Source: Elusimicrobia bacterium GWA2_56_46 (GTDB lineage Bacteria; Elusimicrobiota; Elusimicrobia; Elusimicrobiales; UBA9959). Taken from it: a stretch of 64,000 bases of DNA. Positions 1 through 64,000 of the stretch are shown here, one piece after another. The notes under the pieces were generated by a model. The model saw nothing but the letters and a program-made list of their open reading frames with translations. It made no database searches and was not told where the DNA came from. The DNA is taken from NCBI GenBank assembly GCA_001799575.1, contig MGTT01000020.1, positions 62,001 through 126,000 of the forward strand, in the 5' to 3' direction. A program made the translations under genes and the position numbers. Positions within the stretch are counted from its first letter, which is position 1. Every line of letters starts with the position of its first letter.

Positions 1-257
1 CAATTCTTATCCAGCGCCAGTTCTTTAAGCCATTTAAGTATGCGGACCTTCATCTCTTTGGCGGCGTTATTGGTGAAAGTGACGGCCAGGATGTTCTGGA
101 GGCTGTTGCCTGGGACTTTGTTGGACAGGAGGAACTGGACGTACCGCTGGGCCAGGGTATAGGTTTTGCCTGAGCCGGCGGAGGCGCTGATAAGGAGCGC
201 GTGCGGGAACTTAAGGTCCGTGTCCTTATCAAGAATGGGTTTATTACTTTCTGTCAT
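1..257 (-). CDS. UvrD/AddA-like DNA helicase, N-terminal 85 residues (cut by window edge)
   Basis: Reading the minus strand from the ATG at 257 gives 85 residues that run off the left edge. Residues 24-32 form a Walker A loop of the superfamily I type (SASAGSGKT), and about 40 residues later comes a motif Ia-like stretch (TFTNNAAKEM). Both are typical of UvrD/Rep and of AddA/RecB exonuclease subunits; the SASAGSGKTYTL form is common in AddA-like proteins, but the nuclease domain would lie outside the window. It follows rmuC on the same strand with a palindromic hairpin between them, so a DNA-repair operon is likely. The helicase class is secure; the subfamily is not. Confidence 0.8.
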   Translation of the reverse strand, partial: MTESNKPILDKDTDLKFPHALLISASAGSGKTYTLAQRYVQFLLSNKVPGNSLQNILAVTFTNNAAKEMKVRILKWLKELALDKN

Positions 258-260
258 ATA

Positions 261-281
261 AAAAGGAGCCAGGCTCCTTTT
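261..281. terminator. Perfect 10-bp-arm palindrome between rmuC and the helicase
   Basis: The arms AAAAGGAGCC and GGCTCCTTTT are separated by one base. On the minus strand the hairpin ends in a T-run, like a Rho-independent terminator after rmuC, yet the helicase ATG begins only three bases later. The GGAGCC/GGCTCC palindrome also resembles dispersed REP-type repeats. Confidence 0.6.
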
Positions 282-317
282 GACGCAAGCGCGGTCATCG
301 CAAAAATTGAAAAGCTT

Positions 318-1688
318 TTACTCAGGGCCGGTATTTTTTTCAGTCAGTTCGGCGGGGAGCGTTTTTTTGGTTTTTGCGCCCAGCTCCCTCAGATTCTCAA
401 AGCGCCTGACCAGGTTGCCGGCGCCGTCGGTCAGCTTGTTCATGGCGTCGTCGCACGACCTGTGGGCGCTCTCCACGCTCTTTGACACGCTCTTAAAGTC
501 TTCCACGAAACCGGCGAATTTATCGTAAAGCGCGCCGGCCTGCCGGGCTATCTCCATCGCATTATGGCTCTGCTTTTCCTGGTCCCAGATATGGGCGACC
601 GTCCGGAACACGGGCAGAATGGTGGACGGGGTCACGATCATGATCTTTTTCTCCAGCGCGAATTTTAAAAGATTCTTGCCGTCCTTCCTGGCTTCCTCCA
701 GCGCCAGCAGGTAAGCGGCTTCGAGCGGCATGAACATAAGCACGAAGTCCAGGCTGTTTATGCCGTGCAGGCTCTGGTAATCCTTGGAACTTAAGCCTTT
801 TATATGGTTCTCCACCGCCTCAAGATGCCGGGCGGCGGCCCCGGCCCTTGCCGCGTCGTCCGAAGTGTTGAAATATTCAGAATAAGCCGTCAGGTTGACC
901 TTGGAGTCCACGACCAGGTCTTTTTTGGAGGGCATCTTCACTATTATGTCGGGCTGCTTATCTTCTTTTTCCTCGCCCGCTTCCATAAATTTTTTCTGCA
1001 CCAGGAAATGTTCGCCCTGCTTCAGCCCCATCAGTTCCAGCGTTTCCTGCAGGACTACTTCGCCCCAGACGCCCTGAAATTTGGCTTTGCCCTTCAAAGC
1101 GTTGGTGAGGTTATTAGTGTCCTGCGTGACCTTATTATTGAGCTCGGTGAGGGTCTTTATCTGCTCCATCAGCGAAGCGGAGTGCCTGGAATCCTCGCTG
1201 TGGATCTGGTTTACGCGGGTCTCGAAAGCGATGAGTTTTTCCTTAAGCGGCGTCAGGACGGCCGCCATGCTCTCTCGACCCTGCTCAGAAAACTTTCTGG
1301 TCTTCTCTTCCAGGATCCTGTTGGCGAGGTTCTCAAAATCCGAGGACATTTTCTTCTGGAGAGACTCAAATTCCGTTTTTTCCTCAGCCCACCTTTTGGA
1401 AGCGGCGGACAGCTCAGCCTTCCTGGAGGCCAAATCCGAGTCCAGGCGCCTTACTTCCGCGCGCTCCGAAGCGAACTCTTTTTCTAATTTTTCAAGCGTC
1501 CCCTTGAGCATAGAGGCGGACTCCTGCGCTTTCGCTTTTTCTATAGCGAAACGGTCTTTTTCAGCCCTGAGCGCCTCCGCTTCCGCTGGGCCAAGCCCCG
1601 CCCCGCCGCTGATAAATTTATATTTCGCGTAGAACCAGACCGCCAGACCGCCCAGCAGCGCCCCCGCCAGAAATTTAAACACGTCCAT
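318..1688 (-). CDS. rmuC: RmuC family DNA recombination protein
   Basis: A 456-residue protein with one N-terminal membrane anchor (about residues 2-20), a charged coiled coil (about 35-150) and the RmuC nuclease-like domain, including the segments FQGVWGEVVLQETLEL and PDIIVKMPSKKDLVVDSKV. The family limits inversions and other rearrangements at repeats; the biochemical activity is inferred from a PD-(D/E)XK-like fold. I chose the ATG at 1688 because GGAGG lies four bases upstream; an in-frame ATG at 1703 would add five residues without a good ribosome site. It is followed on the same strand by an SF1 helicase, which fits a DNA-repair pairing. Confidence 0.93.
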   Translation of the reverse strand: MDVFKFLAGALLGGLAVWFYAKYKFISGGAGLGPAEAEALRAEKDRFAIEKAKAQESASMLKGTLEKLEKEFASERAEVRRLDSDLASRKAELSAASKRWAEEKTEFESLQKKMSSDFENLANRILEEKTRKFSEQGRESMAAVLTPLKEKLIAFETRVNQIHSEDSRHSASLMEQIKTLTELNNKVTQDTNNLTNALKGKAKFQGVWGEVVLQETLELMGLKQGEHFLVQKKFMEAGEEKEDKQPDIIVKMPSKKDLVVDSKVNLTAYSEYFNTSDDAARAGAAARHLEAVENHIKGLSSKDYQSLHGINSLDFVLMFMPLEAAYLLALEEARKDGKNLLKFALEKKIMIVTPSTILPVFRTVAHIWDQEKQSHNAMEIARQAGALYDKFAGFVEDFKSVSKSVESAHRSCDDAMNKLTDGAGNLVRRFENLRELGAKTKKTLPAELTEKNTGPE

Positions 1689-1704
1689 ATATCCTCCGAT
1701 CATC

Positions 1705-1830
1705 TCATCCCGTAGAGACCTTCACCGAAAAGTCTTCCATTTTACCGAAGGTGTAGCCCCCGACCCGAAGCGCCGGAACGGCCGCTAAATACTCCGCCAG
1801 GATAACGATTTTGACCGCCAAACCGGACAT
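1705..1830 (-). CDS. Possible 41-residue small protein or leader upstream of rmuC
   Basis: An ATG at 1830 opens a 41-codon frame ending in TGA at 1705-1707, just before the rmuC ribosome site. The peptide starts MSGLAVKIVILAEYLAAVPA and its first half is hydrophobic. There is no clear Shine-Dalgarno sequence and I recognise no homology. It could be chance; position and spacing are the only support. Confidence 0.22.
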   Translation of the reverse strand: MSGLAVKIVILAEYLAAVPALRVGGYTFGKMEDFSVKVSTG

Positions 1831-1919
1831 TCCCGAGGCTTGCGGCGTGTATCATGCCCCTATATTGTAGAAAATTAAGGACGGGACGCCCTTAGTTAAT
1901 TAGCCAAATTGTCCGGCCT

Positions 1920-2086
1920 AGGAGCCTGTCCGACATAAGGAATTTTGGCTGCAATTGCCGGTTTTTGCCTGCGCCTTTGCGCCGCTCAACTCACAGTCTC
2001 ATTGGAGAATGCTCGTTTCGCGTCGCTTCGGCTCGGCCTCAAAACCGACAATTTCGCCTTAAAAACCTTATGTCGGACAGGCTCCT
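1920..2086. repeat. MITE-like long inverted repeat (167 bp)
   Basis: The ends are perfect 21-bp inverted repeats: 1920-1940 (containing CCTGTCCGACATAAGG) and 2066-2086 (CCTTATGTCGGACAGG). Further inside, the arms still pair imperfectly for about 35 bp. No transposase frame fits between them and no clear target-site duplication is visible. This is the main content of the gap 1831-2229. Confidence 0.75.
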
Positions 2087-2136
2087 GGAACCCGACAGGA
2101 CGCTGTCGGGGTGACCATGTATACTATCAGTGAAAA

Positions 2137-2164
2137 TTCAAGATTTAAGATTGCGGATTAAAGA
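2137..2164. repeat. Degenerate heptad repeat (4 units)
   Basis: TTCAAGA, TTTAAGA, TTGCGGA and TTAAAGA follow one another with 7-bp spacing upstream of the 98-residue gene. It belongs to the degenerate 7-bp repeats found in many gaps of this window. Confidence 0.55.
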
Positions 2165-2229
2165 TTACTAAAATACCGCCTAATCTTGAATCCGGAATAT
2201 CGAATAGTTTGCGGACAGAAGGAGGAATT

Positions 2230-2526
2230 ATGAAATGGAACGTACAAGAATACAGGGACGGGTTCCGGGCCACGAAAACCAACGGACTGTCGGCCTACAT
2301 CAGGAGGATCTGCCTGTGGCCCGAGACTAAACCCTTACAGGGGCCGGGATACGACATCAGTTACAAGGGACTGGCCATAGCCAGGGTGTACTTTGAGAAC
2401 AAGGGCGCCACGGTCAAAGCGCTGGCGATGTCCGGGGCTTTCCCGGAGATCTCGGATCTGGATCTGGTGGAGATAGCCCTGCGGCTCAACAAGCTGAGGA
2501 GCGCCGCCGCGGCCGGACTCAACTGA
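2230..2526 (+). CDS. Hypothetical protein, 98 residues
   Basis: A soluble, mixed-charge protein starting MKWNVQEYRDGFRATKTNG and ending in an Ala-rich tail. A strong ribosome site (AAGGAGGA) five bases before the ATG at 2230 decides the start. No signal peptide, membrane segment or motif is recognised. Its last eight bases overlap the 3' end of the convergent SDR gene. It is an isolated plus-strand gene among minus-strand neighbours, so it should have its own promoter, but none is convincing. Confidence 0.7.
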   Translation: MKWNVQEYRDGFRATKTNGLSAYIRRICLWPETKPLQGPGYDISYKGLAIARVYFENKGATVKALAMSGAFPEISDLDLVEIALRLNKLRSAAAAGLN

Positions 2527-3964
2527 CCGATTCCGCGCGGTTCTTTATCGCGGCCGCAAGACCGGCGAAAATAAACTTATGCAGGGGGTACAGCGAATAC
2601 CAGTAGAGGTAGCCGAACAGGCCGCGCGGCTCGAAATAGGCGGTCTGGCGCAGAATGGAACGATCATTTCCCGCAGCGGGTCGCGTCTCGAACTGCAGCC
2701 AGCCCTTTCCGGGCAGCTTCATCTCGGCGCGCAGGAGGATCATGCGGTTTTCTATCACGCGTTCCACCCGCCAGAAATCCAGCGGCTCGCCCTGGTGAAT
2801 GACATCCGGATGGCGCCGGCCGCGACGCATACCCACGCCGCCCAGGATAAGATCCGCAAAAGCGCGCAAAGTCCAAAGCCAGTTTAAGAAAAACCAGCCC
2901 CGTTCCCCCCCGATTCCGGAAAACACTTTAAAGATTTTTTCGGGAGAAGCGGCGACCGTGATATGGCGATCTTCCAGGATAAGACCTTCCGTATCGATAA
3001 AGGAGCAGGGCCGGCTGTAATGCGGCACATAGGCCATGGTCCAGCTGGTCTCCACATTATGCTCGTTTATGCGCATCAGGGCGTATTGGACGGCGGTGCG
3101 GTAATCCAGCGGTTTTATCTCCGGGAACAGGCGGAGCGCTTCGCCGCTGGAACAGACCACGTCGTTGGAAAGACTTTCAAGAAGTGGTTTGGCAAATACC
3201 GCCGGCACCGGGGTGATGAGGCCCACGAATTTGGCGGACAATTCCGGCGACCAGACAAGGCAGTCGAAAAAACCGCGTTTCAGGCCGCGGCATTCAGCGT
3301 AGATAGAGAGGAGCTCCCTGTAAGTGTGACTGGTTGCGCCGCCTATCTCGACAACGCGGTTATCCGAGGCGCGGTTCTCCAGCGCGCCGGCCAGATAGCT
3401 CAGGACATCGCGGACGGCGATGGGCTGGCAGCGCGTGTCTTTGAGATACTTGAAGCAGGGAATGATCGGCAGACGCTCGGCCAGATAGCGCAGGATCTCG
3501 AACGACACGCTGCCCGACCCGACTATGATGGCGGCCCTGAATTCCGTGACATTTAAACCCGATGAGCGCAGGATCTCCCCGACGCGGTGGCGCGAGGACA
3601 GATGTTTGGACAGGCCGGCGGCGGCCCCCAGGCCGCCCAGATAAATGATTTTTTTTACTCCCGCTTCCGCGGCGGCCCTGGCGAAATTCCGGGCCGCGGC
3701 CGCCTCGAAAGCCTCGAACTCGGGCGCATCGGCCATGGAATGTATCAGGTAGTAGGCGGCGTCCGCTCCCCGGAGGGCTTCTTCAAGCCCGCTCCCGCGG
3801 CAGACATCGCCCTTTATCACGGTTACGCCGCCGGACCAGGGCCGTCCCTGGAGATTGCCGGGTGTGCGGACAAGGCAGCGCACCTTGTAACCGCTTTCCA
3901 GCAGGCGCGGCACAAGGCGCCCGCCGATATACCCGGTAGCGCCGGTGACTAGAATAGTTTTCAT
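2519..3964 (-). CDS. SDR/NmrA-like NAD(P)-binding protein with C-terminal DUF2867
   Basis: A 481-residue protein. Residues 8-15 (GATGYIGG) are the nucleotide-binding loop of an extended or atypical short-chain dehydrogenase; the first 290 or so residues form the Rossmann part. The C-terminal third, from about residue 330 (ITVAASPEKIFKVFSGIGG onward), matches the DUF2867 type, a START-like or cyclase-like fold, and ends with an aromatic stretch (GLFGYLYWYSLYPLHKF) that may touch the membrane. The same two-part layout is widespread in bacteria, but the substrate is unknown; NmrA-like regulators and complex I assembly factors are alternatives for the Rossmann half. It converges on the 98-residue gene with an 8-bp overlap. 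Confidence 0.85.
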   Translation of the reverse strand: MKTILVTGATGYIGGRLVPRLLESGYKVRCLVRTPGNLQGRPWSGGVTVIKGDVCRGSGLEEALRGADAAYYLIHSMADAPEFEAFEAAAARNFARAAAEAGVKKIIYLGGLGAAAGLSKHLSSRHRVGEILRSSGLNVTEFRAAIIVGSGSVSFEILRYLAERLPIIPCFKYLKDTRCQPIAVRDVLSYLAGALENRASDNRVVEIGGATSHTYRELLSIYAECRGLKRGFFDCLVWSPELSAKFVGLITPVPAVFAKPLLESLSNDVVCSSGEALRLFPEIKPLDYRTAVQYALMRINEHNVETSWTMAYVPHYSRPCSFIDTEGLILEDRHITVAASPEKIFKVFSGIGGERGWFFLNWLWTLRAFADLILGGVGMRRGRRHPDVIHQGEPLDFWRVERVIENRMILLRAEMKLPGKGWLQFETRPAAGNDRSILRQTAYFEPRGLFGYLYWYSLYPLHKFIFAGLAAAIKNRAESVS

Positions 3965-3980
3965 GGAAACAACGAAATTT

Positions 3981-4055
3981 TGGTGCGCCCGGCAGGAATC
4001 GAACCTGCACTAGAAGCTTCGGAGGCTCCTGTGATATCCATTTCACCACGGGCGC
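3981..4055 (-). tRNA. tRNA-Arg (anticodon CCG), CCA encoded
   Basis: The minus strand folds as a full cloverleaf: acceptor GCGCCCG with CGGGCGC, D stem GTGA/TCAC, anticodon stem GGAGC/GCTTC (one G-U), loop CTCCGAA with anticodon CCG, and T arm GCAGG/CCTGC with loop TTCGATT. The 3' CCA is encoded. It reads the CGG arginine codon. The 5' end is at 4055. Confidence 0.95.
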
Positions 4056-4169
4056 GTATTATTACCGACGAGAAAACATCTAATTTGACACTCTAATATT
4101 AACCCTAAATCAGGCACTAGTATTCTAGTGTTGTAAAAACAGCGTTAGCGTTTCCCGTTTCAAATAACT

Positions 4170-4218
4170 AGGGGCCTTGTGGCGCTCAGTTACCCGAAGG
4201 TTTCTGCACAAGACCCCT
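4170..4218. other. Inverted repeat in the 4056-4306 gap
   Basis: The arms AGGGGCCTTGTG (4170-4181) and CACAAGACCCCT (4207-4218) pair with one mismatch around a 25-base loop. There is no T-run on either strand, so a classic terminator is unlikely. It sits about 90 bases beyond the NYN gene stop. Nothing else is evident in this gap. Confidence 0.45.
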
Positions 4219-4306
4219 AAAAGAGAAAATTCTTCGGGAAAGCAACTGAACGCACATCTATTCTATCAAGACAGACGGGCCGACGCAAGATACTAATTAA
4301 TACTAA

Positions 4307-4945
4307 TTAATGAGATCTGTGATCCCTGTAATCGCGGGAATCTAGACAGTCGTCATAGAAAGTTTTATTGAAAGGTATCCAAGAAGTGTTATTTATGCCA
4401 CGAAGATTATTATAAACAGGACTTTCTGGATAGGCCGAAGCTATAAATATATACCGATCTTGTTCATCAGATATACACCGAATTTCATCGGCAGCTTCAG
4501 ATAAATCCTGATCTTGGCTTAAAACCAGTGCCACATCAAAATCTTTTTTGTGGGCTAGTCGTATTATGTCTAAAGCAATTCTTACATCAATTCCCTTTTC
4601 AACCGCGCCGAAACCGGTATGTTCAACACCATTGGAGTCTTTTAACTTAAGGATTCTGTATTTCAGTTCTCGGGTAAAAATAAAGGTTCCCTGGACTTTT
4701 CCCATGGCGCTCAACTTTTTAGCCCAAAAGCTATGCCACATAGGATCCTGCTTCTTTTCTGGGATACCGGTATAAAACCTGATTTGCTTCAGCTGCCATC
4801 CAGGCCGTAAGGAAATCAATTTTGAACTGAGCTTATGCAGGTTATAGTTGGGATAAGAATAACCAAACGCAGTTTTAACGGTTCGGTACAAATTCTGACC
4901 ATCTACGAAAACCACCACTTGTTTAACTGCCGGTTCTGTTTTCAT
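4307..4945 (-). CDS. NYN-domain (LabA/DUF88-type) putative ribonuclease
   Basis: From the ATG at 4945 the protein has 212 residues. VVVFVDGQN (residues 10-18) is the first acidic motif of the NYN/PIN-like fold; a second group (VEKGIDVRIALDII) and a third (VLSQDQDLSEA) supply the other conserved acids. These residues normally bind metal for RNA cleavage. An in-frame ATG at 4978 is possible, but it lies in the loop of a terminator hairpin, so I prefer 4945. No clear ribosome site is present because the U-tract of that hairpin touches the ATG. Substrate and role are unknown; the family includes LabA-like, mostly uncharacterised proteins. Confidence 0.85.
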   Translation of the reverse strand: MKTEPAVKQVVVFVDGQNLYRTVKTAFGYSYPNYNLHKLSSKLISLRPGWQLKQIRFYTGIPEKKQDPMWHSFWAKKLSAMGKVQGTFIFTRELKYRILKLKDSNGVEHTGFGAVEKGIDVRIALDIIRLAHKKDFDVALVLSQDQDLSEAADEIRCISDEQDRYIFIASAYPESPVYNNLRGINNTSWIPFNKTFYDDCLDSRDYRDHRSH

Positions 4946-4990
4946 AAAAAAACGACCCGAGCTAAGGCCTTGCGGCATGTTAGCTCGGGT
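4946..4990 (-). terminator. Rho-independent terminator touching the NYN start codon
   Basis: On the minus strand an 11-bp perfect stem (ACCCGAGCTAA / TTAGCTCGGGT) is followed by CG and seven T residues, and the next three bases are the ATG of the NYN gene. It could end readthrough from mnmA or act as an attenuator for the NYN gene. Confidence 0.75.
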
Positions 4991-5159
4991 TTAAGTTCTA
5001 TTATATTTTCGCACATAAGAACAGCCCCGTCAAGGGCCTTTTGGTCCCTCCAGCAACCAGAGGGAGACCGAACTGCTCCTGTCGAAACTACACGGCAAGG
5101 ATTATAATAGCAAAAACACACCTTAAATTTTTACTTGCTGCGCCCGGTTTATTCCGGGC

Positions 5160-5181
5160 AAAAAGGCAGCGCCTGCTTTTT
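5160..5181. terminator. Bidirectional-type terminator after mnmA
   Basis: AAAAAGGCAG and CTGCTTTTT arms surround CGCC, directly after the mnmA stop codon (5182-5184). The U-tract is present on both strands. Confidence 0.65.
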
Positions 5182-6285
5182 CTATTGCTGACTTTTACTC
5201 ACCGCGCTTATCGTTCCGCCGCCCAGGACTCTGTCCCCTTCGTAAAACACCACGGACTGTCCCTTTGCCGGGGCGAACTGCGGTTCGTCAAAAATCCCGG
5301 AAAAGCCCGTCCCGTCGGAGGAAACAACCAGGCAGGAGGCCGGTTTGTGGCGGTAGCGTATCTGCGCCTCCACGCGTTCTCCGGGAACCGGCTTCTTCGC
5401 CAGCCAGTTCATGCCGGAGACTTCTAACTTGCTAAAACGGGCGTCGGAAAGGCTACCCAGCACCACCTCATTGGCTTCAGGCCTCAGAGCCGTCACGTAA
5501 AGACGTTCTCCGCCGTAAACGCCCAGGCCGCGGCGCTGGCCTATCGTGTAATTGAAAAATCCCTCATGGCGGCCCAATTTTGCGCCAGCGGCGTCCACGA
5601 TCCAGCCCGGCCGCGGCTTAACGCCGCTGCGCTTGAGATATCCGTCGTAACTGCCCTTGCCCACGAAACAGATATCGTGGCTTTCTTTTTCTTCGGCGGC
5701 CGGCAGACCTAATTCCCGCGCGATGCGCCTGACCTCCTTTTTGGCCAGTCCCCCCAGCGGAAAAAGGATGCGGGGTAATTGTTCTTTTTTAAGGCAATAA
5801 AGAAAATAGCTCTGGTCTTTCAGCGGATCCGAAGCTCTCAGAAGCCGGAAACCCGATCCCGCGAAGCCCTCCCCGGGCGAAGCAGAACCGTCCGGATCTT
5901 TTTCTATCCGCGCATAATGGCCCGTGGCCAGGCACCCGGCGCCGAAAACCTTTGCCAGGTCGAAAAGATAGGAGAACTTTACGGAGCGGTTGCAGTCCAC
6001 GCAGGGATTGGGTGTGGCGCCTGCCAGATAACTTTTGACGAACACGTCTATGACGTTCTTCCTGAAAATATCGGCTGCGTTCTTAAGGTAATGCCTGACG
6101 CCGAGGGCGTCGCAGACCGCCCGGGCCTTTGCCCCCGCTTCGGCGGCCCCGCAACATGCAATCCCTCCCTTTTCCGGGGCGAAGAGGGTCAGCGTAACGC
6201 CGATCACCTCAAAGCCTTCTTTTTTCAAAAGCGCGGCCGCGACGGAAGAATCCACCCCCCCCGACATGGCTACAACAACTTTCAT
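5182..6285 (-). CDS. mnmA: tRNA-specific 2-thiouridylase MnmA
   Basis: A 367-residue protein that adds sulfur to U34 of Lys, Glu and Gln tRNAs. Residues 8-14 (SGGVDSS) are the ATP-pyrophosphatase PP-loop. TPNPCVDCNRSVKF holds the first catalytic cysteine region and ESHDICFVG the second; HEGFFNYTIGQRRGLG is the tRNA-binding segment. Length and motif order are normal for the family. The ATG at 6285 matches the family N-terminus; a longer frame to 6333 would add 16 residues unlike any MnmA. No strong ribosome site is visible. A short terminator follows directly. Confidence 0.95.
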   Translation of the reverse strand: MKVVVAMSGGVDSSVAAALLKKEGFEVIGVTLTLFAPEKGGIACCGAAEAGAKARAVCDALGVRHYLKNAADIFRKNVIDVFVKSYLAGATPNPCVDCNRSVKFSYLFDLAKVFGAGCLATGHYARIEKDPDGSASPGEGFAGSGFRLLRASDPLKDQSYFLYCLKKEQLPRILFPLGGLAKKEVRRIARELGLPAAEEKESHDICFVGKGSYDGYLKRSGVKPRPGWIVDAAGAKLGRHEGFFNYTIGQRRGLGVYGGERLYVTALRPEANEVVLGSLSDARFSKLEVSGMNWLAKKPVPGERVEAQIRYRHKPASCLVVSSDGTGFSGIFDEPQFAPAKGQSVVFYEGDRVLGGGTISAVSKSQQ

Positions 6286-6363
6286 AACTGTGATGCCATA
6301 AATATAAAGATTGCTACAGGCCATAAGCCGCACGCCATACGCTCTAAAGGAACTTCCCTAAAA

Positions 6364-6391
6364 GCCTATGGCCTATAGCTTAAAGCTTATG
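6364..6391. repeat. Degenerate heptad repeat (4 units)
   Basis: GCCTATG, GCCTATA, GCTTAAA and GCTTATG lie in register in the gap between the lipoprotein stop and mnmA. Confidence 0.5.
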
Positions 6392-6396
6392 GCATT

Positions 6397-7158
6397 TTAC
6401 TGGCCGAAGTCGAAGCCTTTAAAGAGGTCTTCTTCGGTTTTGTCGGCGCCGGCCGGCTGCTGAGCCGAAGCCGGCTCCGAGGGTTTGATGGTGGCGGGGG
6501 CTTTGACGCCGGGCAGCGCCTGGAGGTGCCCCTGTCCTTCGCCCACCGGCTGAACGATTGTTTTCCGCACTCCCTCAGCGAAAGCGAGAAAACCGTTGCT
6601 GAAATTATAATAAAGCCTGAAAGGGGACTCCTTCATCTGCGGCTCATAAGCCTTGCCCAGATTTATCTTCTGCTGGTCCCAGCCCGGATTGTATACAAGC
6701 TTGCCGCGCACATCCACTGTGTCGCCGTTGACCGGCAGCGAGAAGCGTATCTTATAAAGGCCCATGGTGTCGCTCATGCCGGGCGCGAACGAGAGATTGA
6801 CGGAAGCCCCCGAGTTTTCGGCCACGACGTCAACCGAACCCAGGGCCCCCCCGGCGTCTTCCATGTTCTTCGAAGGCCCCGTATCCGGCAGAACCTTGAC
6901 AGTAACGCCTTCTATCGGGTTCCCGGAGTAATCCGTGATCAGGCCCTGAATGCTTCCTTCAAGAAATGTGCCGGTTCTGACGGTGGAAAAGAACAGGAAT
7001 TCGCGCTTTCCGATCACTTTTTTTGTCATGGTCAGATCGCCCACGCGCTGATCGGTAAAATCCGTCACTTTTATCTTTCTGAACCCGCCTAAACACCCGG
7101 CGAGGAAGAGGAAAGAAAAGAACGCCGCTAAAGTTTTTACCGGAATATTTTTGGTCAT
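6397..7158 (-). CDS. Lipoprotein with carboxypeptidase-regulatory-like (beta-sandwich) domain
   Basis: A 253-residue protein with a type II signal peptide; the lipobox is LAGC with the lipidated cysteine at residue 22. The middle (GSIQGLITDYSGNPIEGVTV, then GLYKIRFSLP) looks like a CarboxypepD_reg or transthyretin-like beta-sandwich often seen in envelope proteins; the C-terminus is Pro/Ala-rich. It is the last gene of the che-mot operon, two bases after the motB stop, so it is probably co-expressed with the stator and could link it to the envelope. A TTG overlapping the motB stop is an alternative start. Function is inferred only from location. Confidence 0.7.
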   Translation of the reverse strand: MTKNIPVKTLAAFFSFLFLAGCLGGFRKIKVTDFTDQRVGDLTMTKKVIGKREFLFFSTVRTGTFLEGSIQGLITDYSGNPIEGVTVKVLPDTGPSKNMEDAGGALGSVDVVAENSGASVNLSFAPGMSDTMGLYKIRFSLPVNGDTVDVRGKLVYNPGWDQQKINLGKAYEPQMKESPFRLYYNFSNGFLAFAEGVRKTIVQPVGEGQGHLQALPGVKAPATIKPSEPASAQQPAGADKTEEDLFKGFDFGQ

Positions 7159-7160
7159 AC

Positions 7161-7952
7161 TCAATTACCCTCTCCCTCTTCCTGCGCGGGCGGCGCGGCG
7201 GGCGGGGCCTGGGAATCCGCGGTCTCCGCCGCCGGAACCAGCCCGTCAGACGCCGGTTCCGAAGCAGCCGGGGCTGCGCCTTCGGATACCGTTATTTTTT
7301 GACTGCCGCCGGTTCCAGCCCCCGGTTTGGCTTCCGGATAGGGCGTATTTTTGATAAAAAACACGACCCGACGGTTCTTCTTCCTGTTGATCTCGCTGTC
7401 GTTGGGAACCACCGGATGATATTCCCCGTAGCCTACCGCCGCCATCCGCTTCGGCGGAAAATTTTTTTCAAGGAGATACATCACCACATTGGTGGCCCTG
7501 CCGGTGGACAACTCCCAATTGGAAGCGAACTGCCTGGTGAAGATCGGGACATTGTCGGTATGGCCTTCCACCACGATATCGTGCTTTTCGGAAAGTTTCA
7601 GAAGCACCCCGGAAAGCTTGTCCATCTGACCTTTCATCTGGTCGGTCAGCTCGGCCCTGCCGCTTTCAAAAAAGGCCACCTGGCTCTGCTCTTCAAGGGT
7701 GATGCGCATACCCTCTTTATCCATGAGAACCTGGCCCTGCATCTGGCCGTCCTTGATCATCTCCTGGACGTCCTGCTGGGCCTTCTGCATATCCTTGTTG
7801 AGGGCCGCGGAGAGGGCGTAGAGAATGACGAAAAAACAAACCAGTTCCGTCATCAGATCCGCGTAATTGACCAGCCATGGAGGGGCGGGGTGCCCGATCT
7901 GGGACACCCTGGGGTCGTCTTCCGCGATCATCCCCCTGACTTTTAGAGCCAT
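7161..7952 (-). CDS. motB: MotB stator protein
   Basis: A 263-residue protein with one membrane helix (about residues 25-48) and a periplasmic OmpA-like peptidoglycan-binding domain (about 85-205; motifs EGHTDN and NRKKNRRV). Asp32 in NYADLMT is at the place of the proton-binding Asp of flagellar MotB, so the stator should be ion-conducting. The C-terminus has an extra 55-residue Ala/Pro/Glu tail. It pairs with motA upstream and is followed by a lipoprotein. MotB, rather than ExbD, TolR or AglQ/S types, is supported by the OmpA domain and the plug-like region after the helix. Confidence 0.95.
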   Translation of the reverse strand: MALKVRGMIAEDDPRVSQIGHPAPPWLVNYADLMTELVCFFVILYALSAALNKDMQKAQQDVQEMIKDGQMQGQVLMDKEGMRITLEEQSQVAFFESGRAELTDQMKGQMDKLSGVLLKLSEKHDIVVEGHTDNVPIFTRQFASNWELSTGRATNVVMYLLEKNFPPKRMAAVGYGEYHPVVPNDSEINRKKNRRVVFFIKNTPYPEAKPGAGTGGSQKITVSEGAAPAASEPASDGLVPAAETADSQAPPAAPPAQEEGEGN

Positions 7953-7968
7953 AAATACTCAGATTTAA

Positions 7969-8068
7969 GGATCAAGGCTGAAGGATAAAGGCTAAAGGCG
8001 GGGAAAATATTTTTATTTCTCTGCGTCTTTTCCCTCATCCTTCATCCCTTAGCCTTTATCCCTACCCC
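7969..8068. repeat. Heptad repeats forming an inverted repeat between motA and motB
   Basis: GGATCAA, GGCTGAA, GGATAAA, GGCTAAA (7969-7996) face CTCATCC, TTCATCC, CTTAGCC, TTTATCC, CTACCCC (8034-8068). The inner parts are a perfect 13-bp inverted repeat (7983-7995 with 8049-8061), giving a stem in the motA-motB transcript. Confidence 0.65.
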
Positions 8069-8069
8069 C

Positions 8070-8885
8070 CTACACCGGTTTGTCGCTGGCCTGTTCCACG
8101 GGTTTCTTGGTATCTTTTTTCACGGTTTTTCTTTTAGAAGGCTCAAGATAAGCTTTTAAATTGGCCTCGACCACGCTGGGCGTCGCGCCGCTCTGGAGGA
8201 GCAGCACGCCCCTGATGGTGATCTCTTTGACAAAAAGCTCCTCTTCCGAACGGTGCTTCAGCTTGCCAGCCATGGGCAGGAACAGCCAGTAGCCGGAACC
8301 CAGGCCGTAGAACGCGGCTGAAAGGGCCAGGGCCATGCGCCGCGGCACCTGCGCCACGTCTTCAATGGACGCGAGCATCATGATCATGCCCAGCACCGTG
8401 CCGATGATGCCGAAGGCCGGCGCGTAGGTGCCGAGGGCGTTGAAGATTTCCCGGCCCACCTTATGGCGCTCCCGCACAAAATCCAGCTCGGTCTCAAGCA
8501 TGTTCCTTATGAATTCGTGATCGGCCCCGTCGATAACCAGCTGGACTCCGCGCTTCAGAAAATCGTTATCAATGGCCTTGGCGTCGCTTTCAAGCGCAAG
8601 GAATCCCTCTTTCTTGGCTTTCTGCGACAGGAAGACGAACGTGGAGACCAGCCTGGAGGTGTCCTCGCCTTTTGAAGTGAGCACCTGCTTAAGCACCTTG
8701 CCCACTCCGATAACGGCGGACATGGGATAATTGACCAGAATGGCGCAGGCGGTTCCTCCCATGACGATCAGGAAAGCTTCCACGTTCAGAAAAGGCTTGA
8801 AGCCGGACAGGCCTTCGCCCATATAAACCGAAGCGACCACGAATCCGAAGAAAATTATAATGCCGCTGATAGTGGCTATATCCAT
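8070..8885 (-). CDS. motA: MotA stator protein
   Basis: A 271-residue protein with four predicted membrane helices and a cytoplasmic loop. Helix 1 starts at MDIATISGIIIFFGF, and the third and fourth helices carry PAFGIIGTVLGMIMML and the segment ending FLPMAGKL, both close to the MotA consensus. The start at 8885 fits the family N-terminus and has AGGAAA upstream; a longer frame to 8924 overlaps flbD. The C-terminus is Lys-rich. It partners MotB, forming the peptidoglycan-anchored proton channel that would push on a FliG-like rotor; FliG-like domains are encoded 15 kb upstream. Confidence 0.95.
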   Translation of the reverse strand: MDIATISGIIIFFGFVVASVYMGEGLSGFKPFLNVEAFLIVMGGTACAILVNYPMSAVIGVGKVLKQVLTSKGEDTSRLVSTFVFLSQKAKKEGFLALESDAKAIDNDFLKRGVQLVIDGADHEFIRNMLETELDFVRERHKVGREIFNALGTYAPAFGIIGTVLGMIMMLASIEDVAQVPRRMALALSAAFYGLGSGYWLFLPMAGKLKHRSEEELFVKEITIRGVLLLQSGATPSVVEANLKAYLEPSKRKTVKKDTKKPVEQASDKPV

Positions 8886-8910
8886 AAAGAATTTCCTGTT
8901 TTTTGCGCCG

Positions 8911-9135
8911 CTACTTCTTCTCAAACCCTTCTATCGGGTTGATGCACTTTCTGTCGGCGTACACCTTTTTCTTGTATTCGACGACCTTATCCACCACTTC
9001 CTGCACCGAGTCCTTTACCAGGTACCGGTTGCCGGTGGCCAAGCTCAGCACGGTATCGGGAGAGGCCTCCACGCTTTCTATAAGTTCGGCGTTGACCACT
9101 ATCTCCGTGCCGTTCAATTTGCGGAGTTTTATCAT
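8911..9135 (-). CDS. flbD: FlbD/SwrD family protein
   Basis: A 74-residue protein starting [20 protein letters not shown], with [20 protein letters not shown]: the FlbD/SwrD signature. In flagellated bacteria it sits before motA and raises stator output (SwrD in Bacillus). Its ATG overlaps the MCP stop codon by four bases, and motA follows, so the flbD-motA-motB order of flagellar operons is kept even though no filament genes are present here. Confidence 0.92.
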
Positions 9136-10412
9136 TGGCCCTGTTTCTCCGGTTCTTCCGACTCGAATTTAAATTTGTTCAGTTCCCCCTGGAGATCGGA
9201 GGCGCCCATGGCCAGTTTTTCCACAATGCCCGAGATCTGGGTTATGGCGGCCGTCTGCTCCTCGGCGCCGGCCGTCACTTCCTCGGCGGAGGCCGCAGTC
9301 TCCTCCGAAGTGGCCGCTATGGCCTCCACCTGCGCGCTTATTCCTTTTATCGCCCCCACCATTTCGCCGTAGCCGTCCTGCATCTTGATCATAAGTTCCA
9401 GCACCGCTCTTGTTTCCTCCACCGCCTTGGAAGAGGCCTGAACCACGCCCAGCATGTCGGTCTGGATCTCCTTGATTATCCGGGAGATCTTCTCGGCCGA
9501 CTGGCTGGAGGATTCGGCCAGCTTCCTGACTTCGTCGGCCACCACGGCGAACCCCCGGCCCGCTTCTCCGGCGCGCGCGGACTCTATCGCGGCGTTCAGA
9601 GCCAGAAGATTGGTCTGATCGGATATTTTAGTGATCAGCCCGACTATTTCCGAGATTTCCTGGGAACGCTGGTTGAGTTTGGTCACAGACCGGCCCGTGG
9701 TCTCGGTGATTATCTGCACGCTCCTAAAGTTTTCCAGTACCCTGGAGATGTTAGTGCTCCCGGATTCCACCGATTTATTGGCGCCCTGCGCGAGAACGGT
9801 TATCTCCTGGGTGCTTTTTGCCACCTGCGACGTGGCCGTGGCTATCTGCTGGATGGAGTTCTGTATCTGTCCCATATTCCGGGAGGCCTGACCAGTGGTC
9901 GCCGCAACCGATATCACCGTGGTATTGGTGTCGCCGGACAGCTTGTGCGCCACTCCCATAAAATCCTTGAGATGAGCCACCATACTGTTGAAACTGTCCC
10001 CCATAAGTTCGAATTCATCCCCGCTTTTTATGGATTCGATGTTTGCGGTAAGATCTCCGCCCTTAACTTCATCTATAGATTTCAGAATCTTTTCCACGGG
10101 CACTCTTATGCTTCTGATGACAGCAAGGCCGCCGAAGATTGAGACGATAACTATCAAAAACGTTATGGAGAGTATAAGAGTCGTCGCCTGCCGCGAGATA
10201 CGGATGATTTTATCGTACGCCGCCGTTTCGGCCGCGGTAAGAAAACCGCCCGCCTCGCACGCCGCTTTAAACTCTCCTGACGCGCTTTGCACCCTTGACA
10301 TCGTAACCACGAACATGGAGGCCGCCGTCAAAATCAGGAATATCGCGAACGCAAGACCGATCGTCAGTTTCTTCCCCAACTCCATTTTTGCGACAGCCTT
10401 CTCCCGCGCCAT
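9132..10412 (-). CDS. Methyl-accepting chemotaxis protein
   Basis: A 426-residue receptor: membrane helix about 15-37, a very short periplasmic loop of about 35 residues, a second helix about 76-98, HAMP about 99-150, then the signalling coiled coil with the conserved hairpin ([20 protein letters not shown], then [13 protein letters not shown]). The small sensor part suggests it reads a membrane, redox or intracellular cue or relays from another protein. There is no C-terminal CheR-tethering pentapeptide. AGGAGG five bases before the ATG at 10412 supports the start. It is co-transcribed with cheD, cheC and the stator genes. Confidence 0.95.
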
Positions 10413-10484
10413 CAGAGCCTCCTACCGCCATCCAACGGATATTTTAGCCTTTTATGCCGGAAAATCAGAGCGTTATTTTACAGT

Positions 10485-10889
10485 TCAGGCCGCCGGCTTG
10501 GGAAGCAGCTGTTCGAACTTGGGCTTGAGTTTTTCCTTTGTCACAGGCTTGATGACATAGGCGTTCACGCCCACCTGGAAGCCTTTCTCCAGCCCGGCGC
10601 CGGAGGAGTCTCCCGTGGCCATAATGACCGGGATATCCTTGGTTACCGGATTCTGCTTCAGCCTCAGACAGGTTTCCCAGCCGTCCATCTCAGGCATCAT
10701 GCAGTCCAGCAGGATCAGGAGCGGCGGCTCTTTCTCCGCTATGGCCAGGGCATCGGCCCCACTGTTGGCGAAAACCACCTCGTAGCCAAGCTGCCGGACC
10801 TCAAAGCCCTGCGTCTGCTGGATCAGGCGGGAATCATCCACCACCAGTATCTTGTTCGACGGTTTCGGTTTGCTCGAAAATAATCCCAT
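10485..10889 (-). CDS. CheY-like single-domain response regulator
   Basis: A 134-residue receiver. Asp18/Asp19 (VVDDS) form the acidic pocket, Asp62 (LLDCMMPEMDG) is the phosphoacceptor, and the conserved lysine is in VIKPVTK. AGGGGG before the ATG at 10889 decides the start; a GTG at 10904 is weaker. It has no output domain and lies between cheD and the MCP, so it is probably a second CheY that either signals to the motor or serves as a phosphate sink. Confidence 0.9.
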   Translation of the reverse strand: MGLFSSKPKPSNKILVVDDSRLIQQTQGFEVRQLGYEVVFANSGADALAIAEKEPPLLILLDCMMPEMDGWETCLRLKQNPVTKDIPVIMATGDSSGAGLEKGFQVGVNAYVIKPVTKEKLKPKFEQLLPKPAA

Positions 10890-10928
10890 AAATCCCCCTT
10901 CCACTGATGTTCAACCCGCGCACTAAAT

Positions 10929-11483
10929 TTAAATGTCTTTTGACCCGTGCTGGGCGGACCTTATCGTCAGCTTGCCGGTTTCAGTGCTGAATTCCACGGT
11001 TCTCCCGAAATTGCTGCCGCAGTCCTCGGCCACAAGCGCGATGTTCAACTCTTTCAAGATGCTTTTCGACATGGCGATGTTCTTGAAACCGATCTGCATC
11101 CATTCATTTCCGACGCCGGTGAACATGCTGGCGCCGCCGGCCATTTTAGCCAGGAGCTTGTCCTTTTTGGCCCCGGCCTGGAGCATTTTCTCCAGCATCT
11201 CCTTGATCGCCGTGTCGGCGTATTTCCCGGGCTTCAGCTTCGCCGCGGAAGCCTGCGGAAAGCCCAGCCCGGCCCCGCCCTGCACAAGGCCGGCCGGCAA
11301 AGCGTCGGCGCCCCTGGCTTCCGTCTTCACGGAAGCGGGAAGCATGATATGCGCCAGCCCGGTTATCCTGGTGTCCCTGCAATGGAGTATCACCCCCACG
11401 CACGAACCCAGGGCCACGGTCTCAATGACCGCGGGGTGCCGGACGATCTGATAATCTCCCATGCCTACTGTAACTCTGTTCAT
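10929..11483 (-). CDS. cheD: CheD chemoreceptor glutamine deamidase
   Basis: A 184-residue protein. Thr22, Cys28 (ALGSCVGV) and His45 (GLAHIMLP) match the catalytic Thr-Cys-His set of Thermotoga CheD, so activity is likely. It deamidates or modifies receptor glutamines and binds CheC, which is encoded directly upstream on the same strand. The ATG at 11483 is preferred over a TTG at 11513 that would overlap cheC. The pairing of cheC and cheD implies a Bacillus/Thermotoga-type adaptation circuit in addition to cheR and cheB. Confidence 0.93.
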   Translation of the reverse strand: MNRVTVGMGDYQIVRHPAVIETVALGSCVGVILHCRDTRITGLAHIMLPASVKTEARGADALPAGLVQGGAGLGFPQASAAKLKPGKYADTAIKEMLEKMLQAGAKKDKLLAKMAGGASMFTGVGNEWMQIGFKNIAMSKSILKELNIALVAEDCGSNFGRTVEFSTETGKLTIRSAQHGSKDI

Positions 11484-11496
11484 AAACAGGAAGCCC

Positions 11497-12099
11497 TCAA
11501 CCGTTCCCTTCAAGTCCCAGCTTTTCGCTTATCCTGGCCATAAATTTCTCATCCGGGAAAACCAGGAAATTTCCTTTCAGATTCTCCGACTCCACCATGA
11601 TGTCGGTGGTGAACAAAATAGCCGAATCGGCGACCTGCGAGATCTCTATAAGCAGATAATCTATCGCGGCGCCCAGCATATCCTCCGAGAAATAAGGAAC
11701 CGACGGGGAAATGCTGACGTCCAGAAGATTGGCGATGGCGTTTATGTAGGAATTTGAAAGTATGTTGCCAAGCTCCATAAGGGCGGAAACGCCCAGCTCA
11801 TCCAGTTCCCCCTCAAGCATGGCGGTATTCCCGGTAAGCAGCGTGGCCAGGCGGTGCCCCCCCGGCTTGTCGAAGATCAGGAAGATCCTTCCGCCCAGCG
11901 GCCCGTTTATCTGAAAATAGATGCCCACGATCGGCGTCTCGGCCCCGCCCAGATGCTGCGGGACTTCGGCCAAAGGCAGCAGTTTCATGTCGGGGATATT
12001 GATCGAGATCTTTTTATTGAGCATCTCGGAAAGGGCGTTCGCGGCCTGGGCGGTCCCGATGTTTATCACTTCTTTCAGCGCGTCCGTTATTATGTCCAT
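11497..12099 (-). CDS. cheC: CheC CheY-P phosphatase
   Basis: A 200-residue protein with both active-site helices of CheC: Glu10/Asn13 in ALKEVINIGTAQAANALS, and a second pair in ALMELGNILSNSY near residue 115. It removes phosphate from CheY-P and binds CheD. The start at 12099 has AGAGG upstream; the open frame continues much further upstream but that part is the reverse frame of the next gene. Only eleven bases separate it from a paralogue upstream. Confidence 0.93.
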   Translation of the reverse strand: MDIITDALKEVINIGTAQAANALSEMLNKKISINIPDMKLLPLAEVPQHLGGAETPIVGIYFQINGPLGGRIFLIFDKPGGHRLATLLTGNTAMLEGELDELGVSALMELGNILSNSYINAIANLLDVSISPSVPYFSEDMLGAAIDYLLIEISQVADSAILFTTDIMVESENLKGNFLVFPDEKFMARISEKLGLEGNG

Positions 12100-12110
12100 A
12101 TAAGACCTCT

Positions 12111-12713
12111 TTACTTTTTGCAGGCCGCGGCCAGGAGCTCCAGCGTTCCCGGCGTGGGCAGCAGAAAGAACTGCCCCACTATGTCGTTGTCCGCGATACC
12201 CTCGAACTTCATTTCGATTATCAGCAGCTCTTCCGCCTTTTCGGCCATCTCTATAAGCACCAGGTCGATCACGGCCCCCAGCATATCCACGCTGCACTTG
12301 GGAACGGAGATCAGCAGCATCTGATCCAGCACCTTTCCCAGCGCGCGAACGAATGAGCCGGCCACGATATTGCCTATCTCGCAAAGAACGCTCATGTCGA
12401 ATTCGCTGAGCTCCGGGCTTTTCTCGACCCTGGCCATAATTTTATCCACCAGGGGTATTGCGTCCTTCTCGGGGAACGTAAGCAGAAAACCTCCGCCAAG
12501 AGCGCCCGCCAGCCGGCAATAGACGCCGGCCACCACGGTCGAGGGGCCTCCCATGACGGCGGCCGCCTCCGAGATCTGAACCACCTTTATGCCGGCGATC
12601 TCCACCGCTATCTTCCGGCCCATCATCTGCTCAAAAGCGGTCACCGCGTCCCTGCCGGCGTCAACCACTATTTTCCTTATGGCTTCCGTGTAGACCACGG
12701 CAAACTTGTCCAT
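12111..12713 (-). CDS. CheC-like paralogue with one intact active site
   Basis: A 200-residue paralogue of CheC. By eye the first motif is lost (EAIRKIVVDAGRDAV, with Lys and Val at the Glu and Asn places), while the second (VLCEIGNIVAGSF) keeps Glu and Asn. This resembles CheC forms or FliY/CheX relatives with one working site, and suggests division of labour with the complete CheC next door. The ATG at 12713 has GGGGAA upstream. FliM/FliN-type domains are absent, so it is not FliY. Confidence 0.82.
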   Translation of the reverse strand: MDKFAVVYTEAIRKIVVDAGRDAVTAFEQMMGRKIAVEIAGIKVVQISEAAAVMGGPSTVVAGVYCRLAGALGGGFLLTFPEKDAIPLVDKIMARVEKSPELSEFDMSVLCEIGNIVAGSFVRALGKVLDQMLLISVPKCSVDMLGAVIDLVLIEMAEKAEELLIIEMKFEGIADNDIVGQFFLLPTPGTLELLAAACKK

Positions 12714-12765
12714 ATCCAGTTCCCCGCACCTGATCTGCGCGCCCGCGCTTTCCCCGGACAAAATT

Positions 12766-14988
12766 TTACTCAAACCCCACTTCCACCTCTGCCCCCTCGG
12801 TAAGGGGAGTGGCAAAACCCGCCTCCCGGCTGTTCACCAGGAGTTTAAGACGCTTCCCCTCCGTGTCTTTGGGCTCAAAAGAAATATAACGGAAAACGTC
12901 CGCCAGAACGGCCTCGGCGTCGCGGCCGGGCTGGAGCCTTATAATGGCCCCGTCGGAGACCTCTTCCTCAGGGGCGGCCTCTCTGCCGTTCACAAGAACC
13001 TTTCCCGCCCCGCCCGGAAAATCGAACGCTTCCCCGTTCACCCTGATCCTGACCCCGCGGCCCGGAGGAGGGGCGGCTGCCAGGTCGCCTAATTTTAAGG
13101 AGGGAGTTAAGGCGCGGAATTCCACGCTGTCCCCCGGCTTCACCTCCAAAGAGCGCAGAACCGGCAGACTTTCTATCCTGGTTCCATTGAGCGACAAATA
13201 AAAATCGGCGGCGGATTTTTCCACCCGCGTTCCCTCCAACTCCACCGAAATACCGCGTACGGAAAGCTTCTCCACGTCCACCCCGGCCGTTCCAAGCACC
13301 GCGGTAAGGGCCGTCCCCGGACGGATCTCCACGCGGCATAAATCAGTTATAAGTTCCCCGGAAGAGGCTTTCCTCCCGTCGATAAAGATCTCGGCCGGAA
13401 GCGCCCGTTTTTCACCGTTATAAAGCATGAAACCGCAGATCCCGGCGGCGGGGCCCTCGGGGAACATATCCCCTATCCTGCCTTCCGCATCAGCCCCGTC
13501 CAGCGCCGGGGTGAACGCGATGCGATCCCCGTCTTTTAAAATACGGTTCAGATCGGAGGGCTCGCCGTTAACCAGCGCCTCCGTAGGCTTCGGAAAGCCG
13601 CCTTTTATCACTTTGAGCGCTCCGTTCAGGGTGAAAGTCTTGGCAAGCCCCGGCTTTCCATAGATCCTCCGCCGGCTGACGCCGGCCGAGATCAGGGCCG
13701 ACAGGACGGTCGCCTCCGCGCCCTGGAAATTCAGGAGCTCCAGCTTTGAATCGTTGAGCGCCACACGCACCATCGCTATCTCGGGTGAAGAGAGGGCAAG
13801 CCCGGCCAGGCCTAGCACCACGGCGCCCTGCGGGCCCGCAAGTTCGCGGGGCAGATTCTCAAATCTTCCGGCAAGCGCCGGCGGCCTTATGCCGATCCTT
13901 TCCCTCGGAAGCCGCAGAGAGACGGAAAGCTCCTCCTGCAGGCACGGGGTGAGACTTCCGCCGCCGGCCAGCACCACGGCGAACTCCGTACGCCAGCCGG
14001 AAGCCGCTTCTCCGTCCGGCATTCCGGCGAATATTTCCTCCGAGATCCTTTCCGCCAGGTTCTTTACGGCGGGCCGGACTTTCTCCAGAAGCTCCCCAGC
14101 GGATTTCTCATACTTTCTCCCGAAGATGTCCGAATACGGAAGCGCCGTCGCCAGATCCGGAACGGAGAACGAAGAGCCTTCCGAAAAGGTTCTGGAAGCC
14201 AGCTCTTTTTTTATTCTTTCCCCTTCCGCGAAATCCACCAGCAGTTCTCCACATATGAACTCGGTGATGGAATCCCCGGCCACCGGGATCATCCCGAAAG
14301 AATCCACGCTTCCGCCCGAAACGGCGGCTATGTCCGAAGTGCCGGCGCCTATATCCACCAGAACAAGGGGCAGCCCCCTCATCTCCGAGGGAAGAACGGC
14401 CTCCACGGCGGCGATAGGCTCCAGCGTCAGATAGGAGATCTCCAGCCCCGTCTTCTTCGCCACGGCGAACAGGCTTTCCAGCACCTTTCTGGGGAGAAAG
14501 GTGGCTATGACCCCCGCTTTAAGGCTCCTCGCGGAATGCCCGAGCGGATTCAGAACCGGCTCGCCGTCTATCCGCCACCCGGTCAGGGTATGCCCGGCGA
14601 AATAATATCCGGCGGTGTCTTCCCTGAATTCAAGGAGCGCCGCCTGTACCGCCGAGAGCCTGGTCCGCCCGAGATCCTCCGCCGTTATTTCGCGGAAAGA
14701 GCCGAGGTCGGTCTCCCCCCACGCGCGGCTGATCCGCAGATTCCTTCCGGCTATGGCCGCGGCGGCTTTCGTGAGCTTCACGCCGCCGCTTTTCTCAAGG
14801 CCGTCCTTGATCTCGGAAACTACGGCCGCGGTTTTCTCTATGTCATGGATCTGTCCGGCGCGCACGGCGCGGCTCCTGTGCTCGACGATCCTGTGATCCG
14901 ACACGGAGACGAGTCCGTCGCGCGAAAAAGCCAGCAGCCCCGCCACTTTCCGGGTTCCTATGTCCAGCGAAAAAACCTGTCCATTCAT
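12766..14988 (-). CDS. FtsA-like actin-family ATPase with C-terminal beta-grasp-like repeats
   Basis: A 740-residue protein. The first 400 or so residues have FtsA/PilM-type actin motifs: phosphate 1 (SLDIGTRKVAG, residues 7-17), phosphate 2 (VDIGAGTSDIAAV, about 213) and adenosine (VLAGGGSLTPC, about 345). This fits FtsA-like proteins rather than MreB. The last 340 residues are not FtsA; they contain three short segments of the pattern VNG...DGDRI/EGAEVEV (near residues 465, 660 and 720) that look like small ubiquitin-like (ThiS/TGS-type) domains. There is no membrane segment. It lies inside the chemotaxis operon, which is unusual. Possible roles are a scaffold positioning the motor or receptor array; this is inference. 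Confidence 0.82.
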   Translation of the reverse strand: MNGQVFSLDIGTRKVAGLLAFSRDGLVSVSDHRIVEHRSRAVRAGQIHDIEKTAAVVSEIKDGLEKSGGVKLTKAAAAIAGRNLRISRAWGETDLGSFREITAEDLGRTRLSAVQAALLEFREDTAGYYFAGHTLTGWRIDGEPVLNPLGHSARSLKAGVIATFLPRKVLESLFAVAKKTGLEISYLTLEPIAAVEAVLPSEMRGLPLVLVDIGAGTSDIAAVSGGSVDSFGMIPVAGDSITEFICGELLVDFAEGERIKKELASRTFSEGSSFSVPDLATALPYSDIFGRKYEKSAGELLEKVRPAVKNLAERISEEIFAGMPDGEAASGWRTEFAVVLAGGGSLTPCLQEELSVSLRLPRERIGIRPPALAGRFENLPRELAGPQGAVVLGLAGLALSSPEIAMVRVALNDSKLELLNFQGAEATVLSALISAGVSRRRIYGKPGLAKTFTLNGALKVIKGGFPKPTEALVNGEPSDLNRILKDGDRIAFTPALDGADAEGRIGDMFPEGPAAGICGFMLYNGEKRALPAEIFIDGRKASSGELITDLCRVEIRPGTALTAVLGTAGVDVEKLSVRGISVELEGTRVEKSAADFYLSLNGTRIESLPVLRSLEVKPGDSVEFRALTPSLKLGDLAAAPPPGRGVRIRVNGEAFDFPGGAGKVLVNGREAAPEEEVSDGAIIRLQPGRDAEAVLADVFRYISFEPKDTEGKRLKLLVNSREAGFATPLTEGAEVEVGFE

Positions 14989-14991
14989 TAT

Positions 14992-15747
14992 TTAAGCCTT
15001 CGACCTTGCGGTTCCGATAAAGCCTATCAGCTTGCCCGCGGAATTTTTCATCACCGAACCGGTGAACAGGGTCCGCACTTCCCTCCCGTCCTTGGCCCTG
15101 AAACTTACCGGATAACCGGACACCCTGTTCTCCTTGAGCAGTTCGGGCCACTTCAGGGTCTTGAACTCCTCCGTGAAAATGGAGGTTATGGGCTTGCCCA
15201 GCACCTCCTCCTCGGTATAGCCGAGGAGCGTCTCCACGGCGTGATTTATCTTCTTGATCCTGCCCTCCACGTCGAGCCCGATGACGGTATAGGTGAGGTC
15301 TTTTATGATCTGTTCGGCGTATTCTTTGGCGGTTTTCAGCTCCGCCACCAGGCGCTTGTTCTCCTCTATGAGACTGGCCCTGTCGAAAGCGTTGTTGATC
15401 TGCGAGATCATTTCCTCCGGCTCCAGCGGCTTTTTCAGGTAGCCGAACGCCCCTCTTTTCAGGGAGGCTATCGCCGTGTCCATATTGACATTGGCGGTTA
15501 TCATGACCACCTGCGTATCCGGGGAAAGCTCCTTGATCTTTGAGAGAAGCTGGAGCCCGTCCATGTTCGGCAGCATTATATCCGAAAGAACCACGGGGAA
15601 ATTTTCTTCCGAAAGTTTTTTCAGCGCCGTGGAGGCCAGATCCACGCCCACCGTCTCGTAACCGACCCTCTCAAGGGTGGCGCACAGAAGCGAAAGTATT
15701 CCCTCGTCGTCGTCCACCACCAGCACCTTTTTTTTCATAGCCGACAT
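14992..15747 (-). CDS. Response regulator with receiver and PAS domains
   Basis: A 251-residue protein: receiver (about 5-120; DDDE pocket, phosphoacceptor in VVLSDIMLPNMDG) followed by a short coiled linker and a PAS domain (about 140-250; YTVIGLDVEGRIKKINHAVE). There is no kinase or DNA-binding output. GGGAGG supports the ATG at 15747. It is encoded between cheA and the FtsA-like gene, so it probably takes phosphate from CheA or the nearby kinase and senses a small ligand or redox state. Confidence 0.88.
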   Translation of the reverse strand: MSAMKKKVLVVDDDEGILSLLCATLERVGYETVGVDLASTALKKLSEENFPVVLSDIMLPNMDGLQLLSKIKELSPDTQVVMITANVNMDTAIASLKRGAFGYLKKPLEPEEMISQINNAFDRASLIEENKRLVAELKTAKEYAEQIIKDLTYTVIGLDVEGRIKKINHAVETLLGYTEEEVLGKPITSIFTEEFKTLKWPELLKENRVSGYPVSFRAKDGREVRTLFTGSVMKNSAGKLIGFIGTARSKA

Positions 15748-15780
15748 ATAAACCTCCCAAAAAAATTCCCAACTCCGCCC

Positions 15781-15808
15781 CTTAGCCTTTATCCCTCATC
15801 CTTGATCC
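15781..15808. repeat. Degenerate heptad repeat (4 units)
   Basis: CTTAGCC, TTTATCC, CTCATCC and TTGATCC in register, directly before the hairpin downstream of cheA. Confidence 0.55.
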
Positions 15809-15812
15809 TTTT

Positions 15813-15851
15813 CCGAAAAATTAGTCCACCCGAAGCGGACTAATTTTTCGG
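15813..15851. terminator. Perfect 15-bp stem hairpin after cheA
   Basis: CCGAAAAATTAGTCC pairs perfectly with GGACTAATTTTTCGG around a 9-base loop, two bases beyond the cheA stop. The stem carries an internal T5 rather than a trailing U-tract. It may attenuate or process the transcript, since the operon continues. Confidence 0.6.
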
Positions 15852-15853
15852 AA

Positions 15854-17644
15854 TTATATCCAGAGCGAAATATCCAGAATCAGAACCACGGAGCCGTCGC
15901 CCAGGATCGTGGCTCCTGAAAACCCCCTGGCGCGCTTGACTATCCCCGTGAGAGTTTTGACTACGATCTCTTTCCTGCCCAGGAAATTATCCACCACCAT
16001 GCCGGCCGACTTGGTGCCAGACTCGAAAACAAGCACATATTGCGTCCCGGACTCCGCCCGGGCGGCCGCGCGGGTATTCGCTCCCAGCTTTTTATCGAGC
16101 CTGATAAGGGGGATCACCCTGTCCCGGAACACCACTACTTCATTGCCGCCTATGCTCTTTACGCTGTCCGGGGAAAGCGGAACGATCTCCGTTATATTGT
16201 TGAGCGGGATCGCGTAGATCTCGTTTTTCACCCTCACCATAAGAGCCGAGATGATGGCCAGCGACAGAGGCAGATGCAGCACGAAAGAGGAACCCGCCCC
16301 TTTCTGCGACCTTATGGCCAGCCGGCCGTTGAAAGATTCTATCATCGTCTTCACGGCGTCCATGCCGACGCCCCGGCCGGAAATATCGGTAATGGTTTCA
16401 GCCGTGGAGAATCTTGAGTCGCAGATGAGGCCGAAAGTGTCCTCGTTCGACATCGTGCGCGCCTGCTCCTCCGTTATCATCCCGAGGGACACCGCTTTTT
16501 TCTGGATCAGAACCGGGTCAAGACCCTTGCCGTCGTCGGAAACCTCTATGAGGATAAAGCCCCTTTCCCTCCTGGCCCCGAGCGTCACTTTTCCCTTGCG
16601 AAGTTTTCCTTTCTTCTCGCGCGCCGCCGGAAGCTCCACTCCGTGGTCTATAGCGTTGCGCAGCAGATGAACCAGCGGCTCGTTTATCTCGTCAAGCAGC
16701 AGCCTGTCGATGCCGATATCGGCGCCGTAGATCTCAAATTCAATGTCCTTCTCCAGCTTCCTGGCAAGATCCCTGACCATCCTGGGATATCTGTCGAAAA
16801 CCTGCGAAACCGACACCATCCTGGTCTTTAAAACCGCTTCCTGCAGATCTATCGCTATCCTGTCAAACTCCTGGAGGGTTTCCGTAAGCTCGTCTATCTT
16901 ATGCCTGCCCGAGATCTGTTCGAGCTGGGATTTGCTTATGACCAGCTCGCCCACCAGGTTCATGACCACGTCCAGATAAGAAGTGTTTATCCTTACGTGC
17001 GTAGTCTTGGTCTTTTTTTCCGCTTCCGGCGCGGCCGCCGCCGGGGCAATCCCGTCCTGCTTAGCTCCGGCGCCTCCCGGGGCTTCAAAAGGACGTGAGC
17101 CCGCTAAATTATCATCAGGCGAGGCAGACTCGTCCTGCCCGGCCTGAACCGCCGCGTCGGCCTGTTCCGCCCGCTCCTCTCCGGCAGCCTGCTCCTCCGG
17201 CGCCGGCGGCGCGCCGGGTTCTTCCGGTTCCGCCGCCGCGGGAGCCGCCGGCCCTTCCTCGCCTATAAGCGCGGCCAGCCGCGCGACAAGCCTTTCCACG
17301 TCCGATTTGGCCTCGGCGCCGGTATCGATCTCGTCCACCAGCTTGCTGAGGGCGTCAAGGCACTCAAAAAGGACGTCCAGAGTGTCGCCCTTGGCGGAAG
17401 CCTCGCCCTTGCGCAGTTTATCGAAAACGTCCTCCATCTTGTGGGTAAGATGGGTTATCTTGTCGAACCCCATGGTCGCGGCCATGCCTTTAAGGGTATG
17501 GGCCACGCGGAAAATATCGCTCAGGACGTCCTTGTTGGCGAGATTTTTTTCAAGTTCCACAAGGGCCGTGTTCAGAGCCGCAAGGTACTCCCTGGCCTCG
17601 GGAACAAAAACTTCCTTGAATTGGGAAAGATCCGATTCATCCAT
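15854..17644 (-). CDS. cheA: Chemotaxis histidine kinase CheA
   Basis: A 596-residue kinase: HPt domain with phosphorylated His49 (VAHTLKGMA), a long Ala/Glu/Pro linker (about 130-215) in place of a recognisable P2 domain, the P3 dimerisation helices (about 218-280), the ATPase (N box LLRNAIDHGVE, G1 VSDDGKGL, G2 GRGVGMDAV) and a CheW-like C-terminal domain. It couples the receptors to the CheY and CheB proteins of this operon. The ATG at 17644 overlaps the cheB stop by eight bases, consistent with translational coupling. The missing P2 is a mild deviation seen in other phyla. Confidence 0.96.
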   Translation of the reverse strand: MDESDLSQFKEVFVPEAREYLAALNTALVELEKNLANKDVLSDIFRVAHTLKGMAATMGFDKITHLTHKMEDVFDKLRKGEASAKGDTLDVLFECLDALSKLVDEIDTGAEAKSDVERLVARLAALIGEEGPAAPAAAEPEEPGAPPAPEEQAAGEERAEQADAAVQAGQDESASPDDNLAGSRPFEAPGGAGAKQDGIAPAAAAPEAEKKTKTTHVRINTSYLDVVMNLVGELVISKSQLEQISGRHKIDELTETLQEFDRIAIDLQEAVLKTRMVSVSQVFDRYPRMVRDLARKLEKDIEFEIYGADIGIDRLLLDEINEPLVHLLRNAIDHGVELPAAREKKGKLRKGKVTLGARRERGFILIEVSDDGKGLDPVLIQKKAVSLGMITEEQARTMSNEDTFGLICDSRFSTAETITDISGRGVGMDAVKTMIESFNGRLAIRSQKGAGSSFVLHLPLSLAIISALMVRVKNEIYAIPLNNITEIVPLSPDSVKSIGGNEVVVFRDRVIPLIRLDKKLGANTRAAARAESGTQYVLVFESGTKSAGMVVDNFLGRKEIVVKTLTGIVKRARGFSGATILGDGSVVLILDISLWI

Positions 17645-18659
17645 AATATTTCTCCACGGCCGCGGCTATTTCGGAAGCGGGACGGATCTGGTCGTAAAAA
17701 CCGGACTTCACCACCGCCGCCGGCATACCGGAATAAACGCCGGCGCTGGACTCGGCCTCCACTATCACTTTCCCCCCGTATTTTTTTACCACCTCCGCCC
17801 CTTTCACGCTGTCGCAGCCCATGCCGGAAAGAACCACCAGCACGGTCTGCGACTTGAAAGCCTCGGCGCAGGAAATTATCACCCTGTTTATATCCGGCTG
17901 GATATGTCCCTTGTAATCCGTAAGATCCGCCACCGCGCCTTTCTTGGTCCTGAACAGCTCAAGAGTGGAGTTCGTGGGGGAAAAAAGCATCCTTCCCGCG
18001 AAAAGAATGTCCCCCTTGACCGCGACTTTAACCTCCAGCGGAGTTATCTTCCCCACATGCTGGGCGAAAGAATTTATAAAGTACGCCGGCATATGCTGGG
18101 CCACCACCACTCCGGCAAAAAAATTCTTTGAAAAATTCGCGGCCACTTTGTAAAGCGAAACGGGCCCGCCGGCCGACGTCGCTATCACCACCCCCTGCAT
18201 GGCGGGAAACCGGGCCGGAGAATGGATCACCTTCACCGCGGCGGCCTTATATTCCTCCAGCCGCGCCCTGTCTATCCTGGAGGCGGCTTTCACTTTCTCC
18301 ACAAGTTCCCGCCCTATCTCAGCGAGAGACTTTGAAGCGTCGGGCTTCAACACCACGTCCACCACGCCCAGCGCGAAGATCCCCCGCATGATATCCGCGT
18401 TCCTCACTCCCACCGAACTGACCACGATTATGGGCGTCGGCCTGAATTTAGAGATCTGTTCAAACACCCAGGTTCCTTCGGAACCGGGCATGATGATATC
18501 GGAAACCACTACATCCGGCTCAAGGGATAAAAGCTTTTCAACCGCCTCTTTCGCTCCGCCCGCCTCGCCCGCCACCTCGATCTCCGGATCGCAGGACAGA
18601 AGCTCTTTCAGCACCGTCCTTATGAACACGGAATCTTCGACCAGCAGTACCTTTATCAT
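17637..18659 (-). CDS. cheB: Chemotaxis-specific protein-glutamate methylesterase CheB
   Basis: A 340-residue protein: receiver with phosphoacceptor Asp54 (VVSDIIMPG), linker, and methylesterase domain with the expected Ser (IATSAGGP), His (VAQHMP) and Asp (SGMGCDS) motifs. The nucleophile loop reads SAGG instead of the more common STGG, and GMGCDS instead of GMGxDG; both are tolerable changes. It demethylates receptor glutamates, opposing CheR encoded just upstream. Confidence 0.95.
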   Translation of the reverse strand: MIKVLLVEDSVFIRTVLKELLSCDPEIEVAGEAGGAKEAVEKLLSLEPDVVVSDIIMPGSEGTWVFEQISKFRPTPIIVVSSVGVRNADIMRGIFALGVVDVVLKPDASKSLAEIGRELVEKVKAASRIDRARLEEYKAAAVKVIHSPARFPAMQGVVIATSAGGPVSLYKVAANFSKNFFAGVVVAQHMPAYFINSFAQHVGKITPLEVKVAVKGDILFAGRMLFSPTNSTLELFRTKKGAVADLTDYKGHIQPDINRVIISCAEAFKSQTVLVVLSGMGCDSVKGAEVVKKYGGKVIVEAESSAGVYSGMPAAVVKSGFYDQIRPASEIAAAVEKYYG

Positions 18660-18666
18660 TTTAAAA

Positions 18667-19044
18667 TCAGACCGTCATGCCCAGCGCCTGGCCCACCACT
18701 TTCATAAGCTCTTCGGCTTTTACCGGTTTGGTCACAAAGCCCTTGGCGCCCACGGAAATAGATTCCTGCACTATTTTTTCCTGCCCCATGGCCGACACCA
18801 TTATGACCTTGGCGGAAGGATCGCAGGCCACTATCCTCTTAACGGCTTCAAGCCCCACGGCTTCCGGCATTATCATATCCATCGTCACAAGATCGGGCTT
18901 GAGCTTATTGTACTGCTCCACCGCCTCCTCCACGTTGGCGGCCTCTCCTATGACCTGGTGCTGCCCTTTGGATCCTTTTTCCAGAAGATTTCTGAGCGTA
19001 AGACGCATAAATTTGGAATCGTCAACCACCAGAATTTTAGCCAT
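18667..19044 (-). CDS. cheY: Chemotaxis response regulator CheY
   Basis: A 125-residue single receiver with DD pocket (residues 8-9), phosphoacceptor Asp56 (VTMDMIMPE), Ser in MVSAMG and Lys in TKPVK. GGAGAG precedes the ATG. Its start overlaps the end of cheR by eight bases. This is the best candidate for the regulator that acts on the motor; the usual target FliM is not in the window, so it may bind another rotor protein. Confidence 0.93.
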   Translation of the reverse strand: MAKILVVDDSKFMRLTLRNLLEKGSKGQHQVIGEAANVEEAVEQYNKLKPDLVTMDMIMPEAVGLEAVKRIVACDPSAKVIMVSAMGQEKIVQESISVGAKGFVTKPVKAEELMKVVGQALGMTV

Positions 19045-19912
19045 GGCACTCTCCTTTCCCGTAGATTCTCTCGTCGCTGTTGTAAAGAAAAAACTTGTCC
19101 TTGAAATTGGCGGTAAACAGGACTTCGGATTTCCCCATCACAAGAAAGCCGTCGTCCTTAAGGGCCGCGTGAAAGGTCTGAAGAAGCTTATCCTTGGACT
19201 CGGTCTTGAAATAGATGAACACGTTCCTGCAGAGTATGAGATCCAGTCCCGACGCGGGCGCGGGCTCGTCGAAAAAATTATGCTTTCTGAAACGAACCAG
19301 CGACTTGACCGAAGGCTCCAGCTCGAATTTAGCCTCCGGGCCGTCCCCGATCCGCTTGAAATACCTGGCCACGTACTCCGCCGGGGCGGTGGCCAGCGAA
19401 GCGGCGCCGTAGATCCCGCTTGCGGCCTTCTCCAGGGACAGATCGTCTATATCGGTCGCGATGACAACCGGGACGAAAGACTGGCGCGCGCCGGCAAGCT
19501 CCCTGAGAAGGATCGCCAGACTGTAAGGTTCCTCGCCCGAAGAGCAGCCGCAGGACCAGATATTCAGGGCGGGCGCGCCCGCCGGGCCCGGCCGCTTTCC
19601 GTTTGCGGCGGGCCGCTGCAGCTTCGCGATTATTTTGGGGAGGACATCTGTCCTGAGGATCTCCCACATTTTAGCGTCCCTGAAAAACTGAGTCACGTTC
19701 ACGGTAAGGGCGTTATAAAGCTCCCTGGCTTCCGCTCTTACCGTCCCCAGTATCTTTATATAGCCCTCGTAATCGGCCGGGGCCAGGCCGTTTGACAGAA
19801 GCCGGGAATTAAGCCTGCGCTTTATGTAGGGTTCGTTGTATTTGCGGCAATCAAGGCCGGTTTTATCGAGCGTAAGCGCCAGAAGTTTTTCAAAAGATGT
19901 TTTGCTTTCCAT
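19037..19912 (-). CDS. cheR: Chemoreceptor methyltransferase CheR
   Basis: A 291-residue S-adenosylmethionine-dependent methyltransferase. The N-terminal helical domain (INRRL-like YIKRRLNSRL) and the SAM loop (WSCGCSSGEEPYSLAI) are clear, followed by LILCRNVFIYF, a CheR hallmark. There is no TPR extension. It methylates the glutamates of the MCP. No good ribosome site is visible before the ATG at 19912, so the start is by family length. Confidence 0.94.
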   Translation of the reverse strand: MESKTSFEKLLALTLDKTGLDCRKYNEPYIKRRLNSRLLSNGLAPADYEGYIKILGTVRAEARELYNALTVNVTQFFRDAKMWEILRTDVLPKIIAKLQRPAANGKRPGPAGAPALNIWSCGCSSGEEPYSLAILLRELAGARQSFVPVVIATDIDDLSLEKAASGIYGAASLATAPAEYVARYFKRIGDGPEAKFELEPSVKSLVRFRKHNFFDEPAPASGLDLILCRNVFIYFKTESKDKLLQTFHAALKDDGFLVMGKSEVLFTANFKDKFFLYNSDERIYGKGECHG

Positions 19913-19956
19913 TATCTATTTAAACCGAAACCAGTGACCCGCTCAGCGTTTTGTTT

Positions 19957-20454
19957 TTATTTCTCCCTGTCCCCGCCGCCCGCGGCGCCGGCCGCGTCCG
20001 CCAGCTCGGCCTTTTCCGGATCGTTAAAGATCTTCCCGAGATTAAGCAGGATCACCAGGAGTTTGCCCACTTTCGCCACCCCTGAAAGATATTCCGAGTC
20101 TATGGAAGCCAGGGAGGGCGGGATAGGATCTATCTGCTCGCCGGAAACCTGCAGAACCTCCGAAACTCCGTCCACCACAAGGCCGACGGTCTGGCCGACG
20201 GCGTCGGCGACGACTATCCTGTTCTTATCGGTCCGTTCTTTCCGGCCCAGGCCGAAGCGTCCTCTGAGGTCTATCACAGGGATTATTCTGCCCCTCAGAT
20301 TTATCACGCCCTCTATGAACCCGGACGCTCCCGGCACGCGGGTTATCTCCGGCAGGCGTATGATCTCCTGGATCTGGGTTATCGGCACACCGTACTCTTC
20401 CGAGGAAAGACTGAATACCACCAGCTGCTGAATATTTGTTTTATTTTCCGCCAT
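19957..20454 (-). CDS. cheW: CheW adaptor, second copy of a tandem pair
   Basis: A 165-residue CheW that links receptors to CheA. GGGAG lies before the ATG at 20454. It is nearly identical to the upstream copy through the first 130 residues, including LVVFSLSSEEYGVPITQIQE and the VINLRGRIIPVIDLR core. The C-terminal tails differ (Ala/Gly-rich here). This points to a recent tandem duplication with both copies kept. Confidence 0.94.
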   Translation of the reverse strand: MAENKTNIQQLVVFSLSSEEYGVPITQIQEIIRLPEITRVPGASGFIEGVINLRGRIIPVIDLRGRFGLGRKERTDKNRIVVADAVGQTVGLVVDGVSEVLQVSGEQIDPIPPSLASIDSEYLSGVAKVGKLLVILLNLGKIFNDPEKAELADAAGAAGGGDREK

Positions 20455-20482
20455 GATTCTCCCGTCCGTCCGACTATCGCCG

Positions 20483-20968
20483 TCAGACCTTGTTTTTTTC
20501 CCTGGCCGCCACTCCGGACACCGTTTTTTCAAGGTCGTTCAGCAGTTTCGCCAGGTCGAGAAGGATCACCAGAAGCTTGTCGATCTTCGCCACCCCTGAA
20601 AGATATTCCGAGTCTATGGAGGACATGGAGGGCGGGATGGGATCTATCTGCTCGCCGGAGATCTGAAGAACCTCCGAGACTCCGTCCACCACAAGGCCGA
20701 CGGTCTGGCCGCCGGCGTCGGCGACGACTATCCTGTTTTTCTCGGTCCGCTCTTTCTGCTCCAGACCGAAACGTCCCCTGAGGTCTATCACGGGAATTAT
20801 CCTGCCGCGCAGGTTTATCACGCCCTCTATGAACCCGGGCATCCCGGGTATGCGCGTGATCTCGGGCAGGCGTATGATCTCCTGGATCTGGGTTATCGGC
20901 ACACCGTACTCTTCCGAGGAAAGACTGAATACCACCAACTGCTGGATCCCGGTTTTATTCTCCGCCAT
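20483..20968 (-). CDS. cheW: CheW adaptor, first copy of a tandem pair
   Basis: A 161-residue CheW preceded by GGGGAGGA. It has the same two-barrel CheW core as its neighbour, with substitutions such as Gly-Met for Gly-Ala at IPGMPGF. The Lys-rich C-terminus ends just upstream of the second copy. Two CheW proteins may allow different array geometries or receptor classes. Confidence 0.94.
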   Translation of the reverse strand: MAENKTGIQQLVVFSLSSEEYGVPITQIQEIIRLPEITRIPGMPGFIEGVINLRGRIIPVIDLRGRFGLEQKERTEKNRIVVADAGGQTVGLVVDGVSEVLQISGEQIDPIPPSMSSIDSEYLSGVAKIDKLLVILLDLAKLLNDLEKTVSGVAAREKNKV

Positions 20969-20981
20969 ATTCCTCCCCCTC

Positions 20982-21359
20982 TTACATTTTTATCCCAAGA
21001 ACCGTTTCCACCACCGCCGTCAATTCTTCCACCTCGAACGGTTTATGAAGACAGTGCCTGGCGCCCATTTCCCTGGCCTTTCCCTCTACCTGCCGATCCG
21101 GATCAGAATCGCTGCCCATCATCATCACGAACAGCGCCGCTTTCGCCGCCGGAAGCCTGCCCAGAACCTCGTCTCCGTTCATCTTAGGCATATGATTGTC
21201 GCAAAAGATCAGGTCGTACGAAGCGGCCTGGGCCATCCCGAGCCCCTCCTCTCCGTTATAAGCCGACTCCACATTAAACCCCAAAGGCTCAAGAATGAAC
21301 CGGAACATATCGTGAAACCCGCGTTCATCGTCTATAACCAGCACTCTTTTCGGCGGCAT
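20982..21359 (-). CDS. CheY-like response regulator, first gene of the che operon
   Basis: A 125-residue receiver: acidic pair at 10-11, phosphoacceptor Asp54 (IFCDNHMPKMNG), conserved Lys in LHKPFE. The Thr/Ser switch position is in an odd context (MMMGSDSD). It has no output domain. It is 13 bases upstream of the first cheW and probably the first gene of this operon; the AT-rich stretch at about 21445-21475 upstream could hold a promoter, but the match is weak. Confidence 0.88.
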   Translation of the reverse strand: MPPKRVLVIDDERGFHDMFRFILEPLGFNVESAYNGEEGLGMAQAASYDLIFCDNHMPKMNGDEVLGRLPAAKAALFVMMMGSDSDPDRQVEGKAREMGARHCLHKPFEVEELTAVVETVLGIKM

Positions 21360-21496
21360 ATTTCCGTTCCTCTTGAATTCAGGTTAAACGATCATGGAAG
21401 CCGCCCCAGGATCCGGACAACGCCCCGCGAGACGGCTTTCGATTTCGGTATATTAAATAATATAAACGCGGGTTAGACAAGCGGAATTTACCCGAG

Positions 21497-23815
21497 TTAG
21501 GATTTTTCCGGTTTCAGCGCCCACTTCATCCGTTCCGGGAAGGATTTCTCCAGGCGTTTGTATCTCTCAAGTTCGGCGGAAACGGCCGCCAGCCGCGTCT
21601 GGTTCGCCTGCGCCTGTTTTGCCGCGGCATCCCGGGCAAGGGCCGAATTCTGCTTTTCCACTTCGAGCCGGCGCACAAGATCCTCGGCCCGAGATTCCAG
21701 CTCCTGGAGCTTCTGCCTGAGGGAGGGCAGCTCCGCTTCCAGGCCCGCGCGGTTTCCGCTTTCGGTTTTGAGCGCCTGCGCCAGCCCGGCTAACTCCTGC
21801 TCGCGCGAAGACCTGGCGGCCAGAGCCGCGTCCAGCTGCGCCCTGACCGACGAATATTCGGCGTTGAGGCGGGAAAGTTCGGTTCCGAGCCGGGCACGAT
21901 CCCCGTCCATGGCGGCAAAGCGCTTCTCATAATCGGCTTTCACCGCCGTGAGAGAATTCACCTGCGCCTCCAGCCGCCCGTGCTCCGCGGCCAGGGCCGC
22001 CCTGGCGTCCTCGGCTTCCTTGCGGCTGAACGCGAGCCTGGCGTCAAAGCGGCGGATCTCCTCGCCGCTGCGCCTGGATTCCGCTTCCAGGCGGCCCTTT
22101 TCTTCCTCGGCCCGGGCCTTGGCGGCCCTGAGCGCGGCCAATTCGGAGAGATATTCCCGTTCCAGCTCTTTCTTGACGCCGGCCCTGATCTCGCCGGCCT
22201 CGGCCTCATATTGCGCCAGCTCTTTCTTCACTCCCGCGCGGATCTCCAGCACCTCCGCCTCATATTGCCCGCGCAGCTCCCGCGTCCGTTCTTCAAGCGC
22301 GGCGGCCGCCTCGGCCCTGGTTCTCTCCAGTTCCAGGCTGTGCTTCGTCTCAAGGGCCGACAGCTCTTCCCGGCTTTTTTTGCCGGCCGCCATAACCTCG
22401 GCCTGAAGGCGGCGCTGCAGGTCGGCCAGCTGGCGGGCATGCTCCTCCGCGAATTCGGCGGCATGATTATTTTTAAATTCCTGGATCTCCGCCTGCTGCT
22501 TCTTCGCAAGGCCCTCAAGTTCCGCCTGGTGGGCCGCTTTTATAGCCTCGGTCTCGGATCTGGATTTTTTGGCGTCTTCTATATTCGACGCTATAGCCTG
22601 GGCCAGCTGCATCTTTTCCAGGCGCAGGGCCTGGCGCTCCTTCTCAAGCACGGCGTTGATGGCCTGCACCCGGGAAATAAAACCTTTCAGCTTTACCAGT
22701 TCCGAAAGAGCGCGGACTTTCTCTCCGGAGGTTTCGGCCAGGGCTTTTTCTTTTTCCTGCATAGCCGCTTCGTGGCGCAGCTGCAGCTTTCCCAGCTCCT
22801 CGTCCTTCTCGGAGTTCTTGCGGTCGGCGATGGCGCCGATCTCGGACTGGAGGCGCCCGATCTCTTTCTGCATCTTATCCACTTCAAAACGGAATTTTTC
22901 GTCGGCCAGTTTATTTTCGTTATGCGCTTTTTCCTCGCGGGCGCGCAGGACGGCGTTCTCGGCCCTCATGTCGGCGAATTCCCTCTCCCGCTCCGGCACG
23001 TTCTTGATATAGGACTCGATGGAGGCTTTTTCCCGGTCTATTTTGGCCACCTCGTCCCTGAGCCTGGAGATCTCTCTGGCCTGCATCTCCTTTTCCATGG
23101 CCGCGCGGCGGAATTCATCCTCCACTTCGCGCAGCTTTTCCGCGCTGGATTTCAGGGAACGAACCTCGTCCTCTTTCTGAGAAATCGTCCGCTGCCACAA
23201 AGCTTTCTCTTCCAGCCAGCGGCGCTCCATTTCCTGCAGCCGGTAAATAAAGTGGCCTTCCACGTCCTTGGACTGGGTCTCGCGCTCCTGGATCTGGCCT
23301 TTCAGGGTCTGCATCCAGGTCTCGCGCTCCTGCACGAGCCGGGCTTCCAGGTCTTTCACTTTGGATTTTAGCGTGAGGCGCTCTTCCTGCGTTTCCTGTT
23401 CGTGCCGGTCGCGGCGCAGCTTCTCCTGGATGTCTTTCAGCGAAGACTCCACCTTGGAGGAAAGGGCCTCGTCCTGCTGGTTCTTTAAAGCGGCCAGGAG
23501 GGCTTTCTCTTTTTCCTGGGAGACGACTTTCTCCATCTCGACTATCTTTTTTTCAAGCTTGTCTTTATCCTCTTTCAGCCTGGCAGATTCCTCGGCCGAG
23601 GCATCCCGCTGGGGCGGGCGCGAAGAAAAAGGCGCGGGAGCGGAAAGGCCCGGGGGCTGGGCGAACGGAAGGCCCGGCGCGCCGCCGGGAAGAGGCGGCA
23701 AAACCGGTTTCCCCCCGCCCGGCATCGGGGGCGGAGGAGAACCGGGTTTCATAAAACCCGGTGGTATCGGGGGCAGACTCTTCTTTTTCTCCTCTTTATT
23801 ATCGCTGTCTTCCAT
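21497..23815 (-). CDS. Long coiled-coil protein with Pro-rich N-terminus (module 1)
   Basis: A 772-residue protein. Residues about 12-70 are Pro/Gly-rich (PPIPPGFMKPGSPPPPMPGG), the rest is almost unbroken coiled coil rich in Glu, Lys, Arg and Ala. There is no signal peptide or membrane segment, so it is cytoplasmic. AAGGA before the ATG at 23815 decides the start; a TTG at 23833 is weaker. It follows the FliF-FliG fusion, where fliH would lie in a flagellar operon, and could be a filament or scaffold under the rotor, compared loosely with AglZ or FrzS in Myxococcus. The length far exceeds FliH. Function is inferred only from context. Confidence 0.8.
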   Translation of the reverse strand: MEDSDNKEEKKKSLPPIPPGFMKPGSPPPPMPGGGKPVLPPLPGGAPGLPFAQPPGLSAPAPFSSRPPQRDASAEESARLKEDKDKLEKKIVEMEKVVSQEKEKALLAALKNQQDEALSSKVESSLKDIQEKLRRDRHEQETQEERLTLKSKVKDLEARLVQERETWMQTLKGQIQERETQSKDVEGHFIYRLQEMERRWLEEKALWQRTISQKEDEVRSLKSSAEKLREVEDEFRRAAMEKEMQAREISRLRDEVAKIDREKASIESYIKNVPEREREFADMRAENAVLRAREEKAHNENKLADEKFRFEVDKMQKEIGRLQSEIGAIADRKNSEKDEELGKLQLRHEAAMQEKEKALAETSGEKVRALSELVKLKGFISRVQAINAVLEKERQALRLEKMQLAQAIASNIEDAKKSRSETEAIKAAHQAELEGLAKKQQAEIQEFKNNHAAEFAEEHARQLADLQRRLQAEVMAAGKKSREELSALETKHSLELERTRAEAAAALEERTRELRGQYEAEVLEIRAGVKKELAQYEAEAGEIRAGVKKELEREYLSELAALRAAKARAEEEKGRLEAESRRSGEEIRRFDARLAFSRKEAEDARAALAAEHGRLEAQVNSLTAVKADYEKRFAAMDGDRARLGTELSRLNAEYSSVRAQLDAALAARSSREQELAGLAQALKTESGNRAGLEAELPSLRQKLQELESRAEDLVRRLEVEKQNSALARDAAAKQAQANQTRLAAVSAELERYKRLEKSFPERMKWALKPEKS

Positions 23816-23906
23816 ATAAGTCCTTGTCTTCAAACCTCGCTCATATTCTAGAAGTCGGGCGTTTCATTTTAGTTAAGTAATTGTTAACAGGCTGTTTAAC
23901 TATCCA

Positions 23907-23928
23907 GAAAAATTCAATTGAATTTTTC
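23907..23928. terminator. 22-bp perfect AT-rich palindrome between the FliF-FliG and coiled-coil genes
   Basis: GAAAAATTCAA followed by TTGAATTTTTC. It shares the GAAAAATT/AATTTTTC frame with the hairpins at 15813 and 42751, suggesting a common terminator or processing hairpin type in this genome. Confidence 0.5.
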
Positions 23929-23937
23929 GGTAACTTC

Positions 23938-23968
23938 CTTCATCCTTCAAGCCTTTATCCTTTAGCCT
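23938..23968. repeat. Degenerate heptad repeat
   Basis: Units like TTCATCC, TTTATCC and TTTAGCC in near-perfect 7-bp register, directly after the FliF-FliG-TPR stop codon. Confidence 0.5.
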
Positions 23969-23971
23969 TTC

Positions 23972-25909
23972 CTACTTCCCCGCCTGCTGCTTGAAATTAT
24001 TCAGCCACTCCGTCACCGCCGGATCGTTGGAAAGCTGCGCGTACTTTTCATAGGCCTGGATGGCCTCCTGCGAGCGCCCGAGGGCGTAATAAGCCGAACC
24101 AAGATACTGGTGAACGGCGGCCTGGCCGGCATCCAGGCTCGCGGCGTATTCCAGGTACTGAAGACTTTCTTCGTAACGGCCCTGGTTGTAAAAGTCGGCC
24201 CCGGCGGCCAGATATTGCTGGGCCTGGCCCGCGGCCCCGGGGGCGGCGGCCGGCTCCTCCGGCTTTTTGGAGATATTCTGAAACTTCGCCATGCGCTGGG
24301 CCTCGCTGGACAGATCGGAGCCGTCTATGATGTCTATTTCCTGCGAGCTCTGCTGGCGCACGCTTATCTTTCCCTCCACCTCCAGGCGCTTGACGGCGTC
24401 CAGCACTTTCATCTGCGCCTCGTCCACCTGCACGGGGGTGAGCTCTCCGGCGTATTCCATGATCTCCTTGATGGCGTTTACGGTGCCCGCCGACATATTC
24501 GTAAAGAACTTGTTCACGATCTGGGGATCCACTTTGTACACGGCCTTGGCGATGTCCTCGATGCTGATGCTTCTTATCACCACCTGCGTATCCTTGTCCG
24601 GGAAACCGGCGATATCCTCGAATGTCAGCACCTTTCTCTTCACTTTTTCATAGATCTCCGGCTTCTGGGTCTTCAGGTATTCAAGGATGTTCTTCCTGAT
24701 GGCCGGTTCCGCGTCCTCCAGCATCCTGGCGAACTTCTCTATGCCGCCCATGACGAAATCTATGTTTTCCTTCACTTCCTTGTCTATGGCCTTGATCTGC
24801 TCCCGGCTGGCCTGTTTCACCGTCAGGGATTCCATGGCCACCTTGGACTGCATTTCCACGGTCAGCAGGGAAAGCACCTGCCGCGCCAGCTCCGGCTTTA
24901 TATAATTCAGGATCAGGGCTATGACCCAGGGCTCCTCTTTTCTCAGCAGGAACAGGTAGATGAGTCTTTTCAGGTTCTCTTCCGTTATATAGGTAAAGGG
25001 CTCAAATTTCTTCATAAGTTCGTCCTCATCTTCCTTCTCCGGCTCTTTCTGAAGCAGATTCATATCTATCTGCTGGTGCCCCTCCTGCACGCCCTCGCCC
25101 TTTCCTCCGCCGGCGCCCGCCTCCATCTTCTGGTCTATGCTGACCTCGGCGCCGGGCTTGGACACAAGGGCCTCGACATACTTCCGGAAAAATCCCCACA
25201 GCGGGCCGAACAGGAAGAACAGGAACAGCAGGAACAGGAGCGCGTATAAAAGCGGCAGATAAACGCCGGGGCGTTTCAGATCGTCCAGCACATTATAACT
25301 TTTAAATCTGGTGGGCTTGAAAAGGACGGTCGGCTCGTCCCGGCCTTTTATCTTGTAGGGGATCAGAAACTCTCCGACCCTGCCCCTGGCCACGGCCACG
25401 GTCGCGCTGGAGATCTTGTCGTCGTATATGACCGTGACCTGGAACCTGTTGATCTCGGTCTGGACGCCGTAGCGCACCTCCTGTATGCCCTTGCCCTGCT
25501 GGGCCTGCTGCCCCTGGGCCGCCTCCGGCCGCTTGGTTTCCCCTCCCAGCACGGATTTGGGCTTGGGTACGCCGGGCAGAAGAAAATCGGTGTTATTGGA
25601 ACTGCCGGTGCCCGGCTTTTCCTTGTATTTCTGCAGGATACCGGTGCCTTCTTTGGTCTGCTCCGCCCTCCTGGAAATTATATCCAGTTCCACATCCGCG
25701 AACACAAAAGATTTTCCGACGCCCATTATGGGATCAAGGATCTCGCCCTTGATCTTGGTCTCCGTCTCCCTGCGCAGGGAGTCCTGTTTCTCCATGAGAG
25801 AAATATCCATGGTGTCGGCCCCGCTGAGCGCGGCCGGGTGCGCGGAATGCAGAATACAGAACGCAGAGTATAGAATGGCGCGAAAAACTATGGCGGCAGG
25901 TGCTTTCAT
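23972..25909 (-). CDS. FliF(beta-collar)-FliG-TPR fusion protein (module 1)
   Basis: A 645-residue protein. Residues 1-28 look like a signal peptide. Residues about 45-185 match the third ring-building (beta-collar) part of the flagellar MS-ring protein FliF: GEILDPIMGVGKSFVFADVELD, a disordered LLPGVP insertion, then VRYGVQTEINRFQVTVIY. A membrane helix spans about 217-240. Residues about 303-518 match the FliG middle and C-terminal domains (EEPWVIALILNYIKPELA, VLTFEDIAGF, FFTNMSAGT). Residues 562-640 hold about two TPRs. FliF ring domains 1 and 2 and the first FliF helix are missing. By eye, several charged torque residues of FliG are changed. Likely a periplasm-to-cytoplasm rotor subunit acting with MotAB. 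A fusion this compact is unusual; the domain calls need profile searches. Confidence 0.82.
   Translation of the reverse strand: MKAPAAIVFRAILYSAFCILHSAHPAALSGADTMDISLMEKQDSLRRETETKIKGEILDPIMGVGKSFVFADVELDIISRRAEQTKEGTGILQKYKEKPGTGSSNNTDFLLPGVPKPKSVLGGETKRPEAAQGQQAQQGKGIQEVRYGVQTEINRFQVTVIYDDKISSATVAVARGRVGEFLIPYKIKGRDEPTVLFKPTRFKSYNVLDDLKRPGVYLPLLYALLFLLFLFFLFGPLWGFFRKYVEALVSKPGAEVSIDQKMEAGAGGGKGEGVQEGHQQIDMNLLQKEPEKEDEDELMKKFEPFTYITEENLKRLIYLFLLRKEEPWVIALILNYIKPELARQVLSLLTVEMQSKVAMESLTVKQASREQIKAIDKEVKENIDFVMGGIEKFARMLEDAEPAIRKNILEYLKTQKPEIYEKVKRKVLTFEDIAGFPDKDTQVVIRSISIEDIAKAVYKVDPQIVNKFFTNMSAGTVNAIKEIMEYAGELTPVQVDEAQMKVLDAVKRLEVEGKISVRQQSSQEIDIIDGSDLSSEAQRMAKFQNISKKPEEPAAAPGAAGQAQQYLAAGADFYNQGRYEESLQYLEYAASLDAGQAAVHQYLGSAYYALGRSQEAIQAYEKYAQLSNDPAVTEWLNNFKQQAGK
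25842..25876. repeat. Five degenerate heptads inside the signal-peptide coding region
   Basis: GCGGAAT, GCAGAAT, ACAGAAC, GCAGAGT and ATAGAAT run in 7-bp register (plus-strand reading). They encode the hydrophobic core ILYSAFCILHSA of the FliF-FliG-TPR signal peptide on the minus strand. Confidence 0.65.
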
Positions 25910-25964
25910 AACTTACTTATTTTACATATACCTTATTACAGAAAGATTTCGTAAATATTCCTGA

Positions 25965-27536
25965 TTATTTCACCTGCTTCAGGAACTGCCTGACTATGCT
26001 GTTGTTGGGATTTATCTCCACGACCTTTTCCCACATAACCCGGGCTTTCTCTTTCTGGTCCATGAGGAAGAAAGCGCTGCCCATGATCTCAAGCGCGGTC
26101 TCGTTATTGGGCTCCAGATCCAGAATGTCCTGGGCGCGTTTCATGGCAAGGTCGTACTTGCCGTCGTAGATGGACTGCCTGGCGTCGTAGGTTCTCTGAT
26201 CGATATAGGTGAAGATCTCCGGGCCCTCGGGCTTGCGGGTCGGCTCCGAGACACTGGCCTCTTTCTCTATCATGTTGAGCAGCGAGAGCAGCCTGTCATT
26301 CTTGGGATCCTTGTTGAAAGCGTGCCGCAGGATGTTGACGGAATTCCTGAGGTCTTTGCCGTCCACGTAGGAGATGATGCCCCTCCTGGTGAGGGTGGGC
26401 ACTTCTTCCCCGCCCGTGGCGTCCGGCACGAATTCCACGGCGGTCTGCAGGCGGTTGAGCATATTCTTGACCTCGGCGTTGCCCGGGTCGGCGTCCATGG
26501 CCGATTTCAGTTTCTCTATGGCCCTGGTGAAATAGCCGGATTTGAAGTACTGGAGGGCCTGACGGACGATCTCGCGGATCTCGCGGTCGTGCTTGGCCTT
26601 GTTAGACTGGCCCATGCGCATGGTGACCGAGAACCTGGTGGTGGAGCCGAGCGCGTGCACGCCCTGCGCCAGGTCGAAGCCGAAATTCTTGTACTTTATG
26701 CCCAGGCCGAAGTCCGCTTCCTGGATGGCGGGAGAGCCCTGGACGCCGAAGCGGATGGCCGACCAGTACAGGAGCCAGTATTCTCCGCCGAACCTCCAGT
26801 TCATCCCGGCGCCCTGGGGTTTGGCGGCGTCCAGCCCGAACACCAGGCTGCCCTTGAACAGGCTCAGGGCCTGGCCGAACTTGAGGGTCAGCGGCAGTTT
26901 ATCGTCGGTGTCTCCGGAAGACATGGAAACCACGTTCTGCGCGCCCATGGCCACCCGGTAGAGCTTGGAGAACTTGTGGAGCATGGTGATGTCCACGGCG
27001 TTAAAAGAGTCCTTGGAAGTATCCAGCGAGCGGGAGATATTCTTTACCATGACGCCGAAAGAAAGCTTGTCGGAAACGTCCCGGCCCCAGGAGAAAGCCA
27101 GCGCCCGTTCCACGCTGTCGAAGCTGCCGAGGGTCTTGACGGACATGATATCGGGGCTGGAGGGATCCACGGTGATCGAAACCTTTTCAAAACCGACGCT
27201 CTTGAGCTGGGTCATGCTGACGGCCCACGTGCCGTTGGAGGTGGTGGGGTGGGCGTAGGTGAAGAAAGAAAGGGTGGTGTCGGCGAACAGCGTGGCCTGC
27301 ATCGCGGTAAACTCTTTCCTGGTCAGCAGGGTCAGCGCAGCCGGGTTCCAGTAAGAGGCGGAAGCGTCGTCCGCCACGGCGAAAAAAGCCCCGCCCATGC
27401 CGAGGCCGCGCGCGCCGGCGCCATAAGCCATGAACTGCCCGGGCTGGCCGCCGGATTGCGCAACGAGGGATGAGGGATGAAGGATGAGGGATGAAAACAG
27501 GAAAATGGAAAGCCCCGCGGCGGAAACAAAGCGCAT
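25965..27536 (-). CDS. PorV/PorQ-family outer-membrane protein with C-terminal TPRs (module 1)
   Basis: A 523-residue protein. The signal peptide starts MRFVSAAGLSIFLFSS. The following 320 residues have the PorV/PorQ (UPF0164) beta-barrel pattern: GARGLGMGGAFFAVADDASA and YWNPAAL near the N-terminus, ending in an aromatic strand. The last 180 residues are periplasmic TPR-like helices (LDLEPNNETALEIMGSAFF). PorV-type barrels carry type IX secretion substrates in Bacteroidota; whether that applies here is open. An ATG at 27599 would add 21 residues, but it lies between the riboswitch and a small hairpin. It is 55 bases upstream of the FliF-FliG gene and shares its promoter. Confidence 0.85.
   Translation of the reverse strand: MRFVSAAGLSIFLFSSLILHPSSLVAQSGGQPGQFMAYGAGARGLGMGGAFFAVADDASASYWNPAALTLLTRKEFTAMQATLFADTTLSFFTYAHPTTSNGTWAVSMTQLKSVGFEKVSITVDPSSPDIMSVKTLGSFDSVERALAFSWGRDVSDKLSFGVMVKNISRSLDTSKDSFNAVDITMLHKFSKLYRVAMGAQNVVSMSSGDTDDKLPLTLKFGQALSLFKGSLVFGLDAAKPQGAGMNWRFGGEYWLLYWSAIRFGVQGSPAIQEADFGLGIKYKNFGFDLAQGVHALGSTTRFSVTMRMGQSNKAKHDREIREIVRQALQYFKSGYFTRAIEKLKSAMDADPGNAEVKNMLNRLQTAVEFVPDATGGEEVPTLTRRGIISYVDGKDLRNSVNILRHAFNKDPKNDRLLSLLNMIEKEASVSEPTRKPEGPEIFTYIDQRTYDARQSIYDGKYDLAMKRAQDILDLEPNNETALEIMGSAFFLMDQKEKARVMWEKVVEINPNNSIVRQFLKQVK
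27465..27492. repeat. Four tandem heptamers within the PorV-TPR signal peptide
   Basis: GAGGGAT, GAGGGAT, GAAGGAT, GAGGGAT (plus-strand reading) encode part of the signal-peptide core SSLILHPSSLVAQ on the minus strand. The unit is the same as in the 19-copy array at 51701. Gain or loss of one copy would shift the frame. Confidence 0.75.
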
Positions 27537-27572
27537 AACGCGCTTAACGGTTTCCCATATAGCCAGCGGGGC

Positions 27573-27592
27573 AAAAGCATTAGATATAATGC
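27573..27592 (-). terminator. Small hairpin with U-tract after the riboswitch
   Basis: GCATTA-TATC-TAATGC followed by TTTT on the minus strand, 16 bases beyond the aptamer and before the preferred start at 27536. It could be the expression platform, though the 6-bp AT-rich stem is weak. Confidence 0.4.
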
Positions 27593-27607
27593 GTTTCATT
27601 ATGTTTT

Positions 27608-27690
27608 TCGGCAGCCTGACCCCCGCATACGTCGCGGGTCTTGGCTTTGCGCCGCCGGCTTTCGCCGGCTTTGCTATTATCGTAACACTC
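27608..27690 (-). promoter_or_regulatory. Cyclic-di-GMP-I (GEMM) riboswitch
   Basis: The minus-strand RNA contains the GEMM core: GCAAAGCC, then the P2 stem GCCGGC-GAAA-GCCGGC with its GNRA tetraloop, CGCAAAGCC, the P3 stem GACCCGC / GCGGGGGUC, and AGGCUGCC at the 3' side. The bases equivalent to G20, A47 and C92 of the Vc2 aptamer are G, A and C, which predicts c-di-GMP rather than cGAMP binding. It lies about 30 bases after a canonical promoter and before the PorV-TPR, FliF-FliG and coiled-coil genes, so it should set their expression according to c-di-GMP. Confidence 0.93.
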
Positions 27691-27727
27691 ACGTATTACA
27701 AATACGTTAACTATTTATTCCCAGTAT

Positions 27728-27755
27728 ATTATAGCAGATAGAAACGGTTTGTCAA
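27728..27755 (-). promoter_or_regulatory. Canonical sigma-70-type promoter for module 1
   Basis: TTGACA (27750-27755, minus strand), a 16-base spacer and TATAAT (27728-27733). The predicted start of transcription is near 27721, just upstream of the GEMM aptamer. Confidence 0.85.
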
Positions 27756-27802
27756 GGCCTATTCTATTGACATGTCAAGGCATAAGGACAAAGGATAAGG
27801 GA

Positions 27803-27989
27803 TTAACCTGAAAACTTCAGTTGAAGTTTTCCGCCCGCATAGCGGGCGCCCTCCGGGAGGCATACACCTCGTCGGGCCAGGCGCGCATAGCGCTGGGCCC
27901 GACGCCCGCTTCGCGGGGAATCCTGCAGAATAATTCTGTCCGCCTGATTTTCCTATGGAAACCGCTTCCAACTGCAGGATTCAGGTTAA
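27803..27989. repeat. 187-bp multi-hairpin repeat element, copy A
   Basis: It begins TTAACCTGAA and ends TTCAGGTTAA. Inside are a 7-bp stem (AAACTTC/GAAGTTT), CGCCCGC/GCGGGCG, CCTCCGGGAGG, a long stem CGTCGGGCC/GGGCCCGACG, CCCGC/GCGGG and a closing AATCCTGCAG/CTGCAGGATT. A second copy of identical length lies at 37111. It fills most of the gap 27756-28009 and codes for nothing convincing. Confidence 0.85.
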
Positions 27990-28009
27990 GGCTAAAGGGC
28001 AAAAACTTT

Positions 28010-28039
28010 AAAAAAATGCTTGCTCTGTAAGCACTTTTT
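28010..28039 (-). terminator. Rho-independent terminator
   Basis: On the minus strand AAGTGCTT pairs with AAGCATT around ACAGAGC and runs into a seven-T tract, directly after the stop codon of the small periplasmic protein. Confidence 0.8.
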
Positions 28040-28537
28040 CTATTTTACCGGTTTTTCCGGCCCATTTTCTTCGGTTTTGGGTTTTTCTTCAGCGGCTCCG
28101 GCCCCGGTATTTTTGGGCTCGGATGGCTTCGCTTCATCCTTGGGCAGGTTGGCCAGCGCCTCTTTTGCGTCCGCGGCATAAAGGCTGTCAGGGTTATCCT
28201 TAATAAAGCTCTCCAGCGCCGCTTTGCCGTCCGCCAGCTTGCCGTCCACAATAAGCTGCACGGCGTCGCCGAGAGCCTTTTTCTCTTCCAGAAGCTTTTT
28301 CTGGGCTTTTTCCGAAACGCCGCCTTTCCAGTACAGCGCTTCGGCGTCGCCGCCCTGTCTGGCGCCGCGCACGGCGGCCACGGCCGAGACCCGGGTCCTG
28401 GATTCGAATTTCTTCTGCACCTTTGACTTCAGCCCCTTGAGCAGATTTTCATAATATCCTTTCCAGTCCCCGCCTCCCGCCGCGTAAACGGAATTGGACG
28501 CGAACAGCAATATAAGCCCCATCAATATTTTTTTCAT
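28040..28537 (-). CDS. Small periplasmic protein of unknown function
   Basis: A 165-residue protein with a clear signal peptide (MKKILMGLILLFASNSVYAA) and a charged, Ala/Lys-rich body; the middle (ALESFIKDNPDSLYAADAKE) is like a single TPR or Tol-Pal-type tetratricopeptide unit, and the C-terminus is Pro/Glu/Lys-rich. GAGG lies 13 bases before the ATG at 28537; the space before it is heptamer repeat. It is between the NHL/TPR protein and the riboswitch-controlled module on the same strand. Function not recognised. Confidence 0.75.
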   Translation of the reverse strand: MKKILMGLILLFASNSVYAAGGGDWKGYYENLLKGLKSKVQKKFESRTRVSAVAAVRGARQGGDAEALYWKGGVSEKAQKKLLEEKKALGDAVQLIVDGKLADGKAALESFIKDNPDSLYAADAKEALANLPKDEAKPSEPKNTGAGAAEEKPKTEENGPEKPVK

Positions 28538-28549
28538 ACACGTCATCCT

Positions 28550-28584
28550 CTCATCCCTCATCCCTCATCCCTCATCCCTACCCC
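28550..28584. repeat. Heptamer array (CTCATCC x4 plus CTACCCC)
   Basis: Four exact CTCATCC units and one variant fill nearly the whole gap between two minus-strand genes. On the transcribed-sense strand this gives GGGATGA repeats, which fit a G-quadruplex pattern. Confidence 0.8.
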
Positions 28585-31500
28585 CTACTTCGCCAGCTTA
28601 TCCCCTATGCTCCTGGTCTCCGGATCCAGCTGGGCAGCCCGGTCGGCGAAGACCTTAACATCGTCCTTTTTGCCGAGTTTTACCGAGGCGCGGGCCGCGT
28701 TCAGCCAGATATTGGCGTCGTAAGGGTCGGCCTTGGCCGCCTTGAAATAATACTCCCTGGCGTCCTGGTACTTCCCGGCCTTGAAACTCAGATTGCCCAG
28801 ATCGTTGAGCGCGGCCGCGTTAACAGGATCTTTCTCCAGCACCTTTCCGAAGTATCCGGCCGCTTCCCCGGCCTCGCCGTACTGGGCAGACACTATGCCC
28901 AGATTGAGGTTCGCGTCAACATCCTCCGGACTTTCCAGCAGAATGGCGCCATAATACTTTTTAAAATAATCGTAGCGGGCCTTGAGCATACCCGCGGCGC
29001 CTTCCCTGACGCGCGCGCTGAATCTGGCCCGATCCGGATTGTTTTCCGCGTCCGACTCGGGCAGGGTCACAGGCTCGAATTCCAGCCAGGCGGTTCGCAC
29101 GTCCACGACTTTCACGTCGGCGGCCATGCTCCGGTAAAGACCGGCTTCGTGCTTCACTGAATCATAGAAAGACTGGCCCAGCATGGTGGTTTCCACTCCG
29201 ACCCAGTAAGTGTTTCCGTACTTTATCAGGTACTCCTCGGGGATCCCCACGTCCCGCGCGTCGGTGGCGCCGGTATCGAACATCAGCGCTATATGCGTGG
29301 GATAATCCAGGATCGCGGCGTGCAGGCCCGAGGCTTCGAAGATGGAGGCGAAGAGCGCGGTCAGATCGTCGCAATCCCCGCTCCTCAGTTTCAGCGTGTT
29401 CCTCGGGAACTGCACCGTGTCCGTGGTAAAGTTCTTGGAGGATTTTTTGACCGAATAGGGGCTGACCGGGTCGGCCAGGTAGGCTATCCCCTCCTCTCCC
29501 AGGCCCTCCCAGATCATGAGCGCGGACAGCACGTCGCCGTTCAGCAGGGAGTACTCGTCCTGGAACTTGTTCTTTTCGTTCAGGACGAAGCGGCTGAAAC
29601 CGAAAACCGGCGTATCCTTGGGCGTGATGAAGTTGGCCAGCCTGTCGGCTTTGTCCCAGATGATGGCGTTCTTGGACAGGACTTTCACCGGCTTATTCAG
29701 CGTAAAAGTCTTCTCGGCCCCGTCCTGATAATAAGCCATGGTGAGCTGGCACTGTATAGGGGTATCCTCGTTGATGTTCAGAATGCGGTTATTGAGGGTG
29801 GCCATCAGATCCACCTGCGCCCTGGCGTGGGGAGCTATCTCCTTGACAATGGTGTCGGACGGGAAATCCATGAAGTCCTTCAGGAAGAACGACACTTTGA
29901 CGTTGCTGAAAGCGCTCTCGGTGTTATTCTGCACCGCGATGCGGCCGATGGGATTCTTCATGTAATATTTGTAGTTCGCGGAAAAGACATAACTGAGCTC
30001 CACGGGCACGATCTCCATGGGAGCCACGTTTTTGGACGCCGGCCCGGACTCTTCCGCTGCGGCCGCCACGGCCTGCCCGGCTTGCGGCCCTTTGACGTAA
30101 ACGGCCAGCGGGGAGGAGCGGACGCCGGTATCGCCGGTCACGGAAACTCCGGCCACGGCGTAATAATAGGTGCTGTCGGGAAGCAGCGAAGAATCCGCGT
30201 ATTCCGGTTTGTCCGCCGTCCCCAGCTGCCGGTACTCCCCGTTCTCCGAATCGGCCCTGAAGACCGCGAAATTTTTCAGCCACGGCGTCTTATTCGCCTG
30301 CCAGGAAACCACCGCCCCGGCATCGTCGGCGGAGTATTTGAGGTCGAAAGGCGCTTCCGGCATATATGAGATCGCGAAAGCCAGGATCTTGCCACTGGCG
30401 AAATCGGAAATATAAACTTTATTGTCGGCGACATTCAGATATTGCGGATCCGCCAGTTCCCGTTCGCCGGCGCCTTTGGAGAAAAAACTTGAAATATATT
30501 TACCCTGGTCGTCGAAGATCTTTACGCTGTACGCGCCGCGGTCCAGAATATAGAAATAGCCTTTCCCGTCGTAATCTATGGCGGCCGGATCCTGCAGGAG
30601 GCCGGAATCGTCCCAGACGCGCAGCAGCTTGCCGCCGGCGTCCGTGACTATGACCTTTTTTAAGGCCGAGTCCAGGATGTAAAGGTTCCGGGACTCATCG
30701 GTGCGCACGCCCACGGGTTTCTGCAAAGCGATCTTGCCCACCGCCGGGCCGACCGCGAAAAGGAAAACGCCGTCGGAATTAAAAGCCTGCACGCGTTTAT
30801 TCCCGGTGTCGGCCACATAGACAACGCCCTTGGAATTAACGGTGAGCCCCGTAGGATTATCGAATTTGCCCTCCTTGAGGCCGCCGGACATAAAGCCGGC
30901 CTTCTCGCCGAACGAGTTGGCATAAGTCCCGTCCGCGTTGAAGATCTGCACGCGGCTGTTGCCGGTGTCGGAAACATAAAGCAGGCCTTTTGGGTCCACG
31001 GCCAGTCCGCGCGGATTCTTCACCTGTCCCTGCTGGTCGCCGCTGCGCATAAGCGTGGTTTTTTTGCCGGCGGCGTCCAGCAGTACCGCCTCCCTGGTCT
31101 CGGGCAGCCAGGCGGCCACGCTCAGATCGGGCCGCACGGAGAATACATCGCTTTTACAGGAGTATTTTTTGACCGGGCCCTTGAGATTAAAGCGGCCCAG
31201 AGGCTGGGCTTTGGGCAGCGCGGCGGCCGGATGCTCGCCCTCTATCCTGATGACGGTGATCTTCTTATTGCCTTCGTCGGCCAGATACAGGAGGCCGGCG
31301 GCGTCTATCGCTATGCCGCGCAGTTTTAAAAATTCGCTCTTGCCCTTGCCGCGGGTGCCGAAAGCGCCCAGGATGTCCCCCGTCCGGGAAACTTCGCGTA
31401 CCTTTCCCTCCCTGGCGTTTACGATATAGAGCGCGCCATAGGCGTCCACGGCCACTCCGTCATTGGCCAAAGAATATTCCTTAACCACGTTACCCACCCT

Positions 31501-32085
31501 GTCATACTTCACGATGAGGGAATTATCCGGATCGGAAACGTAGATAAAACCCGCGTTATCGGACGCGATCCTGCCCGGATTCAGCCTGGTAACCTTATCG
31601 GCTTTCGTGACGGGGAAGCCGTAGAGAAAGATGCCGTCGGAGTTGAAAACCTGCACGCGGGAATTGCCGGTGTCGGCCACGTAAACCCGGTTGTCGGGCC
31701 CTAAAACCACGTCCAGCGGAGCGTCCAGCTGGCCGGGAAGCGAGCCGTCCCCGGAGAAAACCCACAGAAACGCGCCGTCCGCGTCCAGCACGATGATGCG
31801 GGAATTGCCGGTGTCGGCCACATAGATCCGGCCGCCGCCCGAGCTCAGGCCGTTGGGTTCTTTAAGGGGGGCGGAACTTTTTTTGAGGAGCTTGCCTTCG
31901 GAATCGAAGATAAACACCGCGTTGGCCTTGGAATCGGCCGCGAGTATCTTCCCGTCCATGACGGCCACGGCCGAAAGCCGGGTCAAAGCGGGGTTGGAGA
32001 TCTGGGTCTTGAATTCTATCTTGTCATAAGCGCGCAGCTCCGCGCTGAAAAAAAACATAACGGCTGAAAATAGTATTTTAAACAT
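28585..32085 (-). CDS. Secreted NHL-repeat / FN3 / transglutaminase-like / TPR protein
   Basis: A 1,166-residue protein. After a signal peptide (MFKILFSAVMFFFSAELRA) come about ten NHL-type beta-propeller repeats (IYVADTGNSRIIVLDADG and similar, to about residue 560), an FN3-like segment, and a transglutaminase-like core with Cys905 (RSGDCDDLTALF) and His931 (YPTHIALMF). Residues about 1055-1155 are TPRs. GGAGG five bases before the ATG at 32085 fixes the start; the frame stays open across sdhC but that part is not coding here. The propeller suggests binding of peptidoglycan, polysaccharide or protein. It is the first gene of the leftward cluster that leads to the PorV/FliF-FliG module, with its own promoter. 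Confidence 0.85.
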   Translation of the reverse strand: MFKILFSAVMFFFSAELRAYDKIEFKTQISNPALTRLSAVAVMDGKILAADSKANAVFIFDSEGKLLKKSSAPLKEPNGLSSGGGRIYVADTGNSRIIVLDADGAFLWVFSGDGSLPGQLDAPLDVVLGPDNRVYVADTGNSRVQVFNSDGIFLYGFPVTKADKVTRLNPGRIASDNAGFIYVSDPDNSLIVKYDRVGNVVKEYSLANDGVAVDAYGALYIVNAREGKVREVSRTGDILGAFGTRGKGKSEFLKLRGIAIDAAGLLYLADEGNKKITVIRIEGEHPAAALPKAQPLGRFNLKGPVKKYSCKSDVFSVRPDLSVAAWLPETREAVLLDAAGKKTTLMRSGDQQGQVKNPRGLAVDPKGLLYVSDTGNSRVQIFNADGTYANSFGEKAGFMSGGLKEGKFDNPTGLTVNSKGVVYVADTGNKRVQAFNSDGVFLFAVGPAVGKIALQKPVGVRTDESRNLYILDSALKKVIVTDAGGKLLRVWDDSGLLQDPAAIDYDGKGYFYILDRGAYSVKIFDDQGKYISSFFSKGAGERELADPQYLNVADNKVYISDFASGKILAFAISYMPEAPFDLKYSADDAGAVVSWQANKTPWLKNFAVFRADSENGEYRQLGTADKPEYADSSLLPDSTYYYAVAGVSVTGDTGVRSSPLAVYVKGPQAGQAVAAAAEESGPASKNVAPMEIVPVELSYVFSANYKYYMKNPIGRIAVQNNTESAFSNVKVSFFLKDFMDFPSDTIVKEIAPHARAQVDLMATLNNRILNINEDTPIQCQLTMAYYQDGAEKTFTLNKPVKVLSKNAIIWDKADRLANFITPKDTPVFGFSRFVLNEKNKFQDEYSLLNGDVLSALMIWEGLGEEGIAYLADPVSPYSVKKSSKNFTTDTVQFPRNTLKLRSGDCDDLTALFASIFEASGLHAAILDYPTHIALMFDTGATDARDVGIPEEYLIKYGNTYWVGVETTMLGQSFYDSVKHEAGLYRSMAADVKVVDVRTAWLEFEPVTLPESDAENNPDRARFSARVREGAAGMLKARYDYFKKYYGAILLESPEDVDANLNLGIVSAQYGEAGEAAGYFGKVLEKDPVNAAALNDLGNLSFKAGKYQDAREYYFKAAKADPYDANIWLNAARASVKLGKKDDVKVFADRAAQLDPETRSIGDKLAK

Positions 32086-32110
32086 TGGATCCTCCGCTCT
32101 TTCTACCCCA

Positions 32111-32138
32111 ATTATAGTTAATATGGGCGCGAAATCAA
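32111..32138 (-). promoter_or_regulatory. Promoter for the NHL/TPR gene
   Basis: TTGATT (32133-32138, minus strand), 16 bases, TATAAT (32111-32116). The predicted 5' leader is about 20 bases and includes the GGAGG ribosome site. Confidence 0.75.
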
Positions 32139-32268
32139 ATGCGGTATTAGAAATTTTAAATCCCCTTTTAGATTTTCTACTGCCTCCTGCCCCCTTGTAA
32201 CTTATAGAATAAGGGCTGGGGAGGATTTTTTTATCCGAGCCGGATAATGACTTTAAGGAAGCCAATCT

Positions 32269-32949
32269 ATGAATATCACTTTCATCAAAAGGATCATTTT
32301 CACCTCCATAGGGAGGAAGTTCGTCATGGCGGCCAGCGGCCTCCTGCTGGGCGGATTCATGCTTTTCCACCTGGCGGAAAACCTGCTGCTTTTCAAAGGG
32401 GAAGTCGCCTATAACACCTGGGTGGATCTTTTGCTTTCCAACCCGCTGCTCCCCCTGCTTGAACTGGGGCTGGCTGCCGTCTTCCTGGCCCATATCGCCG
32501 CCGGCACGTGGGTAAGGATCGAAGACTGGCTCAAAGCCCCCAGCGGCTATGAAGCCCGCAACTGGCAGGGCGGCAGAACCATCGGCTCGGCCACCATGTC
32601 GTATACGGCTTTCCTGATACTGGTTTACCTGGCCTACCACATGCTGACTTTCCGCTTCGTGGATCACTCTATCGGTTTCTACCAGATGGTGACCTCGGCT
32701 TTCAGGAGCCGGTTGTTCGTAGCCGTATACGTCGGCGGCGCGGCGGCCCTGGTTCTGCACCTCACCCACGGCCTGCAAAGCGCTTTCCAGACCCTGGGCG
32801 TGAATCATCCGAAATACACGCCGTTCATAAAGGCGGGCGGCTGGCTGGTGGCCGTAACGATGATCGGCTTCGCCCTGATCCCGGTCTATTATCTGCTGAA
32901 TCTGGATCTCACGGCGGCGACAGGGACGTACCAGGTGACGATACAGTAG
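32269..32949 (+). CDS. sdhC: Succinate dehydrogenase/fumarate reductase cytochrome b558 subunit
   Basis: A 226-residue membrane protein with five predicted helices, the single-subunit di-haem b558 type. Conserved histidines lie in MLFHLAENL, LAHIAAGTW, LAYHMLTF and LHLTHGLQS. It anchors SdhAB and passes electrons between menaquinone and the flavoprotein; direction (succinate oxidation or fumarate reduction) cannot be told from sequence. AGGAAG precedes the ATG. It diverges from the NHL gene across a 183-base gap and is followed by sdhA after a REP-like element. Confidence 0.93.
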   Translation: MNITFIKRIIFTSIGRKFVMAASGLLLGGFMLFHLAENLLLFKGEVAYNTWVDLLLSNPLLPLLELGLAAVFLAHIAAGTWVRIEDWLKAPSGYEARNWQGGRTIGSATMSYTAFLILVYLAYHMLTFRFVDHSIGFYQMVTSAFRSRLFVAVYVGGAAALVLHLTHGLQSAFQTLGVNHPKYTPFIKAGGWLVAVTMIGFALIPVYYLLNLDLTAATGTYQVTIQ

Positions 32950-32960
32950 GGGACATAAAA

Positions 32961-33041
32961 CCGTCATCCCGGCAATCTGTTAGCCGGGATCCACTAAGAA
33001 AAGATTTATGGATTCCTGCTAACGGCACGCAGGAATGACAG
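32961..33041. repeat. REP-like double hairpin between sdhC and sdhA
   Basis: CCCGGC/GCCGGG (32968-32988) and TTCCTGC/GCAGGAA (33013-33035) form two small hairpins; GTTAGCCGGGATCCA and TGGATTCCTGCTAAC also pair with each other (13 of 15). The GTCATCCC...GGAATGACAG layout is like dispersed REP/BIME elements of many bacteria. Confidence 0.7.
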
Positions 33042-33055
33042 AACAGGAGACCATT

Positions 33056-34969
<1,914 letters not shown>

Positions 34970-35044
34970 AGCTGAAGAGCTGGAAGCGCTGAAGATCTGA
35001 AGCAAATAAACTTCAGCGCTTCAGAACTTCAGAGCTTCAGCGCT
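34970..35044. repeat. Octamer-repeat hairpin between sdhA and sdhB
   Basis: Left arm made of GCTGAAGA-like units (34970-35002), loop CAAATAAA, right arm of CTTCAGNN units (35011-35044). The arms pair over about 32 bp with mismatches. The stem sits in the sdhA-sdhB transcript and may set relative expression. Confidence 0.65.
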
Positions 35045-35061
35045 TATATGGAGCCTTTATC

Positions 35062-35886
35062 ATGAACAATACGAAACATTTCAATGTCACTATCCGGGTC
35101 TGGCGGCAGGAGGGGCCGGAGGAACCGGGGCGGATGATGGCCTATAAAGTTAACGACGTCTCCCCGGATATGTCATTCCTGGAGATGCTGGATCTGCTCA
35201 ACGAGGATCTGATAAAGAAAGGGGGCAAGCCCGTCACCGTGGAAAGCGACTGCCGCGAAGGCATCTGCGGTTCCTGCGGCCTGGTGGTCAACGGCGACGT
35301 GCACGGCCCGGATGAGCACTCCACCGTCTGCCAGCTGCATATGCGCAGGTTCAAGGACGGCGACGTTATTACGGTGGAACCCTGGCGCGTGAAATCGTTC
35401 CCGCTGCTGAAGGATCTGGCGGTGGATCGCTCGGCGCTGGACCGCATCATGGCGGCCGGCGGTTATATTTCCGTCAACACCGGGGCCGCCCCCGACGCCA
35501 ACTCTATTCCGGTGAACAAGGACGACGCCGAGGAAGCCATGGACTCCGCGGCCTGCATCGGCTGCGGGGCCTGCGTGGCCGCCTGCCCCAACGGCGCGGC
35601 GATGCTTTTTACGGGCGCGAAGCTCTCGCAGTTCGCGCTGCTGCCGCAGGGGCAACCGGAGCGCCAGCGCCGCGTTCTGGGGATGCTGGAGGCGATGGAC
35701 AAGGAAGCTTTCGGCAACTGTTCCAACGAGTACGAATGCGAGGCCGTCTGCCCGAAAGAAGTGAAGATCTCAAACATCGCCCGCCTGAACCGCGAGTTCC
35801 TGCTGGCGAACCTCTTCGGCAAAGCCGAACCCGCAGCCACCTCCAGCCACCTGATTTCTACACCGGACGTACCTGAAGACGAATAG
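35062..35886 (+). CDS. sdhB: Succinate dehydrogenase/fumarate reductase iron-sulfur subunit
   Basis: A 274-residue protein. CREGICGSCG plus the later Cys in STVCQLH bind the 2Fe-2S cluster; CIGCGACVAACP and CEAVCPKEV supply cysteines for the 4Fe-4S and 3Fe-4S clusters. Length and spacing fit SdhB of the b558 group. It is the third gene of sdhCAB. The next TCA gene, fumarase, is 4 kb further on, after an accessory island. Confidence 0.96.
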   Translation: MNNTKHFNVTIRVWRQEGPEEPGRMMAYKVNDVSPDMSFLEMLDLLNEDLIKKGGKPVTVESDCREGICGSCGLVVNGDVHGPDEHSTVCQLHMRRFKDGDVITVEPWRVKSFPLLKDLAVDRSALDRIMAAGGYISVNTGAAPDANSIPVNKDDAEEAMDSAACIGCGACVAACPNGAAMLFTGAKLSQFALLPQGQPERQRRVLGMLEAMDKEAFGNCSNEYECEAVCPKEVKISNIARLNREFLLANLFGKAEPAATSSHLISTPDVPEDE

Positions 35887-35943
35887 TAGCGAGCGAATAG
35901 GATAATTGAAACGGCAGGCCTGCCAGTTCGCGGGGCCTGTCGA

Positions 35944-36076
35944 GGGTTTGGGGTCAAACAACCGGCGTCGGCCACACCGTGGCCGCGCCTCCGTTCCTCG
36001 GGCGAGCCCAGTGTCCGCCGCGGACACCCCGCGCTCCGTATGCTCGGCCTCCGGACGGTTTTTTGACCCCAAACCC
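35944..36076. repeat. Multi-stem palindromic element after sdhB
   Basis: The outer arms at 35944-35964 and 36056-36076 match at 20 of 21 positions (GGGTTTGGGGTCAAA core). Two inner hairpins, GGCCAC/GTGGCC and GTGTCCG/CGGACAC, give a cloverleaf-like fold. It occupies the gap between sdhB and the GNAT gene; no coding capacity is evident. Confidence 0.7.
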
Positions 36077-36152
36077 CTGCCACCCGCTCCAATGATATGC
36101 CTGCCGCACTTTATGCCCGGTAGTCGCGGTCAAATTCAATATTTTAAAATAC

Positions 36153-36161
36153 TGCTATAAT
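36153..36161 (+). promoter_or_regulatory. Extended -10 promoter of the GNAT gene
   Basis: TGCTATAAT with the -10 hexamer at 36156-36161, six bases before the ATG. Transcription would start at or next to the start codon, giving a leaderless mRNA. Confidence 0.6.
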
Positions 36162-36167
36162 TTACCT

Positions 36168-37031
36168 ATGAAGATACGGCGGATGCTTGCAGCCGATGCG
36201 AAAAATGTTATTGGGCTGGATGTCCTCGCTTTCAAAACTTATTATAAAAACAAAACAGCGCGCGCCGAGCGGGAGATACTTTCCTGCCTTGCGCTGAATC
36301 CATCCGGCTGTTTCGTGGCTGAGGATAAAAAAATTATTGGTTATGTTTTTTCAAGAAGATGGGGCCGCCTTGGCTGGATAGGCACTTTCGGAGTACATCC
36401 AAAACATCATTCAAAAGGCATAGGAAAGGCTTTGTTCGCAAAAGCTTATGCCAAACTGGATAAAGAATGTGACATCATCGGGCTGGAAACCATGCCTGAA
36501 GCGCCATACAATATCGGCCTCTATTTAAAATTGGGATTCAAACTTATACCCCCCAGTCTTATACTCGCCAAGTCCGGGCTGGTTCCTTCTCAAAAAACGC
36601 CCGCTCTTACCGAAGCCTCTCCTGAAAAAATATCCGGGATCAGCCGCAAACTATTGCGCGGGATCGATTACGGCCGCGAGGCTGAAAACGCATTAGAATT
36701 CGGCTGGGGAAAAGCCTTTTCTATCGGCAAAACCGGATTCTGCATTTTAAGTGTCCGCAATAGCGGTAAAAAAAACTTCCTATTGGTGAACGTAATGGGC
36801 CTGCCTGCTTCCCGAAAAGAAAATGTTTTATCCAGTTTGCGCTCTCTGGAAAACTATGCCTTAAGCAAGAAGGCAGACAGGATAGTTATCCCGATAAATT
36901 CCATATATCAAAATGCCGTAAAATCATTATTAACGGACGGCTACAAAGTTCGAAGATGTTCCGTGCGCATGACTAAAAAAGGCGATTACGGCAACTTCCC
37001 CGCCATAGATATAAGCCGATGGGCGATGTAA
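36168..37031 (+). CDS. GNAT-family N-acetyltransferase
   Basis: A 287-residue protein. The N-terminal half has the acetyl-CoA loop region (IGTFGVHPKHHSKGIGKALFA, Q/R-x-x-G-x-A-like) followed by IGLYLKLGFKL. The C-terminal half resembles a second, degenerate GNAT fold. The gene is visibly AT-richer and uses more AAA, ATA and TTA codons than the sdh genes, which suggests recent transfer. The substrate cannot be told. A leaderless start is likely. Confidence 0.82.
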   Translation: MKIRRMLAADAKNVIGLDVLAFKTYYKNKTARAEREILSCLALNPSGCFVAEDKKIIGYVFSRRWGRLGWIGTFGVHPKHHSKGIGKALFAKAYAKLDKECDIIGLETMPEAPYNIGLYLKLGFKLIPPSLILAKSGLVPSQKTPALTEASPEKISGISRKLLRGIDYGREAENALEFGWGKAFSIGKTGFCILSVRNSGKKNFLLVNVMGLPASRKENVLSSLRSLENYALSKKADRIVIPINSIYQNAVKSLLTDGYKVRRCSVRMTKKGDYGNFPAIDISRWAM

Positions 37032-37041
37032 GGACAGCAAT

Positions 37042-37106
37042 CAGTTGGTGACAATTTGTCACCAACTGGAATCACGAGCAGAGTCGGTTACAAGATGCAA
37101 CCGACT
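37042..37106. repeat. Two palindromic modules, relics related to the BRO-family gene
   Basis: CAGTTGGTGACA-ATT-TGTCACCAACTG (37042-37068) is a perfect palindrome; AGTCGGTTACA-AGA-TGCAACCGACT (37082-37106) has one mismatch. The stretch translates in one frame as QLVTICHQLESRAESVTRCN, closely like the segment SVTKCNQLK of the BRO-family protein at 38656. It ends five bases before repeat copy B. Confidence 0.7.
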
Positions 37107-37110
37107 GAAA

Positions 37111-37297
37111 TTAACCTGAAAGTTGCGGTTGCAACTTTCCGCCCGCACAGCGGGCGCCCTCCGGGAGGCATACACCTCGTCGGGCCGGGCGCGCATAGCG
37201 CTGGGCCCGACGCCCGCTTCGCGGGGAATCCTGCAGAATGATTCTGTCCGCCTGATTTTCCTATGGAAACCGCTTCCAACTGCAGGATTCAGGTTAA
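37111..37297. repeat. 187-bp multi-hairpin repeat element, copy B
   Basis: The same length, ends and stems as copy A at 27803. The first hairpin differs on both arms (AAGTTGC/GCAACTT against AAACTTC/GAAGTTT), so pairing is kept; most other positions are identical. Together with the flanking palindromes it fills most of the gap 37032-37433. Confidence 0.85.
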
Positions 37298-37351
37298 CAG
37301 AGTTTTTTTATTTTGCCATGAAGCCGATCCGTTTGGGCGGATTCTCCTGGG

Positions 37352-37385
37352 GATAAATGGGATCAGGTCTTGAATCTTGAATTTC
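37352..37385 (+). repeat. Left direct repeat flanking the ChaN-like gene
   Basis: The segment containing GATAAATGGGATCAGGTCTT recurs with one substitution and one indel over 34 bases at 38593-38625. The GGGTCAGGTCTTG core is, from memory, frequent near REP-associated (Y1) transposases. Confidence 0.7.
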
Positions 37386-37433
37386 AGGTAAAGAACGAGG
37401 CTGATTTTTGGACGCAGCTTGAGGAGGATTGTA

Positions 37434-38594
37434 ATGATCCATGGATTGATAGGGCCTTTGATACTATTTGCCGCGGTATTGCTGAATACCGCGAGCATAT
37501 CTGCCGCCGCGCCGGCCCCGGATCCGGACGAAGCCGCGTTGCCTTATTCCGATTTTCTCGCCGCCAAAAGCTCCGCGCCGGTTGATTATATAATAAGTAA
37601 ATTCCGCGACTATCAAGTCGTATCAATAGGCGAAATACACGAAAATGCCAATTCCCTCGATTTTTTGCAGGCAATTCTAAAGGATCGGCAGTTTATAGAA
37701 GAAGTCGGCGTACTCGTTTGGGAATTTGGAAGTATCCAGGATCAAAACATCGTGGACCGGGCGCTGAATGCGGAACAGTGGAATGACAAAGAACTCATAT
37801 CTGCGTATAAACGACACACTCATCCCTGGGGCTGGCCTTTCAAAAACTATATAGATGTGTACCACACGGCCTGGAAAACAAATCATTCCGGGCAAGGGAA
37901 GATAACGATCATCAATGCGGATGTCCCTATAGATTGGGGGGCGATAAAATCGCGTGAAGATTATGAGAAAGCGATGTCCAAACGCGACGAGCATATGGCC
38001 GGGGTTATCGAAGACAGAATAATCAAAAAAGGGCTTAAAGCTCTTTTCTATGCCGGTGAAGGACATGCCAACAAACTTAACGCGAACAAAAAGCGCAATA
38101 CGGCGCTTAATCTGCTTTTAACAAAATATCCGAACAAAATATTTTCGATAACTCTTCATAAAGAGGCCGGTTATGACGAGAGCGCGGCCCAATATCTCAG
38201 AGTTTGCGACGGCTTATTTGATTATGCTTTTAACCTCAACGGCAGCGCCAAGCCGACCGCTTTTGATTTAAACGACAGTCCTTTTGGGCGCATAGACGGC
38301 AAATGCGCTCAATTCATACCTGCCGGGTATAAATTGCAGGAGATGTATGACGGTTATGTGTATCTCGGCCCGCTGGAAAATTACAGACATGTGGATTTTA
38401 TAAAGGGTTTTTATGACAAAGCATATTTAAAGAAAGTGGCAAAAAGAACAAAACTGGCTTTCGGACAAGAACTCACTGAAATATGCGGGATCAGCGCTGT
38501 TTCGGAGTTCCCCGCCTTTTGGGAAAACTCCGGAAAAACAACCAGGAAATTCCAGCCAATAGACGCCTGGAAAACAAAAAGCGGCCCAGGGTGA
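37434..38594 (+). CDS. Secreted ChaN/EreA/TraB-superfamily-like hydrolase
   Basis: A 386-residue protein with a signal peptide (MIHGLIGPLILFAAVLLNTA). Residues 63-70 (SIGEIHEN) and a later GEGHANK give the Glu/His pairs of the ChaN/Tiki/erythromycin-esterase-like superfamily, which includes haem-binding lipoproteins and hydrolases. The lipobox cysteine of ChaN is absent, so it is probably soluble periplasmic. GAGGAGG six bases before the ATG at 37434 decides the start over a TTG at 37419. The gene is bounded by direct repeats and has AT-rich codon use, consistent with transfer. The exact activity is uncertain. Confidence 0.65.
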   Translation: MIHGLIGPLILFAAVLLNTASISAAAPAPDPDEAALPYSDFLAAKSSAPVDYIISKFRDYQVVSIGEIHENANSLDFLQAILKDRQFIEEVGVLVWEFGSIQDQNIVDRALNAEQWNDKELISAYKRHTHPWGWPFKNYIDVYHTAWKTNHSGQGKITIINADVPIDWGAIKSREDYEKAMSKRDEHMAGVIEDRIIKKGLKALFYAGEGHANKLNANKKRNTALNLLLTKYPNKIFSITLHKEAGYDESAAQYLRVCDGLFDYAFNLNGSAKPTAFDLNDSPFGRIDGKCAQFIPAGYKLQEMYDGYVYLGPLENYRHVDFIKGFYDKAYLKKVAKRTKLAFGQELTEICGISAVSEFPAFWENSGKTTRKFQPIDAWKTKSGPG

Positions 38595-38625
38595 TAAATG
38601 GGGTCAGGTCTTGAATCTTAATTTC
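38593..38625 (+). repeat. Right direct repeat flanking the ChaN-like gene
   Basis: GATAAATGGGGTCAGGTCTT and the following AT-rich part repeat the sequence at 37352. It starts within the stop codon of the ChaN-like gene (TGA 38592-38594). Confidence 0.7.
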
Positions 38626-38655
38626 GGGGTTATGGCGGAAAGCGGGAGGGGTGAT

Positions 38656-39495
38656 ATGAAAAACACATTAGCTGTTTTTGAGAATTTTAAAATACGCAGA
38701 ATATACGATGAAAAAACCGAAACATGGTATTTCTCGGTCGTGGATATTATACAGGCATTAATACAGCAGCCGGATTACCGGGCGGCAAGAAATTACTGGA
38801 AAGTATTAAAAAACCGGCTGAATAAAGAAGGAAGTGAGTCGGTTACAAAATGTAACCAACTGAAACTGGAAGCGGTAGATGGCAAATACTACTTAACGGA
38901 TGTCGCAAATCCAGAAACTCTTCTTCGCCTTATCCAGTCCGTGCCAAGCCCCAAGGCTGAACCGATAAAACTCTGGCTCGCAAAGGTGGGGAATGAGCGC
39001 CTGCAAGACATGGCGGACCCGGGAAAATCTCTGGATAGGGCACGCCAATACTGGCAGCAGCATGGCAGGAGCGAAAAATGGATTCAGCAGCGCATGATGG
39101 GCCAGGAAACACGGAATAAACTGACTGACTACTGGAAAGACCACGAAATCACAAAAGAGGAAGAATACGCGACATTGACCAATATTATCCATGAAGAATG
39201 GTCCGGCATAACGGTAAAAGAACACAAGAACATCAAAGGCCTGAAAACACAGAACCTGCGCGATCACATGAGCGAGGCGGAACTTATTTTTACCGCTTTA
39301 GCCGAACTCTCCACCCGCCAGATAGCTGAAACAATGGCGGCCACCGGCATGACGGAAAATGCTGTCGCCGGTAAAAAAGGCGGCCGCATCGCCAAAAAAG
39401 CGAGGCTGGATCTGGAAGAAAAAACAGGGAAAAAGGTGGTAAATGGAAATAATTATTTACCGCCGAAAGACACCAAACATATAGAAAATAAATAA
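38656..39495 (+). CDS. BRO-family (Bro-N, phage-antirepressor-like) protein
   Basis: A 279-residue protein. The N-terminal part (TWYFSVVDIIQALIQQPDYR) is the Bro-N fold found in phage antirepressors and DinD-like proteins; the middle (LRLIQSVPSPKAEPIKLWLA) is conserved in bacterial members. The C-terminus is basic. Inside the gene, GTTACA-AAA-TGTAAC is a palindrome at codons for VTKCNQL. GGGAGGGG before the ATG at 38656 decides the start. Such genes are common on mobile or defence-rich DNA; no phage genes are next to it here. Role not known. Confidence 0.82.
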   Translation: MKNTLAVFENFKIRRIYDEKTETWYFSVVDIIQALIQQPDYRAARNYWKVLKNRLNKEGSESVTKCNQLKLEAVDGKYYLTDVANPETLLRLIQSVPSPKAEPIKLWLAKVGNERLQDMADPGKSLDRARQYWQQHGRSEKWIQQRMMGQETRNKLTDYWKDHEITKEEEYATLTNIIHEEWSGITVKEHKNIKGLKTQNLRDHMSEAELIFTALAELSTRQIAETMAATGMTENAVAGKKGGRIAKKARLDLEEKTGKKVVNGNNYLPPKDTKHIENK

Positions 39496-39592
39496 AAAAC
39501 CGGGCGGGAAATTCAGGCTGTAATTTGGGCGGGAAAAGATGTTATATTTTATGGGGAAGCGCCGGGATTAAGTTAAAATTTAATGGAGGGGC

Positions 39593-39806
39593 GGCGGCGG
39601 GTTTCCCGCGCGCTCCATTCGGAGGGTTTTAAGACCGGGGTCTGGAGCGTATCCCTCCGGGACGGCGGTGAATGTTTGAGGCCAAAAGCATTGTCTTTTG
39701 GCCGGGTGCGAAGCACAATTCAGTGAGCAGGTTCGCACGCCGGCGGAAGACCCCGGTCTTCTTCTCCATAAAACCCGAACCCGGAGCGCGCGGAAAACCC
39801 GCCACC
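39593..39806. repeat. Large multi-stem palindrome (214 bp)
   Basis: Outer arms 39593-39616 and 39783-39806 pair at 22 of 24 positions (CCGCGCGCTCC end). Inner pairs: AGACCGGGGTCT with AGACCCCGGTCT, GGCCAAAAG/CTTTTGGCC (39680-39703) and GTGCGAA/TTCGCAC (39706-39738). No convincing gene. It holds most of the gap 39496-39965. Confidence 0.7.
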
Positions 39807-39851
39807 GCACCGACTGGGCTATCTTGCGGCTCATTAGGCGGGGGCAAAGGA

Positions 39852-39927
39852 GCCAGGCACATTTTTCTGCTGAAAAATAAGCCTGGCACCTTTGCCCTGG
39901 CACCTTTGCCCTGGCACCTTTGCCTGG
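39852..39927. repeat. Hairpin plus 14-bp tandem repeat upstream of fumarase
   Basis: GCCAGGC...GCCTGGC (39852-39887) forms an imperfect hairpin, then CACCTTTGCCCTGG repeats three times (39887-39927, the last copy one base shorter). The CCAGGC core resembles the palindrome at 261. Confidence 0.65.
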
Positions 39928-39965
39928 CAGCCTTGCCCCGGCGTTACATTATCTGGAGAAACTTT

Positions 39966-41597
39966 ATGACTGATAATAAATCTAAATTCAAATATCAGGA
40001 AATGTTTGAGCTTAAAAAAACTAAAACAAAGTACCGCAAACTGACCAAAGACGGAGTTAAGGTCATTAAGGCCGGGGGACGCGAGATACTTGAAGTGGCT
40101 CCTGAAGCCTTAGTGCGCTTAACCCGCGAGGCCATCCGCGACGTCTCCTTCCTCCTGCGCCCCGCCCACCAGCAGCAGGTCGCCAGGATCTTCAGCGACT
40201 CCGAAGCCTCCGACAATGACAAGTTTATCGCTTACTGCATGCTCGAAAACGCCGCCATCTCCGCGCGATTCGAGCTCCCCTTCTGCCAGGACACCGGCAC
40301 CGCCACCGTCATCGCCAAAAAAGGCGAGCGGGTCTGGACCCGCTCGGACGACGCCGAACTTATCTCCAAAGGCGTCTGGGAGGCCTACACAACCGAAAAC
40401 CTCCGCTACTCCCAGACCGTGCCCCTCGATATGTACAAAGAAAAGAATTCCGGCAACAACCTCCCCGCCCAGATAGACCTCTACGCGAAACAAGGCATGG
40501 AGTACGAATTTCTGTTCGTCACCAAAGGCGGCGGCTCGGCCAATAAAACCATGCTTTACCAGGAGACCAAAGCCGCCCTCACACCGGAAAAATTAAAGCC
40601 ATTCCTCATAGAAAAGATGAGATCGCTAGGCACCGCGGCCTGCCCGCCCTACCACATCGTTTTCGTTATCGGCGGCACTTCCGCCGAGATGTGCCTGAAG
40701 ACGGTCAAACTCGCCTCCACCGGCTATCTGGACGCCCTGCCGGGCTCCGGGAACGAGGGCGGCCGGGCTTTCCGCGACAGGTCCCTTGAGAAAGAACTTC
40801 TGGAAGCCTCTTACAAGCTCGGCTATGGCGCGCAGTTCGGCGGCAAGTACTTCGCCCATGACGTGCGCGTTATCCGCCTCCCCCGCCACGGAGCTTCCGT
40901 CCCCATCGGCATGGGCGTGTCCTGCTCGGCCGACCGCAATATCCTGGCCAGAATCGATAGAAACGGACTCTGGCTGGAGGAACTGGAGCGGAACCCGGGC
41001 CGCCTCATACCCAAAGAGATCAGGGCGCGGTTCTCCTCCTGCGCGGCCTGCGTCAGCATCGACCTCAGCCGCCCCATGAAAGAAATAACGGCGGAACTTT
41101 CTAAACATCCCGTCGGAACCCGGCTTTCGCTGAACGGAAAGATCGTGGTGGCGCGCGACCTGGCCCACGCTAAATTCAGAGAACTTATGGATCAGGGCAA
41201 ACCACTGCCGCAGTATCTGAAAGACCACCCGGTCTACTACGCCGGACCCGCCAAACAGCCTAAGAACAAGCCTTCCGGCTCTTTCGGCCCCACCACGGCC
41301 GGGCGCATGGACTCCTATGTGGAGCTGCTGCAATCCAAAGGCGCGTCCCTGGTCATGCTCGCCAAGGGCAACCGCTCTCAGGCCGTGACCGGCGCCTGCA
41401 AAAAATACGGCGGCTTCTACCTGGGCTCTCCCGGCGGCCCTGCGGCCCTGCTGGCGGAGCGGAATATCAAAAAAGTGGAAACGCTGGATTACCCGGAACT
41501 GGGCATGGAAGCCGTCTGGGCCATAGAAGTTGAGGACTTCCCCGCCTTCATCCTGGTTGACGATAAGGGCAATGATTTTTTCACGGGAAATAAATGA
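39966..41597 (+). CDS. fumA: Class I (4Fe-4S) fumarate hydratase
   Basis: A 543-residue protein that interconverts fumarate and malate. Cys107 ([11 protein letters not shown]) is the first cluster ligand; VSCSADRNI- and SSCAACVS-containing segments supply further cysteines, and [11 protein letters not shown] and [14 protein letters not shown] are class I signatures. It is oxygen-sensitive in characterised members. GGAG before the ATG at 39966 supports the start; the frame upstream runs through the palindrome and is not coding. It is the next TCA step after the sdhCAB product and its stop overlaps the following gene (ATGA). Confidence 0.93.
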
Positions 41598-42724
41598 AAA
41601 ACTATCACTTTCTCCCGGTTTTTCTGACGCTCCTTGGATCGTATATCGGCCTCCACTTTTACGCCGCCTCCTGGTTCTCCCGCAGCTTCGCGGCGGCGCC
41701 CCCGGCCTCGCGCAATCTCCGCATCATCTTTCTGCTCCTGGCCCTGTACGCCCCCCTCGCCATGTTCCTGCGCCACCGCCTCGCAAGCCCGTCTCTTGAC
41801 TGGTTCTATGCGGCGGCTTACGCCTGGATGGGGATTATTTTTCTGTCCGGAACCGGCTTCATCTTCGCGGACTTTCTCAAACCCTCTTTAAGACACTTTT
41901 TCGGAACCTCCGGTCTTCAGCATTACCCCGCGGGCGTACTGGCGGCCCTGGGTCTGCTCCTCATATACGCTTTTTACGGCGGTTTAAAATCGCCGGCCGT
42001 AAAAGAATTGAATATAATAATGCCCGGCCTGCCTCCCGCCATGGAGGGGCTCAGGATAGCCCAGATCTCCGACGTCCACATAGATTCCGCGTATAAACTG
42101 CGCCAATTTTCAAAAACGGTGGACAGCGTCAACGCCGCCAAACCCGATCTGGTTCTTTTTACCGGCGACCTGGTGGATCCGGGGCTGACCTGTAAAGACC
42201 GGGTGGGAGAAATAGTCCGCAAGCTCAAGCCCCGCCTGGGGCTGTACGGCGTATTCGGAAATCACGAGTATTATTTCGGTTATGAGAAAGCGGCGGCCTG
42301 TTACAGGGAGTTCGGGATAAAGCTTCTGCAAAACGAAGCCGCCGACGCGGCAGGCGTCCGCATTATCGGTCTCGGAGATATTCTTACGGAAAAGCTGACT
42401 GAAAAGGATGTTGAAAATATACTAAAAAAATATCACCGGCCAGGCGTCTCCATCCTGATGAGCCATCAGCCGGTCATGTATCCGCTGATGGCCGGCAGCG
42501 GAGATTTTATCGGTTTTTCCGGCCACACGCACCGGGGCCAGCTCTTCCCTTTCCACCTCTTCAGCCGCATATTCTACAAGTATTTTTACGGCCTTTACCG
42601 CGTCGGAAACTCCGCGTTCTATGTCACCTCGGGCGCCGGAACCTGGGGTCCCCCCCATGCGCCTGCTGGCCCCCTCCGAAATCCCGATAATCACCCTGCG
42701 CGGAAAGGGGTTTTCCGCCCTTGA
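41594..42724 (+). CDS. Membrane metallophosphoesterase, frameshifted near the C-terminus
   Basis: A 376-residue reading: an N-terminal region with four to five membrane helices, then a calcineurin-like phosphoesterase of the YkuE/LpxG type ([30 protein letters not shown]). After [10 protein letters not shown] the frame becomes unrelated to the family. A run of seven C at 42650-42656 lies exactly there; with six C the reading continues as [18 protein letters not shown], the usual family ending, and stops at 42753-42755. So the gene is frameshifted or the sequence has a homopolymer error. It may act on lipid or nucleotide phosphates at the membrane. Confidence 0.85.
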
Positions 42725-42725
42725 G

Positions 42726-42750
42726 CCTTCATCCCTCATCCTTTATCCTT
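42726..42750. repeat. Degenerate heptad repeat (3 units and part of a fourth)
   Basis: TTCATCC-like, CTCATCC and TTTATCC units in the convergent gap after the metallophosphoesterase. Confidence 0.5.
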
Positions 42751-42778
42751 CCTGAAAAATTAAGTTTAATTTTTCAGG
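42751..42778. terminator. Bidirectional terminator between convergent genes
   Basis: CCTGAAAAATTAA and TTAATTTTTCAGG are perfect 13-bp arms around GT. It serves the plus-strand metallophosphoesterase and overlaps the stop end of the minus-strand glycosyltransferase gene. Confidence 0.75.
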
Positions 42779-45531
42779 ACGGCCGTTCTGGCCGGTTCGA
42801 AACCGGGCGCGAGCTCCAGGGCTTTAAGGTAGGCTTTCCGGGCGCCGTCCCTGTCCCCCAGTTCCCCCAGAACATTTCCAAGATTGTAATACCCCTGATG
42901 GCTGTCCGGGATTATCCTCACCAGTTCTTCAAAAATCTCCCTGGCCCCGCGGTAATCCGCCAGTTGGGCCAGGCACACCCCCCAGCGCAGACGCAAATCC
43001 TCACGGCCGGGGGCAAGCTCCGCGGCCCGCGCGTAAAGTCCGGCCGCCGTCTTAAAATCGCCGCGGCCGAAAAACTCGTCCCCACCGGTAATATAAGCGC
43101 GTAGATAGCCCAGGCGCATCTCTCCGCGGATTTCATTAATAAGCCGGCGCTGATCCGGCCGCCGCTTGCGGATCAGGGACTGCGGATCATGGAATTTTAA
43201 ATCCCAGCGCGAGACGGGTTCCATCACGGCGGCCGCGGCCGCCCGGAAGACCATGCCGGAAGGACTGAACCGGATATCCTCCTGATTCCCCAGATGACCG
43301 GGCACAAGTATGTAAACCGGCCTGGCCGGATTTCCACGGATCAGGGCCATGGCGTAATCTCCGACGGAAAGCTCCGCTCCGGACGCCGTCTCCCTTAGCG
43401 GAGCCGAGGGAAGGCGGAGATTGTCACGCACATGATCACGGTACCACGGGGCCCAAAGCGCGTCTATATTTACCGCCGCGACGTCGCGCCGCAGGCCGGA
43501 AGCGGCCTGGGCCGCCAGCACCACGCTTGAAGGATTATCCCCGCTGATCAGCAGAATGCCGTTTTCCCCGACCCCGCGTAAGATATTGGCCGCGTAGTCC
43601 TCCGCGTCCCAGTCGCGGGAGCGATCCACGGTCGGCAGAGCGATGACCACAAGCAGGCAGGGATAAGCCAGGGCCAAAGCAAGCAAAAAGACCAGAGGAA
43701 GCCCCGGACGACCCGGCCAGCGGGAGCGCAGCAGGCGGATCATCCTGAAAGTTCCTTCTCCGGCGGCGACCGCGAAAACTATATAGGCCGGAATGAACCA
43801 GCTCTCGAATTCTCCGGTCTGCCTGTAGAAAAGGGGAATGAGCAGGGCAAACCAGGCGGTCATCGCCAGACACCGGAAGAAAAAGCTCCGCGTTTTGCGC
43901 AGGACGGCGCCGCCAAGCAGACCGAGCGCGAGAGCGGCCGGCCCGAATTGCAGGAACAAAAGGCGCAGCAAGTCCGCCACGCGCTTCCAGAACTCGTCCC
44001 CGAAAAAGGAGTAGGATGCCGTTTCGGCTGTCCAATGGGAGGCCATGACCAGGCGGAGAAAACCCGCGAAAGTTTCAGGATTTCCCCAATCGGTCAGCGG
44101 ATTGGCCCTGGAGCGGAAAGGAAAATAAGCGTAAGGCAGAAGCCCGGCAAGCATAAAAACAGGCAAGACTTTCAGCCAGGCCCGCCAGTCATGTTTATGC
44201 TTCCAAAAGGCGTAAATAAGCGCCGGAAGCATACCCACGATCATAGGATGATTGGCGAATCCGAGACCGGCCGCTAACGCCAGCGGCCACAAAGCCGGGG
44301 CCGGGCTTTCTTCCAGGCGCAAAAGCCAATAGAGGATCAGGGCCGTGATGAGGGCCTGGAGGGAATAAACCTCCGAATTCACCGCCTGGCTCCAAAGGGC
44401 GAAAGAAAAGCCGACACCCAGCGCCATAATGAAGGCCGCGGCCGGCTTCAGAAACCCTTTCTCCTCATCGGGAACGGAGGGCCGTCCCCGTTCCGCGCCG
44501 AGCCGCCCCTGTTCGCCGAGCCGCAGAACCGTCAGGTACACCGCCAGACAGGTTCCGGCGGCGGCCAGGGCCGAAATGAAATGAACGCGCAGGGCAAAAG
44601 TCCCGGCGGGGATAAGACCGGCCAGAGCCGTCAGCAGCACGTAAAGCGGAAAGCCGGGCGGATAGGGGATGCCGAATTCCGCCGCGGCCGCCAGATAAAT
44701 GCCCGAATCCTGCCAGAAAACAGCGGGCGCGAGAGTAAGTGTATAAGCGGCAAGAGGCGCAACGAAAGAGGCCGCGCCCAAAAGCACGGACATCCTGAGA
44801 TTCACAAGAGCGATCCGGAGAAGAGAAAAAAGCATCTCGAAGCCGCCGCTGATGATCTTCACCCGGCTCTCCGCGCTGTTCTCCCAGGTAACAGGCACTT
44901 CCTCTATTTTGAGGCCGGCGCCGCGGCAGGCGGCGAGAAATTCCACATCCCAGGCGAACCCGTCTACTTTCAGTCCGGGGACGATCTTCTCCACCGCCCG
45001 TCTCTGGAATAATTTAAATCCGCATTGGGTATCTTTGTACGGCAGGCGGGTCAAAACACGGACAAACAGATTAAAAAGCTTTCCCAGAGTTTCCCTGACA
45101 AAAGACTGATGGACGACGATCCTGCTGTCAGCAAGAGCGCGCGAGCCTATGGCGACGACAGCCGACCGCGCGGCGCAAACCCCGGCCAGACGGGCGGCTT
45201 CGCCCCAGGGGGTGGACATATCGGCATCGGCCGCCAGCACCCAGTTCCCGCGGGCCCGGGCAACCCCCGCCCTGACGGCGCCGCCCTTGCCGGCATTCTT
45301 CCCGCTCCTCACGATCACAAGATCCGGCAGGCATGACCGGAACTCCTCGGCGGTTCCGGCGCTCCCGTCGGTGGAACCGTCGTCGGAAATAATGACCTCT
45401 ATTACTTCCAGCGGGAGCATGCCCCCCTTTTTGATGATCTCGGCCAGAGCCCGCAGCGTGGCGGGCAGGCGTTTGGCTTCGTTATAGGCGGGTATGACGA
45501 CCGAAAGCGTCAGGCGCGGCGTTTTATCCAT
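42766..45531 (-). CDS. GT2 glycosyltransferase - DUF2723 membrane protein - TPR fusion
   Basis: A 921-residue protein in three parts. Residues 1-245: a DPM1-like family 2 glycosyltransferase (VVIPAYNEAKRLP, ISDDGSTDGS, AADADMSTPWG, CGFKLF). Residues about 255-640: about ten membrane helices of the DUF2723 (TMEM260/protein O-mannosyltransferase-like) type, with WQDSG and NHPMI segments. Residues about 820-920: TPRs. A polyprenyl-phosphate sugar made by the first part could be used by the second to glycosylate exported proteins, for instance the giant surface protein nearby; this is inference. One base separates it from the upstream gene. Confidence 0.85.
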   Translation of the reverse strand: MDKTPRLTLSVVIPAYNEAKRLPATLRALAEIIKKGGMLPLEVIEVIISDDGSTDGSAGTAEEFRSCLPDLVIVRSGKNAGKGGAVRAGVARARGNWVLAADADMSTPWGEAARLAGVCAARSAVVAIGSRALADSRIVVHQSFVRETLGKLFNLFVRVLTRLPYKDTQCGFKLFQRRAVEKIVPGLKVDGFAWDVEFLAACRGAGLKIEEVPVTWENSAESRVKIISGGFEMLFSLLRIALVNLRMSVLLGAASFVAPLAAYTLTLAPAVFWQDSGIYLAAAAEFGIPYPPGFPLYVLLTALAGLIPAGTFALRVHFISALAAAGTCLAVYLTVLRLGEQGRLGAERGRPSVPDEEKGFLKPAAAFIMALGVGFSFALWSQAVNSEVYSLQALITALILYWLLRLEESPAPALWPLALAAGLGFANHPMIVGMLPALIYAFWKHKHDWRAWLKVLPVFMLAGLLPYAYFPFRSRANPLTDWGNPETFAGFLRLVMASHWTAETASYSFFGDEFWKRVADLLRLLFLQFGPAALALGLLGGAVLRKTRSFFFRCLAMTAWFALLIPLFYRQTGEFESWFIPAYIVFAVAAGEGTFRMIRLLRSRWPGRPGLPLVFLLALALAYPCLLVVIALPTVDRSRDWDAEDYAANILRGVGENGILLISGDNPSSVVLAAQAASGLRRDVAAVNIDALWAPWYRDHVRDNLRLPSAPLRETASGAELSVGDYAMALIRGNPARPVYILVPGHLGNQEDIRFSPSGMVFRAAAAAVMEPVSRWDLKFHDPQSLIRKRRPDQRRLINEIRGEMRLGYLRAYITGGDEFFGRGDFKTAAGLYARAAELAPGREDLRLRWGVCLAQLADYRGAREIFEELVRIIPDSHQGYYNLGNVLGELGDRDGARKAYLKALELAPGFEPARTAVLKN

Positions 45532-45532
45532 G

Positions 45533-46744
45533 TCATTCTAAGGAGAACCCCAGGATCCTGACCATGGGGTGATCGGGCATCCCCAGGAGCCAGGCTTTCA
45601 GCTCGTCGTCGTAGATTTTGGAGGGAAGTTTGCGCAGGGAGGCGTAGTACTGCTCCATGGTTTTCCGCTTGAGGATCATGGATTCGAAATAGTATTTTCC
45701 GTCCGCGTTGCTGAGAAGCCTGACGAACTGAAAATTCTGCGAATCAACTGGCTCGGGCTTCATCTGCCCGGGAGCGAGGTTTTTCAGGTTCTCCTCGATG
45801 AACTGCTTTTCAAACGGGGACCATCTCCGGTCCGGGCGCGGCGGCTCCGAACCTTTTTCATTTCCGCCGGCGGGCTCTTCCAGGGTATAGGTATGAGTGG
45901 AATAGTCGAGTCCGAATTCCCTGGCCAGGTCGGTAAAAGCGGCCCCTTTTCCGGCTTTCTCAAGCACCTTATCCCTGATTTCGAACACCTCGCCCTGCAC
46001 CCGTTTGTCCGTCTTGATAAACTTGCTGCTGAGCGGGCTCAGGACGTGTTTCCTCAGATAGACCCTCTCATAACGCCTGCGCCCGTCCCCTCTGAAACCC
46101 GCTCCCTTTTCAAAAAGAAAATACTTTTTGATGCAGTCCAGCACTTCGGGCGCCCTGGTTTCCCGGTCTATGCGATCCAGCTCTTTCTGGTAATCATCGG
46201 GGGACAGCGCAATGCCGGCCTCCCGCTCAAGGACCTCTTCCGTGACCGCGGCTTCCAGCATTCTCATAAAGCCGGCCTTGCGGGAGTTGATCGCGTCGGA
46301 ACCGTAGCAGCCCTCGGCCGCTGAAAAATCGGTCAGATCCTGTTCGGTGATAACTCCCCTGGCGCCTATTTTCGCCACAAGGCCCGGCGCCGGCGCGGGA
46401 ACGGAGGCGGCGGCCTGCCCGGCCCCGGCTGGAGCAGGCGCAGCGGGAGGGGCCTGAACAGGCGGAGGCGGAGCGGTGGGAGTAGCCTCCTGCGGCGGTT
46501 CGGGCAAGGCAGGTTTAATTCCGGAAGCTTCCACGGTTCGCCGCATAGGGGTGGTCGCCGCAGGGGCGCTTTGAGCGGCGGCAGCTGGAACGCCTGCGTC
46601 CACGGCCGTCGGCCCGCCCCTGAAACAATTGAAGCTGCTATGACAAAACAAAAAATGGGCCGACACCCCCATTGCCAGGGCGGCTGCAAAACCGGCGGCA
46701 AACCATTTAACCCGCGTATTCCACGAAGTTTCAAGATCGGTCAT
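45533..46744 (-). CDS. Membrane-anchored SurA/PpiD-like periplasmic protein
   Basis: A 403-residue protein: N-terminal membrane helix (about 13-31), a Pro/Ala-rich linker (about 45-115), then a helical domain (ITEQDLTDFSAAEG, VTEEVLEREAGIALS) like the N-terminal chaperone part of SurA/PpiD. A parvulin active site is not obvious. It lies two genes after the second FliF-FliG fusion and may help fold or stabilise the periplasmic part of the motor or outer-membrane cargo. The assignment is tentative. Confidence 0.55.
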   Translation of the reverse strand: MTDLETSWNTRVKWFAAGFAAALAMGVSAHFLFCHSSFNCFRGGPTAVDAGVPAAAAQSAPAATTPMRRTVEASGIKPALPEPPQEATPTAPPPPVQAPPAAPAPAGAGQAAASVPAPAPGLVAKIGARGVITEQDLTDFSAAEGCYGSDAINSRKAGFMRMLEAAVTEEVLEREAGIALSPDDYQKELDRIDRETRAPEVLDCIKKYFLFEKGAGFRGDGRRRYERVYLRKHVLSPLSSKFIKTDKRVQGEVFEIRDKVLEKAGKGAAFTDLAREFGLDYSTHTYTLEEPAGGNEKGSEPPRPDRRWSPFEKQFIEENLKNLAPGQMKPEPVDSQNFQFVRLLSNADGKYYFESMILKRKTMEQYYASLRKLPSKIYDDELKAWLLGMPDHPMVRILGFSLE

Positions 46745-46762
46745 CGTATTAAGATGACTCTA

Positions 46763-47503
46763 TTATATTGATTTTCTGAAAGCGCCGTCCAGACGGGCTT
46801 CCAGGTCTGACCTCAACTTCCGCGCCCGCGCCGCCAGCGCTACCTCAACTATGCCGGCATTATCGCCCGCTTTCAGGCTCAGGGCGGCCAGTTCTTTCCT
46901 CAGCCGCGCGGTTTCCTCTTCCTGCCGCGTTACGGCGGCCCTCAGTTCGCCCCACAGCGCCTCAAATCCGGACGTACGCCCGCCTACGCGCTCGGTCAGC
47001 TCCGCCGGCAGCCCGGCCAGTTCCCCGCTCAGCCGTTTTATCTCCGCCTCGTGCCTGGCCGAGGCGTCCCCCAGGGCCGCCAAACGGCCCTCCAGTTTTT
47101 CCACCAGCCCGCTTATGCGGCGCTCATTATCGGCGCCGCTTTCCTTTACGGACTTTAAAAGGCCGCCGGTCTCCGCGGCCGCTTTGCGCTGTTCTTCTTC
47201 ACCGCGTTTCAGTTCCGACGTAATAGCCGAGATCTTTTCCTGTATCTCCAGTATTTTCTTTTCCAGTTCCGGAGTTTTCCCGTCCTCTTTCTTTTCCGCC
47301 TGGCGGCGCGCCAGTTCCTCCACTATCTGCGTCTTAAGGATCTGAAGCTGAGACGGGGACGGGGGCGCCTGTGGCGCCGGCTGCGGCGCCGGTCTGGAAG
47401 CGGCCGGCTTCTCTTCACGCGAAGCCTCGCCCCGGCTCACCTTGCCGAGGCTGGAAAGGAAACTGCCGGGCCTGCCCGCGTCTGTCTTACCCTCATCCGG
47501 CAT
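46763..47503 (-). CDS. Coiled-coil protein (module 2, FliH-like position)
   Basis: A 246-residue cytoplasmic protein. The first 75 residues are Pro/Ala-rich, the rest is Glu/Lys/Arg/Ala coiled coil. GGGAGG before the ATG at 47503; its start overlaps the FliF-FliG stop by 11 bases, so translation is coupled. It matches the coiled-coil gene after the first FliF-FliG fusion in position and in having a Pro-rich N-terminus, though much shorter. In flagellar operons fliH follows fliG; I see no clear FliH signature. Confidence 0.75.
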   Translation of the reverse strand: MPDEGKTDAGRPGSFLSSLGKVSRGEASREEKPAASRPAPQPAPQAPPSPSQLQILKTQIVEELARRQAEKKEDGKTPELEKKILEIQEKISAITSELKRGEEEQRKAAAETGGLLKSVKESGADNERRISGLVEKLEGRLAALGDASARHEAEIKRLSGELAGLPAELTERVGGRTSGFEALWGELRAAVTRQEEETARLRKELAALSLKAGDNAGIVEVALAARARKLRSDLEARLDGAFRKSI

Positions 47504-48995
47504 CGCTCTTACCTCCCGGGGCCGCCAGCCGCGGCGCCGCCGCCGGACGGGTGATCTTCCCCTCTTTTATCAGCCTCTCGGCCGACGCCACCAGTTTCTC
47601 CAGCCCGGCCTCGGCGCGCTCGGCGCTGGGCGCGTTGAATCTTGCGTTCTGCTCTATGATCTGCCAGGAACGCTCCGGCATGCCGGTTTTTATCCTGGCC
47701 TTAAAATCGTCCCGCAGGGCCGGCATGGCGTCGCTCCAGTCGGCCGGCGTAAGCGCGGACAGCAGCATCGACAGATCCTTGTCGGACAGCGCCGCCACGT
47801 CGTCGTCCAGCAGCACGCGCGAACGGAGCTCGGCGGCCAGCGCGGGCTCCTCCGCTTCGAAAATTTTTATCATGTCTTTTTTGGCTTTGAGCCCCATCTC
47901 GCCCATGAACTCTATCACCCTGGGCATGCCTCCGACCGCGCCGTTCAGTTTGCGCTCCAGCTCTTCCTTGATCTCCGCCACGATCTCCGGCTCCACAAAA
48001 CGCACCGTGGCCATGTTCAGCATTATCCTGGACGCCAGTTTCCGGTCGAACGCCCCCATCAGCGCTTTGCGCGCGTCCGGCGGAAGGCGGGACACGATAA
48101 CGGCTATGTTGGCCGGCTCTTCCCGCTCAAGCATATACTTCAGAAGGGGCACCTGGCCGACTTTCACGTCGAACACCGCGCCACCCCCGGCTCCGGCCGC
48201 CGCCTCCGGCCCGGCTTCTCCCGCCGGGCCGCCAGGAAGCTCCGCGCCGCCGGCGGCTTCCGGGACCGACGATGTGCGCCCGCTGAAATCCATTTCTATC
48301 TTGTGCGCCTGCTGCGGACCGGCCATCAGGCTGACCGCGCCGGCCAGCCTGATCACGGCGGCCGCCAGGATTATCATCGAAATTATCACTATGACCGAGA
48401 TCAGGCCGTAACGCGCCAGCATATTGATGATCCCGGGGTCGGTCAGCATGGCGCTCCAGACCGGCATGAACGGCGCGCGCACCACGTTGACGCCGTCGCC
48501 GCGGCTCTGATCCAGATTGAGCATCCCGCTCAGCACGACCGCTATGTTCGCGGCCTGCGCGGAACTCACGTCCTTGTCCAGCACCACGTTGACGCTGATC
48601 TTTTTGACCAGAAAAGGCAGGAACACCGTGGGGCTCTGCGGTTTCGGCCGCTCGGTCTCCTGCGGAGCGGTGTAAAAGCCCGGCAGGATCTGCTGCGCGC
48701 CGGGCGGCGGGGACTGCGAGGTGTCCACCCACTGAACCGTCTGCTTCGGCGCGGCAACGGGCTGCGGCTCGCGCGGCTTTTCCACCGCGGCCTCCACCAA
48801 CACGCGCGCCCGGCCCGGACCCAGGATATTCACGATCACTTCCTGCGCCTTGCGCTCAAGCGCCGCCTCGTACTTTATCTTGTCCTCCACGGGGAGGTAA
48901 GCCTGCGCGTGCGACAGGGACGAGAGGCCGGAAGCCCCAAGCCAGAGGCACAAAGCCGCTAAAGACGGAAGTTTTAAATTCTTATGTCTTTCCAT
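47493..48995 (-). CDS. FliF(beta-collar)-FliG fusion protein (module 2)
   Basis: A 500-residue protein. Signal peptide 1-31. Residues about 45-178 match the FliF beta-collar domain, including ILGPGRARVLVEAAVE and the distinctive LDQSRGDGVNVVRAPF before the membrane helix (197-219). After a Gly/Ala-rich linker, residues about 280-480 match FliG: EEPANIAVIVSRLPPDARK, EIVAEIKEELERKL, MIKIFEAEEPALAAELRSRV and a C-terminal helix bundle. Arg441 aligns by eye with a conserved torque-helix arginine; the acidic RDD motif is changed to EQN. There is no C-terminal TPR, unlike the paralogue at 23972. Likely a second, related rotor ring. Confidence 0.82.
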   Translation of the reverse strand: MERHKNLKLPSLAALCLWLGASGLSSLSHAQAYLPVEDKIKYEAALERKAQEVIVNILGPGRARVLVEAAVEKPREPQPVAAPKQTVQWVDTSQSPPPGAQQILPGFYTAPQETERPKPQSPTVFLPFLVKKISVNVVLDKDVSSAQAANIAVVLSGMLNLDQSRGDGVNVVRAPFMPVWSAMLTDPGIINMLARYGLISVIVIISMIILAAAVIRLAGAVSLMAGPQQAHKIEMDFSGRTSSVPEAAGGAELPGGPAGEAGPEAAAGAGGGAVFDVKVGQVPLLKYMLEREEPANIAVIVSRLPPDARKALMGAFDRKLASRIMLNMATVRFVEPEIVAEIKEELERKLNGAVGGMPRVIEFMGEMGLKAKKDMIKIFEAEEPALAAELRSRVLLDDDVAALSDKDLSMLLSALTPADWSDAMPALRDDFKARIKTGMPERSWQIIEQNARFNAPSAERAEAGLEKLVASAERLIKEGKITRPAAAPRLAAPGGKSDAG

Positions 48996-49051
48996 AACTT
49001 TCCACTGCTTAAATATACCTGTTCGGGGTTATCCGGAGTGTTGCCGAAAAA

Positions 49052-49996
49052 TTAAATAAACGTTACCGGAACCTTGAACCAGAAAGTCGAGCCGCGCCCG
49101 AGGCCCCCGCTCTCGGCGGCGATCTCCCCTTTGTGCAGCGAGATTATTTCCCTGGCTATGGACAGGCCGAGTCCCCAGCCCAGTTTGGCCAGCCTGGCGT
49201 CCTTCTGATATTTGGCCTGGTAAAACTTCTCAAAGATCTGCCTGGTCTCGCTGGGGTGTATCCCGACACCGGAGTCTTTGACGTAAACATAGAGCCACCG
49301 TCCGTCGGAACGGCTCCTCATTTCCACCAGGCCGCCTTTCGGGGTGAATTTTATCGCATTATTCAGCAGGTTCTGGAGCACCTGCGAAAGCCGGAATTTG
49401 TCCCCTTTCACCATGATGCCGCGGGAAACCTCGTCATATTTCAGGACTACGCCTTTGTTCTGCGCGTTTATCTCTATGGACGGCAGCAGTTCGTCCACCA
49501 CCTCGTAAAAATCAAACACGACCGGCTCTATCGTAAGCTTGCCGGCCTCGATCATAGCCAGGTCGGTAAGATCCGAGACCAGGCGCTCCAGCCTGGTCAC
49601 CGCGGAGACCATGCGTTTAGACATACCCTTCTGCTTCTCGGTGGCCTCGGCCTGCATGGCAAAAAGCTCGCTGAACCCCTTAATGGCGGCGAGAGGCGTG
49701 CGCACGTCGTGGACTACCATGGAGAGGAATTTGGACTTCATATTATTGAGCTGCGAAAGCTGGGCGTTGGAAAGCTGAAGCTTGCCGGACATCTCATTGA
49801 GCCTGACGTTCCTGCGATGGATCTCGTTTTCGGCCACCGCCAGGCCTCGTGCCAGGGAATCCATGGCCTGGGCGGTCAGTTTTTCGCGCCTGTGGCCCGA
49901 ATGCTCCCGCCGGATCCCCACGGCCTGATAAAAAACCATGAACGAAACCGCCAGCACCAGCAGCACCGCGGGAACAAGAAGGACTAATAATTCCAT
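49052..49996 (-). CDS. Sensor histidine kinase
   Basis: A 314-residue kinase with one N-terminal membrane helix (3-24), a coiled linker, HisKA with His96 (SMVVHDVRTPL) and a HATPase domain (NLLNNAIKF, VKDSGVGI, GWGLGLSIA). There is no extracytoplasmic sensor. It sits between the second PorV-TPR and FliF-FliG genes on the same strand. A cognate regulator is not adjacent; the receiver-PAS protein or stand-alone receivers of the che operon are candidates. Confidence 0.93.
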   Translation of the reverse strand: MELLVLLVPAVLLVLAVSFMVFYQAVGIRREHSGHRREKLTAQAMDSLARGLAVAENEIHRRNVRLNEMSGKLQLSNAQLSQLNNMKSKFLSMVVHDVRTPLAAIKGFSELFAMQAEATEKQKGMSKRMVSAVTRLERLVSDLTDLAMIEAGKLTIEPVVFDFYEVVDELLPSIEINAQNKGVVLKYDEVSRGIMVKGDKFRLSQVLQNLLNNAIKFTPKGGLVEMRSRSDGRWLYVYVKDSGVGIHPSETRQIFEKFYQAKYQKDARLAKLGWGLGLSIAREIISLHKGEIAAESGGLGRGSTFWFKVPVTFI

Positions 49997-50061
49997 AAAA
50001 ATTCACCCGGTTCCCCGCCGGAAAAATAATCCTGAATCCGGAATCTTCAATCCCCCGCTCC

Positions 50062-51681
50062 CTATCTCCAGCCACGCGCGCGCATGAACTCGGCCAGCGA
50101 ACCGTTCTCCGGATCTATCGCCAGCGCGCGGTCGTAGGCCGCCCTGGCACGGGCAAGATCGCCGACCGCGAAATAGGCGGATCCCAGCCTGGTCCAGGCC
50201 AGGGAATTGTTCTCGTCCAGCAGAATTATTTCCTCGCACTCCTTGGCCGCCAGATCGAACTTGCGGGTCTTGAAATTGACGTCGGTTTTGCGCGTCTTCT
50301 CGCGCACCAGCGCGGCGCGCGACAGCACCTCGTCGCTCCTGACCGGGATGCCGGTAAGCCCGCTCATCACTTTCAGGAATTCCCCGAACTCCGGCTCCGT
50401 CATATCCGTGCCGGCCGCCGCGTGGGCGTAGAGCGCGCTCTTGAGATCCTGCGCCTCCATATAAGCCGTAAGCGAGGCCTGCGCCAGCAGGGCCTGTTCG
50501 TCCGCGCGGGCGAACAATTTCCGTTTTTCCGCGTCGTATTTGAGATTCAGTTTCTCCGCCGCGGCCGCGAGCCTCCTGAATTTCACGCCCCACTTCCCGT
50601 CGGTTATCGTCTGGTCCAGCGCCATGGCTTTTTCCATGCTGTCCAGCGCGGCCGAATATTTCCGCTCGCCCAGCTCTTTCAGCGCTAAGGCCTGATAATC
50701 GCGCGCCATAAGCTCCGGCCGCCCCGTCTCCTCCGCCTTCCCCGCGCCGCCCGCGCGCCCGAACTGATAGCCCAGCGACACCTTGTTGGACATCCCCAGC
50801 ACGGGATGGCGGGTAACGGCCACATCCAGGCTGTAGGACTTCATAAATACCGTCCCCAGGCCGAACGAGACCGCGCTCCCCTCGAAGCCCAGGCGCGCCG
50901 CCCCTATCGGCGCGGAGTATTCGGTGCCCACCCTGAATTCCCCGTCGTTATTTAACTCGGCGGCCAGCATTACCCCCCCGATCAGCCTGTACGCCGCCCC
51001 GGCTTTGAGCAAAGGCGGCAGCCTGTCCGAAGTATCCCCCCCGGCCACGCTGACCACGTTGGAGACGGCCAGGCCGAGATCCAGCCGCCCGCGCATAAGC
51101 GATCCGTACTGCGCTCCCAGATCCACCGCAAAGTGCCTGTCGGCGGAATCGGCCAGCCGCCTGTCCAGAAATTTGAACGCGGCGCCGACCGACAGCCTGG
51201 GAAAAAACACCCCTTTCATGCCGGCGGCCGCCGCTAAAGCGGTTTCCGTGTAATCGAACGACGATGTCCGGTTATTGTTCGCGTCGCGCCCCTCCACCAT
51301 GCCGGTGCCGAGCCGCATAAATTCCGCGCCCCACCCGGCCGGCAGCCCTTTGAGATTGCCGGCGTAACCGGCATAGTCGTAATATGCCCCCCCGAACAAC
51401 TCGCTGCGCATAAGCTGGACATTGGGCCGGGACAGCATACCCAGGCCGGCCGGATTATAATAAACCGAGGACGCGTCTTTAGCCACGGCGGTGAACGCGC
51501 CGCCCATAGCTATCGGCCGCGCTCCGGACCCGTAATTAAACAGCTCTCCCGGCCGCCCGCCAACCCCCGCTACGGACAAAGAAGGACTCAAAAGCGTACA
51601 AGCGAAAAGGAATAAAGGCGCAAAAGCGCAAAGCCGCGAAGCCGCGAAGCCCGCGTTAATTTTCCCCGCCTTTTTACCCAT
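50062..51681 (-). CDS. PorV/PorQ-family outer-membrane protein with C-terminal TPRs (module 2)
   Basis: A 539-residue paralogue of the protein at 25965. After a signal peptide (core CAFAPLFLFACTLL) comes the barrel signature GSGARPIAMGGAFTAVAKDA and VYYNPAGLGML; the last 200 residues are TPR-like (WTRLGSAYFAVGDLARARAA). Starts at 51681, 51690 or 51705 are all possible; I prefer 51681, with GAGG just upstream. The signal-peptide region is built of near-repeats of GCGCAAAG/CCGCGAAG. The gene follows the giant surface protein and a 19-copy heptamer array. Confidence 0.83.
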   Translation of the reverse strand: MGKKAGKINAGFAASRLCAFAPLFLFACTLLSPSLSVAGVGGRPGELFNYGSGARPIAMGGAFTAVAKDASSVYYNPAGLGMLSRPNVQLMRSELFGGAYYDYAGYAGNLKGLPAGWGAEFMRLGTGMVEGRDANNNRTSSFDYTETALAAAAGMKGVFFPRLSVGAAFKFLDRRLADSADRHFAVDLGAQYGSLMRGRLDLGLAVSNVVSVAGGDTSDRLPPLLKAGAAYRLIGGVMLAAELNNDGEFRVGTEYSAPIGAARLGFEGSAVSFGLGTVFMKSYSLDVAVTRHPVLGMSNKVSLGYQFGRAGGAGKAEETGRPELMARDYQALALKELGERKYSAALDSMEKAMALDQTITDGKWGVKFRRLAAAAEKLNLKYDAEKRKLFARADEQALLAQASLTAYMEAQDLKSALYAHAAAGTDMTEPEFGEFLKVMSGLTGIPVRSDEVLSRAALVREKTRKTDVNFKTRKFDLAAKECEEIILLDENNSLAWTRLGSAYFAVGDLARARAAYDRALAIDPENGSLAEFMRARGWR

Positions 51682-51700
51682 GATCCTCATATAGCACACT

Positions 51701-51836
51701 CTCATCCCTCATCCCTCATCCCTCATCCCTCATCCCTCATCCCTCATCCCTCATCCCTCATCCCTCATCCCTCATCCCTCATCCCTCATCCCTCATCCCT
51801 CATCCCTCATCCCTCATCCCTCATCCCTCATCCCTC
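51701..51836. repeat. 19-copy heptamer tandem array (CTCATCC)n
   Basis: 136 bases of almost perfect CTCATCC units between the stop of the giant protein and the start of the second PorV-TPR gene. The sense strand of the flanking genes reads GGGATGA repeatedly, so G3 runs are spaced by four bases throughout: a long G-quadruplex-type motif. Copy number should vary between strains. Confidence 0.95.
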
Positions 51837-51840
51837 TCCC

Positions 51841-54800
51841 CTAATGTATCACCCCTATCTTCAGCTTCTCCGTGGTTCCGCCCGTCTCCAGCACGCCTAT
51901 GTAGATACCCTTTGAAACTTTTTTGCCGGACGAATCGGCGCCGTCCCACTTCATGTCGTGAACCGTGTCCGCCGCGGAGTCCAGCGACCTCACTTTCCTG
52001 CCGTAAATATCGTAGATCTTCAGGGAAGCCGCGCCGGCGGAGTTAAGCTGGAAATGTATGGTGGCCACGCCCTTCCTCGAATCGAACGGGTTCGGATACA
52101 CGGACAGATCCGAGACCGCGGCCAGCGCCGCCAGCAGCAGATCCACTTTCAGCGGCTCCGTGGGTGTTCCTTCCAGGCCTGCCCCGCTGACGGGGGTTAT
52201 GCGGTAATAATAAGTGCCCGGAACGCGGCTGATCACCGCCGCCGTTTTAAACCTGGCCGCGGCGCGGGAAACTCCGGACGGGCCGTTCCCTATTATAATG
52301 GTCCGCGAATCGGAGATACTGATCTGCGTCCAGACGGGACTATCCGCTTTGCGCTCCTCCACGCGGTAATAGGTCACGCCGGACGGGCCCGCGCTGGCGG
52401 GATCCCAGTTGAGTATCACCGTCTCGGCTTCGCGCGCGGCGCTGACACCCGCCAGTTGCGGGATCATCGAATCCACCGTGAACTGCCGGCATACGATGTC
52501 GCTGTAATAGTCGCCGAGCGAATTTTTGGTTCTGACGCACAAATAGTAGCCTCCCGCCTGCAGCAGCTCCAGGCCCGTGCCCCAGACGTCCCTGGAAAGT
52601 CCGCCGCTCTTCCAGTCGGCGGCCGGCGTGGCTCCGTTCGCGGGCGCGCCGCCGACGTAATAATATACCTGTTCCAGGCTGCCGGTCATCACCGTAGACT
52701 CCCAGTTGAAGCGCATGCGCGACTTGTAAGCGTTGTAGGCCGCCGCCTCCGCGCCGAACAGCTCTCCGTTAGCCTTGTAAAGCTGGAGAACCGGGGGCGT
52801 GGGCACGCGCGGATCGCGTATCGTGCCGACCGTCGTGGCCAGCGCTGAAAACGCCTCGGCCTTGTCCGACCCGGCCAGCAGGATCCCGCTCTCGTCGGAG
52901 ATCACAAGGCCCGCGGTGCCGCCGATAACGGCCGACGCCGCTATATCCAGCGTGAGGAAATAATCCGCCGGCGCCGCGCCTAACGCGCCCGGCGCGGACA
53001 GGGTGAGCGTCAGCAGCGAAGACGCGAAATTTCCGGACGCCGCCAGGCTGTCGGAGTCCGCGCTGAACACCCCGTTCCCGTCGGTATCGCGGTACAATTT
53101 AACGGTTCCGAGATCCGACAGCGCGGCGCTGCCGTTGAGGCTCAGCTTCAGACCGGTCAGTTCGGCGCTGTCCTGCGTCGTCCAGAGCCGGAGCTTCGCC
53201 ATAGCGCTGTTAGTCCTGCCCTGGTAGAGAGAAGTAGAGGCCAGATCCGTGAACGCCAGCTTAACCGTGTCGGAAGAATCGGAGATCACGCCCGCTATCG
53301 AGAAACTGACCGGCGAAACGGCCAGCGCAACCAGATCCGGCGCCACCACGCTGAAGTACCCTGCCGACGCCGTCAGCCCCAGGGTGGCGCCCACCGTCGC
53401 CTGCGACGAAAGATCCACCACCACGAAATATGATTTATCCGCCGTCCCGACGCTCTGCGGCGGCGACACCAGCAGATTGACCGCGCCGTTGGACAGGCCG
53501 GAAGCCGACGCCGCCAGCGTATCGCCCGCCTGGAACGCCCCGTCGGCGTTCGAATCGTAATACAGCCGTATCCCCGTTATATCGGCGTCCACGGCCGTCC
53601 CCGTCTTATCAAACCGCACTCCCGCCAGCTCGGCGGAATTGGACAGCGCGTGAAGCGTCAGCCGGCCTATCGCCTTTGACACGTCGCCCTGTTTAACCGC
53701 AGGCGCCAGGTCGGTATGCGCTATCTCCAGCGTGTCCACCGTGGCGTCTATAACAGCCTGCGCGCTGTTGAAAGCGAACACGCCCGCCGGGGAACTGACC
53801 GTATCGGGCGCCGACACGCCCAGATAACTGGCCGCCGGCAGGCTTATCCCGAATGTCGCGCCCAGGGTAGCGGAGGCCGAGATATCGGCGGAGATATAAT
53901 AGAGCTTAGTCTGCGGGTATGTGACCGTCTGCCCCGCCAGGTTTAGCGACGACAGCCCGGCCGTGAACACGCCGCTGGACACAAAGATCTCCTGCGCCGG
54001 CCCGCCCCAGGCCCCGTTGCCGTCGTCGCGGTACAAATTGAGCGCCGAAACGCAGGCGTCCGTGCACGTGCCGGTAAGCAGCGCGTCCAGCCTGTTCCAG
54101 TTCACGCTGAACGCCGTGGCCGAGATGGTGGCCACCGCCACCAGCGCCGACACGTCGCCCTGCGTCACCTGGCTGTTCAGCCTGCTCTCGAACGCAGGCA
54201 CAAGAGCGCTGGGCGGCTCGGCCACCGCCACGCTCCCGGAGGTGAACGGCAGGCGTCCGGCCTCGATACCGTCGGGCGCTGCCAGCGATATTGCCGTAAA
54301 GGTCAACGCCAGCGTGTCGTTCACCACCGCCGAGGGCGACAGATCTATCACCGCGTAATACGTTTTGCTGGAGACGGACAGCTCTCTGGCCGCCCCCGTG
54401 ACCGGCAGGGAGACGGAACCGCCGCTGAACACGCCGGAACTCACCAGTTCCCCGGAATCCATCACGCCGTTCACGTTCACGTCCCAGTATAGCGCCACGC
54501 GCGAGACATCCGCGTCCAGGCCGCCCGCGCGCACCAGCGAGACCGAGTTCATAAGCGCCGTGGACTGGTTCGTGCGCAGCTGCAGCCGCTCCATCAAGAT
54601 GCCCTGCGCGCCCGCCTGCGCCGAAGCGGGCGCCAGGCTCAGCGTGGACACCAGCACCGAGGCCGTCACTTTCTCCAGCGTCACTTCGTTGGAAATTATG
54701 GGGAACGTGCTGGTCAGCAGGTCGGGCGCCAGCACGCTGAAATCGGAGGTGCCGTTTATCCCCACCCGCAGCGTGCGCCCCGGCACGGCCGCGCCGGCCA

Positions 54801-57800
54801 CATCCGCCGCTATGAAATAAATGGAACTGGACACGTCCACGCTTTGCAGCGTATTGAACGAGACCGTCGCCGTACCGCCCGAGAACGCATAATTGCCGCT
54901 TACCAGCGTGTCGGCCGCGGCGTTGAAGGTCCCGTTGCCGTCGTCGCGGAACAGCTTGACCGCCGAGATATCGGCATCCTGCGCCGTGCCTGCCTCGTAA
55001 AGCGTGACAGCGGACAGCTCGGCCGCGTTGCGGTTGGTGAACATTTTAAGCGCCAGCACCGGCACATTGACGGCCGCCTGGTACGCCGCCGCCGCCCCTG
55101 CCGTAACGTCCGGCGTGACGACCACTACGTCTATCGTGGGCGTTATGGCAGCCAGGCTGGAATAGATCGGATACTGCGCCGCCACGGTCGTATTCGCCCC
55201 GGCCGCCGTTATATACCCCGATTGCAGCCCCACCCGGGCCAGACTGGACGTATTGGCGTTCGGCGCTATGCCTACGACTATAAAATACGTCTTCGTGGAG
55301 GTATTCAGGATGCTCTCCGAGAGCGACCACGTTACCAGGCCGGAGCTGAACACCCCCGACGCCACGCGCACGTCGGTGCCCGTGTCGAATACGCCCAGCG
55401 GCGCATTGTCGCGGTACAGCGAGACCGAAGAGTAATCCGCGTCCAGGCTGGTCGTGGAGCGCTGCACTTTCAGCAGATTCCATACCGCGCTGCCGATATC
55501 AGCCGTCAGATCCAGCCGCTCCAGCGCGTGCGTCGTGCCCTGCTCGACCGTTAACACCCCCTGATCCACGGCGGTCACCAGCAGATTATTCGGCGGCTCC
55601 GAGACCTGTACGCTGGGCGAGGCGAACGGCAGACGTCCGGGCTCTATGCTGTCGCCGGAGCCGCCCAGAGCGATGGACTGGAAATTAAGCCCCAGATACG
55701 CGCCCGGGGGCGCCGACGCGGCTATGCCCATCGTCACCAGGTAAACCTTGGACTCGGTCGTGAGCGCGCCGGACGCGCCGGTAAACGGCAGCGTCAGAGC
55801 GCCGCCGCTGAATACGCCGGAAGAGACCAGTTCCCCGGCGGCCGGCAGAGCGTCGCCGTTGGCGTCCAGATACAGGGCCACGCCGCTTATATAAGAATCC
55901 GCGCCGCCGTTGCGGACCAGCGAAACGCTGTTCATAACCGCCGCGGACTGGCTGGTGTGCACGCCCAGCCGCTCCATCAGGATATCCTGCGTTCCCGGCT
56001 GCGCCGACGCCGGGGCCGTGCTGGACGTGGAGATGAGCACCACGGCCGGAGCCTTTTCCAGGGTGATCAGATTGCCCGTTATCGGGAAGGTGCTGGTCAG
56101 CGTATCGGGCGCTATGACGCTGAACGCGGAAGCGCCGCTTACGCGCGCGCCCAGTGTGCGGCCCGGGACGGCCGCCGCGGCTATCTCGGCCGCTATAAAA
56201 TAGACCGAGCTGGACACGGTTATGCTCTGGAGAGTATTGAACGAGACGGAGGCCGTGCCCGCCGAAAAAGCGTAATTGCCGCTGACAAGCGTGTCGCTGG
56301 ACGCGTCCAGCACATTGTCGCCGTCGTCGAGGTAGATCTTCAGCGCCGCGATATCGCCGTCCTGCGCGCTGCCGGCCTGGGTTATATTGACGCCCGAGAC
56401 GCTGCCCCCGTTCCGGTCGGTGAACATTTTAAGCGCCAGCACCGGCACGTTAACCGCCGACTGATACGCCGAGGCCGGCGCCACCGAGACGTCGGGCGTG
56501 ACTACGATAGTATCCACCGTCGCCGTTATCTGCGCGAAGCTGGAGATCATGGGGAAGACCGCGCCTATGGCGGTGGCGTCGCTGGCCGCGTCTATATAGC
56601 CGGTTTGCAGCTTCACCCCGGCCTGCGCCGACGTATTGGCTGACGGAGAGATACCGGCCGCTATGAAATAGGTCTTCGTAGAGGTGTTCAGTATGGTCTC
56701 GGAGAGCGACCAGGTGACCAGGCCCGCGCTGAACGTCCCCGACGCCACGCGCGTATCGGTCGCCGGGTCGAACGCCCCCAGCGGCGCGTTATCGCGGTAA
56801 AGCGAGATAGAGGCGTAATCGGCGTCCGCGCTGGAACTGGAACGCTGCACTTTCAGCAGGCTCCACAACGCGCTGCCGGAATCGGAGGTAAGTTCCAGTT
56901 TCTCAAGGGCGCGCAGCGCGCCCTGCTCCACGGTCGTCACGCCCAGATCCGTGCCGGTGACCAGCAGCGTATTCGGCGGATCGCTGACTGACGGCAGGCC
57001 CGAATCGGCCGGGGAAACGCTCATCGACACAACGTCCGGCATACCCGCCATCACCGCGAACGAACCGGCCGACTGCACCCGCACTCCCACCGTCGCGCCC
57101 AGCGGCGCGTTGGCCGCGAGATCCAGCGCCACAAAGTACACGTCGCTTATCACGGTGCGCGTGGAGGAAGCGGCAAGATTTATGACCGCCTGGCCGGACG
57201 AGAACCCGTCCACGCCGGAAGAGACCAGGCTGTCGCCGGAACCCGCGTCCAGTGTCCCGTTCTGGTTGTCGTCGCGGTACACTTTGACGTACGGAACATA
57301 GGCGTCGGCCAGCGTACCCAGCTTGTCCAGCGTCAGCGAGTTCAGATACACCCGGTCGCGCGCCGCGGCCAGCGTCAGCCGCAGGAACGCGAGATTATCG
57401 GTCCCGCGCGACACGTTGGGCGACGGCGCCTGGTTCAGCCACGTCACGTCCAGCGTATCCGCCAGCTTGGTTATCGTGCTCAGGCTGGAGCTGAACGGCT
57501 GGGTATTCAGAGTGTATATACTGTTCGGGCTGGCCAGGGAAGCCGTGCTCGTTATCGTTATGCCTACGCTGTTGCCGGGCCAGGACAGGTAATTGTCGGC
57601 GCAGGTGAGCGTCACAAAATAGGTGGCGGCTGAATTCAGCGTCTCGTTCAGGGTCAGCGCGGCTTCGGACGCCGCGAACACGCCCCACGCGCCGGAGATC
57701 TCCGGGTCATTGCCGGCTTCATACGCTCCGTTGGAATTGCCGTCGCGGTGCACGGCCACGCGCGAGAGATCGGCGTCCGAGCCGGTGCCCTGCCGCCTCA

Positions 57801-60800
57801 CGGTCAGGCCGCTCCATAACGCGCCAGCGCCGTTCGGCGTAAGCGTCAATTTTGCGTACGACAGCTTCTGGCCCTGCACTATCGTAGTGTGCGGCGTATC
57901 GGTGACAAGCGCGCTTATTATCAGCGGCACCGTGCGCGTGGAACCCGCGTAGGTATAATCGGTATAGACATAAGAACCGTTCCGCGCTATCACGCGCGCG
58001 TAATAGGTCGTATTGGGCGACAGGCCGGTGAATGTGGCGTAATTGACCGCGTACATCGCCTGCGTGGACACAGTCGTCAGGTTGAACCCGGACGTGGTGG
58101 ACAGCTCGCAGAAGTATTGCGTGGCTGCCGGGTTGTCCGGGGCCGTCCAATCCACGCGCAGCGCCGATACGTCCACATTATTGAACACGGCCGCGGCCGG
58201 CTTTATGGCGCGGGTGTGCTTATCCGCCATGTTGGAGTACGACTCACCCAAGGCGTTATACGCCGAGACCCTGTAAGAGTAGTAGCTGTTTGTGGACAGC
58301 GACACTGCCGGGTAGGACACGGCATCCGCGCCTAAGGTGGCTATCAAACCCTCGTTCTGATAGACGCGGAAACCAAGCTCGTCATTTGAGTTATCGGTCC
58401 AGGACAGATCCAGCTTATAACCTGAAACAGCGTCCGGATAGCCGATCGTCAAACCGCTCGGCGCGGCCACGCCGGGCATGGTCTCGGTGGACGGCAGGAC
58501 GGCCCAGCCGGTTTCAAGCGGCGCGGCGTTATAATTGCGCGCTTTGGCCCTGAAATAATAAGTCGTGGCGGCCGACAGTACCGTGAAGTTATATGAGTTT
58601 ATCGTCGTCCAGCCGGAATCGGCCGTGTCATAGACGTAATCCGACGATGACGAGCGCTGCACCAGATACTCCGTGCCGTCCGGATTTCCGCTCTTGGACC
58701 AGTTCACCTGTACCGAATTGGCCGTGCGCGTGTACTGCCCCAGCGGGCCGCCCGGCGGCGCCGCGCGCGTGTACTCGCTGTAGAGCGGCACATTGCCGGT
58801 TTCCACGTACGAACTGTTGCGCGCGCGCACACGGATGTAATACCGCGCGTTGGGATCAAGACCGGTGTAACTCTGGCTCGTTATATCAACGCGCCAACTG
58901 GAGCTGGCCAGGATGACCGAGAAATCGGACTGCGCGGACAGCTCGCTTAGATACTGGACGCCCGCCGCGTTGTTCATATTCCATTTAGCCGTTATGCTGC
59001 TTGAGTATATCTCGGGCGTTACGCCTACCGGCGCGTTGGAACGCGTCTGCGTGGACGGCAGCACATACCACGACGCGCCGGCCGGGGATTCAATATTGGC
59101 CTGGTTGCGCGCTTTGATGCGGAAATAATAAGTAGCGTTCGTCTGCAGCGTGTCGAATACCCGCGAACTGATCCCCACCTGCCAGCTCGTATCCACGTCC
59201 ACCACGCCGAAGCCGACATCGTCGCGCGCGGAACGCTGCACCCGGTACTGAGTATAGCCGGGATTGGTTTTAACATCCCAGCGCAGCGTCAGGCTGGAGG
59301 CGTATACGTCATAAGGCGTAAGCGGGTCGCCGGGGATCTCGGCCAGCGTAAGCGCGGGGCCGGCGGGCATAGCGGTGGACGTGGCCACGCCGCTCGCGTT
59401 CACCGCTTTGATACGGAAATAATACGACGAATCGGGCGTCAGCGAAGTGATAACGGCAGATACGGCCAGCGTCGTGCTGGACAGGATCGCCGCGTTGAAG
59501 TCGGACGAGGTGGACAACTCGGCCACGTACGACGTGCCCGCCGAATTGCCGGAACCCGACCAGCCCACCGAGGCCGACGACGCCCACACCTGGTTGAAAA
59601 CAGTTGAAGCGGGCGCCGCGGACAACGTAGGCGTGGCGCCCAGCACCGAATAATCCGTCCACACACCCAGGTTATTGGCGGCTTTTACACGCGCGTAATA
59701 CGTTATATTGGCCGATAAGCCGGACAGCGTAGCGTACGCGTTATAGGTCTGCGACGACGCCGCTATAATACCGAAGCCGGGAGCAGACGACAACTGCACC
59801 AGATACAACGCGCCCGGGCCGTTATACCCGCCCTGCGCGCTCCCGGACGACCACGCAAATGTCAACGCGTCCGCATAAGCCGCCGTAAACGAGGCCGGGG
59901 CCGTCGCCATAGCCAATGTATAAGTGGACACCGTCACCGATTCAGACGATTCGTAACCGCCATAGTTGCGCGCCTTGGCTTTGAACGCATACTGCGTATT
60001 CGGCGTCAGCCCGCCGAATACAGAGGTGACACCGGGGTCGTAGGCTTCGTTGGCGGCCAGCGGGGAGCCGCCGCCGTCCCTGCCGCCTATCGCATACAAC
60101 TTGCCGTCCACGACAGCGGCAGCCAGGTAGGCGCGCGCCGTGGATATAGGCGACTTTGTGGCCCAACTATTGGTCACCGGGTCATATTCCTCATTCTTAC
60201 TAACCACGGAGCCGTTGTCACCGCCGACCACGTATATCTTGCCGCCGATAGCGGCCGCGGCCAGAAGATTTCGCGCCGTCGGCATAGCTGTTTTGGCTAT
60301 CCAGCCATTGGACGCAGGGTCGTATTCTTCGTTCAGCGCGCATATGCCGCCGCCCGCGTCACGGCCGCCGATCCAATACACCTTGCCGCCTATCTCCGCG
60401 CCGGCATGAAGAACACGCGCCGCCGGCATATCGGCCTTGGCCGCCCAGGTATCGGTTACGGGGTCATACGCCTCGTTGGCGCTCAGCTTCAACGCGCCGT
60501 CATCGCCTCCGGTCGCATATAACTTCCCACCCGCGGATATGGCGGCCAGGGCTTCGCGCGCGGTCGGCATCGCGGCTTTTGCCGACCATGTGTTCGCCGC
60601 GGGGTCGTATGCCTCATTATTATTCAGCGCGGCCGAACCGCTCCAGCCGCCTACCGCGTACAGCTTGCCGCCGGATGAAGCGGCGCTCAACGCCCAGCGC
60701 GCGGTCGGCATAGCCGCCTTCGCCGACCAGACATTAGCGACGGGGTCATATTCTTCGTTCGCGGCGCTGGCGCCGGAAACATAGCCGCCTACCCCATAGA

Positions 60801-63800
60801 TCTTCCCGCCCACCGCGGCCGCGGCCAGGTAATAACGCGCCGCCGACATAGCGGTCTTGCCGGCCCAAACATTGCCGCCGGTGTGCCAGCCCGCATATGC
60901 GCCGTCTTTGGCCACGTTCACGCCGGATTGGCCCTGCTCCAGATTGGCGAACACAGGCGCGTAGGCTGACGCGGTTATCGCGGCCGTGCTTACCTCGTCA
61001 AATACGATATTAGACGGGATAGGCGCGGCCGTGCGCGTGGAGATAACGGCCGAATAATACGTGTCGGAATCGGTGGACACTTTTACCTTGAAGTAATAGC
61101 TCGTGTTGTCCAGCACGGAGTACGTCGCCGTCTGCTGGCCGACCGAACCCATGGCGGACGACACCGTTACGCTGAAATCGGGAACCGTCGAGATGACCAT
61201 CCACGGCGCTTCGGTCGCGGGCGTGTCCAGTTCCCACGACACACGCGCCAACGTGCTCGACACATACACCCATTGCACATTGGACGGCAGCTTCATAGCG
61301 GTAGTGGTCGAGCCCAGCGGCGTATAATCGCCGGACACGCCCAGCGTATTGAGACCGCGCACGCGGAAATAATAGAGCTTCTCGGCGCTAAGGCCGGTTA
61401 GATCGGCTGTCAGTCCGGCCGTATTGGACGAGCCCCAGACCGGGATAAACGCGTTATTGGTGGACGCCTGCACATCATAGCGCGCGCCGGATCCGTTGAA
61501 GCCTCCTGCTGAAGTGCCCGAAGACCACTGTACGCGCACATGGTTCCATTCATTCTGAACGAACGTGATCCCGGACGCGGAAACAGTGGCCACCGCCAGG
61601 GTATAAGTCGAGACGGTTACAGACTCGCCGGTTTCGGCCCCATTGACGTTCCGCGCCTTTGCTTTAAACGAATACTGCGTATTCGGCGCCAGGCCGCCGA
61701 ATACAGTCGCCACACCGGGGTCGTAGGCTTCGTTTATGTTACTTCCACCCACAGCGTACAGTTTCCCGCCAACCAGTGCGGCACCCAAACCGTACCGCGC
61801 GGTCGGCAGCACTGTCCTTACCGCCCAAGTATTCGCCGTTGGATCATACTCTTCGTTTACGTTGAGGTTAGGTCCGTTACCCCCGCCCACCGCGTACAAC
61901 TTGCCTCCGACCGCGGCGGCGGCCAGATAGGCCCGCGCGGTCGGCATTACAGCTTTTGCCGCCCACGTATTTGAAACTGGATCATAAACTTCGTTGGTAT
62001 TAAGGTATCCCCCGTTATTCCCGCCCACTGCGTACACCTTGCCGCTGATTGCCGCGGCGGCCAAAGACATTCGCGCGGTCGGCATTGCCGCTTTCGCCGC
62101 CCACGTATTCGCCGCGGGATCGTACTCTTGGTTTACATTCAGGTCGGAACCGTTGCTTCCGCCTATTGCGTACAGCTTGCCTCCGATCGCGGCGGCGCCA
62201 AAACCCTCGCGCGCGGTCGGCATTACAGCTTTTGCCGCCCACGTATTCGCAACTGGATCGTATGCTTCGTTGATATTCTTGAAAGAACCGTCATATCCGC
62301 CTACGGCGTACAGCTTGCCGTCTATCGCGGCGACGGCCATACCATACCGCGCCGTCGGCATTACGGTTTTTGATACCCACGTGTTCGCCGCAGGGTCGTA
62401 CTCTTCATTCGTGTTTTTGTAACCCGCATTATCCCCGCCGATAGCGTACAACTTGCCGCCAATCACGGCGACCGCCAACTGTGCCCGCGCGGTCGGCATC
62501 ACGGCTTTTACCGTCCAGCTATCACCGTAAACATGCCACCCGGCGTATGTCCCGTCTTTTGCTATATTTGTGGCCGATAAACCCTGGTTAAGTTTTGTGA
62601 AGCCAGGCGTGGCCGCGTACGCCGAGGCCGTTATCGCCGCGGTGCTTATCTCGTCGAACACTATATTTGTGGGCGTCTCAATGCCGCTGAGCGTGGAACC
62701 GATTACCGCATAATCGGTCCACACATTGACCGCGTTGGCCGCCTTGACGCGGAAATAATAGGTGGTTTGCGGCAACGTTATCCCGGATATCGCGGCGGAC
62801 AGATCAGCCGTCTGCGCCGACCCGGCTATGGCGGCGAAATTGGAACTGCTGGAAGCCTGGACAAAATACGTGGCGCCGGGGCCGTTGAAGCCGATGGAAG
62901 CCGACCCGGACGACCAGGCAACCGTTATACTGCCGTCATTCACAGCCGGGAACGTGGCCGGCCCGGAAGCCACCGCTAAGGTGTAGGTGGAGACGGCAAC
63001 AGATTCGCCGGTCTCAGCCCCGTTGATACCGCGCGCCTTGGCCTTAAATGAATACTGCGTATTAGGCGCCAGGCCGCCGAATACAGCGGCCACGCCGGGG
63101 TCGTAGGATTCGTTTTGGTTTTGCCCCCCGGTTGCTCCTCCCAACGCGTACAGCTTGCCGCCAACGGAGGCGGCGGCAAACCGAAACCACACGGTTGGAT
63201 TCGCAGCTTTTATCGCCCACGTATTCGCCGCGGGATCGTACTCTTCTGTATCGGCACCCACAGCGTACAGCTTGCCTCCAATGGCCGGGGCAGCGAAATA
63301 AGAGTGCGTGGTCGGCATCGCCGCTTTTGTCCCCCACGTATTGGCCGCGGGATTGTATTCTTCGTTTACCAACCCTGTTCCATCATCCCCGCCCAGCGCA
63401 TACAGTTTACCTCCAACCGCAGCGGCGGCAAAATAGCGCCGGGGGGTCGGCATCGCCGTCTTTGACCCCCAGGTATTCACCGCAGGATCGTATTCTTCGT
63501 TCGTGTTCAGATTAGAGCCGTTGTTTCCACCCACCGCGTATAACTTACCACCCAAAGCTACAGTGGCCAAACCGGTCCGTGCGGTGGGCATCACCGCTTT
63601 TGTCACCCATATATTAACCACGGGGTCGTACTCCTCATTTGTGCCCATGTAAGATACACCGTTATTTCCGCCCACAGCGTAGAGTTTGCCTCCAATTGCC
63701 GCAGCGGCCAAAGCATACCGCGCGGTCGGCATCACCGCTTTTATCGCCCACGTATTAGCCGCAGGATCGTACTCTTCGTTTTTGTTCAGCGGGCCGTACC

Positions 63801-64000
63801 CGCCCACCGCGTACAGCTTACCGCCAACAACGGCAACGGCCAAATCATACCGCGCCGTAGGCATCACCGCTTTTACCGTCCAGCTATCGCCATAAATATG
63901 CCACCCGGCGTATGTCCCGTCTTTTGCTATATTTGTGGCCGATAAACCCTGGTTAAGTTTTGTAAACCCGGGCGTGGCCGCGTACGCCGAGGCCGTTATC
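51841..64000 (-). CDS. Giant Kelch/FN3 surface protein with FlgD-like C-terminal domain (5' end outside window)
   Basis: At least 4,052 residues; the frame is open to the right edge, and the sequence at 63868-64000 is in frame and repeats an internal module, so the true start lies outside. From the visible N-terminus: three Kelch propeller blocks (about 20 repeats of the GGKLYAVGG...NEEYDPAANTW type) alternating with FN3-like domains; a run of FN3 domains; then about twelve beta-sandwich modules of about 150 residues with acidic turns (LYRDDNGNG..D-like) that may bind calcium; two more FN3-like domains; and a last 85-residue Ig-like domain (VYPNPFDSRKGVATIHF, YDIYGRKVRSL, GKKVSKGIYIGVL) of the FlgD/type-IX-sorting type. 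Probably an exported adhesin, with the adjacent PorV-TPR as partner. No cysteine-rich or lipid-anchor motif is evident. Confidence 0.88.
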   Translation of the reverse strand, partial: ITASAYAATPGFTKLNQGLSATNIAKDGTYAGWHIYGDSWTVKAVMPTARYDLAVAVVGGKLYAVGGYGPLNKNEEYDPAANTWAIKAVMPTARYALAAAAIGGKLYAVGGNNGVSYMGTNEEYDPVVNIWVTKAVMPTARTGLATVALGGKLYAVGGNNGSNLNTNEEYDPAVNTWGSKTAMPTPRRYFAAAAVGGKLYALGGDDGTGLVNEEYNPAANTWGTKAAMPTTHSYFAAPAIGGKLYAVGADTEEYDPAANTWAIKAANPTVWFRFAAASVGGKLYALGGATGGQNQNESYDPGVAAVFGGLAPNTQYSFKAKARGINGAETGESVAVSTYTLAVASGPATFPAVNDGSITVAWSSGSASIGFNGPGATYFVQASSSSNFAAIAGSAQTADLSAAISGITLPQTTYYFRVKAANAVNVWTDYAVIGSTLSGIETPTNIVFDEISTAAITASAYAATPGFTKLNQGLSATNIAKDGTYAGWHVYGDSWTVKAVMPTARAQLAVAVIGGKLYAIGGDNAGYKNTNEEYDPAANTWVSKTVMPTARYGMAVAAIDGKLYAVGGYDGSFKNINEAYDPVANTWAAKAVMPTAREGFGAAAIGGKLYAIGGSNGSDLNVNQEYDPAANTWAAKAAMPTARMSLAAAAISGKVYAVGGNNGGYLNTNEVYDPVSNTWAAKAVMPTARAYLAAAAVGGKLYAVGGGNGPNLNVNEEYDPTANTWAVRTVLPTARYGLGAALVGGKLYAVGGSNINEAYDPGVATVFGGLAPNTQYSFKAKARNVNGAETGESVTVSTYTLAVATVSASGITFVQNEWNHVRVQWSSGTSAGGFNGSGARYDVQASTNNAFIPVWGSSNTAGLTADLTGLSAEKLYYFRVRGLNTLGVSGDYTPLGSTTTAMKLPSNVQWVYVSSTLARVSWELDTPATEAPWMVISTVPDFSVTVSSAMGSVGQQTATYSVLDNTSYYFKVKVSTDSDTYYSAVISTRTAAPIPSNIVFDEVSTAAITASAYAPVFANLEQGQSGVNVAKDGAYAGWHTGGNVWAGKTAMSAARYYLAAAAVGGKIYGVGGYVSGASAANEEYDPVANVWSAKAAMPTARWALSAASSGGKLYAVGGWSGSAALNNNEAYDPAANTWSAKAAMPTAREALAAISAGGKLYATGGDDGALKLSANEAYDPVTDTWAAKADMPAARVLHAGAEIGGKVYWIGGRDAGGGICALNEEYDPASNGWIAKTAMPTARNLLAAAAIGGKIYVVGGDNGSVVSKNEEYDPVTNSWATKSPISTARAYLAAAVVDGKLYAIGGRDGGGSPLAANEAYDPGVTSVFGGLTPNTQYAFKAKARNYGGYESSESVTVSTYTLAMATAPASFTAAYADALTFAWSSGSAQGGYNGPGALYLVQLSSAPGFGIIAASSQTYNAYATLSGLSANITYYARVKAANNLGVWTDYSVLGATPTLSAAPASTVFNQVWASSASVGWSGSGNSAGTSYVAELSTSSDFNAAILSSTTLAVSAVITSLTPDSSYYFRIKAVNASGVATSTAMPAGPALTLAEIPGDPLTPYDVYASSLTLRWDVKTNPGYTQYRVQRSARDDVGFGVVDVDTSWQVGISSRVFDTLQTNATYYFRIKARNQANIESPAGASWYVLPSTQTRSNAPVGVTPEIYSSSITAKWNMNNAAGVQYLSELSAQSDFSVILASSSWRVDITSQSYTGLDPNARYYIRVRARNSSYVETGNVPLYSEYTRAAPPGGPLGQYTRTANSVQVNWSKSGNPDGTEYLVQRSSSSDYVYDTADSGWTTINSYNFTVLSAATTYYFRAKARNYNAAPLETGWAVLPSTETMPGVAAPSGLTIGYPDAVSGYKLDLSWTDNSNDELGFRVYQNEGLIATLGADAVSYPAVSLSTNSYYSYRVSAYNALGESYSNMADKHTRAIKPAAAVFNNVDVSALRVDWTAPDNPAATQYFCELSTTSGFNLTTVSTQAMYAVNYATFTGLSPNTTYYARVIARNGSYVYTDYTYAGSTRTVPLIISALVTDTPHTTIVQGQKLSYAKLTLTPNGAGALWSGLTVRRQGTGSDADLSRVAVHRDGNSNGAYEAGNDPEISGAWGVFAASEAALTLNETLNSAATYFVTLTCADNYLSWPGNSVGITITSTASLASPNSIYTLNTQPFSSSLSTITKLADTLDVTWLNQAPSPNVSRGTDNLAFLRLTLAAARDRVYLNSLTLDKLGTLADAYVPYVKVYRDDNQNGTLDAGSGDSLVSSGVDGFSSGQAVINLAASSTRTVISDVYFVALDLAANAPLGATVGVRVQSAGSFAVMAGMPDVVSMSVSPADSGLPSVSDPPNTLLVTGTDLGVTTVEQGALRALEKLELTSDSGSALWSLLKVQRSSSSADADYASISLYRDNAPLGAFDPATDTRVASGTFSAGLVTWSLSETILNTSTKTYFIAAGISPSANTSAQAGVKLQTGYIDAASDATAIGAVFPMISSFAQITATVDTIVVTPDVSVAPASAYQSAVNVPVLALKMFTDRNGGSVSGVNITQAGSAQDGDIAALKIYLDDGDNVLDASSDTLVSGNYAFSAGTASVSFNTLQSITVSSSVYFIAAEIAAAAVPGRTLGARVSGASAFSVIAPDTLTSTFPITGNLITLEKAPAVVLISTSSTAPASAQPGTQDILMERLGVHTSQSAAVMNSVSLVRNGGADSYISGVALYLDANGDALPAAGELVSSGVFSGGALTLPFTGASGALTTESKVYLVTMGIAASAPPGAYLGLNFQSIALGGSGDSIEPGRLPFASPSVQVSEPPNNLLVTAVDQGVLTVEQGTTHALERLDLTADIGSAVWNLLKVQRSTTSLDADYSSVSLYRDNAPLGVFDTGTDVRVASGVFSSGLVTWSLSESILNTSTKTYFIVVGIAPNANTSSLARVGLQSGYITAAGANTTVAAQYPIYSSLAAITPTIDVVVVTPDVTAGAAAAYQAAVNVPVLALKMFTNRNAAELSAVTLYEAGTAQDADISAVKLFRDDGNGTFNAAADTLVSGNYAFSGGTATVSFNTLQSVDVSSSIYFIAADVAGAAVPGRTLRVGINGTSDFSVLAPDLLTSTFPIISNEVTLEKVTASVLVSTLSLAPASAQAGAQGILMERLQLRTNQSTALMNSVSLVRAGGLDADVSRVALYWDVNVNGVMDSGELVSSGVFSGGSVSLPVTGAARELSVSSKTYYAVIDLSPSAVVNDTLALTFTAISLAAPDGIEAGRLPFTSGSVAVAEPPSALVPAFESRLNSQVTQGDVSALVAVATISATAFSVNWNRLDALLTGTCTDACVSALNLYRDDGNGAWGGPAQEIFVSSGVFTAGLSSLNLAGQTVTYPQTKLYYISADISASATLGATFGISLPAASYLGVSAPDTVSSPAGVFAFNSAQAVIDATVDTLEIAHTDLAPAVKQGDVSKAIGRLTLHALSNSAELAGVRFDKTGTAVDADITGIRLYYDSNADGAFQAGDTLAASASGLSNGAVNLLVSPPQSVGTADKSYFVVVDLSSQATVGATLGLTASAGYFSVVAPDLVALAVSPVSFSIAGVISDSSDTVKLAFTDLASTSLYQGRTNSAMAKLRLWTTQDSAELTGLKLSLNGSAALSDLGTVKLYRDTDGNGVFSADSDSLAASGNFASSLLTLTLSAPGALGAAPADYFLTLDIAASAVIGGTAGLVISDESGILLAGSDKAEAFSALATTVGTIRDPRVPTPPVLQLYKANGELFGAEAAAYNAYKSRMRFNWESTVMTGSLEQVYYYVGGAPANGATPAADWKSGGLSRDVWGTGLELLQAGGYYLCVRTKNSLGDYYSDIVCRQFTVDSMIPQLAGVSAAREAETVILNWDPASAGPSGVTYYRVEERKADSPVWTQISISDSRTIIIGNGPSGVSRAAARFKTAAVISRVPGTYYYRITPVSGAGLEGTPTEPLKVDLLLAALAAVSDLSVYPNPFDSRKGVATIHFQLNSAGAASLKIYDIYGRKVRSLDSAADTVHDMKWDGADSSGKKVSKGIYIGVLETGGTTEKLKIGVIH
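62506..64000. repeat. In-frame 1,365-bp repeat within the giant gene
   Basis: The stretch at 62506-62640 recurs almost identically at 63871-64000, an offset of 1,365 bp or 455 codons. It covers the linker IAKDGTYAGWH and the first strands of the Kelch block. A third, more divergent module edge is near 60850-61010. Confidence 0.8.

Follow-up and report, generated by a model that had tools for sequence, protein, structure and literature searches.

Gliding in the Bacteroidota follows a logic in which a motor moves adhesin carriers in the outer membrane (PMC12635249, PMC9389320), and in Vibrio the full FliF and FliG proteins have been joined by engineering in flagellated cells (PMC11481574). For the Elusimicrobiota, it has been stated that all genomes are without flagellar machinery, and the isolates of the phylum are described as non-motile (PMC11257099). 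No description of FliG outside flagella was found in the literature searched, and searches for natural FliF-FliG fusions, or for FliG together with Elusimicrobia or gliding, returned nothing relevant. Here we describe a locus of Elusimicrobia bacterium GWA2_56_46 in which a natural FliF-FliG fusion, a MotAB stator and a chemotaxis block share one operon. We read this operon, with somewhat better than even confidence, as encoding a filament-less rotary motor of flagellar origin that moves outer-membrane carriers and surface adhesins in a gliding-like manner, steered in this genome by chemotaxis proteins.

The window, by which we mean the whole 64,000-nucleotide stretch of DNA that was analysed (G000:C20:62001-126000), lies within a 2.66-Mb genome of 30 contigs with a completeness of 98.84%. 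A first-pass annotation had described a minus-strand array of about 18 genes at 6397-21359, with che genes, an MCP, flbD, motA and motB, and Pfam matches bear this out: CheA, CheR, CheB, CheY-type regulators, CheD, two CheC, MCP, FlbD, MotA and MotB were all recovered, and both CheW were read directly from the sequence (Table 1). Neighboring genes overlap by a few bases at the MotB/lipoprotein (7161-7164) and FlbD/MCP (9132-9135) junctions, and composition gave no clear sign of a foreign island at the array. The same annotation held that the stretch contains no fli genes, which is incorrect, as the window encodes two FliG homologues; one of them, FliG1, is co-directional with the array and lies upstream of it, with a single coiled-coil gene (CC1) in between. 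The array is not self-standing, being part of a conserved motor operon (6397-9135 and 21497-27692) that encloses a 12-kb che block.

Table 1. Genes of the motor operon, the enclosed che block and the second FliG module, in window positions.
Position	Strand	Feature	Basis
6397..7164	-	Lipoprotein (lipobox LAGC) closing the motor operon	Sequence; position kept in 27/41 relatives
7161..7952	-	MotB: plug/TM with channel Asp, OmpA peptidoglycan-binding domain	Pfam, PDB ranking
8070..8924	-	MotA (MotA1), PDB-closest to flagellar MotA of C. sporogenes	Pfam, PDB ranking
8911..9135	-	FlbD (SwrD family)	Pfam 1.8e-26
9132..10412	-	Methyl-accepting chemotaxis protein	Pfam
10485..10904	-	Single-domain response regulator	Pfam
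10929..11513	-	CheD	Pfam
11497..12093	-	CheC-like phosphatase b	Pfam
12111..12716	-	CheC-like phosphatase a	Pfam
12766..14988	-	Actin-fold protein (FtsA/MreB-like) that includes a ThiS-like region	
14992..15747	-	PAS-containing response regulator	
15854..17644	-	CheA, single Hpt	Pfam
17637..18659	-	CheB	Pfam
18667..19044	-	CheY	Pfam
19037..19912	-	CheR	Pfam
19957..20532	-	CheW, second copy, start probably internal	Sequence; homologue in L184
20483..20968	-	CheW, first copy	Sequence; homologue in L184
20982..21359	-	Single-domain response regulator	Pfam
21497..23833	-	Coiled-coil protein CC1	Kept in 34/41 loci
23972..25909	-	FliG1 rotor: FliF RBM3 + TM + FliG_M + FliG_C + TPR fusion	
25965..27692	-	OMP1: PorV/PorQ-family outer-membrane protein with TPR part	40/41 loci
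46763..47503	-	Coiled-coil protein of second module	
47493..48995	-	FliG2 paralogue: FliF_C + TM + FliG_M + FliG_C	
49052..49996	-	Histidine kinase of second module	Sequence; same-place homologues in other F2 modules
50062..51705	-	Second-module PorV-like OMP with TPR	
51841..64000	-	Giant kelch-like surface protein, type IX-like C-terminal domain, extends beyond window	

Across the Elusimicrobiota, the operon runs in the order PorV-family OMP, FliF-FliG fusion, coiled coil, FlbD, MotA, MotB and lipoprotein; ahead of it there is often a gene whose product has a type IX-like C-terminal domain. Synteny around FliG1 was counted by tblastn, because greedy ORF calling in GC-rich relatives favored antisense ORFs over real genes. 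Across the 41 loci with enough flank, which are related by descent and include some genomes entered under two identifiers, OMP1 directly precedes FliG1 in 40 and CC1 follows it in 34; FlbD, MotA and MotB are each found in 30, the lipoprotein in 27 and che genes in none. The 11 loci without MotAB nearby belong mostly to deep branches. The present locus carries the same seven motor genes in unchanged order, and 14 genes of the che cluster separate the coiled coil from FlbD; the che block is therefore an insertion in a conserved motor operon. Relatives beyond the Elusimicrobiota were scanned for with two peptide patterns.

FliG1 matches both FliG_C (1.1e-23) and FliG_M (2.2e-11) in Pfam, and a profile built from 44 sequences of its family picks out T. 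maritima FliG among PDB sequences (1.9e-60). The AlphaFold2 model agrees with these assignments, aligning with the FliG middle and C domains of 8wiw chain 3 (Z 18.9) and with 1qc7 chain B (Z 16.0, rmsd 0.9 over 89 residues). Ahead of the FliG domains lie an N-terminal hydrophobic helix, a domain of helix-strand-(disordered insert)-strand-helix-strand topology and one transmembrane helix. A separate model of this N-terminal part had only FliF among its top 18 Foldseek matches, and it superimposed on the FliF RBM3 domain with a Z score of ~12 (rmsd 2.2 over 102 residues), compared to 9.1 for the best unrelated chain. The same relationship is detectable by sequence: the FliG paralogues match YscJ_FliF_C (best 4e-10), and the family profile hits, over the start of RBM3, the genuine FliF of a phylum member that has a flagellum (E 1.9e-4). 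Taken together, the profile matches and fold comparisons establish FliG1 as a natural FliF(RBM3-TM)-FliG(M-C) fusion that ends in a TPR tail; judging from its length and domains, it lacks RBM1, RBM2 and a separate FliG_N. The model of the whole fusion (pTM 0.35) was used per domain only, because its interdomain placement is poor.

All 67 sequences have Glu at the first acidic torque position of FliG_C, while the R281 equivalent is Gly in 64 of the 67 and the K264 position is variable; thus, the contact between FliG and the stator differs from that of E. coli. An altered EHPQR motif, which binds FliM, was also considered as support and dropped, as the true flagellar FliG of the flagellated genome G030 deviates there too.

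The stator is of the flagellar kind. MotA matches its Pfam family at 5e-28, its closest PDB match scores 6e-51, and MotB matches OmpA (8e-17) and MotB_plug (9e-12) and retains the channel Asp. Both channel prolines are present in 51 of the 52 MotA proteins encoded in operons of the FliG1 group (F1), the exception being a gap, as well as in the two other stators of the genome. FlbD, which accompanies the stator genes, belongs to the SwrD family. SwrD has been reported to raise the power of the flagellar motor (PMC9195833).

FliG1 is one of five FliG_C proteins encoded in the genome. The second module of the window (46.8-51.7 kb) comprises a coiled coil, FliG2, a histidine kinase and a PorV-like OMP; further modules are found on contigs C6 (OMP, kinase, MotA, FliG2, coiled coil, MotB), C16 (FliG3-MotA-MotB, with overlaps of 4 bases) and C2 (coiled coil, FliG2, OMP). 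The paralogues are again near PorV-like OMPs, two of them are accompanied by MotAB, and the fusion architecture is common to all. In a FliG tree, a branch with 98/98 support separates flagellar FliG, including that of G030, from all non-flagellar FliGs; among the latter, the F1 (98/91) and F2 (96/96) groups are recovered, and F3 shows no resolved grouping.

A complete flagellar gene set elsewhere in the genome, which the first-pass annotation had named as grounds for withdrawing its proposal, was sought by profile search. The FlhA export gate, canonical FliF (YscJ_FliF) and FliM/FliN (FliMN_C, PF01052) could not be matched in the genome, whereas the flagellated genomes used as controls were positive. 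Because the export gate is missing, we infer that rod, hook and flagellin are absent as well. Of 149 Elusimicrobiota genomes sampled, 47 encode FliG_C; FlhA, FliMN_C and YscJ_FliF over the cut-off each occur in one, G030, which bears a true flagellar cluster. The occurrence of the same kind of rotor in about one-third of the sampled genomes suggests a new surface-moving rotary motor.

The neighbors of the rotor gene point to a link with the cell surface. OMP1 passes the cut-off of the PorV/PorQ family (NF033709, 107 bits versus 90). Of 86 loci, related by descent and partly from genomes entered under two identifiers, 48 have immediately ahead of OMP1 a gene whose product ends in a type IX-like motif, a pattern written after examples had been seen; among the 1024 other ORFs of these loci, 9 carry it. 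The C-termini of these upstream proteins match FlgD_ig, CHU_C or Por_Secre_tail in Pfam. Por_Secre_tail has 8 matches in the genome, and a 6976-residue kelch-like protein with a type IX-like C-terminal end is encoded near FliG2. The genome also encodes an SprA/Sov homologue of 1807 residues (TIGR04189, E 1.8e-22, under the strict equivalog cut-off). By the same profile, SprA homologues, again all under the strict cut-off, occur in 129 of the 149 genomes, including all 47 that are FliG-positive; a count based on SprA_N (PF14349) was discarded because it missed the genome's own SprA.

This association admits a reading in which FliG-MotAB energizes SprA-type, T9SS-like export in place of GldLM/PorLM, the PorV-like OMPs serving as export shuttles with no movement involved. 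The adjoining PorV-family OMP, the upstream CTD-bearing genes and the constant company of SprA are all compatible with it, as is the finding that GldM_1st has no match over the cut-off in the 149 genomes, a search whose control set held no positive control. However, 82 genomes have SprA without FliG_C, and therefore SprA-type export does not require the motor; an export device would also have little use for the chemotaxis genes that adjoin the operon in two lineages. We consider this export reading unlikely.

The che block raises a second alternative. CheA, CheW, CheY, CheR, CheB and an MCP are together in one cluster here, and G103, a genome of a distant family, has this cluster, including two CheC and the FtsA-like protein, immediately ahead of OMP1-FliG1; five further genomes have a similar cluster located elsewhere. 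The position of che beside the motor in two distant lineages implies that this accessory block was either joined to the motor more than once or kept in both lineages. CheA occurs in 13 of the 149 genomes, 10 of which are FliG-positive (Fisher p=6e-4, without correction for descent). The block could instead steer type IV pili in twitching motility, its site beside flbD-motAB-fliG being incidental and MotAB-FliG serving separately. The first-pass annotation saw no type IV pilus genes, which holds for the array and not for the genome, where nine T2SSE ATPase matches indicate that such pili are encoded and a pilB/pilT/pilC-like cluster lies on the same contig, ~19 kb before the window. Set against this are the location of the block inside the motor operon here and next to OMP1-FliG1 in the distant family, the concentration of CheA in FliG-positive genomes, and the che clusters examined, in which no pil genes were recognized. 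ChpA-type kinases carry many Hpt domains; the CheA here has a single one, and the pilBTC-like genes are elsewhere on the contig. Control of pili by this block thus appears improbable.

MotAB-family motors do envelope work elsewhere, as in TolQR, and the ring and stator might likewise serve cell-wall or outer-membrane maintenance, in the manner of Tol-Pal, rather than surface movement. The FtsA/MreB-like protein in the che cluster would fit such a role, yet the stator is of the flagellar kind, FlbD is kept, che genes are attached and CTD surface proteins adjoin, and we regard it as very improbable. That the locus is a functionless, decayed flagellar remnant is hardly credible: export and switch genes are indeed missing, but the phylum has retained both the gene order of the operon and its reading frames, a single genome holds five paralogues whose modules bring stators of their own, and all share the fusion architecture on their own side of the FliG tree.

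We return to the reading of the operon as a surface-moving rotary motor. Its anatomy is well supported, and from it we infer its output, movement. Against this output stand the described non-motility of the isolates, the changed stator-facing residues of FliG_C and the 11 loci in which MotAB lies away from FliG1. The first-pass annotation had proposed the re-use of flagellar parts for another motility; the re-use is strongly supported, with stator and rotor both kept, and goes deeper than was then seen, as the rotor is fused to a piece of the MS ring, whereas its service in another motility is putative. In the proposed mechanism, the fusion would form a ring in the inner membrane, and peptidoglycan-anchored MotAB would push on its FliG_C domains and turn it. 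Instead of turning a rod, the ring would transmit its motion by a periplasmic collar, which may pass it to the lipoprotein, to the TPR part of the PorV-like barrel or to both. The outer-membrane carriers would hold large surface proteins exported by the SprA-type translocon, and adhesins moved against a surface could pull the cell along in gliding-like motility, with the inserted chemotaxis block steering the motor in this genome. The CheY switch here cannot be FliM-based; candidates for mediating the action of CheY are the CheC-like proteins, the coiled coil CC1, in which no TM segment was found, and the TPR tail of FliG1. The fuller version, in which a natural rotary motor without a filament drives chemotactic gliding through PorV-type carriers loaded with giant CTD adhesins, we hold tentatively, at a little under even chances; it would make the complex a new kind of envelope machine, present in each genome in several parallel copies that would act on different surface proteins.

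If this reading is correct, the flagellar motor is a separable module that can persist after export and filament are lost, and another route to ion-driven surface movement exists beside GldLM and AglRQS. Motility would be predicted in a phylum described as non-motile, RBM3 and FliG in one chain would offer a natural minimal rotor for structural work, and the switching of a motor by CheY without FliM would become a testable question.

Compared to the bacterial flagellar motor, the system shares a homologous stator, the FliG middle and C domains, FliF RBM3 and an FlbD gene beside motAB. It differs in that a FliF piece and FliG form one protein with a TPR tail, in that RBM1/RBM2, FliG_N, FliM, FliN and FlhA are absent, and in that its genes adjoin a PorV-like OMP and CTD surface proteins. 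The engineered Vibrio FliFG proteins likewise join the MS-ring protein covalently to FliG, whereas the fusion here is natural and shortened, and none of the flagellar core genes that were sought accompanies it in the genome. With the T9SS/gliding machinery of the Bacteroidota (GldLM, SprA, PorV, SprB), it has in common PorV-family proteins, an SprA homologue that scores under the strict cut-off and, as proposed, an ion-driven inner-membrane motor that moves outer-membrane carriers of giant adhesins ending in type IX C-terminal domains; the motor itself is MotAB with FliF-FliG, GldM being found nowhere over the cut-off in a search without a positive control. In Myxococcus, the Agl-Glt system likewise uses a Mot/Tol-family motor, with no flagellum, as part of a complex that spans the envelope, and some F3 modules, with one MotA and two MotB genes, recall AglR/AglQ/AglS. 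To our knowledge, no FliG rotor is associated with AglRQS, and MotA1, in contrast, is closest to flagellar MotA.

Homologues of SprA/Sov, the type IX translocon, occur in 129 of the 149 Elusimicrobiota genomes as profile matches that all fall below the strict cut-off, and Por_Secre_tail matches were found in 80 of the 149. A review assigns type IX secretion to the Fibrobacteres-Bacteroidetes-Chlorobi group (PMC11205867). The giant kelch-like protein adjoining the second FliF-FliG fusion gene carries a type IX-like C-terminal domain.

Features in the window and related loci
Feature	Position	Strand	Remark
SprA/Sov homologue	G000:C9:28003-33147 (L181)		own genome
Kelch-like ORF, single, 6976 aa	window 51841-64000, running on into L035	-	
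FtsA/MreB-like actin-fold protein	window 12766-14988	-	che cluster member
NHL-like repeats, transglutaminase-like region and TPRs, one protein	window 28585 to ~32200	-	reading of sequence
pilC, pilT, pilB-like genes	L179:9221-13322 (G000:C20:39221-43322)		
Open frame with FliG_C match, 1244 aa	L057:7769-11503		G132, same order as own genome

The chemotaxis cluster includes the actin-fold protein in all seven genomes read (the window and L184-L189). The predicted NHL-repeat protein lies upstream of the PorV-family protein OMP1, and the pil-like genes share the window's contig, ~19 kb ahead of its start.

One Elusimicrobiota genome, G030, contains a true flagellar cluster with FlhA, FliF, FliM/N and FliG (L047, G030:C2:111000-130999), counter to the published statement that Elusimicrobiota genomes all lack flagellar machinery (PMC11257099).

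In the relative G132, PorV-like proteins flank the FliG_C frame, which is unusually long. Some non-flagellar FliG modules of the F3 type (L050, L059) contain one MotA and two MotB genes, a composition resembling AglR/AglQ/AglS.

Follow-up and report, generated by a model that had tools for sequence, protein, structure and literature searches.

The window, by which the whole stretch of 64,000 nucleotides is meant, belongs to the genome assembly of an environmental bacterium of the phylum Elusimicrobiota, which is 2.66 Mb in size and 98.8% complete. The gene under study spans exactly positions 23972-25909 of the minus strand (645 codons) and is predicted to encode a fusion of parts of the flagellar rotor proteins FliF and FliG. 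It lies in a cassette with genes for an outer-membrane protein, chemotaxis proteins, and a MotA-MotB pair, and a second cassette with a fusion of the same kind is present in the window, as listed below.

7161..7952 (-): MotB, with a plug/transmembrane segment containing the conserved Asp (ADLMTELVCFF) and an OmpA peptidoglycan-binding domain
8070..8924 (-): MotA of the flagellar type, not ExbB/TolQ (PDB MotA at 6e-51; Pfam)
9132..10412 (-): methyl-accepting chemotaxis protein
10929..11513 (-): CheD
11497..12384 (-): CheC/CheX-like phosphatase
12766..14988 (-): FtsA/PilM/MreB-like actin-fold ATPase of 740 aa, extended by an additional C-terminal region and situated among the chemotaxis genes
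15854..21359 (-): chemotaxis genes CheA, CheB, CheR, two CheW, and CheY
21497..23833 (-): 778-aa protein with a Pro-rich N-terminus and a long coiled coil, conserved beside rotor genes of the T-type (the clade of the target, described below)
23972..25909 (-): the target, a FliF(RBM3)-TM-FliG(M+C)-TPR fusion of 645 aa (Pfam, PDB, family profile, structural model, hydropathy); signal peptide ~1-30, RBM3 ~33-205, transmembrane helix (TM) ~213-243, FliG_M 321-384, FliG_C 411-516, TPR 567-632
25965..27692 (-): PorV/PorQ-family (UPF0164/FadL-like) outer-membrane protein with a TPR tail, adjoining the rotor gene (NF033709 at 1.3e-30, above cut-off; Pfam UPF0164 and TPR)
28585..32220 (-): large protein with an NHL propeller and TPRs, encoded upstream of the PorV/TPR gene
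46763..47503 (-): protein with a coiled coil, encoded downstream of the second fusion
47493..48995 (-): second FliF-FliG fusion, 500 aa, without TPR (PF08345 at 7e-5, FliG_M at 1e-12, FliG_C at 2.5e-9)
49052..49996 (-): histidine kinase of the second cassette
50062..51705 (-): PorV/PorQ-like and TPR protein of the second cassette (NF033709 at 2.1e-23; its 83.4 bits fall short of the cut-off of 90)
51841..63867 (-): giant Kelch/fn3 protein, 4008 aa within the window and a 6998-aa open frame in the genome

The two CheW genes are very similar and stand in tandem (19957-20968, minus strand) with an overlap of about 50 bases. In a relative from another class (locus L108), an FtsA-like gene likewise neighbors CheC/CheD and a T-type rotor gene.

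The FliG part of the target was recognized directly. Pfam placed FliG_M at residues 321-384 (2.2e-11), FliG_C at residues 411-516 (1.1e-23), and TPR at residues 567-632, and the top natural match in the PDB was the FliG-MC structure of T. maritima, aligned over residues 303-525 at 5e-29. A hydropathy scan revealed a hydrophobic N-terminal segment and a single strong transmembrane segment at about 213-243. The FliF part was not detected in the single-sequence Pfam search, which left residues 30-300 without any match, and the N-terminal regions of 17 family members were therefore aligned as a profile. The six top PDB matches of this profile were all FliF chains, the best at 1.5e-9 (9yh6), with RBM3 aligned from end to end. 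In addition, the FliF C-terminal domain PF08345 matched eight of 18 family members (best 2.2e-10), and the profile recognized the true FliF proteins of two flagellated relatives, G030 and G215, at 5e-12 and 4e-5, respectively. An AF2 model of residues 30-252 showed the order helix-strand-[insert]-strand-helix-strand-TM, and its ten top PDB matches in Foldseek were all FliF, each weak on its own (E 0.006-0.03). The beta-collar insert (~82-146) remained without a confident model. The AF2 model of the whole protein was of low confidence (pLDDT 63, pTM 0.26), so that only the order of secondary structures and local matches were used.

Several parts of the flagellar proteins were missing. No YscJ-like PF01514 domain (RBM1/RBM2) was found in the target or its genome, TM1 is also absent, and the only trace of FliG_N was a weak PF14842 match that overlaps FliG_M and does not form a separate domain. 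The FliM-binding motif EHPQ reads EEPW. In the torque helix of FliG, the two acidic residues that many relatives keep as E-E read E-I in the target (one residue being non-acidic) and E-Q in the second fusion of the window. Because of the FliG matches, the FliF matches of the family profile, the Foldseek result, and the recognition of true FliFs, the target is identified, at the level of sequence, as a fusion of FliF RBM3 and TM2 with FliG M and C that lacks RBM1, RBM2, TM1, and FliG_N. The original prediction had read the protein as a signal peptide, a FliF collar domain (residues 45-240, taken as RBM3), one membrane helix, a FliG M/C region (residues 300-520), and TPRs, and would have been refuted had profile searches found no FliF or FliG; the searches found both, and the domain reading was borne out.

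A chance open reading frame was ruled out, since orthologues at 53-73% identity are full-length and free of stops. Contamination was ruled out as well, the target family being present in most genomes of its taxonomic family.

The genome contains five FliG_C genes, all FliF-FliG fusions: the target, the second fusion of the window, and one on each of contigs C2, C6, and C16. Among the loci fetched from the phylum, the order RBM3 then FliG-MC was found in 68 distinct members. A tree of the FliG-MC region separated three clades, namely the T-type (41 rows, mostly with a TPR tail), the B-type (15 rows), and the 16-type (10 rows), outside of which fell one long unplaced row and three flagellar FliGs of the phylum. 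The tree is unrooted, some of its forks are weakly supported, and the three flagellar FliGs are too long-branched for rooting. One genome (G037) also encodes a 346-aa FliG-MC and TPR protein without RBM3 or TM (L057, 9335-10375, minus strand), with a full fusion elsewhere. Histidine kinases are embedded between the PorV-like and motor genes of B-type cassettes (L051, 7398-8339; window, 49052-49996).

Proteins of the outer-membrane side also accompany the fusions. The cassette membrane proteins matched the PorV/PorQ profile NF033709 at 1e-30, 2e-23, 4e-46, and 7e-22, two of them exceeding the curated cut-off. The genome has 20 matches to type IX sorting domains. Among them are the C-terminal type A domains on the giants of the C20 (the second window cassette), C2, and C16 cassettes, the one of C20 lying at 51856-52101 in the giant Kelch/fn3 protein. 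No sorting-domain match was found in the NHL/TPR neighbor of the target cassette. Among relatives, sorting-domain-like C-termini were present on all 10 giants tested beside fusions (TIGR04183, 2.8e-7 to 5e-3; four above cut-off).

A search with PF14349 (SprA_N) returned no match and was also silent in every control genome, and TIGR04189 was then used to search for SprA-like genes. An SprA/Sov-like gene was found away from the cassettes (G000 C9:32518-33012; L125 ORF 1-5388, minus strand), matching TIGR04189 at 3e-41 but with 140.7 bits, below the NCBI cut-off of 200. A protein of this kind, of about 1800 aa, is encoded in 129 of the 150 genomes of the phylum that were searched, the present one among them, and in every case scores under that cut-off. 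Type IX secretion has been called confined to Bacteroidetes by some papers. The SprA-like gene adjoins two genes that look, by appearance only, like LptF/LptG.

With a motor, PorV-family proteins, and sorting-domain giants combined in the cassettes and an SprA-like gene in the same genome, FliF-FliG and MotAB could conceivably power export of the giants through the SprA-like translocon, in the role of GldLM/PorLM, instead of moving proteins at the surface. The search for GldM fits such a role, as it gave no clear match and only three weak ones in 150 genomes; however, it was silent in the control genomes and is a weak negative. The chemotaxis genes beside the T-type cassette suit movement more than secretion. 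SprA-like genes are also found in many genomes without FliG_C, for example in most of one family (f2), and a type IX-like pathway is therefore not generally dependent on this motor. Because these genes are so widespread without FliG_C, the movement of surface proteins is favored over secretion, which is kept as an unlikely alternative.

The pairing of the fusions with MotA and MotB is well supported. The MotAs associated with fusions aligned best with MotA/PomA structures across their length, and the Asp motif of MotB was present in 41 of 46 cases. Each fusion clade is paired with its own flagellar-type MotA, where clade and strand agreed in all 23 adjacent pairs (MotA within 8 kb). For at least 62 of the 95 MotA_N matches, a FliG_C match is found no more than 8 kb away. 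In a sample of 248 Elusimicrobiota genomes, 63 encoded both MotA_N and FliG_C, 29 only FliG_C, one only MotA_N, and 155 neither; hence FliG_C was present in 63 of 64 MotA_N genomes (Fisher p 6e-35, uncorrected for relatedness). In relatives, the T-type cassette runs unidirectionally from the giant protein through the PorV/TPR protein, the fusion, and the coiled coil to MotA and MotB. In the genome studied here the chemotaxis genes separate the coiled coil from MotAB, and all of them are encoded on the minus strand. The distance of about 15 kb between the T-type fusion and MotAB is as originally claimed, and the direct succession of MotA-MotB in relatives supports, on gene order, a stronger link of rotor and stator than could be seen from the window alone. 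MotA adjoins the fusion on contigs C6 and C16, and no MotA stands alongside the second window cassette or the C2 cassette (the C2 contig is short). The 16-type cassettes of relatives often have two MotB-like genes and a TPR protein after MotA (L052, 8137-11110; L076, L090, L091, L094, and L114). A clostripain-family peptidase gene adjoins the C16 cassette.

Those cassettes without an adjoining MotA, together with the failure of several members to keep the acidic pair of FliG_C (the two fusions of the window included), would be compatible with a static or signaling ring that acts as a scaffold or polarity marker and no longer generates torque, with MotAB serving another task. The type-matched adjacency in 23 of 23 pairs, the co-occurrence of MotA_N and FliG_C among genomes, and the retention of a full-length MotA and of a MotB with both its Asp motif and OmpA domain all weigh against this, and such a ring is considered improbable. 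The fusion and MotAB are instead read, with high though not full confidence, as rotor and stator; formation of the ring and its rotation are inferred and rest on no experiment.

The genome itself shows no sign of a flagellum, as separate FliF, FlhA, and FliM/FliN (FliMN_C) were not found at its 98.8% completeness. The target is thus not a spare paralogue beside a flagellum, a finding that would have overturned the original prediction. FliG_C was found in 92 of the 248 phylum genomes. FlhA, for flagellar export, and a clear FliMN_C, for the switch, occurred in the same three of the 248. Only two of these three also have FliG_C, and in the other 90 FliG_C genomes no FlhA, FliM, or FliN was found. 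The flagellated relatives G030 and G215 encode FliF and FliG at full length in two distinct genes, FliF with both of its Pfam domains and FliG with FliG_N. G215 has a flagellar locus (separate FliF, FliG, FliMN, FlhA, MotAB, and Che genes) in addition to a T-type fusion cassette (L063, L129, and L062), and thus offers a natural comparison of the flagellar and fusion motors. The view that the fusion is left over from a lost flagellum or is a spare paralogue of flagellar genes, to which the clear FliF and FliG homology, the flagella of three phylum genomes, and the coexistence of both forms in G215 might point, is scarcely tenable given open reading frames that are intact phylum-wide, three clades with conserved partners, the 90 of 92 FliG_C genomes without FlhA/FliM/FliN, and the position of the separate flagellar FliGs outside the fusion clades (in an unrooted tree with long branches). 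The proposal of a reduced rotor that works with MotAB and without a filament is accordingly upheld, rotation itself excepted, which remains an inference; the five paralogues (one more in the window), the spread through the phylum, and the PorV-type and sorting-domain giant companions go beyond it.

In a scan of one genome collection, matches to the target occurred only in Elusimicrobiota. Among 72,556 plasmid records, no place covered 80% of the query, and the annotated matches among those listed were flagellar FliG. The literature searched, which was limited to open-licence PMC papers, yielded neither a naturally occurring FliF-FliG fusion nor a description of this system, and no experiment, culture, or image of it was found. 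The components are known and their combination was not found within the same literature; other phyla were outside the search except for plasmids.

The most plausible reading, to which a probability of about 0.6 is assigned, is a ring driven by MotAB whose torque reaches surface proteins anchored in the type IX manner, probably for gliding under the control of chemotaxis. The target would be a subunit of a reduced rotor, its signal peptide sending RBM3 to the periplasm, where a ring would form as in FliF, its one TM helix spanning the inner membrane, and its FliG M-C part forming a covalently attached torque ring in the cytoplasm. The covalent joining of FliF to FliG is proposed to make FliG_N, the FliF tail, FliM, and FliN unneeded. 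MotA5-MotB2 stators, held to the peptidoglycan by the OmpA domain of MotB, would push the FliG_C ring using an ion gradient, and the periplasmic ring may hand torque to the PorV-family/TPR outer-membrane protein and its giant partner with a type IX-like sorting domain. Surface proteins would thereby be moved, resulting in gliding or surface attachment, and the five parallel cassettes might each act on surface proteins of their own. The T-type cassette may be under chemotaxis control, given the MCP-CheABCDRWY genes alongside. As FliM and FliN are absent and EHPQ is replaced by EEPW, CheY, if it controls direction or speed, must do so at another site; purely in speculation, the FtsA-like ATPase or the coiled-coil protein could be involved.

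What can be read from the DNA comprises the predicted domains, the absence of the flagellar parts tested, the type-matched adjacency of MotA, and the PorV-family and sorting-domain neighbors. Gene neighborhood alone underlies the inferred output to surface proteins of the type IX kind. Transfer of torque through the periplasm, with gliding as its result, is likewise inferred, and its chances are regarded as even. Ring assembly is not guaranteed, since RBM1, RBM2, and TM1 are missing. The E-I pair of the target, the distance of MotAB from the T-type fusion, and the lack of a sorting domain in the NHL neighbor also count against the favored reading, as do the second window and C2 cassettes without a neighboring MotA, the presence of SprA-like genes where FliG_C is missing, and the score of the SprA-like protein below its cut-off. 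A categorically new machine would be a rotor and stator of the flagellar type that lack export gate, C-ring switch proteins, and filament and that move giant surface proteins, anchored in the type IX manner, for chemotactic gliding, in several parallel copies throughout a phylum. Whether the system is such a machine can be answered only tentatively, with the balance slightly on the negative side. If true, this would link the family of flagellar motors with the surface biology of type IX systems in a phylum most of which is uncultured, and structural studies would gain a naturally occurring minimal rotor that does without FliM/FliN.

Among known systems, the type IX/gliding machinery of Bacteroidota (GldLM, SprA, PorV, and SprB) shares PorV/PorQ-family proteins, sorting-domain giants, a putative SprA-like translocon (below the NCBI cut-off here), and an ion-driven motor of the 5:2 type. 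In contrast, the motor in Elusimicrobiota is MotAB with a FliF-FliG ring, and GldM was not clearly detected, which is a weak negative. The Agl-Glt gliding system of Myxococcus (AglRQS) is similar in that it operates without a flagellum and its surface proteins are believed to be moved by a MotA-family motor. AglRQS is not known to have a FliF/FliG rotor. AglRS has been grouped with generic ion transporters, separate from flagellar stators (PMC12505986).

The flagellar rotor and stator share with the fusion system the FliF RBM3 and TM2, FliG_M, FliG_C, a stator of the MotA/PomA type, and a MotB that has the plug, the Asp, and the OmpA domain, as well as chemotaxis genes, which here stand next to the T-type cassette. 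The fusion system differs in that FliF and FliG are joined, RBM1/RBM2, TM1, and FliG_N are lacking, and FliM/FliN and the FlhA export gate are absent from the genome, while its partners are PorV-family proteins and sorting-domain giants and it occurs in several paralogous copies. A parallel in architecture is an engineered FliF-FliG deletion fusion of Salmonella without FliF_C and FliG_N, which retained rotation (PMC6445934). In both, FliF is joined to FliG and the FliF C-tail and FliG_N are dropped, although the Salmonella construct is laboratory-made and operates in an otherwise complete flagellum, with the full periplasmic FliF and with FliM/FliN.

Follow-up and report, generated by a model that had tools for sequence, protein, structure and literature searches.

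What kind of element are the two nearly identical, strongly palindromic repeats found in a 64,000-nucleotide stretch of the genome of Elusimicrobia bacterium GWA2_56_46 (contig MGTT01000020.1; hereafter, the window)? A preliminary description, made from the sequence alone, proposed a MITE, a REP-like island mobilised in trans or a structured RNA. We conclude that the element is very probably a non-autonomous MITE of 179 bp, which an IS1380-family DDE transposase would move in trans and whose hairpins would be exchanged at the DNA level. A 4-bp target-site duplication, inverted ends of the IS1380 type, dispersed copies and element-free sites all support the first of the three proposals. The element thus adds what appears to be an IS1380-linked MITE family in uncultured Elusimicrobia. 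It is also a warning case, since strong covariation in a palindromic mobile element can arise from the en bloc exchange of DNA hairpins.

Structure and ends of the element

The two copies (27803–27989 and 37111–37297) are each 187 nt long and align without gaps at ~95% identity. They have the equal length, the locations and the common ends (TTAACCTGAA and TTCAGGTTAA) that had been assigned to them. However, 187 is the length of the repeat and not of the element proper, which measures 179 bp; the outermost 4 nt on each side are a target-site duplication. TTAA is not part of the element, since other copies are flanked by CTAA/CTAA, TTAG/TTAG or CTAG/CTAG (Table 1). Terminal inverted repeats of the form CCTGAA-N5-CAGTT are present at both ends. 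Directly upstream of copy 2 are two similar tandem hairpins with different arms (CAGTTGGTGACA... and AGTCGGTTACA..., at 37042–37068 and 37082–37106).

Table 1. Features of the two element copies in the window
Feature	Position	Strand	Basis
Left target-site duplication TTAA, copy 1	27803–27806		sequence; same 4-mer on the right; target-site duplication statistics
Putative MITE copy 1, 179 bp, CCTGAA...TTCAGG	27807–27985	+	sequence, genome copies, target-site duplication comparison
Left end hairpin, copy 1: terminal inverted repeat CCTGAA-AACTT-CAGTT with inner arm GAAGTTTTC	27810–27831	+	fold, consensus fold, pair counts (helix 2)
GC-rich branched middle, copy 1: several short hairpins and one long covarying stem (helix 6)	27832–27917	+	fold, consensus fold, pair counts
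Right end hairpin, copy 1: right terminal inverted repeat with inner arm GAATCCTGC	27918–27982	+	fold, consensus, helix 9
Right target-site duplication TTAA, copy 1	27986–27989		sequence, target-site duplication comparison
Left target-site duplication TTAA, copy 2	37111–37114		sequence, target-site duplication comparison
Putative MITE copy 2 (L007), 179 bp, left hairpin type AGTTG	37115–37293	+	sequence, target-site duplication comparison
Right target-site duplication TTAA, copy 2	37294–37297		sequence, target-site duplication comparison

Copy number and host range

The genome to which the window belongs (G000; 2.66 Mb in 30 contigs) contains 26 matches to the element at E≤1. Eleven of these are full-length copies, nine matched over 185–187 nt and two longer (237 and 283 nt) that carry additional hairpin modules; the remaining matches are truncated copies, short palindromes or weak matches. 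The 11 full-length copies are dispersed, near-identical and without a transposase gene, as is usual for a MITE, and further copies are found in relatives. The repeat is therefore not confined to the two copies from which it was first described.

A DNA search at E≤0.001 located the element in 23 of 61 genomes, its own included. When 340 genomes of the phylum were searched at E≤1e-6, it was found in 37, and all 37 belong to the family of the window (59 genomes searched). A scan of public bacterial genomes with a 26-mer pattern gave no matches, and a scan with a second pattern gave 20 stretches, from Elusimicrobia MAGs or MAGs labelled only 'bacterium'. No matches to the element were found in plasmids, phages or viral contigs, the last scanned with one pattern. 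In G022, contigs C9, C10, C16, C25, C39, C42, C49, C60 and C87 start ~96–119 nt inside the element, as would be expected if numerous near-identical copies had interrupted the assembly.

Other types of MITE have the same ends and unrelated middles, such as those of 114 and 147 bp in G026, which are flanked by equal YTAR. Only five sites in the 59 genomes have a short 28-bp palindrome with YTAR on both sides, and at three of them the two flanks are equal; these rare palindromes may have arisen by deletion instead of being mobile in their own right.

Target-site duplication

Flanks were compared for 56 copies with a BLAST match over nearly the whole element, 11 from the own genome and 45 from relatives. 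The ends were anchored by BLAST, and the full-length places at G008:C34, G026:C60 and G026:C20 were left out. The flanking 4-mers are equal in 37 of the 56 copies, compared to a mean of 16.8 and a maximum of 28 in 10,000 shuffles of the right side. They are equal in every one of the 11 own-genome copies, with TTAA, CTAA, TTAG and CTAG all represented, while the 4-mers immediately beyond them agree in none (0 of 56). Left-right identity per base is 0.82–0.96 within the 4 bp and 0.05–0.34 outside. For the 27 copies with a left 4-mer that is not self-reverse-complementary, the right 4-mer is the same in 13 and its reverse complement in 1. The target-site duplication, for which the preliminary description had suggested looking, is 4 bp long and has the form YTAR. 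The 19 copies with unequal flanks count against this reading, and probably reflect decay or exchange.

A TA-only target duplication was replaced by the 4-bp YTAR after the CTAA/CTAA and TTAG/TTAG pairs were seen. A MITE of the Tc1/mariner (IS630) type with TA as its target, as in Correia/NEMIS or RUP, is very improbable here. TA does lie within the duplicated 4 bp, and the size is usual among bacterial MITEs, as far as these are covered in the available text of PMC2229807. However, the identity of the flanks reaches the outer Y and R (0.91 and 0.82, respectively), the duplication comprises 4 bp and not TA only, and the transposase found beside these ends is of the IS1380 family (see below).

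The duplication also bears on the proposed REP-like island, that is, an element moved as single-stranded DNA by a hairpin-recognising Y1 (RAYT) transposase. Y1 transposase domains are present in 49 of the 59 family genomes, and the structure of the hairpins is conserved and forms on either strand. To our knowledge, however, REP/RAYT movement is not expected to duplicate its target, and we know of no target-site duplication in REPs. Moreover, four MITE-bearing genomes (G002, G081, G035 and G080) have no Y1 match, and copies are numerous in G002. We therefore give this reading hardly any weight. An integron attC site, considered from the folded-repeat appearance, was dropped, as the copies are dispersed and have target duplications.

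Insertion sites and stop codons

Element-free sites were found in relatives and in the own genome. The flanks of one copy (L005), joined without the element, match G001:C34 and G005:C39 continuously over the join; the coding flanks align well, and the spacer has diverged too far for a base-exact junction. Copy 1 of the window lies in a multi-copy repeat, and its joined flanks match four own-genome places (40–53 nt) across TTAA. This ~100-nt palindromic repeat (query 505–641) has many copies in G000 and G005. Copy 2 of the window (L007) has the same 179-bp sequence as L008, a copy that lies on a different contig, yet their duplications differ (TTAA and CTAA, respectively), which points to recent movement as far as can be judged from sequence. 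Across the joined sites of the own genome, no open frame longer than 60 codons is found in 10 of 11 cases, and the remaining site (L009) has a frame of 359 codons.

As YTAR contains TAA or TAG, some insertions would fall exactly on the stop codon of a gene and leave the stop intact. A TAR stop lies in the duplication on 102 element sides. For 12 of them, the frame that ends at this stop stays open for 90 codons or more upstream, compared to 2 and 3 in the other two frames; most flanks in this count are just 100 codons long. One own-genome copy (L010) coincides with the stop codon of a gene that is open over 474 codons and whose end we take to be the C-terminus of an aminoacyl-tRNA synthetase. 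The equivalent site in G001 holds a copy that is reversed in orientation, a sign that insertion near this stop codon may have occurred more than once. The same gene end has a copy on it or adjoining it in three genomes (G000:C10, G001:C101 and G004:C144).

An IS1380-type transposase with the same ends

The end pattern TARCCTGAANNNNNCAGTT is found in 27 of the 59 family genomes, and a reversed-pattern control in none. When 12 genomes were searched for DDE transposases, two genes beside such ends came to light. The first (L124, G000:C10) is split in two frames and has such ends on both sides; the second (L114, G024) has one such end. The transposase with these ends belongs to the IS1380 family, with an NCBIfam equivalog score of 256 bits (cut-off 180) and a match to Pfam DDE_Tnp_1_4. 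An intact relative of 75% identity has both ends (L143; G081:C87, 764–2304), as does a relative of 53% identity from another family of the class (L295; G230, 1226–2934), which is flanked by CTAG on each side. A gene remnant in G022 (L146) has one such end, and a further IS1380 element (L296) has such ends at one end. In these insertion sequences, as in the MITE, the bipartite CCTGAA-N5-CAGTT adjoins YTAR. The flanks are TTAG and CTAA at L143, and TTAA and CCCC at L124; a 4-bp duplication at the level of the insertion sequence is seen only at L295, where CTAG is its own reverse complement. The ends are absent from nine other IS1380-like loci of the family (L303, L304, L305, L307, L308, L310, L311, L312 and L316), a contrast that proves less as some of these loci are incomplete or truncated at the end of a contig.

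The common ends make the IS1380 subgroup that carries them the likely driver of the MITE. Its transposase would recognize the bipartite CCTGAA-N5-CAGTT ends, cut at CCTGAA and insert the element at YTAR (TTAA, CTAA, TTAG or CTAG), with those 4 bp being duplicated. The main weakness of this assignment is that strong relatives of the transposase occur in just 3 of the 59 family genomes, compared to 37 genomes with the MITE. Beyond the ends, similarity between the MITE body and the insertion sequence is weak and local (best shuffle p of ~0.01, most 0.1 or worse), and the body does not appear to be clearly derived from the insertion sequence by internal deletion. YTAR is also a target of IS5, and an IS5 origin was considered on that account; it was dropped, as the ends belong to IS1380 elements.

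Fold and covariation

Both copies fold far more stably than shuffled sequences, with z of −8.5 for the RNA fold of copy 1 (+ strand), and −7.4 and −7.1 for the DNA fold of copy 2 (+ and − strand, respectively). A structure alignment was built from 56 copies, nine of them from the own genome (L010 and L013 were left out owing to their inserts, and L251 and L252 were added). The consensus has 45 pairs, with 98.2% of cells paired and 19 of the 45 pairs changed on both sides. None of 500 shuffles attains such values, and every slid control falls far below them; the pairing and covariation of the element are thus real. The joint change in the first stem, AAACTTC/GAAGTTT against AAGTTGC/GCAACTT, from which compensatory change had initially been proposed, is confirmed. 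Just two copies, with covariation ending there, would have spoken against that proposal; instead, the copies are many and the covariation extends much further.

The left arms comprise 10 types of N5, perfectly mirrored by the inner arm in 53 of 56 copies, whereas a fraction of 0.22 would be expected with shuffled arms. Two copies (L002 and L005) have 0 differences outside the left hairpin and 6 within it, which make up three complete base pairs. With every one of these three pairs changed and the rest of the element identical, the left hairpin has changed en bloc. Stepwise compensation is unlikely, as the rest of the element is untouched, and block exchange fits. Thus, paired change stands as first described, while its reading as folding kept by stepwise compensation is the less likely one.

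A functional structured RNA, either cis-regulatory or a small RNA, that travels on a mobile carrier would offer another source of covariation, namely selection for RNA folding. The very stable fold, the pairing and two-sided change given above and the nearly invariant sequence of the middle hairpin and its loop would all be expected of it. An RNA made from one strand should tolerate one kind of mismatch (G-U or A-C) more than the other. By parsimony, however, there are 9 G-U and 17 A-C mismatch events over the 38 pairs predicted from both strands, and 31 and 29, respectively, over the union of 48 pairs. The two kinds are about equal, without a clear strand preference, and the tilt of 9 to 17 is too small to settle the matter; this argues for changes at the DNA level. 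In addition, the arms change as a block in otherwise identical copies, no Rfam family reaches threshold in a search over the element, and the ends are common to several MITE types with unrelated middles. We therefore consider a functional RNA improbable: the strong covariation noted in its favour holds, and is more simply read as block change. Judging from the sequence comparisons, the paired changes are better explained by hairpins swapped whole in DNA. The L002/L005 case implies that covariation scans of bacterial intergenic repeats should test target-site duplications and strand symmetry before a structured RNA is called.

In the proposed IS1380-driven MITE, each end sits in its own hairpin, such that the variable N5 is nearly always mirrored by the inner arm. 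The hairpins would stay palindromic and be exchanged as units, probably through recombination between copies or through template switching between inverted arms. Template switching of this kind homogenises arms and inverts spacers, as described in the accessible part of PMC8604942. One copy (L034) has an inverted loop, AACT in place of AGTT, which fits template switching as a single case. A different role for the hairpins is conceivable, though unlikely: the end hairpins could themselves be the recognized objects, CCTGAA and CAGTT being read within a folded end (cruciform or single-stranded) by a host factor or a DDE transposase of the IS1380 type. N5 would then change only together with its mirror arm, and the hairpins would act as exchangeable end cassettes. 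More speculatively, the hairpins of the MITE may promote or impede binding of the transposase, or terminate transcription.

Comparison with known systems

The putative driver resembles insertion sequences of the IS1380 family in its NCBIfam equivalog transposase, similar length of the ends and short target duplication. IS1247 of Paracoccus, a member of this family, is listed in Table 2 of PMC3281130 with 1672 bp, inverted repeats of 16/13 and a direct repeat of 5. In contrast, the 179-bp element lacks a transposase gene, and its duplication is a 4-bp YTAR. IS1380 serves as the bacterial outgroup of piggyBac in the available text of PMC10813416, which gives the piggyBac target as TTAA, occasionally TTAG and CTAA. 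The element shares with piggyBac a 4-bp duplication centred on TTAA with the variants TTAG and CTAA, but differs in its bacterial host, its ends and its IS1380-type transposase.

Stable stem-loops are already known from other MITEs, according to the portions of PMC10969869 and PMC2229807 that were available. Correia/NEMIS, ERIC and RUP, as presented in the latter, are similar in their size of ~100–200 bp, terminal inverted repeats, stable stem-loops and movement in trans. However, their terminal motif is TA, and RUP is associated with IS630, whereas the element has a 4-bp YTAR and IS1380-type ends. REPs of the GTAG family are likewise palindromic, with termini that can supply the stop codon of a neighbouring gene (accessible text of PMC3733652); unlike REPs, the element has a target-site duplication. 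The accessible text of PMC10969869, a review of prokaryotic MITEs, does not mention IS1380. In the text available, the family of the element was not described, whether the literature was searched for MITEs together with IS1380 or for miniature and repeat elements of Elusimicrobia.

Other features of the window

A c-di-GMP-I riboswitch is located ~120 bp from copy 1 (27607–27685, − strand). Between the two is a perfect match to a TTGACA-16-TATAAT promoter (27755–27728, − strand). Riboswitch and promoter lie upstream of an ORF resembling TPR/outer-membrane proteins. A second repeat family, of 7-nt units (CTCATCC, CTTTAGCC), is found at 27465–27494 and 51701–51840. Beyond copy 2, a 35-nt direct repeat of 89% identity (37349–37383 and 38590–38624) flanks an ORF (37419–38594) with a weak match to the ChaN/Tiki Pfam family, and the next ORF has a Bro-N domain. 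At the end of the window (60083–64000), more than a dozen DNA repeats of ~138 nt lie within a very long ORF of at least 4008 residues, which runs off the window.

Follow-up and report, generated by a model that had tools for sequence, protein, structure and literature searches.

Introduction

The genes described here resemble parts of three known systems. With the type IX secretion system (T9SS) of Bacteroidota, our Elusimicrobiota genome shares a SprA homologue, PorV-family barrels and C-terminal domains (CTDs) like those of type A. Unlike in Bacteroidota, GldL, GldM and the catalytic domain of PorU were not found, many PorV paralogues stand in tandem with cargo genes, and the phylum lies outside FCB. 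According to the introduction of one paper, no T9SS genes occur outside the FCB phyla (PMC11285876). The nearest precedent for a pairing of cargo with carrier, given in PMC9143113, belongs to type B, where SprB goes together with SprF and PG1035 goes together with PorP. The second system, Flavobacterium gliding (SprB, SprF, GldLM), has in common with our locus a giant adhesin, an adjoining outer-membrane carrier and a presumed drive by an ion motor of the MotAB class. Here, in contrast, the carrier is of the PorV type rather than PorP/SprF, and the motor genes are MotAB together with a fusion of FliF and FliG.

The third system is the flagellar MS-ring, C-ring and MotAB, which shares the RBM3 domain of FliF, the middle and C-terminal domains of FliG, flagellar-type MotA and MotB, and che genes. 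Our locus departs from the flagellum in having RBM3 and FliG in one chain, in having no FliG of canonical length among the genome's FliG_C frames and in its linkage to outer-membrane adhesin carriers. Flagellar genes are absent in Elusimicrobia according to a figure legend (PMC7031533), and our bacterium is apparently without a flagellum; the frames of its genome with FlgD_ig matches over the cut-off all have at least 402 residues. In a passage of a 2025 survey, 11% of non-motile species are said to have rotor proteins but no filaments, and another function is raised as a possibility (PMC12199754). Elusimicrobiota are also rich in huge proteins, as stated in a passage of PMC11573180, and the size class of the protein with which we begin is thus already on record for the phylum, although that passage names neither a secretion route nor partner genes.

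A giant surface protein beside a PorV-type carrier

The window, that is, the whole stretch of 64,000 nucleotides analysed here, had been predicted to encode a giant protein of Kelch, FN3 and acidic-turn modules ending in an Ig-like domain, with a PorV-type barrel carrying TPRs as the next gene. The features at this end of the window are the following.

51841-64000, minus strand: giant surface protein, in-window part, with signal peptide, Kelch/FN3 blocks, acidic-turn beta modules and CTD
51841-52173, minus strand: CTD of the giant, T9SS type A/FlgD_ig-like (YPNPFD...GIYIGVL...GVIH), from TIGR04183 and FlgD_ig
50062-51705, minus strand: PorV-family barrel with TPRs at its C-terminus, presumed to be the giant's cognate partner (PorV_fam 83.4 bits, cut-off 90)
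49052-49996, minus strand: histidine kinase (HisKA, HATPase_c) between the giant's PorV and the fusion; 8 of the 20 class II loci from other genomes encode a relative
47493-48995, minus strand: FliF-RBM3/TM/FliG(M-C) fusion of class II, 500 residues, from Pfam and predicted fold
46763-47503, minus strand: coiled-coil protein after the class II fusion, weakly similar to the one behind the fusion on contig C2

Inside the window the giant gene (51841-63999, minus strand) runs for 4,052 codons without a stop and is open at the window's edge. When flanking contig DNA was added, it proved to be a single frame of 6,998 codons that ends outside the window, at coordinate 72642 of the window's frame (51841-72642 in total); counted from the first start with a signal-peptide-like N-terminus, the protein has 6,933 residues. 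Collapse of identical repeats is unlikely, because the gene holds no exact repeat of 100 nt or more. The prediction of a giant modular protein was confirmed by this open frame, by Pfam (Kelch, E 1e-148; fn3, E 1e-44) and by NCBIfam TIGR04183. In addition, modules with the repeat 'YRDDGNG' are seen in the translation, and Pfam matches to them are almost nil. Comparison of the C-terminus with T9SS CTD and FlgD_ig profiles, the check proposed with the original prediction, gave scores above both cut-offs: 29.7 bits against 23 for TIGR04183, the T9SS type A sorting domain, and 30.3 bits against 27 for Pfam FlgD_ig. The score for Pfam Por_Secre_tail was below the cut-off (23.2 bits against 27). The PorV-type barrel with TPRs is likewise present as the next gene, just outside the stretch 51841-64000 that the original prediction covered, albeit with a sub-cut-off PorV_fam score. 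A sequence search of the PDB with the PorV protein listed matches that cover its TPR part, except for one that is weak and unrelated; an AlphaFold model of it (two sequences, mean pLDDT 39.7) was set aside as useless.

The same genome has a second giant frame, of 17,613 codons (contig C11, 39360-92201, loci L034-L036), whose CTD closely resembles that of the window's giant. We dropped the idea that this frame is linked to PorV or a riboswitch: no PorV gene directly follows it, and the riboswitch nearby sits behind other frames, so that no link was drawn. Small CTD-bearing frames of about 180-200 residues occur in several genomes of the family, for example at 44121-44366 of contig C27. Downstream of the giant's PorV, at 42766-45531 on the minus strand, lies a family 2 glycosyltransferase (GT2) fused to a TMEM260-like O-mannosyltransferase with TPRs, which could glycosylate the giant adhesin.

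CTD-PorV tandems and a SprA homologue

The genome, a metagenome-assembled one of 2.66 Mb and 98.8% completeness, has 14 frames above the PorV_fam cut-off and 17 CTD matches. At 12 of its 20 PorV loci a CTD-type frame lies directly upstream of PorV; in four of these tandems (L013, L016, L023, L026) the CTD was judged by eye from the C-terminal sequence. CTD matches were obtained in 78 genomes of the phylum, and the best listed match from each of 54 other genomes, picked from the listed part, was taken as a sample. The CTD profile used at these loci and at the FliG loci described below was built or seeded from the 12 tandems. PorV followed the CTD gene directly, on the same strand and within 0.8 kb, in 25 of the 54, and preceded it in 3, a bias of direction with P 2.7e-5. 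Distances among CTDs correlate with those among PorV proteins in the 12 own pairs (r 0.72) and in the 25 pairs from other genomes (r 0.75), and none of 20,000 shuffles reached either value. The correlation shows, at the level of sequence, CTD-PorV pairs that evolve as units; it is no proof that the two bind each other, because duplication of linked genes alone would yield the same result.

Absence of any T9SS-like translocon from the genome had been named as the finding that would speak against such a pathway. On the contrary, the genome encodes a SprA homologue, matched by TIGR04189 in three stretches (E 3.1e-41) with 140.7 bits, where the equivalog cut-off is 200. Its best segments are mostly 60-77% identical to records from named Elusimicrobia, with four at 30-34%, which places the genome in Elusimicrobiota. 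Pfam gives only a weak CBM_11 match to this protein, and a PDB sequence search with it returned nothing relevant. A match to the DUF3800-V RNA family lies about 5 kb from the SprA gene (L045, 2598-2695, contig C9). Profiles for three further T9SS components that had been proposed for a search alongside sprA, namely GldM, GldL and PorU, gave no credible match in the genome. GldM had no match at E 10. For GldL the best value was E 0.02, at 14.9 bits where 68.3 are needed, and 10 of 14 control genomes match as well. The 17 matches to PorU all fall from residue 857 onward of a profile of 1095, none over the cut-off, and the catalytic domain was thus not found.

Across the phylum, the SprA homologue is present in 105 of 119 Elusimicrobiota genomes; the remaining 14 all belong to one family (f9), and most of them are small. 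Every one of the 105 SprA-positive genomes has PorV-family matches, as do 7 of the 14 SprA-negative ones; for CTD matches the counts are 76 of the 105 and 2 of the 14. This co-occurrence is confounded by lineage and genome reduction. The original prediction of a secretion-adhesion pair is thus well supported by SprA, the CTD-PorV tandems and their co-divergence, whereas the searches for GldL, GldM and PorU do not bear out a complete T9SS of the Bacteroidota type. Judged by their sequences, the giant and its PorV are new examples of a kind already known, in a phylum from which that kind has been said to be absent.

Fusions of FliF-like and FliG domains

The class II fusion is encoded two genes downstream of the giant's PorV, after the histidine kinase. 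A second fusion, of class I, lies further along the window:

23972-25909, minus strand: FliF-like/TM/FliG(M-C)/TPR fusion of class I, 645 residues (FliG_C, E 1.1e-23)

The FliG part of this 645-residue protein matches FliG of T. maritima at E 5.2e-29. There are five FliG_C frames in the genome, all of 491-646 residues, and none has the canonical FliG length of about 330-370; among the 105 FliG_C rows listed for the phylum, we counted by eye five of 343-408 residues. Four of the five frames in the genome share a cluster with PorV, and a single genome has up to five copies of the fusion.

FliG_C and FliG_M are present in 21/21 class I and 21/21 class II fusions. The Pfam model YscJ_FliF_C matches 16 of the 21 class II proteins and 4 of the 21 in class I with E values no higher than 0.01, and the N-terminal domains of the two classes are homologous (hhalign probability 99.8); nothing of FliF beyond RBM3 was seen in the fusions. 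In 17 of the 21 class I fusions and 15 of the 21 in class II, hydropathy indicates a TM helix between the two parts and a hydrophobic stretch at the N-terminus. In an AlphaFold model of the 500-residue fusion (two sequences as input, mean pLDDT 55.6), the predicted fold of residues 32-175 matches FliF RBM3 with Z 13.5 and 2.0 Å rmsd over 93 residues, a margin of about 3.5 over unrelated OsmC/Ohr rows, which reach Z 10. Residues 272-485 of the model match FliG with Z of about 15, and the predicted FliG_C domain alone superimposes at 1.3 Å over 88 residues. The FliG chain of a MotAB-FliG complex was among the fold matches.

The torque arginine of FliG (about R281 in E. coli) is lost in 21/21 class I and 20/21 class II fusions (41 of 42 altogether), and the acidic residue at about D288 is kept in all 21 of class I. 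With its torque charges only partly kept, the FliG of the fusions would not be a plain copy of that in the flagellar motor.

A second gene set with a riboswitch, chemotaxis genes and MotAB

The class I fusion belongs to a second set of genes, about 22 kb further along the minus strand from the gene of the 500-residue fusion. Its order is c-di-GMP-I riboswitch, PorV-TPR, 645-residue fusion, long coiled coil, CheR, CheB, CheA, methyl-accepting chemotaxis protein (MCP), MotA and MotB.

27607-27685, minus strand: c-di-GMP-I riboswitch ahead of the second PorV-TPR gene (Rfam RF01051, 61 bits)
25965-27692, minus strand: second PorV-family barrel with TPRs (PorV_fam 107 bits, over the cut-off of 90)
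21497-23833, minus strand: long coiled-coil protein; 17 of the 20 class I loci encode a relative
15854-19912, minus strand: CheA, CheB and CheR genes, none seen in the other 20 class I loci
9132-10412, minus strand: methyl-accepting chemotaxis protein
8070-8924, minus strand: MotA of the flagellar stator type (MotA/PomA chains, E 6e-51)
7161-7952, minus strand: MotB with plug, OmpA-like domain and the conserved channel Asp
6397-7164, minus strand: protein of 255 residues without a family assignment; at 9 of the 20 class I loci MotB is followed by a relative

The true start of the second PorV-TPR gene is likely near 27599, just past the riboswitch. Against the MotP/MotA models the window's MotA reaches E 5e-71, below their equivalog cut-offs. 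The genome has three MotA-size genes with fusions; two of them adjoin a fusion and the window's own lies about 15 kb away.

No CTD gene lies directly upstream of this class I operon in our genome. In relatives a CTD gene lies upstream of the PorV-TPR gene that the riboswitch leads; here that place is taken by a protein of 1,460 residues with an NHL propeller and TPRs (28585-32967, minus strand). Between the chemotaxis genes and MotA lies a protein of the FtsA/MreB/PilM-like actin family (12766-14988, minus strand; FtsA model, E 1.5e-30), which is a possible cytoskeletal link.

Conservation of the linked cluster in Elusimicrobiota

FliG_C is found in 41 of the 119 genomes of the phylum, all 41 with SprA and CTDs. 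We sampled 40 FliG loci from 105 rows (counted by eye), namely 20 of the 39 rows with frames of at least 600 residues and 20 shorter ones. In other genomes PorV lies directly upstream of the fusion at 20 of 20 class I loci, and a CTD frame, by our reading of the layout, upstream of that PorV at 18 of 20. A c-di-GMP riboswitch precedes the operon on the same strand at 18 of the 20 loci and ends 1.7-2.5 kb before the fusion frame. MotA-MotB occurs within the fetched stretch at 11 of the 20, and the other nine have no MotA within about 7 kb. At class II loci, PorV was found in 11 of 20 and MotA in 16 of 20; the PorV figure is a profile count, used because the broader 'PorV-TPR' matches of this class probably include TPR-only ones. 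In contrast, 40 control loci (SprA loci of named Elusimicrobia, 609 kb) contained no match to MotA, MotB, FliG or PorV.

All 27 MotA proteins compared keep the channel residues, which are two prolines and one threonine, and most MotB proteins keep the channel Asp. At six class II loci (L185, L186, L188, L191, L192 and L193) two consecutive MotB genes follow MotA, and the product of the second carries Asn where the channel Asp would stand. This pattern points to an axle formed as a heterodimer, one of its two ion sites being dead.

Discussion

The presence of a giant adhesin, its carrier and flagellar-type genes together suggests a gliding or surface-adhesion machine that has not yet been described. 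Our main reading, to which we assign a probability of roughly 55%, is that a flagellar-type rotor and stator act, without a flagellum, on CTD adhesins held by PorV, with gliding as the probable role. The CTDs, PorV, SprA, MotAB, the FliF-RBM3/FliG fusion, the riboswitch and the synteny can be read from sequence or predicted fold; we infer ring assembly, torque, coupling to PorV and motility. Against this reading count the loss of the FliG torque arginine, the nine class I loci with no MotA close by, our own class I operon with no CTD gene directly upstream, the che genes that other class I loci do not share, the mean pLDDT of 55.6 for the fusion model, the sub-cut-off scores of SprA and the giant's PorV, and the fact that linked duplication could explain the co-divergence.

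On this reading the giant would be cargo of a T9SS-like pathway, with Sec export as the first step. Its CTD would be recognised by the PorV-type barrel encoded beside the cargo gene, and the cargo would pass through the SprA homologue to be displayed at the surface, held by the same barrel. In about one third of the phylum's genomes, ours included, the carriers would also belong to an ion-driven machine, in which inner-membrane MotAB stators push on the FliG domains of a ring built from FliF-RBM3/FliG fusion subunits. The periplasmic RBM3 ring would pass the force to the outer-membrane PorV-TPR protein that holds the adhesin's CTD, and the adhesin would grip a surface outside. The operon would be switched by c-di-GMP and, in our genome, probably tuned by chemotaxis proteins. 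The likeliest role would be gliding or another controlled movement of adhesins, with no flagellum.

Alternatively, FliF/FliG-MotAB might power secretion of the giant CTD cargo through SprA in the place of GldLM, leaving the cell unmoved. GldL and GldM were indeed not found in the genome, the fusions sit among CTD and PorV genes, every FliG-positive genome has SprA and CTDs, and GldLM of Flavobacterium drives both secretion and gliding, as stated in a passage of PMC8986121. We nevertheless regard this explanation as unlikely. FliG is lacking in 64 of the 105 SprA-positive genomes, and 35 of these 64 carry CTD proteins; export thus seems to continue without FliG, and secretion alone seems independent of it. 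For this reason we favour movement of adhesins over a role in secretion. Moreover, many of the genome's own CTD-PorV pairs lie away from FliG genes, and the links to c-di-GMP and che genes point to motility.

It is also conceivable, if decidedly doubtful, that only the secretion pair is real, and that FliG and MotAB are left over from a flagellum since lost, or do something unrelated, and owe their place beside PorV to history. Torque residues have been partly lost, and rotor genes without filament genes are on record for the 11% of non-motile species in the survey passage cited above (PMC12199754). Yet the PorV order at 20 of 20 loci, riboswitches at 18 of 20, intact MotA channel residues and as many as five fusion copies per genome would be unlikely for remnants, and the RBM3-TM-FliG layout appears rebuilt rather than decayed.

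The histidine kinase that stands between PorV and the fusion in our genome and its relatives, together with control by a riboswitch, would suit a sensor of surface contact, in which binding of the adhesin tugs on a ring of fusion subunits and thereby feeds signals to the kinase and to c-di-GMP, without propulsion. This we hold to be very improbable, as the conserved ion-channel residues of the stator suggest use of energy. That the MotAB genes are part of a Zorya-type defence system is scarcely credible: MotB does match the PADLOC models of ZorB (E 5e-19), but MotA, both fusions and the neighbours submitted match no PADLOC model, and the match of MotA to flagellar MotA/MotP/PomA spans almost the whole protein.

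We therefore return to adhesin movement by a flagellar-type rotor and stator. We see an even chance that these genes encode a third kind of gliding or adhesin-moving machine, in a phylum outside FCB, in which MotAB drives a minimal one-chain FliF-RBM3+FliG rotor that TPR-bearing PorV barrels link to T9SS-type giant adhesins, with control by c-di-GMP. No title or abstract listed in searches of open-access literature describes the cluster, and the unit of RBM3-FliG, MotAB and PorV is, as far as we found, undescribed. The linked MotAB and FliF/FliG genes, which were not part of the original prediction, are what gives the comparison with gliding its interest.

SprA, PorV and CTDs span Elusimicrobiota, against the FCB-only view printed in the introduction of PMC11285876. 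The cluster offers a concrete and testable candidate function for the filament-less rotor proteins noted in the survey passage of PMC12199754. If our reading is true, parts of the flagellar rotor and stator would have found a new use as the drive of surface adhesins, and the job done by GldLM in Flavobacterium would have been solved a second, separate way.
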